Shown here in pieces: positions 1-28,670 of a stretch of 28,670 nt of DNA. The notes beneath the pieces are model-generated. The model did not search any database and was not told the DNA's origin. It saw only the letters and a program-made list of their open reading frames with translations. Positions within the stretch are counted from its first letter, which is position 1, and every line of letters begins with the position of its first letter. The DNA is from a virus. The stretch spans positions 1 to 28,670 of the IMG/VR virus record IMGVR_UViG_3300007540_000074. One strand, given 5' to 3'. Made by a program: the position numbers and the translations under genes.

Positions 1-1
1 A

Positions 2-1414
2 CAGGGCTTAGACACAACTATTGATTGGAAAAACACAGGTGACAATAGCTATGACGGTGAAAAACTAGCATTGTTAGTACATGATGAAAGTGGTAAATGG
101 GAAAGACCCGATAATATATTAAACAACTGGAGAGTTACAAAAACATGTTTACGATTAGGTAGTAAAATTATTGGTAAATGTATGATGGGCTCAACTTCAA
201 ATGCTTTAGATAAAGGTGGAGAAAATTTTAAAAAGTTATACAATGCAAGCGATGTTACCAAGCGAAATAGAAACGGTCAGACAAAGTCTGGTTTATACTC
301 TTTGTTTATCCCAATGGAATGGAACTACGAAGGATTTATTGATGAGCACGGAGTTCCAGTCTTTACTACTCCTGACGTCGACAGACTTGCACCAGACGGT
401 GAATTAATAGATGTAGGTGTAATAGATAATTGGCAAAATGAAGTTGATGGTTTAAAAGGAGATCATGATGCTTTAAATGAATTTTACCGCCAGTTTCCAA
501 GAACAACAGAACACGCTTTTAGAGATGAATCAAAAAACTCTATATTTAACTTAGTTAAAATCTATGAACAAATAGATTATAACGAGGAAATGACAAGAAC
601 ACTTGGTGTTACAAAAGGAAACTTTCAATGGGTTAACGGTATAAAAGATTCACAAGTTATATTTTACCCAGATCAAAAAGGTAGATTTAAAATTAGTTGG
701 GTGCCGCCCCAACATTTACAAAATAAAGTAATATTAAAAAACGGTGTTAAATATCCTGGTAACGAGCATGTAGGAGCTTTTGGATGTGACTCTTATGATA
801 TATCAGGAACTGTTGATGGTAAAGGATCCAAAGGTGCTTTACACGGTTTAACTAAATTTAGCATGGAAGACGCACCCGCAAATAGTTTCTTTTTAGAATA
901 TTTATCTAGACCGCCTACGGCTGAAATATTTTTTGAAGACATGTTAATGGCACTGGTATTTTATGGTATGCCAATACTTGCGGAAAATAATAAACCTAGA
1001 TTATTGTATTATTTAAGAAGAAGAGGATATAGAGGTTTTAGTATGAATAGACCAGACAAAGCGTGGAACAAATTGTCTGTGGCAGAAAAAGAAGTTGGTG
1101 GTATACCAAACTCTAGTGAAGATATAAAACAAGCTCACGCAGCAGCTATTGAAATGTATATTCAAAGCTATGTGGGTTTACAGCAAGATGGTAGTTTTGG
1201 TGATTTGTATTTTAATGAATTATTAAATGACTGGAGTAGGTTTGATATAAACAAGAGAACCGCTTATGATGCAACGATAAGTTCTGGACTAGCTATTATG
1301 GCGTGCAACAGGCATTTGTATACTCCAAACGCAGCAATAGAAAGACAACCAGTAAATATTAACTTTGCTAAATATAATCAAGGTGGTAATATGAGTAAAA
1401 TAATTAAAAATTAA
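2..1414 (+). CDS. terL: Terminase large subunit, 3' part (5' end outside window)
   Basis: DNA-packaging motor ATPase/nuclease. The frame is open from base 2, so the 470 visible residues (numbered from there) lack the N-terminus and Walker A. Seen: a Walker B-like hydrophobic run ending VHDE (D28/E29), then the coupling motif MMGSTSN (bases 182-202), so the end of the ATPase domain is present. The C-terminal RNase H-like nuclease shows three acidic positions with usual spacing: D263 in FGCDSYD, E328 in AENNKP, and D423 in YDATISSGLA, the last resembling the closing motif of many TerL nucleases. The ATG at base 71 is internal, within the ATPase fold, and is not the real start. The portal gene starts 2 nt after the stop. 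Family assignment is from motifs and context; which TerL clade (and so headful or cos packaging) cannot be told. Confidence 0.93.
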   Translation, partial: QGLDTTIDWKNTGDNSYDGEKLALLVHDESGKWERPDNILNNWRVTKTCLRLGSKIIGKCMMGSTSNALDKGGENFKKLYNASDVTKRNRNGQTKSGLYSLFIPMEWNYEGFIDEHGVPVFTTPDVDRLAPDGELIDVGVIDNWQNEVDGLKGDHDALNEFYRQFPRTTEHAFRDESKNSIFNLVKIYEQIDYNEEMTRTLGVTKGNFQWVNGIKDSQVIFYPDQKGRFKISWVPPQHLQNKVILKNGVKYPGNEHVGAFGCDSYDISGTVDGKGSKGALHGLTKFSMEDAPANSFFLEYLSRPPTAEIFFEDMLMALVFYGMPILAENNKPRLLYYLRRRGYRGFSMNRPDKAWNKLSVAEKEVGGIPNSSEDIKQAHAAAIEMYIQSYVGLQQDGSFGDLYFNELLNDWSRFDINKRTAYDATISSGLAIMACNRHLYTPNAAIERQPVNINFAKYNQGGNMSKIIKN

Positions 1415-1416
1415 AG

Positions 1417-3816
1417 ATGGCTGAATCAATTATAAATAGACATTTTCCGAGCCAAGTTGTTAGTGATCTAGAAAAAATGAGTTTTGATTATGGAATGAAA
1501 GTTGCAAAAGCAATTCAGCACGAGTGGTTTACAAAAGCACACAGTGATAGTAGTAGACATAATTATAATGTTTCTAAGTTTCATCAACTAAGATTGTACG
1601 CTAGAGGCGAGCAATCTATACAAAAATATAAGGATGAGTTGTCAATTAATGGTGATTTGTCCTATTTAAATTTAGACTGGACACCAGTTCCAATTATATC
1701 TAAGTTTGTTGATATAGTTGTTAATGGTATTGCTGAAAGGCTTTACGATATAAAAGCTTATTCGCAAGATCCTTTTGGAGTTGTTAAAAGAACTAAGTAT
1801 ATGGAAAATATACAAAAAGACATGCAACTTAAAGAGTTTGAAAAATTTGCTCAAGAAAACTTTGGTTTACGTACTAGAGAAAGTGATATAGAAGAACTTC
1901 CAAGCACAGAAGAAGAGTTATCACTGCACATGCAGTTAGGTTATAAGCAAGCTATTGAGTTAGCAGAAGAACAAGCTATTAATATGTTGTTTAGAGGTAA
2001 TCAATATACTAATACAAAAAGAAGGTTTTATCATGATTTAACAGTGTTAGGTATAGGTGCTGTAAAAACATCTTTTAATACCTCTGAAGGTGTTGTTATA
2101 GATTATGTAGATCCATCAAACCTTGTTTATTCTTACACGGACTCACCTACGTTTGATGATATATACTACGTTGGAGAAGTTAAGTCTATACCAATAAACG
2201 AACTTGTAAAACAATTTCCTTATCTTTCACATGAAGATTTAGAAGAAATATCTAATAGTAGTTCTGGTACTCATGCTAATTATTATGGTAACAACGCAAG
2301 AAACGCTGATTCAGATAATAACAAAGTAGATATTTTATATTTTAATTATAAGACCTATATGAATGAGGTTTATAAATTAAAACAAACAGGTACTGGATCT
2401 GAAAAACCAATAAAAAAAGATGATTCGTTTAATCCACCAGAAAACGATAAATATGAAAAAGTAGCTAGATCTTTAGAGTGTTTATACGAGGGTGCTTATA
2501 TATTAGGCGCAGATAAACTTATTAAATGGGAAAGATCTAAAAACATGATGAGATCAAAAAGTGATTATACTAAAGTTAAAATGAACTATAGTATAGCTGC
2601 TCCAAGAATGTACGAAGGTAGAATTGATTCGCTAGTAGGTCGTATAACAGGTTTTGCTGATATGATTCAATTAACACATTTAAAAATACAACAAGTAATG
2701 TCTAGAATGACTCCAGATGGAGTGTTCTTAGATATAGATGGCTTGGCTGAAGTTGATCTTGGTAACGGAACAAACTATAATCCACAAGAAGCTTTAAATA
2801 TGTTCTTTCAAACAGGTAGTATTGTTGGTAGATCTATGACGCAAGACGGAGATCCAAATATGGGTAAAATACCTATTCAAGAGCTAAATAATGGTGCTGG
2901 TGCTGCTGGTAAAATGCAAGGATTAATACAGACATACAATTATTACTTACAAATGATAAGAGATGTAACTGGATTAAACGAAGCTACAGATGGGTCTACA
3001 CCAGCTGAAAGATCTTTAGTTGGTGTTCAAAAAATGGCAGCAGCAAATTCAAATACAGCAACTAGACATATATTAAATGCAGGATTATTTATAACAGCAG
3101 ACGTTGCAGAGCAATTGTCACTTAGAATATCTGATATTATAGAATATTCTCCAACTAAAAACGCTTTTATAGAATCTATAGGTGCACACAATGTGGCTAC
3201 ATTAAAAGAGATGTCCGAGCTTCATTTGTATGACTTTGGTATTTTTTTAGAGCTAGAACCCGATGAAGAAGAGAAACAATTACTAGAAAATAATATATCA
3301 GCAGCTTTACAACAGCAGAGTATAGAGTTAGAAGATGCTATTGATTTAAGATCTATTAAAAATGTAAAATTGGCTAATCAATTACTAAAATTAAGAAGAA
3401 AAAAGAAAGAAGAAAAAGATCAGCAAAACCAAAAAGAACAAACTAGAGAACAAGGTAAGGCTCAAGAAGGTGTAGCAGCAGCTCAAGCTAAAGCTGAGGC
3501 AGACAAACAGTCATCTATAGTAAAAACACAAGTTAGAATAGAAGAAATAAAAACAGCTGGAAAAGCACAAATACTAACTCAAGAATCTGCTATTAAAGAA
3601 AAGCTAATGAAGCTAGAGTTTCAATATGCAATGCAGTTAAAACAATTAGAAGCTAGAACAAAAACAGAAACTCAATTATTGGCTGAAAACCGTAAAGATG
3701 ACAGAACAAAAATGCAAGCAACACAACAATCAGCAATTGTTGATCAAAAAGAAAACCAAAAACCTGCTCAAAATTTTGAATCTCAGAACTTAGGAGATTT
3801 TAATTTAGGCATGTAA
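1417..3816 (+). CDS. Portal protein
   Basis: Forms the dodecameric ring at one capsid vertex through which terminase pumps DNA. 799 residues, within the 700-850 typical of large podovirus and crAss-like portals. The N-terminal third has the style of these portals: LRLYARGEQSIQKYKDEL (about residues 64-81) followed by DWTPVPIISKFVDIVVNGIAERL (split here for reading: aromatic/proline start, hydrophobic helix). The core includes a probable stem/wing region around VGRITGFADMIQLTHLKI. From about residue 655 the protein becomes a long Lys/Glu/Gln-rich coiled coil, consistent with the portal barrel or with a tail contacting internal virion proteins. Position directly after terminase supports the call. 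The start is the first ATG, 2 nt after the terminase stop, with no Shine-Dalgarno. Confidence 0.87.
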   Translation: MAESIINRHFPSQVVSDLEKMSFDYGMKVAKAIQHEWFTKAHSDSSRHNYNVSKFHQLRLYARGEQSIQKYKDELSINGDLSYLNLDWTPVPIISKFVDIVVNGIAERLYDIKAYSQDPFGVVKRTKYMENIQKDMQLKEFEKFAQENFGLRTRESDIEELPSTEEELSLHMQLGYKQAIELAEEQAINMLFRGNQYTNTKRRFYHDLTVLGIGAVKTSFNTSEGVVIDYVDPSNLVYSYTDSPTFDDIYYVGEVKSIPINELVKQFPYLSHEDLEEISNSSSGTHANYYGNNARNADSDNNKVDILYFNYKTYMNEVYKLKQTGTGSEKPIKKDDSFNPPENDKYEKVARSLECLYEGAYILGADKLIKWERSKNMMRSKSDYTKVKMNYSIAAPRMYEGRIDSLVGRITGFADMIQLTHLKIQQVMSRMTPDGVFLDIDGLAEVDLGNGTNYNPQEALNMFFQTGSIVGRSMTQDGDPNMGKIPIQELNNGAGAAGKMQGLIQTYNYYLQMIRDVTGLNEATDGSTPAERSLVGVQKMAAANSNTATRHILNAGLFITADVAEQLSLRISDIIEYSPTKNAFIESIGAHNVATLKEMSELHLYDFGIFLELEPDEEEKQLLENNISAALQQQSIELEDAIDLRSIKNVKLANQLLKLRRKKKEEKDQQNQKEQTREQGKAQEGVAAAQAKAEADKQSSIVKTQVRIEEIKTAGKAQILTQESAIKEKLMKLEFQYAMQLKQLEARTKTETQLLAENRKDDRTKMQATQQSAIVDQKENQKPAQNFESQNLGDFNLGM

Positions 3817-3843
3817 ATTTATTAACTATTATTATATTATATT

Positions 3844-5037
3844 ATGGCAAAAACTGAAAAAGAAGAGCCAATCGTGGATAACGAAACTGGTTCATTAAAA
3901 GTAAAAGAAAAAGTAGAAAAACAACCTGAAGGCAACGAAACAAAAGGAAACGTTACTAAAGTTAAAGCAAAAATGAAAAAGCCAGCAGAAGTTATAGAAG
4001 AAACTGTAACTAAAGTTGATTTAAACGCTCCTTTAGAAAAAGAAGAAAATAAAACTGAAACTGAAGAGCCTGTTGCGGAAGAAGAAACACAGTCAGAAGA
4101 TAAAGCAGAAGAAACTCCAGCATTAGAAGAAGTAACCGAAGAAGATAAAAAAGAAGAAGTAGCAGTAGTAGCAGAAGAAGCTATTAAAGAATCAATAGAA
4201 ACAGGTGAACCTCTTCCAGAAAATATTCAAAAGTTAGTTGACTTTATGAAAGAAACTGGTGGTGACTTAGATGATTATGTAAAACTTAATCAAGATTATT
4301 CTAAGTTAGATAATGAAGAGTTACTTTCTGAGTATTACAAAAATACAAAACCTCATTTAAATTCAGAAGAGATTAATTTTATTATGGAAGATCAATTTTC
4401 TTTTGACGAAGAGGTAGATGATGAAAAAGAAATAAGAAGAAAAAAATTAGCGTTAAAAGAGCAAGTTGCCAACGCTAAAACTCATTTGGAAGAGACCAAA
4501 TCCAAATATTATTCAGAAATTAAAAGTGGATCAAAACTCACTACTGAGCAACAAGAAGCTATTAATTTCTATAATAAATCACAAGAAGAAGTAGAACAAC
4601 ATGAACAAGCTAAATCTAATTTTTTAAATAGAACTAATAAGTTCTTTGGAGATAAATTCAAAGGTTTTGAATACAACGTCGGAGATAAAAATTATAGATT
4701 TAACGTTAATGATGTAAATAAAGTTAAAGATACTCAAAGTGACATTAACAATTTTATCGGAAAGTTTCTTGATAAAAACGGTCAAATGGCAAACGAAGCG
4801 GGTTATCATAAAAGTTTGTTTACAGCTATGAATTCTGATGCTATAGCTAAGCATTTTTACGAACAAGGAAGAGCTGACGCTATGAAAGATAGTGTTGCAG
4901 AATCTAAAAACGTAAACATGGATCCAAGACAAGAGTTGACTTCAAACCCAAATCAAAGCGGGATAAAAGTTAAAGTATTAGGTGAAGATTCTAGTGATTT
5001 CAAATTTAAAATCAAAAATAACAAATTTAAAAATTAA
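3844..5037 (+). CDS. Scaffold-like capsid assembly protein
   Basis: 397 residues between portal and major capsid, the usual place for a scaffolding protein. Residues 1-140 are very rich in Glu and Lys and low in complexity; residues about 198-265 are a predicted coiled coil (RRKKLALKEQVANAKTHLEE region); the C-terminus is short and basic (FKFKIKNNKFKN) after an SGIKVKVLGEDSS segment. A helical body with a basic C-terminal tip is the general plan of phage scaffolds, whose C-terminus binds the capsid protein. No protease gene is seen next to it, so whether it is cleaved or leaves intact is unknown. It could instead be a minor cargo protein; the function is inferred from position and composition. 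The leader before its ATG is a run of TATTA units. Confidence 0.66.
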   Translation: MAKTEKEEPIVDNETGSLKVKEKVEKQPEGNETKGNVTKVKAKMKKPAEVIEETVTKVDLNAPLEKEENKTETEEPVAEEETQSEDKAEETPALEEVTEEDKKEEVAVVAEEAIKESIETGEPLPENIQKLVDFMKETGGDLDDYVKLNQDYSKLDNEELLSEYYKNTKPHLNSEEINFIMEDQFSFDEEVDDEKEIRRKKLALKEQVANAKTHLEETKSKYYSEIKSGSKLTTEQQEAINFYNKSQEEVEQHEQAKSNFLNRTNKFFGDKFKGFEYNVGDKNYRFNVNDVNKVKDTQSDINNFIGKFLDKNGQMANEAGYHKSLFTAMNSDAIAKHFYEQGRADAMKDSVAESKNVNMDPRQELTSNPNQSGIKVKVLGEDSSDFKFKIKNNKFKN

Positions 5038-5042
5038 AAATT

Positions 5043-6545
5043 ATGGCAATTACTGCAGGAAGTAATTTGAATAGTGTTCCAGCTTCACAGAAGCAAACAT
5101 TAGCTACAAATTACCTAGATCTTGCGTCAACAGCTAATCAAGGTTGGGCGCAACAATATTTACCAGATCTAATGGAGAAAGAAGCTGAGGTATTTGGTCC
5201 TAGGACTATATCTGGTTTTCTTTCACAAGTTGGAGCTGAAGAGGCTATGCAAGCTGATCAAGTTGTATGGTCTGAACAATCAAGACTACATTTATCGTAT
5301 ACTGCTACTGTAGACGCAGATGGTGATACAAATGGTACGATAGCAATTACTGCTGATATCGATGGTGATACAACGGTAGGTAGTACAACAAGTAGAACTC
5401 ACGGTATTAGAGTTAACGACATGTTATTAATAGCACAAGCTGGTGTTGTAGTTAAAGCATTAGCTGTAGAAACTCCAAATTCAAACGTTGTTTCAGTTGA
5501 ACCTTATGGTACAGCTGCTTTGTCAACTTTATCTGATGGTGCTTCTACTGTGTTAGTTATTGGTTCTGAGTACGGTAAAGGAGCGTCTTACGCTGATATT
5601 ACTGGTACATACAAAACTGATTCAAGAGGTGCTAACGAACCTACGTTCAAATCATTCCATAATAAGCCAATTATTATGAAAGATTACTATGAGGTATCAG
5701 GTTCTGATGTTTCTAGAATTGGTTGGGTTGAAGTAGCTTCTGAAGGTGGTGCTTCTGGATACATGTGGTATCTAAAAGCTGAAGCTGATACAAGAGCACG
5801 TTTCAATGACTACTTAGAGATGACTATGTTAGAAGCTGAAAAAACTGCTGCTGCATCTATCATTGGTTTTGGTGCTGATAGTCAAGTTAGAGGTGCTGCT
5901 GATGCTGGTGCTAATGGCGCTGGTACTGAAGGTTTATTTGCTGCTATCGAAGATAGAGGTAATGTAACTTCAGGTGTTACTGGTGTTAACGCTGCTACTG
6001 ATTTAGCTGAGTTTGATGCTATATTAGCTGAGTTTGATAAGCAAGGCGCTATTGAAGAAAACATGATGTTTGTAAACAGATCTACTAGTTTAGCAATGGA
6101 TGACATGTTAGCTTCAATGAATTCTTACGGTGCTGGTGGTACATCTTATGGTGTATTTAACAACTCTGAAGATATGGCTCTTAATTTAGGTTTCTCTGGA
6201 TTCCGTAGAGGTTCTTATGATTTCTACAAATCAGATATGAGATACTTAAATGACAAAGCTACAAGAGGTGGTATTAATGACAGAGCAGGTAGCGCAGCTA
6301 TCCGTGGGGTTATGGTACCAGCTGGTACATCTACAGTTTATGATCAGTCTTTAGGTAAAAATCTTAAACGACCATTCTTACATGTTCGTTATAGAGCTTC
6401 TCAAACTGATGACAGACGAATGAAAACATGGGTTACTGGTTCGGTTGGTGCTGCTACGTCAGCGCTTGATGCGATGCAAATCCACATGCTTTCTGAAAGA
6501 TGTTTAGTTACTCAAGGTGCTAACAACTTTATGTTAATGAAGTAA
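5043..6545 (+). CDS. Major capsid protein (HK97-fold)
   Basis: Shell protein, 500 residues, close to the length in crAss-like and Cellulophaga podoviruses. The N-terminal part FLSQVGAEEAMQADQVVWSE (about residues 59-78) and the segment MWYLKAEADTRARFNDYLEM are in the style of those capsid proteins. Residues about 85-190 look like an E-loop/beta insertion and contain two Asp-rich DxDGDT loops at D91-T96 and D105-T110. Later parts (FVNRSTSLAMDDML; CLVTQGANNFMLM at the C-terminus) fit the A-domain. Codons are more regular and Gly/Ala richer than in neighbours, as expected for a highly expressed gene. It is directly followed by a strong hairpin terminator. It begins 5 nt after the scaffold-like gene with an AAAAATT leader instead of a Shine-Dalgarno. 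Confidence 0.88.
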   Translation: MAITAGSNLNSVPASQKQTLATNYLDLASTANQGWAQQYLPDLMEKEAEVFGPRTISGFLSQVGAEEAMQADQVVWSEQSRLHLSYTATVDADGDTNGTIAITADIDGDTTVGSTTSRTHGIRVNDMLLIAQAGVVVKALAVETPNSNVVSVEPYGTAALSTLSDGASTVLVIGSEYGKGASYADITGTYKTDSRGANEPTFKSFHNKPIIMKDYYEVSGSDVSRIGWVEVASEGGASGYMWYLKAEADTRARFNDYLEMTMLEAEKTAAASIIGFGADSQVRGAADAGANGAGTEGLFAAIEDRGNVTSGVTGVNAATDLAEFDAILAEFDKQGAIEENMMFVNRSTSLAMDDMLASMNSYGAGGTSYGVFNNSEDMALNLGFSGFRRGSYDFYKSDMRYLNDKATRGGINDRAGSAAIRGVMVPAGTSTVYDQSLGKNLKRPFLHVRYRASQTDDRRMKTWVTGSVGAATSALDAMQIHMLSERCLVTQGANNFMLMK

Positions 6546-6561
6546 GCATTTATTATATTAA

Positions 6562-6595
6562 GGATCGAGGCTTCGGCCTCGACCCTTTCTTTTTA
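6562..6595 (+). terminator. Rho-independent terminator after the capsid gene
   Basis: An inverted repeat GGATCGAGGC - TTCG - GCCTCGACCC forms a 10-bp stem with a single A-C mismatch (base 6564 against 6583) and a stable cUUCGg tetraloop. It is followed by TTTCTTTTT. It lies 16 nt after the capsid stop codon, so it would end or reduce transcription after the most strongly expressed gene. Confidence 0.85.
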
Positions 6596-6618
6596 TTAAT
6601 TTTATTATATATTATATT

Positions 6619-7470
6619 ATGGCAAAAAAACAAACAAAAGTCTCAACGCAGGCAGACCCTGGGGATGAGCATGTAGAAAAAGTGGTAGTTGAAACTCCAC
6701 CGGTTGTAGAACAACCAAAAGTAAGAGAAAGAATAAAACCGAAAAATGAATGGGAAATAAAAGATAGATTATACATATTAAAAGGTAATAAAAAACCTTT
6801 ATCAAGAATGATCAAGTCTGCAAGCATTTATTATTTTGACAAAGAACTAGGTTATGAAAGAGAACTTAAATACTGTCAAAATCAAAAAACTCCATTTGTT
6901 GACGAGATGAATGGTGATCAAAGATTAGAACATATTATATTTAGATCTGGTAATTTATTTGTAGAAAAAGAAAAAACAACCTTACAAAAATTACTAAGTT
7001 TATATCACCCGCATAGAGATCAAATATACGAAGAATATAAACCAGCAGCTATAGCAGAAGAAGAAATAGATGTGTTAGAAATGCAAGTAGACGCGTTGAC
7101 AGCTGCTAGAAGTATTGATATTGACATGGCGGAAGCTATCATGCGAGTAGAAAAAGGCTCTGAGGTATCTAAGTTAAGTTCTAAAGAACTTAGAAGAGAT
7201 TTGTTAGTGTTTGCTCGTAATAATCCTAAGTTGTTCTTAGAGTTAGCGGATGATGAAAATGTAATGTTAAGAAACTTTGGTATTAGAGCTGTTGAAGCTG
7301 GAATATTAAGATTGTCTTCTGATCAAAGAAACTTTTTATGGGGTAGCAATGGCAGGAAGTTAATGGTTATACCATTTGACGAGCATCCATACACCGCTTT
7401 AGCGCATTGGTTTAAAACCGATGAAGGTATGGAAATTTATTCTAATGTAGAAAAAAGATTGAATGAATAG
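6619..7470 (+). CDS. Conserved phage structural-module protein of unknown function
   Basis: 283 residues. Residues 1-40 are Lys/Glu/Pro-rich and probably disordered. The body begins with NEWEIKDRLYILKGNKKPLS, followed by SASIYYFDKELGYERELKY and then RLEHIIFRSGNLFVEKEKTT; this sequence style recurs in marine Bacteroidota phages beside capsid genes, as far as I can recall, but I know of no function. Residues about 138-190 are helical and acidic. It sits alone between two UUCG hairpins, so it may be expressed at its own level. It ends with TAG TAG TAA in frame, the only gene here that does not end in TAA. It could be a decoration, completion or head-vertex protein; this is only position-based. 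The start at 6619 is preceded by a TATTATATT leader. Confidence 0.72.
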   Translation: MAKKQTKVSTQADPGDEHVEKVVVETPPVVEQPKVRERIKPKNEWEIKDRLYILKGNKKPLSRMIKSASIYYFDKELGYERELKYCQNQKTPFVDEMNGDQRLEHIIFRSGNLFVEKEKTTLQKLLSLYHPHRDQIYEEYKPAAIAEEEIDVLEMQVDALTAARSIDIDMAEAIMRVEKGSEVSKLSSKELRRDLLVFARNNPKLFLELADDENVMLRNFGIRAVEAGILRLSSDQRNFLWGSNGRKLMVIPFDEHPYTALAHWFKTDEGMEIYSNVEKRLNE

Positions 7471-7524
7471 TAGTAAATAATATGGTCGCCCTTCGGGGCG
7501 ATCATTTATTAAAAAAAATACAAT
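7471..7524 (+). other. Short non-coding gap with hairpin
   Basis: 54 nt holding the second hairpin and an A-rich leader for the 55-residue gene; no promoter-like Bacteroidota element (TAnnTTTG) is seen. Confidence 0.6.
7482..7511 (+). terminator. Hairpin with UUCG loop, probable terminator or attenuator
   Basis: ATGGTCGCCC - TTCG - GGGCGATCAT forms a 10-bp stem (one G-T pair, 7485 with 7502). Only a short TTTATT follows before a run of eight A, so it is a less typical intrinsic terminator than the one at 6562. It lies 11 nt after the stop of the 283-residue gene. It could instead be an RNA-processing or stability element. Confidence 0.68.
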
Positions 7525-7692
7525 ATGAGTGATAATAAATCTAAAGGTCTTGGTGATTCGATTGAAAAAATAACAAAAGCAACTGGAATAAAAAAAGTTG
7601 TAGATACTGTTAGTAAAGTCACGGGCAAAGATTGTGGCTGTAACAAAAGAAAAGACACTTTAAATAGATTGTTTCCTTATAACAATAAATAA
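7525..7692 (+). CDS. Small conserved CGC/LFPY protein, unknown function
   Basis: A 55-residue protein that is easy to miss. It begins MSDNKSKGLGDSIEKITKAT and then has an amphipathic helix (GIKKVVDTVSKVTG), a CGC cysteine pair at residues 39-41, and a basic C-terminus with RKDTLNRLFPY. Small proteins with a GKDCGCxxRKxxLNxLFPY ending are, to my recollection, common in structural modules of Bacteroidota phages, though with no assigned role. The CxC pair might bind metal or form a disulfide. Placed directly before the adaptor genes, it may be a small virion or assembly factor. ATG at 7525 has an A-rich leader; the stop TAA is 7 nt before the next gene. Confidence 0.82.
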   Translation: MSDNKSKGLGDSIEKITKATGIKKVVDTVSKVTGKDCGCNKRKDTLNRLFPYNNK

Positions 7693-7699
7693 ATAACTT

Positions 7700-8404
7700 A
7701 TGTTTGGAATTAATGTAGATTCAGTATATCAAACGGTGCAAGCCTTAGCAAATAAAGAACAAAGAGGATATATAACTCCTCAAGAGTTTAATCTATTTGC
7801 TAACCAAGCACAAATGGATATATTTGAGCAATATATATATGATTTAGGAGCTCATACAGTTGAGATGGAAGACAACCATGTAATGGGAGATGCTATAAAT
7901 ATATTATATGGAAAACTTGAACCTTGGTTAAATTCAAGCGCTACTGTGCAAGGTGGTACTACTTTACCGCCAGATGCTAGAAACGGTAGAATATTTGTTG
8001 ATATAAATGGCGTTAGAAGAACACTAAGAAAAACACCGAAAGATTATATAAGAAATCTTAGAGGTTCTAATTGGCATAGAGAAGGTTTTGACGAGCCAAT
8101 ATATTTTGATAATGGTCACAACCAAATACAAGTTTGGACAGGTACTGGTCAAATTACAAATGGCGTTACTTGTGAAAGCATAACTGGCGAACCAGATTTA
8201 GTTTATTGGGGATATATTATTGTAAATGAAGTTCCAATGTATAATCCGTCAACCAGTGTAAACTTTCAAATACATTCAAATGACCAGCCTGATCTTATAG
8301 TAAAAATCCTTAAATTAGCTGGTATCTCTACTGAAGATGACGAATTATATTCTTTAGCTCAAAATGAAGATTCAGAAAACATACAACAAGAAAATAAACA
8401 CTAA
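7700..8404 (+). CDS. Probable head-tail adaptor / neck ring protein
   Basis: 234 residues. The start MFGINVDSVYQTVQALANKE and then GYITPQEFNLFANQAQMDIF describes a helical N-terminus of the sort seen in connector proteins (a structural protein of crAss-like phages with 'YISPQEFN' near its start). A beta-rich middle part follows. The position after the capsid block and directly before another adaptor-like protein and the gp10-like hub is the usual location of the ring proteins that stack below the portal. The acidic C-terminal 30 residues (DEDSENIQ area) may be flexible. The adaptor role is inferred from order and style; no catalytic motif is seen. Confidence 0.66.
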   Translation: MFGINVDSVYQTVQALANKEQRGYITPQEFNLFANQAQMDIFEQYIYDLGAHTVEMEDNHVMGDAINILYGKLEPWLNSSATVQGGTTLPPDARNGRIFVDINGVRRTLRKTPKDYIRNLRGSNWHREGFDEPIYFDNGHNQIQVWTGTGQITNGVTCESITGEPDLVYWGYIIVNEVPMYNPSTSVNFQIHSNDQPDLIVKILKLAGISTEDDELYSLAQNEDSENIQQENKH

Positions 8405-8407
8405 AAT

Positions 8408-9358
8408 ATGATAACATTACCAGTACCAGGTGGTGGTGGAGCAACGCCACAAGCAACATACTATAGCAATACTCCTCAATTTGGAGAGTATCAATTTGTA
8501 AGCCTTAGTGAAGTTATAAATAATTTTATGGCTACATACGTTGGTGAATCAAAAATATTAAGTAATGTCTTAAGAGGCGATGTGCATTTTCATGCCCATA
8601 GAGCTTTACAGGAATTACATTATGATACATTAAAGTCATGCAAAGCTTTAGAATTAGAGGTTTGTAGTAATTTAAGAGTACCACTACCTCATGACTATGT
8701 TAATTATACAAAAATAACAACAGTTGATGCTAACGGTATAGAGCACGTGCTTTATCCAACTAGGCATACTAGCAACCCTACAACTATACTGCAAGATATG
8801 GATGATTGTGATGAATGTGGAGACACAAGTACCACTTTTACCTTTCCAGGTGTTGTTGATGCTTGTTCTGTAGACGCTCCAAGATCAACAACTTGGACCT
8901 CTTACGCTGGTAGTGGTAGTAGTAGCAGCTCAATAGGTACTGGTGGAGGTGCGGATGCATCAGTTGATAATAGCAATTTTTTTAAAAACACTGGGGAAAG
9001 ATATGGTTTGCAACCAGAACACGCTCAAGCTAATGGTTCATTTTTTATTGATTGCAATACTGGTATGATTTATTTTAGCTCTAATATAGCTGGTAGAAAA
9101 ATAATAATACATTATTTAAGTGATGGTCATGGTACTGATGATGAGTTAATGATTCATAAATTAGCAGAAGAGGCTATGTACAAATGGATAGCTTATGGAT
9201 GTGCACAAGCAAGAACTGATGTAGATCCTAATACTACAGTTAGATTAAAACGAGAAAGAATGGCTGAAACTAGAAAAGCAAAAATAAGATTATCAAATGT
9301 TAAAATTGAAGAAATTTCTCAAATAATGAGAAACAGATCTAAATGGATTAAACACTAA
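8408..9358 (+). CDS. Probable neck / tail-adaptor protein with Cys/Ser-rich insertion
   Basis: 316 residues. The N-terminal 25 residues are Gly/Pro/Thr-rich. The core starts SLSEVINNFMATYVGESKIL, then a helix with RAL-QELHYDTLKSCKALELEV and an LRVPLPHDYVNYTKI strand region, a layout seen in phage neck/tubular adaptors. An insertion at about residues 135-195 has DDCDECGD, two further Cys and a Ser/Gly run (GSGSSSSSIGTGGG) and looks like a flexible or surface-exposed addition. The C-terminal helices (ARTDVDPNTTVRLKRERMAE) are basic. It is 3 nt downstream of the previous gene and 3 nt upstream of the gp10-like gene, so the three are probably one translational block. Ring role is an inference. 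Confidence 0.68.
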   Translation: MITLPVPGGGGATPQATYYSNTPQFGEYQFVSLSEVINNFMATYVGESKILSNVLRGDVHFHAHRALQELHYDTLKSCKALELEVCSNLRVPLPHDYVNYTKITTVDANGIEHVLYPTRHTSNPTTILQDMDDCDECGDTSTTFTFPGVVDACSVDAPRSTTWTSYAGSGSSSSSIGTGGGADASVDNSNFFKNTGERYGLQPEHAQANGSFFIDCNTGMIYFSSNIAGRKIIIHYLSDGHGTDDELMIHKLAEEAMYKWIAYGCAQARTDVDPNTTVRLKRERMAETRKAKIRLSNVKIEEISQIMRNRSKWIKH

Positions 9359-9361
9359 GCA

Positions 9362-11593
9362 ATGCCAGAATTAAAAAATAGTTTTACTGGTGGTAAAATG
9401 AATAAAGATCTCGACGAGAGAATTATTCCTAGTACTGAATATAGGGAGGCTTTAAATATATCTGTTGCAACATCAGAAGATAGTAATGTTGGAGCAGCTC
9501 AAAACATATTAGGTAACACCCGTGTTTCTTGCGCAATACAAGGTCCAAACGGCAAATATGCAGAAAGATCTAAACATATAGCCGCAATAGCAGATCCACA
9601 AACAGATAAAATATATAGATTTATTCATACTCCAGATAATGTTTCTGGTGTTTGGATGGATAGGATAATAGAGTTTGACACAACGGCACCTTTAAATGCT
9701 GAGTGTGAAGATAAGGAGAAAGCAGTAATGGTTGATATATATAAAGTAAGAACAACTATAACCGACGCTTCTTATGAATGTGATGGTGGCCCAGCTACTA
9801 TTACAGTTCAAGGTAATATATATCAATTAAGATGGGGGATGTTGATTGTAGGTGGTGGAATTAAAGAGTCTGACGGTGTAACTGTTCTTAGTGTTAATAT
9901 ACTACCAGGAGGTCAATCAGCAAAACTAAAACTATCTAACAATATTAATGGAGATAATACACAAAATATTACAAACGGAGATGTAATATTAACACATGAC
10001 AGATCATTAAATTTTGATCCTGATCGTTTTATAACAGGTATTAATGTTTTAGATAATATGATATTTTGGACTGATAATTATTCAGAGCCAAAAAAAATAA
10101 ATATAGAAAGAGGTTTAGCTGGTAGTTTGGTTACGTCTGAAAGATACAATTCAATTCCAGCTGTCCCTTATATATATGATAGTTTTGATCAACACACTAG
10201 ACTAGTTATTTGGGTAAACGAAGAATGGATAGTTCCTACTGAATGTAGTATAGTTTCACCAAATGGATGTGGACCAGGAGAACCTGTTGAAATATTAGGT
10301 TGTACGGATGGAACTGGAGCTAGTAATCCAAACGTGCCTAATACCGGTGCTGCTACTAATTATAATGCGTTAGCTACAGTAGATGACGGTTCATGTGTTT
10401 ATCCTCCTGTACCTTGTGAAAACCAAGGTTGTAATGATCCAATTGCAACTAACTATGACCCTATTAATTGTTCGGATTGCGCAGGTGTTGTTGGTGGTAC
10501 AAATTACAGTTGTTGTGTATACCCAGTTGTGCCATGTCCAGGAACGCTTCAAATATATTTTCCAGAAGCTCTTATGGATATGTATGGATCACCAAGCAAT
10601 TCTGGTACTACTCAATACATGAATGTAGCAAGCACATACGCTGGCGATATAGGTTGGTGGAACAGTACTAACACTAATGCTGAAAACTTTCAGATGGTTC
10701 CTCAGCATCGATTAAACAACTGGTGGCCTTATGAAAATGTAGCATTAATAATACCTTCGTTTTACGCGGTGCACAGTTCCGGTTATAAAAACACCCAAGA
10801 TACTTTTGGTATTCAAAGTTGGGTTCCAGTAGCTAACAGTGCGTTTGATGGTTGGAAGTTTCCGACAAAATCACCTGCAGATCATCCAGATGGTTGGGTA
10901 CACAAACCAAGATGGGAAATATTATGGAGAGCACATGATCAAGGTATTGTAACGTATAGAAATGAATTAAACGGAGCATCACCACAACCTGGTGGTATGG
11001 CAACTATAAACGCGGCTGTTCCTTTACCGACGGTAGATGATCCAATCAATTGGAATCAAAATAATTATGATTTTATTCCAGAATTTTTTCAAGAAACCAT
11101 TGATTCAAACCAAGGATTTCATCATGTTCACAACAGCATGTACTCGCAACCGGAAATATATTATGGTGTTCGTTTTAAAAGTCCACAAGATTTTTTAACT
11201 TGGATGAATCGAATTCCAGAATTTGTATCAGATCGTGTGTTAAATAATCCAACGTTTACTTACCATGGTAGTATGATTGCAACTCACACTGCAAGTCATG
11301 ATAACAATCCTCAGTGGGTAGGTACTATTCCTTATTTAAACTCAGGTATGTTACGAACACCACAAGGTGGTATACCAAGGTTTTCTCAAGATCCAGAAAC
11401 AGCATTTGGTACTTCAAATATAACAGCTCCATACGGTACTATTAATCCTACCAACGCTTGGGCTTATCAAATTACTGCTAAAACTTTAATGACAGATGTA
11501 ATACAAAAAAGTTTAAATAAGTTTTATCAACAAGCTGGTATAACTGAAATACCAATTATAACAAGATCAACAGTTCAAAAATGTCTAGAATAA
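9362..11593 (+). CDS. N-terminal part of gp10-like tail-hub (stabilization/muzzle) protein with host-type Cys repeats
   Basis: 743 residues. The first about 260 match the beginning of the P22-gp10-like stabilization/muzzle family of crAss-like and flavobacterial phages: NSFTGGKMNKDLDERIIPST (residues 6-25), REALNISVATSEDSNVGAAQ, and MIFWTDNYSEPKKINIERG, a beta-propeller blade. After FDQHTRLVIWV the family's usual continuation is missing; instead there are two GCxD...NYxP...C repeats (10298-10402 and 10427-10522) and then a 355-residue Trp/Pro/Asn-rich region that I do not recognise. The family's later blades appear in the next gene. This suggests a split and expanded hub protein, with the new C-terminal part exposed, possibly as a receptor-binding domain. 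ATG is 3 nt after the previous stop. Confidence 0.75.
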   Translation: MPELKNSFTGGKMNKDLDERIIPSTEYREALNISVATSEDSNVGAAQNILGNTRVSCAIQGPNGKYAERSKHIAAIADPQTDKIYRFIHTPDNVSGVWMDRIIEFDTTAPLNAECEDKEKAVMVDIYKVRTTITDASYECDGGPATITVQGNIYQLRWGMLIVGGGIKESDGVTVLSVNILPGGQSAKLKLSNNINGDNTQNITNGDVILTHDRSLNFDPDRFITGINVLDNMIFWTDNYSEPKKINIERGLAGSLVTSERYNSIPAVPYIYDSFDQHTRLVIWVNEEWIVPTECSIVSPNGCGPGEPVEILGCTDGTGASNPNVPNTGAATNYNALATVDDGSCVYPPVPCENQGCNDPIATNYDPINCSDCAGVVGGTNYSCCVYPVVPCPGTLQIYFPEALMDMYGSPSNSGTTQYMNVASTYAGDIGWWNSTNTNAENFQMVPQHRLNNWWPYENVALIIPSFYAVHSSGYKNTQDTFGIQSWVPVANSAFDGWKFPTKSPADHPDGWVHKPRWEILWRAHDQGIVTYRNELNGASPQPGGMATINAAVPLPTVDDPINWNQNNYDFIPEFFQETIDSNQGFHHVHNSMYSQPEIYYGVRFKSPQDFLTWMNRIPEFVSDRVLNNPTFTYHGSMIATHTASHDNNPQWVGTIPYLNSGMLRTPQGGIPRFSQDPETAFGTSNITAPYGTINPTNAWAYQITAKTLMTDVIQKSLNKFYQQAGITEIPIITRSTVQKCLE
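10298..10522 (+). repeat. Two GCxD/NYN/DDGSC-type Cys repeats
   Basis: Protein repeats. The first (10298-10402) reads GCTDGTGASN, then ATNYNALATVDDGSCVY; the second (10427-10522) reads GCNDPIATNYDP, then a longer Cys-rich spacer ending NYSCCVY. They match the consensus GCTDPTAxNYNPxAxxDDGSC that recurs in secreted proteins of Bacteroidota and that is repeated many times in the gene at 17994. Confidence 0.88.
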
Positions 11594-11603
11594 ATTAATA
11601 AAT

Positions 11604-14600
11604 ATGGCTGAAAACGATTATTCTTCTGGAACTGGGCCTAGCTTAGGTCCTTCTACTACTCCGGGTACACCTGGTACGCCTATCACACCAGGCACGCCTG
11701 CTTTAATAAATCCAGATCTTACTTTAAGTACACCTAGTACTGGTTCTACACCTGCTGTTGTAACTACGCCCACTTTTATCTCAAATCCTTCTGGTGTTGG
11801 AGTATTAACAGGTGGTGTAAATACTTTAGTGTGGCAAAATGGAGGTCTTTTTTTAGATGACCAAGTTGTTGGGCCTGCTAGAGGAGTTGATCAACCTAGA
11901 GGAGCAATTTATGAACGTACGGAGTTTATAAAAAGTTGTCAAGACGTTTATGTTCAGGAAAAGCATTTATCGGTTGTACGTAAAGGACCAACAGCACCTG
12001 TAACGCTATCTATGTTTAGCTTTGTAAGAGAAGATCAAAACAATGACGATAAAGTTGACATAGAGAACGAATTTTTTGGTGATGAAGCTACCCACTTAGC
12101 AAGCGACGGCAGTAGTGTTAGTGTGTTTTTTGACTCGTATAAAAATAGAAAAGCAGTTGGTGATATAGTAGAGTTACCTATAGATCAAACATCAACCGGT
12201 GATGGAGAAGACTTTAAAAGTGGTGATGTAGTTATTATATCTTATGAATACACCGATTACTTAGGAATTTATCAAGAAACTACTTGTAGAGCTGTAATTC
12301 AACTTTGGGATGGTACTAGCACGAGTACTTTTGTTCAACTACTACAAAGTACAAATGGTTTTCCTTTAATCACAGATGACACCGATGTATATACTGTTAA
12401 GTTGGTTCAAGATGACCCAATGTTTAAACTCAAATTTCCAAGATTTTCTTATAGATATAAATATGAAGATGGAGAGTACTCTGTTTTTGCACCTTGGTCT
12501 GAAGTAGCTTTTATACCTGGAGAATTTGATTATTTACCTAAAAAAGGTTATAATTTAGGTATGGTTAATAGATTAAGAGCTTTAAAAGTTATGGATTGGG
12601 TTCCTAAGGGTATACCAAAAGACGTTGTTCAGGTTGATTTATTATACAAAGAATCAAACGGACCAAATGTTTACACCGTTGAAAGTTTTAAAAGAGATGA
12701 TGAAATTGTTGGGTCTAGATTAACTAACTATTGGAACACCCCTGGTACTGGTTCAAACTTTGGGAACTATACAGTTACTTCAGAGTTAATTCACGCTGTT
12801 GTTCCCTCAAACCAAATGCTTAGACCTTGGGACAATGTTCCTAGAAAAGCTTTAGCACAAGATATTACTGCAAATAGATTGATATTTGCTAATTATTTAC
12901 AAAACTACAATATAAGATCTTCTGTTAATTCAACAAGTGAAATAAAGCCTATTTTTACATGGGCACTAAGTGGAGATCTTGATCAACCCGCAACTAATGT
13001 AAAGTTACCGGCTAAATCTCTTAAGTCAATGAGATCTTATCAACTTGGGATTGTATATAGAGATAGGTATGGTAGAGAAACTCCAGTTTTAACTTCTAAA
13101 ACAGGTTTATTTAAAATTAAAAAAGACAGATCGCTTTTATACAATAGAATAGAAGTTGGTATGTCTTCACCCGCTCCAGATTGGGCTGAATCATTTACTT
13201 ATTATATTAAAGAAACTTCTAACGAGTATTACAACGTTGCAATGGATCGTTGGTATGATGCTGAAGATGGCGGGGTTTGGGTTTCTTTTCCATCATCAGA
13301 AAGAAATAAAATACAAGAAGATGGCGTGTTAATTCTAAAAAAACAACACGAAACAGATACAGCTGTTGTTACAGATGAAGAATATAAAGTTATAGATATA
13401 AAAAACAGTCCACCTACATTTATAAAAACAGATACTAGATACTGGGGAAGTGTAGATATGATGCTGCCTCCTCCTGGTTGGGGTATAGGTAGTAAACCTG
13501 GTGGTTGGCAATCTGGAATGTTTGTACCAACAGGCATACCTAAAAGAAATAGAATATATATAGACATATACAAAGAGTATGTTGAGGCAACTATATTAGC
13601 CGGTATAAAAGACGCGTTAAAAGATGGTGTTGAAATAAGAATAACACAAACACCTGGACAAGCTAGCGCACTAACTACCCAAGCAACTACACATGTTAAC
13701 AAATCGGATTGGTATCAGGTTGCTCAATTTACACAAACAACAGAAGACCCAGCAACACATATTGAAACAACTTTAGATCCAAATGATCCAAACACAACTA
13801 TAGAAACAGAAGTTGAAGCGTCGGGATCTGCTGATCCAGTAATGAGAATTACATTAGAAAAACGAATGGGCGATGATATGCTTTTTACTGAACCGGCAGG
13901 TGGTTTAGATTTATCAAGAGGATTAGCTATAGAATGTAAAACTCATAAAGTAAGAGATAAAGCTCAATTTCAAGGTAGATTTTTTGTTAAACTACATAGG
14001 AGCAGTGACTTTGTTACAAATGTAATAAACACTTCAACTAAAGAAACTGAAAACCTTGTTGTTGTCGAAAGTAGAGGTGTTAAGTATTTGTGTGACGGAC
14101 ATCCTGGTGTTCAAGACTGGAGTTATATGACACCTGCGTTATCACCAACACCTGTTGCTGCCCCATATACTAACTACATACCTCCAGGGCAAAACATTTA
14201 CAAACTTAGACCTGGCCAAGCAAATATAAACGATGGTTATGATGGTTGGAAAAATCCAAACGGAGCTTCAAAAGGTAGACCGTTTAGCGTTGTTAGTAGT
14301 TATGGGTATGCTGGAAAATCTGCAACATTTTTAGGTGTTAACGGACAGGTATACGGCTCTCCAGATGGTACAAACGCAAGTCAAACCCCTCCAGATGTTG
14401 CTGCTTATGAAAAATGGCCTTATGGACCTGGACCTCACGATGGTGATCCTTTTAGTTCTTTTCCTACTTCTGCTCAGGCAGACTTAACTCAACAGTCTTA
14501 TAAAGGACTACCAATTACTGATGGTTGGGGACCTGGATCATGGTTTTCAACATCATATAAAAACCATGTAAACGCAGATTATCAACCTTATTTTTGGGAA

Positions 14601-17600
14601 CCAAGATATGCAAAGTTTAGAGAGTGGCCTTCTTTTATAAGCTCTTCATGGGAACCAGGAGTATTACATCCAGGACATGCTATCAGCGCCGGCGTTACTG
14701 ATGGATCTCCAGGGTTGGTATTACTGGAGGAAGATGGTTTTGTGTTTAGAACTACAAGTGGTGGAGCAGCTATGCTACACCAAGATACATCAATAGCGTC
14801 TTCTTTATTTGGAGATGCATATAGATCAAATCCATATCAAATGCCTGCTATCTGGGGAGATAACGATGCTATGATAAATAGTACAACAGGAAACTATACT
14901 TTTGGCGCAGATACAATTACTAGTTTAAATAGAGACTGGATGGGTTATTACAACACCGGTACTGGTGGTAATACGTATTGGCCATTTGTAAAAACAAATT
15001 GGAGTAGATGGTTTATAGATAAGGTTGGCGCAGCTGAAGGTTATGGTGGCCACGGTGAGTATGTGGGTAACGATGGTGTTTCTCACATGAGTATTTCTTA
15101 CTGGGGAATTGGTGCGAGCGATGATAGAACAGATAGAGATCCACACGATTTATCAGCTAAACAACCTTTTGAAATGCAATTTGCTAATATGATTTCCACT
15201 GTTGGCACTATGTTTAGATTTAAGCAAGACCCCGACCAAATAGTATATACAGTAACATCAGCCAACGCAGAGCCCGTTCACAACTATGAGGCCTTTAGAG
15301 GGTCTTGGGGTTGTGTAGATCAAATTACTTACGATCCAGGTGGTGGGTATATAAAATCACAAATACAAACAGGTGAGTTTAATACTGGTAGTAGCACATT
15401 TAAACATTTATTGCCTAATTCTGGACCTATGCTTTGTGGTCATCAAAGAGGTATGGGTGGAAGAAAAGCTTTTTACTCAGATTTATATCATGACTTTGAC
15501 TCGACAGGCACGTGGAAACGAACAGGCCGTCACTTTACAAACAATCGAATTAGGATTAATATAACTTTAGACAAAGCTATAGGCGGTGGACCAAACGCTT
15601 TTCATCCTATAACAAATCATGTTGATGAAAATGGAATTGCTAATATAGAGCAAGCTGGAGATCACGGCGCTAGATTAAGATATGATTCAGATATAGCTTC
15701 ACATGTTAAAACAGAAAAAGGTGGTACACCTGTTATATTTGGTTTAAATTCTAACAGTGGTTATGAGATGTATAACTTATCAAGTTATTGGAATATTAAT
15801 TCTACTAAAAGAGCTTTAATTCAAGCCAACGGTTATCAACAGCCACACGACTCTTCAGATGCTTTTTACGATGAACCAACAGATGGAAGTATTGCTCCTT
15901 ATATTGGATTGCACGAAAGAGGTTTAAATCAAACTACTATAGAAATTTTAGAGTATTATGATGAAAACGATGGAGATCAAAAAATGAGTAATAATCCAGC
16001 TATATTTGAAACAGAGCCAAAAGAAGATGTTGGTTTAGATATATATTACGCTGCTTCACCATCTTTTCCTATTAATACAAAACGATTTAGATATGACACT
16101 GATGAAGTACCAGGTTGGAGTAACTTTAATCTAAGAGGAGAAGAGTTTGTTAAGGTTGGTGGTAATAATACTCCACATGGTTATGCTAAAATACATATTC
16201 CTTCTGGTGTACCCCCAGTTGGTTCAACTCCTCAAATAGCTATCATTGATGGTGTACAAGAAAACATTATATTTTTAAATACACCACTTATGTTAGATGC
16301 AAATGGAGATCCACTACCTCCTGATGTTAATGATATTGTTGAGTTTACAGTGCAGGGTGATGGGGTGTTTTATGGGGCAGGAATAGATGTTACTTTTGTT
16401 AGAGCTAGAATTACAAAAGTAATGACACCTACAATGTTTGTAATAGAATCTAACGCTCACACATCAGACAACAAGGTAAGTTTAAGTTACTTTAATTGTT
16501 ATTCATTTGCTAACGGCGTAGAGTCAAACAGAATTAGAGATGATTACAATGCTGTTACTATAGACAAGGGTGTTAAGGCTTCAGCTCCTTTAGCTACAGG
16601 TTATGAAGAAGAAAGAAAGAAAAGCAGTCTTATATTTTCTGGAATATATAATTCTACTAGTGGTATTAATAGTACAAATCAATTTATACAAGCCGAACCA
16701 ATAACTAAAGATTTAAACCCAATCAACGGTAGCATTCAAAAAATATATGCTAGAGATACGGATTTAGTTACATTTTGTGAAAATAAAGTATTTAAAATAT
16801 TAGCTAAAAAAGATGCTTTATTTAATGCTGACGGAAATACAAACGTAACTTCTAACGCAGCCGTTTTAGGTGCTACAATACCTTTTAGCGGAGAATATGG
16901 TATATCAAGAAATCCAGAATCATTTGCTGCTGAATCGTATAGACTTTACTTTACGGATAAAGACAGAGGTACTGTTATGAGATTGTCTAAAGATGGTTTA
17001 ACACCTATATCAGACAAAGGTATGAAAGATTGGTTTAAAGACAACTTAATGCACGCCAGCACTTTGATTGGTAGTTTTGACACTAGAGAAGATCATTATA
17101 ATTTATCTATAGACACTAAAGATCAAGATAATATTACTAACGCTTATACTTTAACTTTTACAGAAAGCAAAGGTGGTGGATGGGAATCTTTTAAAAGTTT
17201 TATTAAACAAGGTGGTATTAGTTATAAAAATAAATATTACACATTTGCTTCTAATAAGTTTAATTACGATAAAAACACAGCTCCAGGTTCTAAATCTGAA
17301 ATACTATATGGAGAAGGAGAAAAATATGGAAAAAGAATTGGTATGGCGGAAATGTGGCAGCATCATGTTGACTTAGATTTTCATAGAGTTGTAGCAAACT
17401 CTGTTAACGGGTCAACACAGGTTTCTTTAGTTCCATCAAGCCAAACAAGTGTTGTTACATCGTTTATGAACGTTGAAGGTAATGGCATCCCTATAGACAC
17501 TGTTGTTTCAAGTAGCGTTAGCGGAGGAAATGTAATTATACTTAACAAACCCGTTCATATTAATGCTGGAGAAAAAATAAAATTTACCACACCAAGAAAT

Positions 17601-17990
17601 AATTTTTATGCAACACCATCGCACTCAATGGTAAGAACTCTTATGAACGGAGCACAGGGATCTGTTAAAAGATTTAAAACAATAAACTACGAAGGAACGC
17701 AAGGTAAAGTTTTAGGACAACAAGGTGTTGATTATTATACTTTATCAAAAGGAAATAATCTTCCTATAAATGTAGGTCAAAATTATTCAAATAATATTCC
17801 AAAAAAAGGTTGGGAGGTTTTTGAAATAACTACTGATTTACAAAAAGGAACTATAAGAGAGTTTATTGCAAAAGAAAACAAATGGTTTAATTATATAAGA
17901 GGTCACGCTCCGGGTGGAGATGCTGGAAGTGGTGATAACTTTGATACAGCTGAATTTTCAGTACAAGGATTAGGATTTACAAATTTATAA
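11604..17990 (+). CDS. Giant C-terminal gp10-like tail-hub protein
   Basis: 2128 residues, the largest complete gene here. Residues 1-75 are a Pro/Thr/Gly/Ser linker (PGTPGTPITPGTPA). Residues about 110-135 (VQEKHLSVVRKGPTAPVTLS) and 278-310 (FPRFSYRYKYEDGEYSVFAP) pick up the gp10-like family where the previous gene leaves it. Residues about 780-1500 are an unfamiliar Trp/Gly/Tyr/His-rich stretch, probably inserted domains. Residues 1704-1815 return to the strongly conserved blades: SIQKIYARDTDLVTF, GEYGISRNPESFAAESYRLY, DRGTVMRLSKDGLTPISDKG. The C-terminus is beta-rich. Role: hub/nozzle of the short tail and plug for the DNA channel, with surface-exposed additions likely binding the host. 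It starts 10 nt after the previous gene without Shine-Dalgarno. Possible fibre function of the insert is inference. Confidence 0.8.
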   Translation: MAENDYSSGTGPSLGPSTTPGTPGTPITPGTPALINPDLTLSTPSTGSTPAVVTTPTFISNPSGVGVLTGGVNTLVWQNGGLFLDDQVVGPARGVDQPRGAIYERTEFIKSCQDVYVQEKHLSVVRKGPTAPVTLSMFSFVREDQNNDDKVDIENEFFGDEATHLASDGSSVSVFFDSYKNRKAVGDIVELPIDQTSTGDGEDFKSGDVVIISYEYTDYLGIYQETTCRAVIQLWDGTSTSTFVQLLQSTNGFPLITDDTDVYTVKLVQDDPMFKLKFPRFSYRYKYEDGEYSVFAPWSEVAFIPGEFDYLPKKGYNLGMVNRLRALKVMDWVPKGIPKDVVQVDLLYKESNGPNVYTVESFKRDDEIVGSRLTNYWNTPGTGSNFGNYTVTSELIHAVVPSNQMLRPWDNVPRKALAQDITANRLIFANYLQNYNIRSSVNSTSEIKPIFTWALSGDLDQPATNVKLPAKSLKSMRSYQLGIVYRDRYGRETPVLTSKTGLFKIKKDRSLLYNRIEVGMSSPAPDWAESFTYYIKETSNEYYNVAMDRWYDAEDGGVWVSFPSSERNKIQEDGVLILKKQHETDTAVVTDEEYKVIDIKNSPPTFIKTDTRYWGSVDMMLPPPGWGIGSKPGGWQSGMFVPTGIPKRNRIYIDIYKEYVEATILAGIKDALKDGVEIRITQTPGQASALTTQATTHVNKSDWYQVAQFTQTTEDPATHIETTLDPNDPNTTIETEVEASGSADPVMRITLEKRMGDDMLFTEPAGGLDLSRGLAIECKTHKVRDKAQFQGRFFVKLHRSSDFVTNVINTSTKETENLVVVESRGVKYLCDGHPGVQDWSYMTPALSPTPVAAPYTNYIPPGQNIYKLRPGQANINDGYDGWKNPNGASKGRPFSVVSSYGYAGKSATFLGVNGQVYGSPDGTNASQTPPDVAAYEKWPYGPGPHDGDPFSSFPTSAQADLTQQSYKGLPITDGWGPGSWFSTSYKNHVNADYQPYFWEPRYAKFREWPSFISSSWEPGVLHPGHAISAGVTDGSPGLVLLEEDGFVFRTTSGGAAMLHQDTSIASSLFGDAYRSNPYQMPAIWGDNDAMINSTTGNYTFGADTITSLNRDWMGYYNTGTGGNTYWPFVKTNWSRWFIDKVGAAEGYGGHGEYVGNDGVSHMSISYWGIGASDDRTDRDPHDLSAKQPFEMQFANMISTVGTMFRFKQDPDQIVYTVTSANAEPVHNYEAFRGSWGCVDQITYDPGGGYIKSQIQTGEFNTGSSTFKHLLPNSGPMLCGHQRGMGGRKAFYSDLYHDFDSTGTWKRTGRHFTNNRIRINITLDKAIGGGPNAFHPITNHVDENGIANIEQAGDHGARLRYDSDIASHVKTEKGGTPVIFGLNSNSGYEMYNLSSYWNINSTKRALIQANGYQQPHDSSDAFYDEPTDGSIAPYIGLHERGLNQTTIEILEYYDENDGDQKMSNNPAIFETEPKEDVGLDIYYAASPSFPINTKRFRYDTDEVPGWSNFNLRGEEFVKVGGNNTPHGYAKIHIPSGVPPVGSTPQIAIIDGVQENIIFLNTPLMLDANGDPLPPDVNDIVEFTVQGDGVFYGAGIDVTFVRARITKVMTPTMFVIESNAHTSDNKVSLSYFNCYSFANGVESNRIRDDYNAVTIDKGVKASAPLATGYEEERKKSSLIFSGIYNSTSGINSTNQFIQAEPITKDLNPINGSIQKIYARDTDLVTFCENKVFKILAKKDALFNADGNTNVTSNAAVLGATIPFSGEYGISRNPESFAAESYRLYFTDKDRGTVMRLSKDGLTPISDKGMKDWFKDNLMHASTLIGSFDTREDHYNLSIDTKDQDNITNAYTLTFTESKGGGWESFKSFIKQGGISYKNKYYTFASNKFNYDKNTAPGSKSEILYGEGEKYGKRIGMAEMWQHHVDLDFHRVVANSVNGSTQVSLVPSSQTSVVTSFMNVEGNGIPIDTVVSSSVSGGNVIILNKPVHINAGEKIKFTTPRNNFYATPSHSMVRTLMNGAQGSVKRFKTINYEGTQGKVLGQQGVDYYTLSKGNNLPINVGQNYSNNIPKKGWEVFEITTDLQKGTIREFIAKENKWFNYIRGHAPGGDAGSGDNFDTAEFSVQGLGFTNL
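11661..11700 (+). repeat. Pro-Gly-Thr low-complexity repeat at N-terminus
   Basis: Imperfect tandem PGT/PIT units in DNA (variants of CCNGGNACN) encode TPGTPGTPITPGTPA, with more Thr/Pro-rich sequence to about base 11775. It is probably a flexible linker before the first folded part. Confidence 0.7.
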
Positions 17991-17993
17991 GAT

Positions 17994-20309
17994 ATGGCAA
18001 TAGCAACACGTATAAACTATGGGGGTGGTAATTGTGGGCCAGGAACTGGACCTTGTCAAGGGCTTGATTGTCCTGGTACAAGTGGGGATTGTTATCCTTA
18101 TTGCGATCCACCGCCGGGTCTTTGTCCAGACGGAAGTCAACCAATCCCATCTAAAAGATCTGGTGGCTTTGAGTGTCCTGATCCAGGTCCTTGCGTGGGA
18201 ACTGGCTGTCCACCTAACAACTGCTCTGGGCCATGTTGTGTTAATAATGAGTGCATTTGTAATGATTGTAGTTGGGGTAATGATGGTGATTGGCATATTT
18301 ATTGGAGTTGCGACGATGATCACGAAATAATAGTTTTAAACGATGATAGATCAATATCTGATTTAGAATCTCATAATAATCATTTTGATAATTCACAAAC
18401 AGAACTAGGTAGTACAATTACAATACCAAGTCATTTTGGTTTTGGTACAGATGCGATTATACCTTTTGTATCATATCCAAACGATTGTTATACTTATTTA
18501 GGCAAAAAATACGGAACTACACCAAGTGATGTTGTTACAGCTGGTCTAACCGTTGTTGAGGGGCTTTGGGCTGGAACGTCACCAAGGGGACAAAGTTTTA
18601 GCCACCAACTCCAAGAATGTAAAGATTGTGGCCCGGTAACGCCTCCACCTCCAATTGGTGGTTGTATGGATCCAACGGCCTGCAATTACAATCCCAACGC
18701 GACAGGTAGCAGTAAAGATTGTTGTTATATCACTGGTTGTACAGATCCAACAGCACTTAATTATAATGCTGGTGCGTGTTGTGATGATGGTTCTTGTTGT
18801 TTTCAATCAGGTTGCACTAATCCATTAGCTTGTAATTACAACTCAAAAGCGCCGCCGTGTATTGACGATGGTTCTTGTTGTTTTAATGAAGGGTGTATGG
18901 ATGATGGTACTGTTGGTAACGCTTTAAGACCATCTAATTGGACGGGTCCAGCTACAAATTACGATCCAAACGCATGTTGTCCTGGTACTTGTATATATAC
19001 AAATGTAGAAAGCCCTGATTACACTTATGTAATTTGGTGTTCGTTCTTTAAACTAAACGGTAATGTAATTCAAGATGACACGTTCTACACAGAACTTAAT
19101 GCAGCAATTACTACTAATAGTTTTTCATATACAGACATTGCAACCATGTTTGGTGGTACGCAAAATACTTTACCTGATTTTAATGGAACTCAAAGAATAA
19201 TGGTTCCTGGAGACACTGTTAGACAATATTATCCATTTAGTGATAATAACAATATAATTTCAAGGACTTATGTAGGCGTTATATCATCTTCAACTGACCT
19301 AGTAACAAGCTCTGGATTAGATATTGGTAGCGGAGTGTTTATTCAATCGTCAGGAGCCCAAGTTATGTTAGGACCTGGGGTTTATAGTGGCGGTGGAAAT
19401 TCACCAACAATTACTGCTTATAATTTTTTAGACTCATCAGCATGTTGTGATAAAATAACAACTCCGACTTGTAGTGGCGCAGTTTCTGGTTGCACAGACC
19501 CCACAGCTCACAACTACAACCCGCTAGCAACTATTGACGATGGTTCATGTGAATTTTGCGTAACAGAACAAGACTTACTTACATGGCAAAGAGAAAACAA
19601 CGAGGGTCAAGTGTTTGATATTACTACTTTTATAAGTGGAAAAGGACTCACGGGTACGGGGGTATTTTGTGGATGTAAAGACGTTGCAGCAAATAATTAT
19701 TGGAGTTGGGCAACGTTTGATCCGGTAACACCAAATCCACCTGGGTCATGTACTTACATCTCTGCAAGTATTTCTGGTTGTACAGACGATGGTAATTCTC
19801 CTGCTGGAACAACGTTTGGTAATTTAACTAGACCTTCAATTCACCCAGCAGGTGTCCCAGCATTAAATTATAATCCAAGTGCTACATCGGATGATAGTAG
19901 CTGTCTGTGGTGTACGTGGACTAGCGGTAGTGGTTGTACAACAAACGGAGTATGTAACTCTGGTGGATCAGGTTGGTTTATAGATTATAATAATTCAAAT
20001 ATCAATGGTAATTACCCTAGATTTATAACAATAGGTTTAAAACCAAATGGTAATGGTATAAGTGAGGTAAAATTAAGTTCTAACCAGGTAAGCAATGGCG
20101 TTGTTACTAGCCTTACTAAAGATACAAGTTTTACTAGTTTTGGTCCTTATGGTGTTCAAAATGGTTGGGAACAATGGAGTGTTACTTTAAGCGCTAATGT
20201 TGGTTTTACGGCTCCAAACAATGCTGTAAGTTTCTTAGTTTATGAATCAGATGGAGCGGGTGGAACATCAGTGTGTAATCCTATTATAATAGGCATAGGA
20301 TTAGGTTAA
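17994..20309 (+). CDS. Cys-rich repeat protein, probable tail surface / receptor-contact protein
   Basis: 771 residues with about 60 Cys, very unusual for a phage protein. Residues 1-100 are Cys/Gly/Pro-rich (CPGTSGDCYPYCDPPPG), GC-richer than the flanks. A folded segment follows (about 100-215). Residues 223-335 hold four GC(T/M)D-type repeats; a beta-rich domain (about 340-490) separates them from three more (499-640), and the C-terminus (650-771) looks like a beta-sandwich ending SVCNPIIIGIGLG. The repeat consensus GCTDPTAxNYNPxAxxDDGSC is known from secreted and adhesin-like proteins of Bacteroidota. No signal peptide is seen, as expected for a virion protein. Placed 3 nt after the tail-hub gene, it is probably in the tail tip. 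The exact binding partner is unknown. Confidence 0.72.
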   Translation: MAIATRINYGGGNCGPGTGPCQGLDCPGTSGDCYPYCDPPPGLCPDGSQPIPSKRSGGFECPDPGPCVGTGCPPNNCSGPCCVNNECICNDCSWGNDGDWHIYWSCDDDHEIIVLNDDRSISDLESHNNHFDNSQTELGSTITIPSHFGFGTDAIIPFVSYPNDCYTYLGKKYGTTPSDVVTAGLTVVEGLWAGTSPRGQSFSHQLQECKDCGPVTPPPPIGGCMDPTACNYNPNATGSSKDCCYITGCTDPTALNYNAGACCDDGSCCFQSGCTNPLACNYNSKAPPCIDDGSCCFNEGCMDDGTVGNALRPSNWTGPATNYDPNACCPGTCIYTNVESPDYTYVIWCSFFKLNGNVIQDDTFYTELNAAITTNSFSYTDIATMFGGTQNTLPDFNGTQRIMVPGDTVRQYYPFSDNNNIISRTYVGVISSSTDLVTSSGLDIGSGVFIQSSGAQVMLGPGVYSGGGNSPTITAYNFLDSSACCDKITTPTCSGAVSGCTDPTAHNYNPLATIDDGSCEFCVTEQDLLTWQRENNEGQVFDITTFISGKGLTGTGVFCGCKDVAANNYWSWATFDPVTPNPPGSCTYISASISGCTDDGNSPAGTTFGNLTRPSIHPAGVPALNYNPSATSDDSSCLWCTWTSGSGCTTNGVCNSGGSGWFIDYNNSNINGNYPRFITIGLKPNGNGISEVKLSSNQVSNGVVTSLTKDTSFTSFGPYGVQNGWEQWSVTLSANVGFTAPNNAVSFLVYESDGAGGTSVCNPIIIGIGLG
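18660..18998 (+). repeat. Array of four GC(T/M)D-type Cys repeats
   Basis: Units start at 18660 (GCMDPTACNYNPNA), 18735 (GCTDPTALNYNAGACCDDGSC), 18810 (GCTNPLACNYNSKA ... DDGSCCF) and 18891 (GCMDDG, longer, with ATNYDPNACCPGTC). The first three are exactly 75 nt apart. The DDGSC-encoding DNA, GATGATGGTTCTTGTTG and close variants, recurs almost unchanged in units 2 and 3. Confidence 0.9.
19488..19910 (+). repeat. Second group of Cys repeats
   Basis: A nearly perfect unit at 19488-19556 (GCTDPTAHNYNPLATIDDG then SCEF), a degenerate one from 19671 (GCKDVAANNYW ... GSCTY), and a long one from 19779 (GCTDDGNSPAG ... ALNYNPSATSDDSSCLW). Insertions between the GC and NYN halves lengthen the last two. 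Confidence 0.85.
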
Positions 20310-20323
20310 AATAAATAAAAAAT

Positions 20324-21934
20324 ATGGCACAAATAATATTACAAGCAACTGCATATAATAAGAAGTACTCTGTTACACCAATGGTGATAGATAAAGATGC
20401 TTATATTAAATCCAAAACAGTGTTTATGGAGGTTGTTCCTAATGATGGTTACATAGTAAATGCTAGTAATTTTTATTCTGGATTATTATTACCTAGCATA
20501 TATAGTGTGTTTTACGATAACACAAGCGAAAATTTAGATTTTGAAAATAGAGTTAGAATTACAGTTACATTACAAGATGGTTTATTAGAACAAAGTGGTG
20601 ACAATTTAATAGTAACTATACCACTAAATGGATACGCAGAAATACCTAGTAATAAATTAGAATTTACAGATATAACTACACATGGAAATAACTTTCAAGT
20701 TATAAACAAAACCGGTAGTGTTGAAAAAACTTCTAGTCGTGTTATTAATAATGTTCACACGGACAAGTATTTAATTAACGGCCGTAGAAATGAGGTTGGT
20801 ATAATAATAGAAAAAACTTTTATAGCTGATCAAGGATATTATTTTAGAGCACTACCAACGTGGAACATGAACTCTAGCAGAAAAAAAAATTTTATAATAA
20901 AATCAAGAGAAATTAGAGATAACGGAAACAAAGTTGTTCAAAAAATATATACTATAAGTTACAAATTTCCAGATGAAAAAACTATGACAGAGTCTTTGGA
21001 TGAAATTAACTTTTCAGCAAGCGCAACTAAGATAAAAACTAGAATTACATCCACAACTCCTGCTAAAAAAGAAGAACACAAAATATATAGTATTAATGTT
21101 TTACCAACTGGTAACTCAAAAAATAGTAATCAATACTTTATAGTTAAAGGTGTTCCTGGTAGTGAGTTTAGTATTTTAGCACAAGATGGAGATAAAAACA
21201 TATATGATTTTGAAACAGGAAAGTTTGGAGAAGGAGGAAAACTTTTAAAAGGCGTTATACCCCGTGGTAAAGACGGTAAAACAGGTGTTTATAGAGGTGT
21301 AATGAAAAAGGGCAATCAAAAGAAAGTTGATATTAGAATGATAACATCTAACCAGACAACGGAGGAATTGGTCGAAAAAGGAGAACAAAAAGTATCGCAA
21401 AAAATAGCCACTGGTTATACAGCAAGTATTATTGCTGACAAAACAAGTATAACAGGTTTGCAGGTTGGTACTGCCACTGTTGTATCTGACAAGGTGCTTG
21501 AAACGGGTACTATTACAGTGCCGTTTAGTTATCTTATAAGACCTTCTGAAGACAAATTACTAGTGTTAAATAGAAGACCTTTGTTTGATCTTTCTAAAGA
21601 TTATAAAGCGTGGTCAACCGCTACTAATAACGAGTCTCACACTGACAAAAGCCACGCTGGTGCCGTAGAAGACGAAAACTTAATAGAAATGGATTTTGAT
21701 ATTACTAGTGGTAAAAAGAGTGACACTAAAAGAGGTGCTAGATTTACTATTGACACTATAGTAACCCCAGTAGGTGAACCATTAAATCCTCACGATTCTT
21801 TAATAGACTTAGGAATATATGGATACGCAGCATACAACGTAACAGGTGAAATGCACATTACTGATATTGGAGAAGAAAACCTAGTTGTAGAAATGATGCT
21901 TAATAACTTTTTATCAGAACACGATCCAGCTTAA
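20324..21934 (+). CDS. Unknown virion protein, beta-rich
   Basis: 536 residues, not recognised. It begins MAQIILQATAYNKKYSVTPM and consists mostly of alternating hydrophobic/polar segments suggesting beta domains (FENRVRITVTLQDGLLEQSG; NKKYSVTPMVIDKD). A middle region (about 200-250) is Ser/Thr/Lys-rich; a later stretch ILRPSEDKLLVLNRRPLFDL-like segment (about 410-428, read as IRPSEDKLLVLNRRPLF) leads to a C-terminal domain ending VVEMMLNNFLSEHDPA. No enzyme motif is seen. Between the Cys-repeat protein and a small beta protein, it is probably part of the tail tip or fibre. Its start is preceded by AATAAAAAAT, 14 nt after the upstream stop. Confidence 0.6.
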   Translation: MAQIILQATAYNKKYSVTPMVIDKDAYIKSKTVFMEVVPNDGYIVNASNFYSGLLLPSIYSVFYDNTSENLDFENRVRITVTLQDGLLEQSGDNLIVTIPLNGYAEIPSNKLEFTDITTHGNNFQVINKTGSVEKTSSRVINNVHTDKYLINGRRNEVGIIIEKTFIADQGYYFRALPTWNMNSSRKKNFIIKSREIRDNGNKVVQKIYTISYKFPDEKTMTESLDEINFSASATKIKTRITSTTPAKKEEHKIYSINVLPTGNSKNSNQYFIVKGVPGSEFSILAQDGDKNIYDFETGKFGEGGKLLKGVIPRGKDGKTGVYRGVMKKGNQKKVDIRMITSNQTTEELVEKGEQKVSQKIATGYTASIIADKTSITGLQVGTATVVSDKVLETGTITVPFSYLIRPSEDKLLVLNRRPLFDLSKDYKAWSTATNNESHTDKSHAGAVEDENLIEMDFDITSGKKSDTKRGARFTIDTIVTPVGEPLNPHDSLIDLGIYGYAAYNVTGEMHITDIGEENLVVEMMLNNFLSEHDPA

Positions 21935-21944
21935 AATATAAATT

Positions 21945-22322
21945 ATGCCAACAAAAACTTTACAAATACCAGGAGAATTAAATGTTTCAATACAACCTGG
22001 TGATATTATTTACGCGTCTAAAATAAGAGGTGGTCAAGCTGGAACTAACCATCCTGACCCTGGTAACGTGGACACAAAGCCAGTAGCTATAGGTAAAGTA
22101 ATTCCTCAAGGAATTAACTTTGTGAATAGAACTATTACTATAGAAACTACTAATTTTGCAAGTGGACCTTCTGGATTGTCTTATGTTATGTTTAACAAAG
22201 ACAACAGGGTTAACACCTCTGGAATAGTTGGTTATTTTGCAGAATGTGAATTAAAAAATTATTCTACAAAATACGCTGAAATATTTGTGGTGGCAAGCGA
22301 TTTTGTTGAAAGTAGTAAATAA
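21945..22322 (+). CDS. Small beta-rich structural protein, unknown
   Basis: 125 residues. MPTKTLQIPGELNVSIQPGD opens a compact domain with many short beta segments (TKPVAIGKVIPQGINFVNRT; AEIFVVASDFVESSK at the end). It resembles small tail-associated or fibre-accessory proteins only in composition. It is 10 nt after the 536-residue gene and before a 71-nt gap, so it probably ends this block of tail genes and may be a partner of the protein before it. Function unknown. Confidence 0.6.
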   Translation: MPTKTLQIPGELNVSIQPGDIIYASKIRGGQAGTNHPDPGNVDTKPVAIGKVIPQGINFVNRTITIETTNFASGPSGLSYVMFNKDNRVNTSGIVGYFAECELKNYSTKYAEIFVVASDFVESSK

Positions 22323-22393
22323 AGTGCAAAAACTGTGACTATATAAGTATTAAAATTATGAAAAATATATTAAAAATAAAAAACAAATAAGAT
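22323..22393 (+). other. 71-nt AT-rich gap before the ejection genes
   Basis: The longest gap after 7524. It is A-rich with TATATAAG at about 22340-22348 and a ten-codon ATG reading frame at 22358-22390 judged not to be a gene. It may hold a promoter for the last block of genes, but no known consensus (including TAnnTTTG) is seen, so none is called. Confidence 0.35.
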
Positions 22394-23374
22394 ATGGCGA
22401 TAATGGCAGCATTGGCAATAGGAGGAGCTATCGCCGGGGGTATAAAAGCCTTTTCTGGTTTTAAAGATAAAAAAAAGGCTAAGGCAAAGCAAAAGGCAGC
22501 TGAAGCAGGATTAAAAAACGCTCAAAACGCGCTTAAAGCGGTTGACACTTCTAATCCTTTTAAAAACGCTAGCAATGCTTACGCCGACATGGAAAATCAA
22601 ATGGCGGGTCTTAAAAACGTTTACGAAGATCAGGTAAATGTTTATGCCGACATGGAGAACAAAATGGAGGGGCAAGAAAACAGAATGGAAGGATTGAAAA
22701 ATGCTTTTGAAGGTGTTGATAATGCTATGGAAGATCTTACTGTTAACACGCAGCAGGCGGAGTTTGAAGCCCAACAAAACCAACAAATGCAAGCAAACAT
22801 TATGTCGAGTATGGGTGCAGCTGCTGGTGGTTCTGGTATTGCAGCTTTAGCGCAGTCTATGGCTAATCAAGGGGCTTTACAAGCTCAAAAAGCATCAGCA
22901 TCTATTGGTGCTCAAGAAGCTGCTAACACAAAAGCCGCTGCCGAAGCACAGCAAGAAATTGATATGACAGCCGCTGGTGAAGATCAAAAATTACAAATGG
23001 CAGAAGCATCTGAAGCTAGTAGATTAGACACTGCCTCTCGTGAAGCTGATATGATGATACAGCAAACACAAATGAGCGCCGAAGAAAGAATGCAAGCTGC
23101 TGAGCTTGGTGAAGCTGCGTCACTACAAATGGCGGAAGCCACTGAACAATCTAGACTAGATACCCTGGAAGCACAAGGAGAAATGGAGGTTCAGAAATTA
23201 AAAGGTGAAGGCGCTATGTGGAGTGCTGAAGCTGAAATGCAAAAACAATCAACACTGATGGATTCTTATGCGCAACAAGCTGGTATGGCAGCAAAAGAAA
23301 AAGCTGCTGGAGATAAAAAAGGATGGGGTGGAATTTCTGGCGCTCTTAGTTCTTTGGGTGGACTTGGTAAATAA
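22394..23374 (+). CDS. Glycine-rich/coiled-coil internal virion (ejection) protein
   Basis: 326 residues. The N-terminus AIMAALAIGGAIAGGIKAFSG is a glycine-zipper-like hydrophobic helix able to insert in a membrane; it is followed by a Lys/Ala-rich helix. Residues 61-115 contain imperfect repeats (NAYADMENQM and NVYADMENKM, 21 residues apart), then MEDLTVNTQQAEFEAQQNQQ and the Gly/Ala-rich AAAGGSGIAALAQSMANQGA, a combination I remember from internal proteins of marine Bacteroidota phages. Residues about 175-295 form a long Ala/Glu/Gln/Met coiled coil with two copies of LQMAEAxExSRLDT 44 residues apart. Probable role: an ejected protein that helps carry DNA through the envelope. It starts at ATG 22394, after a 71-nt AT-rich gap. 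Confidence 0.76.
   Translation: MAIMAALAIGGAIAGGIKAFSGFKDKKKAKAKQKAAEAGLKNAQNALKAVDTSNPFKNASNAYADMENQMAGLKNVYEDQVNVYADMENKMEGQENRMEGLKNAFEGVDNAMEDLTVNTQQAEFEAQQNQQMQANIMSSMGAAAGGSGIAALAQSMANQGALQAQKASASIGAQEAANTKAAAEAQQEIDMTAAGEDQKLQMAEASEASRLDTASREADMMIQQTQMSAEERMQAAELGEAASLQMAEATEQSRLDTLEAQGEMEVQKLKGEGAMWSAEAEMQKQSTLMDSYAQQAGMAAKEKAAGDKKGWGGISGALSSLGGLGK
22574..22741 (+). repeat. 21-residue tandem repeats in the internal virion protein
   Basis: N(A/V)YADMEN(Q/K)M is encoded at 22574 and again at 22637, exactly 63 nt apart. The DNA is TACGCCGACATGGAAAAT against TATGCCGACATGGAGAAC. Looser MEGLKN / MEDLTV units continue to about 22741. Confidence 0.8.
22991..23164 (+). repeat. 44-residue periodic coiled-coil repeat
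   Basis: LQMAEASEASRLDT (bases 22991-23032, residues 200-213) and LQMAEATEQSRLDT (23123-23164, residues 244-257) are 132 nt apart. The DNA differs mostly at silent sites, so the protein pattern is being preserved. A 44-residue period equals four 11-residue hendecads, as in some right-handed coiled coils. Confidence 0.75.
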
Positions 23375-23387
23375 TAAAAATATAAAT

Positions 23388-24782
23388 ATGAAAAAAATAA
23401 AATCATCACCTTTAAAACAGATGGAAACAGGAGCTATGGGAAAAAACCCCCAAGAGCACTTAAATAAAATGAAACAACAAACCGAAGACGGGTTAGCTAT
23501 AATTGGAGAGGGCGCTAAAAGACTTGCATGGAAAGACATGCAAATTAATATTAGAGCAATTGAGCCAATGAGCATGCAGTTGAGAAAAGCTAAAGACCAA
23601 ATTCTTAGAAAAAAAGATAGAGAACTATTTGACGATCTTGAACAACCTGAGTTGTCACCTGCGTATGCTAAAATATTTAAAATTGTATTAGATAAATACA
23701 AACAAGAACTTTTCGAAGCATTAAATAGTGAAGACAAAGAACAAGAGGGAGTTGTAAAAACAAAAATGGCAGCGTTTAAACAAGAGGCTGCCGCTATCAA
23801 AGAGTGTATAGCAGAATTTCGCGAAGATCATTTTGACTCAGAGTCATTATTATCTAAAGGAGTTTCAGCACAACAAGTTAGTTTTGCTACTCAAATGTAT
23901 TGTGAAAATCCAGATTTAAAAATTGCAAACGCTACTAGTCAAGATGTTGAAAATGGTTACACCGATTGGTTTGGAGTGCCAGTTATTGAAGATAAACTAT
24001 ACGCTTTTATATATGATTTTAGAGGTGTTCAAGTTATGATGAATATTTTAGATGGCAACAAAGATATGTTTATAAGAAACAATTTAAAAGCTTCTGAATA
24101 TATTAACTTTTTAAATAAAATGCATGAAGACGCTTTAAAAGCTTCTGGCGCTAAAGCTGCTCACAAAATAGATTTAGGGCGTATTAACTATCAAATAGAC
24201 AGTATGTTTGGTTATGGTGATGGTACAGCTAGTACAGAACAAAATGAATTAGTTATGATGTTTGCACATGACAGCGAGGTATTGAGAGATGGTAGTAGTT
24301 TTAGACGTCATTTATATGAACACCCAAGTATAAAAGATTTAAATTACGGAGGGTTTGACTGGAATAGTTTAAACGAAATAGCACCATTAGGACCTGGCGA
24401 TGTAAATTATTGGCATGATAACGTTGATGATATTGATAAGTTAATGTTAGTTGACGCTCTTATTAATGTTGATAATCCATTTTTTGATCTTGAGTTATTA
24501 AGAACATTAGTTAAAGAATACTACACTACTAAACTAGAAAATGCATGGTGGAAAGGCATGGGCTACAAAGAGGGCAAACTAGAATTAATGAGATTAAAAA
24601 GAGACAAACTTAACAAAGCTAGATTTGAAAAAGAAAAAACAGACGCTGCTAAAAATGGTATGTTAGAATTTTTATTTGATGGCAAGATGTATCCAACAGG
24701 TATGACACCAGAGAAAGTTAAAAAGCAAGAACAAGAAACTAAAGAAGCTACTGAAAAAGCTAATCCAGCGTTAAACAAATAA
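23388..24782 (+). CDS. Probable internal virion protein with N-terminal SPLK tag
   Basis: 464 residues from ATG 23388; the frame is open further upstream to 23268, but that part overlaps the preceding gene, and the AAAAATATAAAT leader fits starting here. The N-terminus MKKIKSSPLKQMETGAMGKN shares the 'SPLK' element with the next gene. The body is helical (REDHFDSESLLSKGVSAQQV; VKEYYTTKLENAWWKGMGYK) and ends in a charged Lys/Glu helix. No enzyme motif is seen. The protein LENAWWKGMGYKEGKLELMR segment looks familiar from marine phage virion proteins, but no function comes with it. Its place between a membrane-active coiled-coil protein and a giant protease-like protein suggests it is part of the ejected complex. 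Confidence 0.68.
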   Translation: MKKIKSSPLKQMETGAMGKNPQEHLNKMKQQTEDGLAIIGEGAKRLAWKDMQINIRAIEPMSMQLRKAKDQILRKKDRELFDDLEQPELSPAYAKIFKIVLDKYKQELFEALNSEDKEQEGVVKTKMAAFKQEAAAIKECIAEFREDHFDSESLLSKGVSAQQVSFATQMYCENPDLKIANATSQDVENGYTDWFGVPVIEDKLYAFIYDFRGVQVMMNILDGNKDMFIRNNLKASEYINFLNKMHEDALKASGAKAAHKIDLGRINYQIDSMFGYGDGTASTEQNELVMMFAHDSEVLRDGSSFRRHLYEHPSIKDLNYGGFDWNSLNEIAPLGPGDVNYWHDNVDDIDKLMLVDALINVDNPFFDLELLRTLVKEYYTTKLENAWWKGMGYKEGKLELMRLKRDKLNKARFEKEKTDAAKNGMLEFLFDGKMYPTGMTPEKVKKQEQETKEATEKANPALNK

Positions 24783-24783
24783 T

Positions 24784-27700
24784 ATGTTGAAAAAACCATC
24801 TCCATTAAAACATAAGGAACAAATTCCTGAAAGACAAGGCGCACATGCTACTCTTACTACAGAAGAGCATGAGGCGGTACATGGTGGTAAAATAGATACT
24901 TTGTTTGATTTTGAAGTAGATGTGCTTAAACCAAAGAAAAAAGAAGATAAAGAAAGAGTTAATCAATCTAATACATTTAGATTATTAACAGAGCAAGAAG
25001 AAGAATTGTTTTACCCATCAACTAAAACAGTTGTAGCTAAAGATATTGATGGTAAAGACGTAAAAATACAACAACCTTTAGATTTTACCAAACCAAAACC
25101 TGAGTTTGAAATAGGTGAAGACGGCAAAGTAAAATCAAAAAATGTAGATAAGAAAATCTATTACCAAGCTAATGCAATTCATTGGCAGGGTGATGATTTT
25201 GGAAATTATAAAAGGAAAAATTCTAGATGGTATAAGACTGTAAATGGTAAAGAAGAAGAAGCTTTTGCCGGTGAAACATTGAGTAAAAAAGAGAGGGCTA
25301 AGTTAAATGATTTAAACAAAACTCTTTACACTGGTAAAATTGATTTAACCGATGTAGAAACATGGAAAAACAGGGATGAAAAAACTATAGTAGGTTCAAT
25401 AACAAATTCTAATTTATTTCCAGGAGCTATAGGTGAAGACATTGGCCCTATGGCTAAAATTACATTACCAAACGGTGAGGAGTACACATCTAATCCAGAT
25501 GCTGAAGAAGGCGCAAAATATAAACCAACACAAAACCACGGCTTACCAATAACAGAATTAGGTAAAAAAGTACAAGAGTTCTATAAAAATACAGATAAAG
25601 ATGTTGATCTTTTATCAAGTTTACAGTTTAAAAATAGCAATGAGTTAAGAAGATCATGGGGTCAACTTGGTTATAAGGTTGAAACCACTCCTAATAGTTT
25701 GGCTAAAGGTGGTCAAGACATTGTGTTAAAAGATAAAAATAATAAAGAACTAGCGTCTGGTGATATAAATGATATAAAAAAATATCTTTACAATAACGCT
25801 AGCAAAAAAGATATTTCAAGGTTAAAACAACTATCTATTATAGAAGCTAGAGATAATATTAACGCTGTTAACAAATATAAAAAAAATTTAAATACTGCTA
25901 AGCTACGTGAAGAAGCGGAAAATGATTATTTAGAAAATAAGTTTAAAGCAGAAACAATGCGGACAATTTTAGATAGTCCGTTGCAACAAACAACTATAGA
26001 TGCAATAGATAAGTATTATAACACGAATATGGTTGGTAATGTGGAAACAGGTAAAATGTCCATGTTAAACGGTAAAAGTTTTACTGATTTAAGCTTTATT
26101 ATTGAAACGCTAAGAGCAAGCGATCCCAATCATCCAGATATAGCTATACTTAAAAATTTATTACCAAGACTTAATAAAAACAAAGAAACAGGTATATTAC
26201 AGTCAAAAAACGAAATGATTAATAAGGCTGCTGGCACATATCAAGATCAGTTATATAGAAAAAATAAAGACGCTATTCTTGTGAAAATGGGAACTGAATA
26301 TCTCGAACGTGGAGACGAGGAGGGTAAAGGTGGTACTATAGAAAAAGCTGAAATAAAAGCTGGTGTAGACGAGATGGTTGATAGTTACAGTAAAAATATT
26401 GATAAATATCAAATTGCAATATCCTCTTTAGCCGAGGACGCTAAAAAAGACGGTGTTAACGTGAGCTACCAAGTTGATAATTTTCAAGTAACCGGGGAAG
26501 ATACTGAAAAAGTTAATTTTTATGCAAATAAGTTTTCAGCTTTAAATGACGCTATTAAAGCAACTATAGAAGATTACGCTAATACTAAAGAATATTATGA
26601 TAATCAATATGGCGATTGGAGTAACAAGTATGAAGATGTTTTAACACTACAAGAAAAAACATCAAGAGAAAACAACTTGGGCCGAATGAACATGAGCAAA
26701 CTTAATGATGGTTTTAGAAGCATGGCTTATTCCGCTTTAAGTATTTTTGACGAAGAAAAAGCCATTGCTAAAACAAAGTCAATGCGTGAAGGGCAAGGGT
26801 TTTTAGAAGCGCCACTTGATTATAAAACAGCGATAGAAACTGGACAGAAATTTAGGTTTGCTACTGGTGAATTATCTACACAAGGCGCAAACGTTATTGT
26901 TGCCATTGCTAGTGGTGGCGCTGGTACAGCAATGGGACTTGGAAAAGTTGGTACTTCAATGCTAGTTGGTTACGGTGTTTTTGGTGCTTACTCTGGTACA
27001 CAGAAAGGTATAGACTTAGAAATACAAAGACAAGCTGGGGAAGAAGCTAAAAAAAGATTAGCTGAACTAGAGAAATATAAATTCATGTACACTCCTCAGG
27101 ATTATATGAGAACTAAAATGCAGTTAAACGAGGCTATTGCTTACGGTGATATATCTGATAGTGATAAAAGCAAAGCTATGTTATCTTCTTTTTTGATAGA
27201 GGGTACGGTAATGACGGCTTTAAATAGCTTTGGGTTGGGTACATTGCCAAACTCCATGAATCTTATAAACAAGTTTAAAACTCCTATTTCTAAATTAAAA
27301 GTTTCAAACAAACTATTAAGAAGCGATTTGAGGGCTGCTGGGGATGTAGTTTGGCAGTCTACAAAAGGTGTAGCAGGTGAAGTTTTAGAAGAAACAAGTA
27401 TTGAATCTCTTACGACAGTTGGTGATGGTTTAATACTAGGTAGAGACTTTAGTGATTGGCATGAAAACTTAGACGATGTAGCTGTAACATCGATAATAAC
27501 TTCTGGTGGTATGACCACGCTACCTAATACTTACGCGGCTATAGTTCAGCAAGCTGCAACTTCTGATTTTAGAAAAGATGTTAATAAGTCTCTTAATAAA
27601 ATGGAAGAGATTAAAACAAAGTTTGCAACTTTGGGTGTAAAAGATCCAATGCGTGATATTTACATAGATGAGTTTAAAGCTGAGGTTGAAAAAATAGCTG

Positions 27701-28670
27701 GTGAGCATACTAAACTAGAAGTTGATGCTTTAGCTATGGGTCCTGGTAATGTAAGAAAACTTGTTAAAGCAGCTGTTGAAGAAAACTTTTTAAACCAACA
27801 AGCTGGTGTTACATCAAATGATAACGCCGCTACAATAGATGAAAGAAGAAAAGCATATATAGAATCATTAAGTCCAGAAAAAGCAAAAGACTATCAAGAT
27901 AGACTAGACGCTATTAAAAACCAAAAAAATAAAATCATAGAAAATATAGACTATGATAACGTTGCTGAAAAAGTATTTGGTGAAAGAGGTAAGTACTGGG
28001 AAAGAAAACTAAAAGACAACGCTGAATATAAAAACGCGGATAAAAGAGGTAAGCTAGCTTTAATATTAGAAAGAATAAGAGCAACTAAAATTAGAAGCAA
28101 CGTTAAAAAAGCTAAAAGTAATCCTTGGGTTGAGACAGAAGTATTAGAACAAACTCTTCATATAAAAAATAAAAAAGATAGAACTAAGGTGCAAAATGCT
28201 ATGTACCAAGACTACGCTAAGGCACTTTTAGTAAACCAAAGAAACTCTTTAATATTAGCTGAAGAAGGAAGTTTGAGTGCTAAAAACTTAATGGATACAG
28301 GGCAGATCGAAGGTCTTAATATTACCAAGGCAAAAGATATTAACGAAATGATTGACGCTGTTTATTCTAGTGAAACTTTAACAGATGAAGACAAGCAAGG
28401 TATTATTTTTGCCCTAACTAAAGGAGAGGCTAAGGCTGTTATTATAGATAATAAGTATGTTGTTTTAGATAAGAAAGCCGCTAGAGAAAACTTAAATAAT
28501 GGTGATTTACTTCAAGGCACAGTTTTATCACATGAGATAAGTCATTTTGTAGATGATATGTCTTTTAAAACTACAGAAGAAAAAGCAAACTATACTAAAA
28601 ATTTATACTCTTTAATAAGCAAAAATACTCCAGAGCTTCATGATAGAGCTTTAAAACGTGTTAACAATAT
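24784..28670 (+). CDS. Giant internal virion protein with HExxH zinc-peptidase motif (3' end outside window)
   Basis: Open from ATG 24784 to the window end: at least 1295 residues with no stop. It starts 1 nt after the previous TAA. N-terminus MLKKPSPLKHKEQIPERQGA carries the SPLK element also found at the start of the previous gene. Residues about 1-690 are soluble and charged. Residues about 698-745 contain a Gly/Ala-rich hydrophobic stretch (GANVIVAIASGGAGTAMGLG; then LVGYGVFGAYSGTQKG), able to enter a membrane; a second hydrophobic stretch lies near residue 800. Close to the edge, residues 1248-1260 read LSHEISHFVDD: H1250 and H1254 with E1251 form HExxH, a zinc-metallopeptidase signature. 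The third ligand would lie beyond the window. Role inferred: ejected protein that cuts envelope or host protein. The long size fits such giant phage proteins. Confidence 0.78.
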   Translation, partial: MLKKPSPLKHKEQIPERQGAHATLTTEEHEAVHGGKIDTLFDFEVDVLKPKKKEDKERVNQSNTFRLLTEQEEELFYPSTKTVVAKDIDGKDVKIQQPLDFTKPKPEFEIGEDGKVKSKNVDKKIYYQANAIHWQGDDFGNYKRKNSRWYKTVNGKEEEAFAGETLSKKERAKLNDLNKTLYTGKIDLTDVETWKNRDEKTIVGSITNSNLFPGAIGEDIGPMAKITLPNGEEYTSNPDAEEGAKYKPTQNHGLPITELGKKVQEFYKNTDKDVDLLSSLQFKNSNELRRSWGQLGYKVETTPNSLAKGGQDIVLKDKNNKELASGDINDIKKYLYNNASKKDISRLKQLSIIEARDNINAVNKYKKNLNTAKLREEAENDYLENKFKAETMRTILDSPLQQTTIDAIDKYYNTNMVGNVETGKMSMLNGKSFTDLSFIIETLRASDPNHPDIAILKNLLPRLNKNKETGILQSKNEMINKAAGTYQDQLYRKNKDAILVKMGTEYLERGDEEGKGGTIEKAEIKAGVDEMVDSYSKNIDKYQIAISSLAEDAKKDGVNVSYQVDNFQVTGEDTEKVNFYANKFSALNDAIKATIEDYANTKEYYDNQYGDWSNKYEDVLTLQEKTSRENNLGRMNMSKLNDGFRSMAYSALSIFDEEKAIAKTKSMREGQGFLEAPLDYKTAIETGQKFRFATGELSTQGANVIVAIASGGAGTAMGLGKVGTSMLVGYGVFGAYSGTQKGIDLEIQRQAGEEAKKRLAELEKYKFMYTPQDYMRTKMQLNEAIAYGDISDSDKSKAMLSSFLIEGTVMTALNSFGLGTLPNSMNLINKFKTPISKLKVSNKLLRSDLRAAGDVVWQSTKGVAGEVLEETSIESLTTVGDGLILGRDFSDWHENLDDVAVTSIITSGGMTTLPNTYAAIVQQAATSDFRKDVNKSLNKMEEIKTKFATLGVKDPMRDIYIDEFKAEVEKIAGEHTKLEVDALAMGPGNVRKLVKAAVEENFLNQQAGVTSNDNAATIDERRKAYIESLSPEKAKDYQDRLDAIKNQKNKIIENIDYDNVAEKVFGERGKYWERKLKDNAEYKNADKRGKLALILERIRATKIRSNVKKAKSNPWVETEVLEQTLHIKNKKDRTKVQNAMYQDYAKALLVNQRNSLILAEEGSLSAKNLMDTGQIEGLNITKAKDINEMIDAVYSSETLTDEDKQGIIFALTKGEAKAVIIDNKYVVLDKKAARENLNNGDLLQGTVLSHEISHFVDDMSFKTTEEKANYTKNLYSLISKNTPELHDRALKRVNN
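28531..28545 (+). other. HExxH zinc-metallopeptidase motif
   Basis: CAT GAG ATA AGT CAT encodes HEISH, in frame with the giant protein, following a run GTVLS. Hydrophobic residues before the motif and Phe-Val after it fit the active-site helix of zincins. Confidence 0.6.

Follow-up and report, generated by a model that had tools for sequence, protein, structure and literature searches.

The muzzle is the hexameric tail-tip gate, or gatekeeper, of the crass-type tail, and crAss-like phages encode their cargo (ejection) proteins downstream of it. To our knowledge, the known muzzle members are single chains, and our search of the openly accessible literature for a split muzzle or nozzle found none, which does not prove absence. 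In ΦcrAss001 the muzzle is gp44 (PDB 7QOK/7QOL), one chain of 1371 aa whose gene follows that of a ring protein. The nozzle proteins P22 gp10 and T7 gp12 are tail-tip propellers like the muzzle but are much smaller and lack Ig-like and crass domains.

Here we analyze a viral locus that resembles gp44 in lying after a ring-protein gene, in its homologous N- and C-terminal regions, and in an overall fold that gp44 shares with a single-chain relative of the protein, but in which the same order of parts is enlarged and spread over two genes. The muzzle of Cellulophaga phage phi38:1, gp97 (1324 aa; Pervagoviridae), is clearly homologous in sequence to the two halves in their given order, but it is one gene without an insert at the junction between the N and IG1 segments.

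Gene neighborhood and layout

The window, by which we mean the whole 28,670-base stretch of IMG/VR record IMGVR_UViG_3300007540_000074, is probably a genome fragment and carries a crAss-like structural module. From the terminase end onward, its genes encode the portal, the capsid protein, a pair of probable ring proteins, the two muzzle chains, a Cys-rich repeat protein, and, last, probable cargo proteins; the ring, muzzle, and repeat genes, with all muzzle segments given below, are on the plus strand. Two virion-protein genes at 7700-8404 and 8408-9358 (phrog_14543, phrog_13977) probably encode tail-barrel ring proteins, and their position before the muzzle matches crAss001, where gp43 precedes gp44. 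By BLAST, the isolates with muzzle relatives are Pervagoviridae, Pachyviridae, and Elemovirus. The lineage of the window probably infects marine Bacteroidota.

The ORFs of 743 and 2128 aa are present where the preliminary description placed them and together make the 2871 residues that it reported. Muzzle chain 1 (743 aa, 9362-11593) matches PF25731 at residues 5-248, phrog_14478 at positions 1-94, and, among our segment models, only that of the N segment. Its conserved part, residues 1-281 (9362-10204), was delimited by family alignments, ends at an HTRL motif, and corresponds to the N-terminal ring-joining region and the first propeller strands. The remaining residues, 282-743 (10205-11590), form a foreign C-terminal tail without a Pfam match. 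An AlphaFold2 (AF2) model of chain 1 is confident at residues ~61 to 250 and of low confidence beyond 290. Within it, residues ~129 to 212 (window 9746-9997) appear to form a small beta-barrel inserted between propeller strands, which many relatives lack; the modeled insert resembles EF-Tu/ATPase-type barrels only at Z ~6 to 7.

The stop of chain 1 is separated by 10 nt (11594-11603) from the ATG of chain 2, which opens in a different frame. Chain 2 (2128 aa, 11604-17990) is recognized by phrog_14478, PF25729, and the IG1, MID, PROP, B7, and C segment models. It begins with a Pro/Thr/Gly-rich leader (residues 1-111; 11604-11936) and enters the family with an IG1-equivalent segment (residues 112-445; 11937-12938), followed by a conserved middle segment (residues 466-835; 12999-14108), both delimited by HMMs. 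An expanded, poorly conserved distal region (residues 836-1617; 14109-16454) retains few alignment columns, and a Pfam search of 14100-16200 gave no match. The motifs GEYGISRNPESF and DGLTPISDKG belong to the last part of chain 2 (residues 1618-2126; 16455-17981), which comprises the C-terminal blades of the propeller and the C-terminal domain and is matched by the PROP, B7, and C HMMs.

Directly downstream, and separate from the muzzle, a gene at 17994-20309 encodes a 771-aa Cys-rich protein in which the motif GC[TM]DPxAxNYNPxAxxDDGSC is repeated; by blastp it matches C-terminal extensions of muzzle relatives, e.g., L131 residues 1977-2086. No curated family matched this protein above its cut-off, and a jacalin-like match (E = 0.029) was set aside as below cut-off. 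A search of NCBIfam gave no matches.

Assignment to the crAss-like muzzle family

The family is the tail muzzle of crAss-like phages, represented by ΦcrAss001 gp44, and P22 gp10 is distantly related to it in fold. The preliminary description used the label "gp10-like", but the proteins are crAss-like muzzles and not gp10 proper; in the Pfam search only crAss muzzle models matched, and no gp10 family did. In profile-profile comparison (hhalign), the N-terminal region of the relatives matched gp44 residues 11-155 (probability 97.8, E = 7e-13), and the C-terminal region of the family profile matched gp44 residues 1052-1333 (probability 98.8, E = 9.5e-17). PF25729 was matched by 18 of 20 single-chain relatives (best E = 1e-18). 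The middle of the protein, IG1 included, has no significant sequence homology to gp44 (IG1 segment, E = 0.33).

We compared folds using an AF2 model of residues 1-1200 of a single-chain relative, L061 (mean pLDDT 72), rather than of the window chains. Its top PDB match was the phiCrAss001 muzzle 7qok_A (Foldseek, 5.7e-12; VIA, Z = 13.1 over 500 residues with rmsd 6.2, the next unrelated row scoring 9.1). Its match to P22 gp10 (8eap_D; Z = 8.3 over 111 residues) was no stronger than those to unrelated propellers. For chain 1, its AF2 model matched no PDB chain significantly and gave only weak propeller-like matches (Foldseek, E = 7e-3 for the best; VIA, no Z above 7.3). Because phmmer searches of PDB sequences with either chain, and an hmmsearch with the family profile, found no muzzle, the link to gp44 required profile-profile and structure comparison; at the level of single chains, hhalign of the shallow split-clade alignments to gp44 gave probabilities only near 30.

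Two complementary parts of one protein

The genes at 9362-11593 and 11604-17990 encode complementary parts of one protein. We built six segment HMMs (N, IG1, MID, PROP, B7, and C) from an alignment of 117 loci. At 116 of the 163 loci scanned with these models, all segments lie in one ORF; in the split clade, N lies on chain 1 only and IG1-MID-PROP-B7-C on chain 2. The two sets never occur on the same chain in this clade, so neither gene is a paralogue of the other, which the preliminary description had named as a finding that would refute its proposal. Searches of each half with curated models, which it had also proposed, identified chain 1 as the start of a muzzle and chain 2 as carrying the muzzle C-terminal domain: chain 1 matched PF25731 (crAss_MUZ) at its N terminus only (E = 3e-6; with 26 bits just short of the curated cut-off, 27), and chain 2 matched PF25729 (crAss_MUZ_C) at residues 1997-2100 (E = 8e-5). 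The family phrog_14478 covers both chains (chain 2, E = 7e-104, best stretch 900-1122).

The borders of the two parts agree with those noticed at the outset. The exit from the family had been put near FDQHTRLVI, and the family motifs of chain 1 do end with HTxL; the point of re-entry in the second gene proved to be xxEKHLSVVRKGP, the first family motif of chain 2. In the single-chain consensus, HTxL and xxEKHxxVxRKGP are only about ten residues apart. The order predicted against a single homologue is borne out on the isolate protein phi38:1 gp97, to which residues 1-109 of the first ORF align at 1-97, residues 277-608 of the second at 195-502, and residues 1624-1881 of the second at 861-1110. 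Complementary, ordered halves and a site common to 14 viral contigs, the window counted, thus support the proposal of one ancestral protein divided over two frames.

In the published architecture of gp44, IG1 (residues 163-292) sits between blades 2 and 3 (Bayfield et al. 2023; PMC10172136). Mapped onto gp44, the break lies near residues 155-163, on the connection from blade 2 of the propeller to the first immunoglobulin-like domain, a placement based on the N-terminal alignment to gp44 and the co-linear structural match. From the N-terminal side the position is firm, and the IG1 side is without a significant sequence match.

Size and variable sequence at the break

The protein had been described as greatly enlarged. 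It is large, but not exceptionally so: complete single-chain relatives (n = 145) range from 1324 to 3652 aa (median, 2178), and eight of them have at least 2871 aa. Of the foreign domains proposed for both halves, that of chain 1 stands as its tail, but chain 2 starts with a Pro/Thr/Gly linker of ~110 aa in which we found no recognizable domain.

The tail of chain 1 is dispensable, varying from 26 to 1141 aa among relatives; the shortest tails (26 to 97 aa) are those of L009 (26 aa), L007, L177, and L020. In the window it consists of Cys-rich repeats of the GCTD...DDGSC type (residues ~312 to 390) followed by a unique region, residues 390-743 having no match among the loci compared. Even the closest relative, L083, has a different tail with only the repeat part in common, and across the clade the tails are mostly unshared beyond these short repeats. 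The same repeats end chain 2 in L007 and L020 and also occur as C-terminal extensions of single-chain muzzles. The variability of these modules and their position at the tail tip suggest that the tails and repeats may contact receptors.

An N-terminal SPLK motif on chain 2

Chain 2 of eight of the 14 split members (L011, L015, L016, L017, L019, L020, L177, and L178) carries an N-terminal tag, SPLK, that is otherwise found near the N terminus only in proteins whose genes follow the muzzle. The loci that we collected hold 2228 distinct ORFs with a length of 150 aa or more, of which 32 have SP[LF]K within their first 30 residues: these eight and 24 encoded downstream of a muzzle. No N-terminal SP[LF]K occurs in 1456 upstream ORFs (head and tail-barrel genes) or in 223 muzzle ORFs with an N segment (Fisher P = 9e-15 and 2e-9, which are only indicative, the ORFs being related). 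In the first locus set, 23 ORFs had the motif in their first 25 residues versus 0.65 expected from its internal rate, and reordered control tetrapeptides occurred 0 to 4 times in the larger ORF set. The window's own chain 2 lacks the motif; the protein starting at 24784 carries it (MLKKPSPLKHKE, 24784-24820), as does an internal start at 23388-23420 (MKKIKSSPLKQ). SPLK or SPFK also lies inside the fused junctions of L014 and L181, which would fit either a relic or an internal processing site. We discounted SPLK as a general feature of muzzles; its internal occurrences (L026 and others) lie near the family motif ITVIKKxPxxAP and may have arisen by chance.

The tagged downstream genes are putative cargo proteins, and SPLK is a possible address or docking signal for proteins of the tail or capsid lumen. 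We offer only as a tentative reading, with the odds against it, that the new N terminus of chain 2 acquired K-x-SPLK, otherwise a mark of downstream-encoded proteins alone, as an address, tether, or processing signal, and that chain 2 would then share a route or docking site with tagged proteins inside or on the tail. If so, SPLK would be a previously unnoticed signal for proteins inside or docking onto the tail and, should it prove to be a virion address, a simple sequence handle for recognizing ejected proteins in uncultured phages; our search of the openly accessible literature found no report of such a signal, which does not prove that none exists.

Probable history of fission and fusion

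Most of the relatives have a single-chain muzzle, among them the isolates phi38:1, Gundel, and ΦcrAss001. Being one polypeptide is a trait of the known members and not of the fold. In a tree based on the N, IG1, and MID segments, 17 members with inserts at the junction form a clade (UFBoot, 100); in the outgroup closest to it, L190, a junction of ~38 aa lies within one chain. Sisters L174 and L181 are single chains with foreign junction inserts of about 220 and 330 residues, respectively; L014 is a single ORF, and all remaining members are split. Since L014 is nested in the clade with support of 98 yet is a single ORF, it is probably a re-fusion. The likely order of events is a short linker, an insert at the loop, fission inside the insert, and one re-fusion (L014). 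The split group without L174 and L181 has support of only 74, so there may have been one fission or several. When the tree is built from the ring protein encoded upstream, these phages also group (0.979); the group then takes in the fused members, several contigs that are truncated, and L190 and L212, which are single-chain.

Fissions at two other sites, which also fall between conserved segments, are independent of that in the window's clade. One separates N-IG1 from the rest, between the IG1 and MID segments (L049, L118, and L312). The other detaches the C-terminal domain (L022, L234, MW202828, and, in culture, the phages phi13:2, phi18:3, phi46:3, and phi19:3). In Cellulophaga phage phi13:2 (gp120 and gp121; Pachyviridae isolates) the C-terminal domain is likewise a separate gene, of 241 aa, but the cut is near the C terminus, and a second, weak match to this domain persists in the long gene; the gp121-type gene of this group shares 39% identity with the last part of phi38:1 gp97. 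In the phi13:2 record (L003), the muzzle genes lie at 5416-10257 and 10261-10986, and both are annotated as structural proteins, the C-terminal-domain gene only as such.

The two-chain lineage and the independent cuts elsewhere found also in cultured Cellulophaga phages, provide a natural map of the sites at which free ends are tolerated in the gate and host-facing modules can plug in. An annotation that relies on full-length homology will overlook or mislabel such muzzle pieces, as in the phi13:2 group.

Proposed assembly and alternative explanations

We consider it highly probable that the split muzzle is one gene divided at the blade/IG1 loop in a clade of 14 and that its two chains fold together; judged from sequence, the gate is then probably assembled from two chains. 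Chain 1 would supply the ring-joining N terminus and the first two blades, completing the propeller and the joint to the tail barrel, while chain 2 would supply all other blades and the C-terminal domain as well as the Ig-like domains and the distal crass domains. Both chains would be incorporated together, giving a hexamer of 12 chains. At the cut, the free ends, such as the Cys-rich tail of chain 1, would allow variable and probably surface-facing modules to be gained, lost, or swapped while the gate itself stayed undisturbed.

The best-surviving alternative accepts that both chains assemble but holds the fission to be neutral, the tails having no receptor role and the second gene start no advantage. 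Tails that shrink to 26 aa and vary without a shared fold, cuts at three sites, and a tolerated re-fusion (L014) all fit such drift; however, the new end has repeatedly gained long Cys-rich modules and the new N terminus bears SPLK in eight of 14 members, which suggests use, and we consider neutrality possible but the less likely outcome.

We find it improbable that the two genes are paralogues, or that chain 1 is now a protein in its own right with no remaining link to the muzzle, leaving chain 2 alone as a truncated gate. Chain 1 by itself has no significant PDB match, and the separate C-terminal gene of phi13:2 with the weak second copy in its long gene indicates that partial duplication occurs in this family. 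Against this, the conserved segments of the halves do not overlap anywhere, and chain 1 is conserved and directly adjacent to chain 2 in all split contigs, its conserved columns being those of the single-chain N terminus.

That sequencing or assembly error, programmed frameshifting, or readthrough makes one gene seem two is very improbable, even though two other splits, in L001 and L078, do resemble indels: the 14 contigs are cut at one site by a clean stop and ATG, the leaders of gene 2 are unrelated sequences, and the distance from the gene 1 stop to the listed gene 2 start varies from -22 to 27 nt over all three relative frames, which contradicts the fixed frame relation that a frameshift mechanism requires and so excludes frameshifting. 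Neither of the two resembling cases was counted as a true fission. In L078 the frames overlap by 161 nt, probably through a single-base indel. In Maribacter phage Panino (L001) the reading continues past a T-run in a different frame, and the apparent muzzle split at 8240-8372 of the deposited genome resembles a single-base indel at that run.

Follow-up and report, generated by a model that had tools for sequence, protein, structure and literature searches.

A short SP-hydrophobic-K element at the N-termini of late proteins in crassvirus-related marine phages resembles an address label for cargo loading

Gene order and the two tagged proteins

The window analysed here is a whole IMG/VR phage contig of 28,670 bases, with genes in the order terminase, portal, putative scaffold, capsid, two putative ring proteins, a split muzzle, more tail genes and a three-gene cassette. 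The cassette, located after the muzzle, consists of a gp14-like gene (22394; "gp14-like" is our working name for the first cassette gene), a middle gene (23388) and a giant gene (24784). In tblastn searches the best matches of the window were MW202828 (portal 50%, capsid 47% identical) and Maribacter phage Panino (portal 47%, capsid 43%), followed by the Flavobacterium elemo phages and, more distantly, Cellulophaga phi38:1 and Pachyviridae in the portal and capsid comparisons. Among the matches listed, the portal is 36-50% and the capsid 40-47% identical to Elemovirus/Callevirus/Panino-like Bacteroidetes phages, with which the window shares a homologous portal and capsid and an identical gene order. 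The capsid and portal sequences place it near these cultured Bacteroidetes podoviruses. The tagged phages described below are a little-known marine, large uncultured group related to the crassviruses. The features of the window used here are as follows.

9362-11593, + strand: N half of the split crass-type muzzle (PF25731, E 3e-6, 1 bit below the curated cut-off)
11604-17990, + strand: C half of the split crass-type muzzle (PF25729, E 8e-5, below the cut-off)
22394-23374, + strand: gp14-like protein, first of the cassette, with a glycine-rich N-terminal segment; weak profile link to elemo gp20 and Panino
23388-24782, + strand: middle cassette protein, 464 aa; position of phi38:1 gp100 (annotated structural protein)
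23388-23420, + strand: tag 1, MKKIKSSPLKQ, N-terminus of the middle protein (SPLK codons 23406-23417)
24784-28670, + strand: giant protein, 1295 aa; position of phi38:1 gp101 and elemo gp18 (annotated structural protein)
24784-24813, + strand: tag 2, MLKKPSPLKH, N-terminus of the giant protein (SPLK codons 24799-24810)

The sequence-only reading of this DNA had proposed that the genes at 23388 and 24784 have a common basic start containing SPLK, and both genes indeed encode it. From the ATG at 23388 the middle protein begins MKKIKSSPLKQMETG and ends at 24782. An alternative ORF of 504 aa starts at 23268 and overlaps the preceding gene; the ATG at 23388 is preferred because homologues back it. 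The giant protein begins MLKKPSPLKHKEQ from the ATG at 24784 and is open at the contig end.

The three cassette genes are syntenic with phi38:1 gp99-101, which are annotated as structural. Because of this gene position and the structural annotation in relatives we call the cassette products putative ejection proteins. Profile comparison of the middle protein with the syntenic proteins of three cultured relatives gave no match, tblastn found no relatives of the middle or giant protein in cultured phages, and a single-sequence search of viral contigs with the 464-aa middle protein confirmed no relative. The AlphaFold model of the middle protein is of low confidence (mean pLDDT 64.6, with residues 1-21 below 50) and returned only noise from Foldseek. 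Profiles or sequences of the portal, gp14-like protein and muzzle gave no useful match in the PDB. In the giant protein, an HExxH (SHEISHFVDD) spotted by eye at 28500-28640 is suggestive of a metalloprotease domain, and the giant of the relative L218 contains an AAA/zeta-toxin-like kinase domain. The muzzle, two ORFs in the window, is a single ORF in many relatives (1467 aa in L147), and the intact homologues L147 and phi38:1 gp97 pass PF25729. Cysteine-rich repeats of the GCTDPxAxNYNPxAxxDDGSC type occur in the tail proteins at 9362-11593 and 17994-20309.

Conservation and distribution of the tag

Close homologues had been expected to keep the motif, and relatives of both the middle and the giant protein do. 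In an alignment of five giants (the other four being 23-80% identical to that of the window), no run of invariant columns other than S6, P7, L8 and K9 exists within the initial ~400 residues, and K4 is also invariant; the giants of L217, L218, L222 and L223 start with MLKKxSPLKH/Q or MRKPSPLKH. SP[LF]KQ is retained in seven of eight middle-protein homologues, those of L217-L222 having a lysine-rich start followed by this element. Among the seven tagged homologues S, P, K and Q are fixed and the third position shows one change from L to F, while the residues directly after SPLKQ differ in sequence and length. For both tags the SPLK codons differ synonymously between relatives and the peptide is kept. 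This combination of a fixed peptide, changing codons and drifting flanks points to purifying selection on the tag peptide. A second, looser element, T-x-E/K-x-H-x(3)-H, lies ~12-20 residues downstream of the giant tag in the window (24784-24890, as TTEEHEAVHGG), L217, L222 and L223.

Relatives were gathered through the capsid profile (80) and the gp14-like profile (80 cassettes); ~50 contigs were read whole or nearly whole, and the tag counts span ~80 related contigs. ORFs were called mechanically as the longest non-overlapping frames from the first ATG, so counts are approximate, and the late or early class of a protein is its strand relative to the capsid gene. SP[LFMAI]K within the first 40 residues was found in 51-52 of 1672 late-strand proteins and 1 of 302 early-strand proteins (Fisher p 0.003, from a recount of 52/1672), a strong late enrichment and near absence from early genes that favour the sequence-only reading by the test which it had set. 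Shuffled N-termini gave an expectation of 3.0±1.6 late proteins (51 observed) and 0.5 early (1 observed), and the reordered PS[LFMAI]K had no occurrences in the same N-termini. Other orders of the four letters were rare in an earlier, smaller set. With one member counted per family, which removes shared descent, ~26 of 343 late families are tagged against ~1.1 expected (0.15 of 150 early families), making this a short N-terminal element common to otherwise unrelated late proteins. In the relatives' proteins the density of SP[LFMIVAY]K is ~1.0 per 1000 residues at positions 1-20 and 0.03 per 1000 past position 100. The third residue is hydrophobic in 53 of 67 N-terminal SPxK copies and in 35 of 135 copies in protein bodies. 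Lysine is enriched two positions before SPxK, and the residue after the K varies widely, with none conserved.

A scan of all viral contigs with MKKxSP[LF]K returned 30 stretches, mostly short frames, and the reordered control MKKxPS[LF]K returned 41. The exact pattern is thus not commoner than its control virus-wide, and the difference lies in which genes carry it. Its ORFs of at least 100 aa were three gp14-like genes (one of them, in L154, cut by the locus end and fully read as L237), a split-muzzle C half and an unidentified protein that two contigs share; no long ORF from the control was gp14-like by its N-terminus. None of 314 ORFs in the cultured relatives examined carries the motif, so phages of this style can do without the tag.

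The tag is not confined to two neighbouring proteins, as had first been thought, since up to seven proteins per genome carry it (G034). Where a role can be assigned, the tagged protein belongs to the ejection cassette or is the C half of a split muzzle; the remaining carriers are small, basic and late. The tag does not mark virion proteins in general: the capsid, scaffold, portal, ring and intact muzzle, like the terminase, chaperonin and early genes, have essentially no tag. Among the large late families, the gp14-like one is tagged in 13 of 39 members and the others together in 2 of 1048. The gp14-like protein is untagged in the window and tagged in ~28 of 94 relatives' cassettes, and in 54 of 84 cassettes neither the gp14-like nor the middle protein is tagged. 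Absent from most cassettes and from all cultured relatives checked, the tag is dispensable. SPLK opens the muzzle C half in G001, G033, G034 and L220 and is absent from that of the window. Carriers mostly have one N-terminal SPxK, and a few gp14-like proteins have two. Searches found no cultured relatives of the tagged small proteins or of one tagged gp14-like protein.

Several small proteins deserve mention in their own right. G010 (6155-6418) and G030 (6598-6846) encode small linker-histone-like proteins with repeated [AS]PAK units (MMKKAPAKMMKKSPAK). Small basic late proteins encoded in clusters (G007 33878-37160 and similar) often begin MAFKMK or M(A)YTQKNNPF, and one family in those clusters carries DUF6321. 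A 46-aa protein combining an SPLK element with an EF-hand-like segment (KKKSPLKGGQAKLDANKDGKISKDDF) occurs in L146 (9247-9387) and also in L162, L166 and L172; in L146 it sits near the portal gene of a different-looking phage.

Repeated gain, loss and transfer, and fused ORFs

The tag has repeatedly been gained, lost or transferred between neighbouring cassette genes. On a tree of 91 gp14-like bodies, from which the N-terminal residues were mostly omitted, the gp14-like tag must have changed state no fewer than 12 times, and well-supported branches force six of these changes. L223 has the tag in a prefix of its gp14-like protein (MLDKNGNKLLKPSPLK-IFKKVGRFLFGDN) and none on its middle protein, and in its sisters L220 and L221 the middle protein is tagged and the gp14-like protein is not. 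A second case of alternation has the tag on the middle protein in L233 and on the gp14-like protein in L235, L236, L263 and L270. Mutual exclusion of the tag between the gp14-like and middle proteins is suggestive in these two small clades and not significant, the cases being sparse and the tests underpowered.

In six relatives, L217-L222, the gp14-like and middle parts form one in-frame ORF, and in L222 an S74 chaperone-of-endosialidase domain (PF13884), usually C-terminal, lies between them. The window has these two genes in separate frames and lacks the S74 region. The methionine before the tag is invariant in the fused ORFs, which fits an internal start there; L217-L222 could also be true fusions with the tag in an internal position.

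A loading or docking motif, its alternatives and known systems

The reading that we prefer, with a probability of about 0.5, is that the tag, a short linear motif, serves to load or dock ejection cargo in the particle. On the flexible N-termini of late proteins, the motif K-x(0,2)-S-P-[LFMA]-K would be bound as a peptide by a phage-encoded partner in the assembling particle, on the portal, tail barrel, muzzle or scaffold side. Such binding would draw the ejection proteins, together with several small basic late proteins, into the particle or position them for ejection. A disordered start, a fixed core, an upstream lysine and recurrent appearance and disappearance among unrelated proteins argue together for a short linear binding motif, and the mostly hydrophobic third residue is as expected of a peptide fitting a protein pocket. 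Particle loading or docking is suggested by the tag being restricted to late genes and concentrated on the putative ejection cassette; we infer both that a protein binds the tag and that loading is the result. Against the loading view, the tagged muzzle C halves are tail-tip parts and not cargo, none of the small basic carriers is a known virion protein, and the tag is internal in the six fused ORFs unless translation begins at the conserved ATG. In the open-access literature that we searched, there was no account of SPLK or a comparable phage N-terminal motif and, for the tagged group, no virion proteomics and no record of a protein in the particle. Somewhat more tentative is the broader proposal that one N-terminal code, SP-hydrophobic-K, serves as a genome-wide cargo address which moves between ejection genes and is read by one receptor in the particle; no gene family significantly tracked tag presence, and co-occurrence gave no candidate for a reader or receptor.

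The tag might instead act after ejection, setting the order in which injected proteins exit or guiding them to a membrane, channel or factor of the host. Of the carriers that can be identified, putatively ejected proteins are the best represented, and the gp14-like tag stands directly before a glycine-rich, hydrophobic segment with the potential to insert into a membrane. However, the split muzzle halves are tagged too, and their injection is not expected; we consider a role after ejection unlikely.

A little less likely again is a DNA tether, in which an SPKK-like minor-groove binder would hold internal proteins to the packaged AT-rich genome. The tag does fit S/T-P-x-K/R, small basic proteins are frequent among its carriers, and the [AS]PAK runs of the G010 and G030 carriers are like those of linker histones. 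Yet in addition to X being mostly hydrophobic, K or R occupies it in none of the 67 N-terminal copies, against 15 of 135 in protein bodies, so that no N-terminal copy reads SPKK or SPRK, and an X that is never basic and favours hydrophobic residues speaks against DNA binding of the SPKK kind. Large carriers with a single N-terminal copy and the untagged early DNA-handling proteins also fit a tether poorly.

On a par with the tether in its low probability is a processing site, with a phage protease cutting at or after SP[LF]K to take off a leader or to separate the two parts of the gp14-like/middle fusion. The motif lies at the gene junction of the fused ORFs, and T4 removes its targeting leaders by a protease in a similar manner (PMC7411985). 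The highly variable residue following the K does not suggest a cleavage site, and a prohead protease as in T4 was absent from between the contiguous portal, scaffold and capsid genes, with no Pfam protease match.

Still more doubtful is a client tag for an assembly helper such as a phage GroEL/GroES, independent of where the protein is destined. Many of these genomes encode a chaperonin with several tagged small genes nearby, but the capsid and portal, which would be its likeliest clients among the structural proteins, are untagged. Finally, although MKK starts are favoured in AT-rich genomes, chance or a by-product of lysine-rich translation starts is refuted by the shuffled N-termini, which give more than tenfold fewer copies, and by the absence of the motif in reordered form.

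How podoviruses choose the proteins that they pack and inject is poorly understood, and loading signals encoded in sequence are known from few phages. If the tag is the address label for cargo loading that it resembles, a searchable four-residue motif would predict cargo proteins in a large uncultured crassvirus-related group and would offer a compact peptide handle for loading foreign proteins into laboratory phages. The cargo peptides of encapsulins and microcompartments are likewise short linear loading codes on unrelated proteins, and the tag is similar to them in principle.

With the SPKK of sperm histones the tag shares Ser-Pro-x-Lys within basic N-termini, but its third residue is hydrophobic and it usually occurs in one copy; SPK(K/R) defines the histone DNA-binding motif (PMC9903204). 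In phi-crAss001 an unassigned stretch of 14 cargo residues, which probably comes from the N-terminus of gp45, lies beside the ring-joining domain of the muzzle (PMC10172136). The window's cassette is likened to gp45/gp46 of that phage by gene order and not by homology: in both, cargo genes follow the muzzle gene, and the N-terminus of gp45 is basic, whereas the phi-crAss001 cargo N-termini have no SPxK. The best functional parallel would be the capsid targeting sequence (CTS) of T4, a short stretch at the N-terminus that stays conserved in internal, ejected proteins which otherwise differ from one another (PMC3012670, PMC7411985). As on IPI-III and Alt, a short N-terminal element marks diverse proteins, which in the group of the window are putatively ejected. 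The tag differs in its SP-hydrophobic-K core, in belonging to another phage lineage, in the internal position of some copies and in having muzzle parts among its carriers. The likeness to the T4 CTS would thus be at most one of function, achieved with a different motif.

Follow-up and report, generated by a model that had tools for sequence, protein, structure and literature searches.

Giant ejection proteins are already known as a kind. The phage-type polyvalent proteins with a zincin-like MPTase domain, described by Iyer et al. in 2017 (PMC5512222), are giant multidomain chains encoded among late virion genes. In phage N4, gp52 (150 aa), gp51 (644 aa) and gp50 (3,500 aa) belong to an ejection operon whose largest member, the virion RNA polymerase (vRNAP), contains an HExxH domain (PMC12633501). 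P1 DdrB is cut before packaging, whereas N4 vRNAP is packaged unprocessed despite its MPTase domain, and the region holding that domain is needed for its encapsidation (PMC5512222). Some zincins of conflict systems act as effectors, a role considered possible for polyvalent proteins too (PMC5512222). The crassvirus crAss001 cargo proteins gp45-gp50 are large, packed in the virion and thought to be ejected partly unfolded, and they include RNA-polymerase-associated proteins (PMC10172136). A cultured counterpart is the Elemovirus giant (NC_055853 gp18, 3,694 aa), annotated as a "structural protein"; no usable literature on Elemovirus proteomics was found.

We analyzed a giant open reading frame (ORF) at the end of a 28,670-base IMG/VR virus record, the whole of which is called the window here. 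Its product resembles the polyvalent proteins in being a giant multidomain chain among late virion genes, with an HExxH zincin, a later Glu-bearing helix (seen in relatives) and a match resembling LPD14, and the first-pass annotation was right to place it with the large polyvalent proteins that carry peptidase domains. It differs from them in that it matched none of the models of their named MPTase families, and in the domain order of its relatives (LPD14-like, zincin, sigma-like, HAD-like, cysteine-rich tail); the main text of PMC5512222 does not contain the word sigma. It resembles N4 gp50 in size (about 3,200-3,500 aa), in coming third and last among the ejection genes that follow the head genes, and in holding an HExxH zincin within the chain (PMC12633501). 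Unlike gp50, its full-length relatives had no RNA polymerase domain that we could find. The Elemovirus giant occupies the same place in a related late region and likewise has a zincin motif (HEIFH) and a hydrophobic Gly-rich segment, but it lacks the N-terminal SPLK tag described below and gave no tblastn match to the window protein. The crAss001 cargo is likened to the window protein by description. The kind of protein is known; the branch and the domain order of its relatives are new, the novel parts being the sigma-like domain and the SPLK tag.

The phage fragment and its three-gene cluster

The window is a 28.7-kb phage fragment that ends inside the giant gene. Its genes share one orientation. 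First come the terminase large subunit (truncated), the portal, a 397-aa unnamed protein and a head protein; more virion structural proteins, large proteins of tail type and two of internal type follow, and the giant ORF closes the series, on the same strand among the late virion genes of a portal-terminase phage. No tRNA genes were found in the window. Along its whole length the portal shares 39-50% identity with those of a Manatee Spring podovirus, Maribacter phage Panino and Elemovirus, and Cellulophaga phages match it likewise; the host is therefore probably a flavobacterium. The phage is probably a marine, short-tailed phage of flavobacterial type. The cluster at the end of the window consists of the following genes.

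22394..23374, + strand: 326-aa Ala/Gln-rich internal protein, first of the cluster; order conserved in L002, L009, L010, L011, L020 and L021
23388..24782, + strand: 464-aa internal protein, second of the cluster, with an N-terminal SPLKQ tag (alignment A2 of five homologues)
24784..28670, + strand: giant ORF, residues 1-1295; ATG start, no stop before the contig end (codons 24784-28668)

The first-pass annotation had reported an open frame of at least 1295 residues at 24784 next to two internal virion-like genes, with a Gly-rich hydrophobic stretch at residues 698-745 and HEISH at residues 1250-1254. All of this was borne out: the frame opens with ATG and has no stop before the contig ends, the stretch holds 12 Gly in 48 residues, and HEISH is encoded at nucleotides 28531-28545. 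Both internal-protein genes also lie directly 5' of the giant ORF in those IMG/VR relatives that extend there. Alignment of the five homologues places the start of the 464-aa gene at 23388, not 23268. The order of 326-aa protein, 464-aa protein and giant parallels N4 gp52, gp51 and gp50. A search through the 464-aa protein found no relatives in bacterial genomes.

In five relatives the first two internal proteins are fused in a single frame (L002:7477-9999, L009:1577-4153, L010:8074-10629, L020:8876-11380 and L021:8873-11410). The joining stretch contains SD[KE]RLKENI, which is reminiscent of the self-cleaving tail chaperones of the Peptidase_S74 type; the window lacks it and has two separate genes.

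A close relative of the giant, L002 from IMG/VR, is 79% identical to it; identity is 62% at the N terminus and climbs to 97% within the zincin. Further IMG/VR relatives (L009, L010, L011, L020, L031, L033, L035, L036, L038, L063 and L067) were reached by way of the adjacent internal proteins and of the zincin region. Full-length giants were read in L028 (3,179 aa), L033 (3,386 aa), L038 (3,342 aa) and L036 (2,337 aa); L028 is a longer piece of the L020 contig, with four codons unread. Giants at the equivalent place measure 3,694 aa in Elemovirus and 3,859 aa in the Manatee phage, and a shorter 1,829 aa in Panino. Judging from the full-length relative L028:93-9629, the window ORF is the N-terminal part of a protein of an estimated 3,200 residues or so. 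The giant of L067 (L067:5992-14005) is seemingly split into frames of 962 and at least 1,680 residues, neither with HExxH, either by fission or by an assembly error. The window protein had no significant match in Pfam or PHROGs. Against 50,697 phage records, tblastn returned no match for the giant, for the later domains of its relatives or for the 464-aa protein.

A probable zincin domain around HEISH

The part of the candidate zincin that lies in the window, and its motif, are as follows.

28174..28668, + strand: zincin metallopeptidase domain, in-window part, residues 1131-1295 (alignment A11, L002 model, dN/dS 0.034)
28531..28545, + strand: HEISH, putative zinc-binding and catalytic motif, residues 1250-1254, with Asp three residues on (HEISHFVD)

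Asp at this place is also found in one widespread phage clade of polyvalent proteins (PMC5512222). HExxH was kept in 10 of the 12 relatives checked (L002, L009, L010, L020, L031, L033, L035, L036, L038 and L063), so a zincin reading is not refuted on the point of conservation; the exceptions were L011, with HDGLH, and L067, whose split frames lack it. Panino's shorter protein, encoded at the equivalent place in its genome, likewise has no HExxH. The predicted protease is therefore not universal among the relatives (L011, L067, Panino).

Because the window record ends within the gene, the third zinc ligand and the later domains can be read only in relatives; the helix expected to bear the ligand falls past the contig end. 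In the relatives, a downstream motif, [DE]E-x5-[DE], lies approximately 60-95 residues past HExxH, and its Glu is invariant in 10 of 10 full rows of alignment A6, L011 included. This Glu, which falls on a following helix (residues 186-201 of the L002 model), is the expected third zinc ligand, as judged from the alignment. The zincin is also the best-conserved part of the protein, with dN/dS between the window and L002 of 0.034 compared to 0.226 for the whole protein.

More distant comparisons were made by profile. Window-type and sister-type zincins matched with a score of 35, and 40 column-shuffled controls scored 23 or less; hhalign E-values refer to single pairs and were trusted only against such shuffled controls. 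The HEIFH region of Elemovirus matched the sister-type profile (E 9e-6). Similarity to the N4 zincin was weak (E 0.035 with the sister profile, the best of all N4 windows; none with the window-type profile). A profile search of the zincin domain against PDB sequences found nothing.

An AlphaFold (AF2) model of L002 residues 1109-1374 (ma3d6e688fb2e; pLDDT 67, pTM 0.62), whose zincin is 97% identical to that of the window, predicted a strand, helices, a beta hairpin, a helix with HEISH (114-130) and a later helix with E191 (186-201). This order, predicted at moderate confidence, equals the core order described for polyvalent-protein MPTases (PMC5512222). An earlier model had begun behind strand 1 of the zincin and folded poorly there; the second included the strand. 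Foldseek against the PDB gave a best E of 1.9 for the L002 model, to an unrelated chain, and listed no zincin for either model; such an absence does not exclude a zincin fold. VIA-align placed the zincin-fold domain of anthrax lethal factor second, as a weak match (Z 3.7, rmsd 5.6, 158 aligned), and the best match in a viral structure library was the Elemovirus "structural protein" (E 0.12, probability 0.60).

Taken together, the motif, the Glu, the predicted topology and the low dN/dS make a zincin domain around HEISH well supported, with no strong match to a solved structure, and zinc binding and proteolysis would be its likely activities. HEISH could instead be a chance motif in a helical structural protein, a reading to which the lack of a significant zincin match by Foldseek would lend itself. 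We consider this extremely improbable: only 0.011 HExxH motifs are expected from the giant's own composition, and conservation, the third-ligand Glu, predicted topology and dN/dS all speak against it. Alternatively, the fold could be kept for structure or encapsidation, with proteolysis absent or unimportant. The unprocessed packaging of N4 vRNAP, the need for its MPTase region in encapsidation (PMC5512222), the HDGLH of L011 and the lack of HExxH in L067 are in keeping with such a role. However, HExxH and the third-ligand Glu are kept among zincins with only about 15-20% mutual identity, which structure alone would not demand, and we regard this scenario as quite unlikely.

N-terminal tag, membrane-type module and later domains

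In the full-length relative of 3,179 residues, the order is SPLKH tag, hydrophobic LPD14-like module, zincin, and then the later part, with a domain that in sister proteins resembles sigma-70 region 2, an HAD-like domain and a cysteine-rich tail. The window holds the first two of these in full.

24799..24816, + strand: N-terminal SPLKHK tag, residues 6-11 of the giant (alignment A3; M-[LF]-K-K-x-SPLKH in close relatives, SPLK in divergent ones)
26854..27588, + strand: hydrophobic Gly-rich module, residues 691-935, with segments near 704, 803 and 903 (hydropathy in the window protein and 14 others)
27364..27540, + strand: LPD14-like stretch (large polyvalent protein-associated domain 14), residues 861-919 (PF18827, below the curated cut-off)

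The giant opens with MLKKP-SPLKHK, the 464-aa protein with MKKIKS-SPLKQ, and the tag is fixed while the residues that follow diverge. SPLK was also present in giants of L035, L038 and L021; those of L036 and L063 lacked it. In the 464-aa protein the tag lies at 23406-23420, with further tag loci in L009, L010, L011, L020, L035 and L038. Scanning IMG/VR for M-K-x4-S-P-[LF]-K-Q gave 40 loci, 12 of which opened frames of at least 200 codons: eight were the 464-aa protein and four a 270-aa late protein near the terminase in related phages (L052, L054, L055 and L078). A small late protein of the same phage family, at L078:9514-10062, has repeated SPAKMYGGKKGDES units.

SPLK[HQ] is a possible packaging signal. 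Its occurrence on the giant, the 464-aa protein and the 270-aa protein of the phage family is also what a common cleavage or targeting signal would look like, and the zincin could then act in trans as a prohead maturation protease that cuts other virion proteins, for example at the shared tags. The tag is not on the head proteins of the window, though, and L063 and L036 keep HExxH in untagged giants, so that a maturation protease seems very unlikely to us.

The Gly-rich stretch belongs to a conserved module that overlaps the LPD14-like match. The most hydrophobic 19-mer of the stretch (residues 704-722) averages 1.43 on the Kyte-Doolittle scale, short of what is usually required of a transmembrane helix; L002 reaches 1.74 there, and more hydrophobic segments come near 803 and 903. 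The module recurs ahead of the zincin in most relatives. PF18827 was the only match in the window record and a weak one (13.7 bits against a cut-off of 27; E 9e-4 for one genome), and in the sister protein L038 LPD14 reached 29 bits at the corresponding place, against the same cut-off of 27.

Behind the zincin, and thus outside the window, one further feature was located in sister proteins.

L038 residues 1664-1776: sigma-70 region 2-like domain, with a counterpart at the corresponding place in L036, L035 and L010

In these four proteins hhalign aligned the domain to sigma-factor region 2 of E. coli. Its score of 30-33 was the highest among 116 windows taken from the same protein; reversed, it scored 13, and none of 60 shuffles exceeded 18. 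The window-type domain behind the zincin showed no sigma-like similarity by hhalign. Pfam Sigma70_r2 matched L031, a window-type protein, weakly (E 0.15), and six sigma-factor entries (Z 2.3-3.0) were among the weak matches of the first structure model. A profile search of the sigma-like domain against PDB sequences found nothing, nor did we find usable literature on sigma domains in virions.

Further downstream lie an HAD-like domain with the motif DFD[DE]T..TARP and then conserved C-terminal segments; the cysteine-rich tail of the full-length relatives is DUF5763-like. One chain therefore carries several unrelated domains, LPD14-like and zincin in the window, with HAD-like and a DUF5763-like tail in addition in L028. 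A zeta-toxin/AAA_33 kinase is inserted in the HAD-like domain of L035 (L035:8779-9930, E about 1e-8), and kinase and HAD may form a polynucleotide-kinase-like pair carried in the virion. An N4-like, T7-like RNA polymerase domain was considered and rejected, as no RNA polymerase family was among the Pfam or PHROGs matches of L028, L033, L036 and L038.

Proposed processing of the giant and its meaning for phage entry

Our preferred reading, held with moderate confidence and drawn from sequence, model and analogy, is that the giant is an ejection protein of the phage-type polyvalent kind, and that its zincin most likely serves to process the giant's own chain. As the largest of three ejection proteins, with approximately 3,200 residues, it would enter the prohead, perhaps by the SPLK tag that it shares with the neighbouring internal protein, and would leave ahead of or with the DNA. 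Its hydrophobic LPD14-like module would touch the inner membrane, and the zincin, lying between this membrane-type module and domains bound for the cytoplasm (sigma-like, HAD-like and C-terminal), would most likely cut the giant or its copies, in the capsid or after ejection, freeing the downstream domains.

Three features speak for an ejected polyvalent protein: its position in the gene cluster, its membrane-type module and the order of its domains. The first-pass suggestion of an ejected giant thus holds for its position as the last member of a three-gene internal and ejection-protein cluster and for its kinship with the large polyvalent proteins of phages; packaging and ejection themselves we infer partly by analogy. 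Self-processing is favoured because of P1 DdrB, the multidomain layout and the position of the zincin between the membrane-type module and the later domains, and caution is called for because N4 vRNAP stays unprocessed.

The zincin could also be an effector that, after ejection, cuts host proteins such as envelope, cytoskeletal or defence proteins; an attack of this sort on cell-wall or defence proteins was proposed in the first-pass annotation. Some conflict-system zincins act so, such a role is listed as possible for polyvalent proteins (PMC5512222), and the downstream HAD-like domain and, in L035, the kinase hint at a role inside the host. However, we see no sign of a host target; the zincin lies mid-chain, and in DdrB, the best precedent from experiment, it is the protein's own chain that is processed. 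We therefore regard an effector role as unlikely. The cell-wall and defence proteins named at first as targets were without support. The phage's own proteins were named with them, and processing of the giant itself is what the precedents favour (PMC5512222).

Few parts of phage entry are as poorly understood as the giant ejected proteins, and what their metalloproteases do is unsettled, with P1 DdrB cut and N4 vRNAP not. In the branch described here, a well-conserved candidate zincin belongs to a defined cluster of three putative ejection genes, and related giants occur in Flavobacterium phages that can be cultured (Elemovirus); self-processing versus host targeting is therefore testable in the Elemovirus relatives. 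The N-terminal SPLK tag is a candidate packaging signal that can be tested. The sigma-like domain behind the zincin in sister proteins, if real, would be a way to seize host transcription at entry. We tentatively suggest, as an unlikely possibility, that a giant loaded by its SPLK tag uses the built-in zincin to free a sigma-like domain that redirects host RNA polymerase, together with an end-repair-like HAD and, in one relative, a kinase. If true, the virion would bring along a kit for transcription and counter-defence in one protein that has no polymerase of its own.
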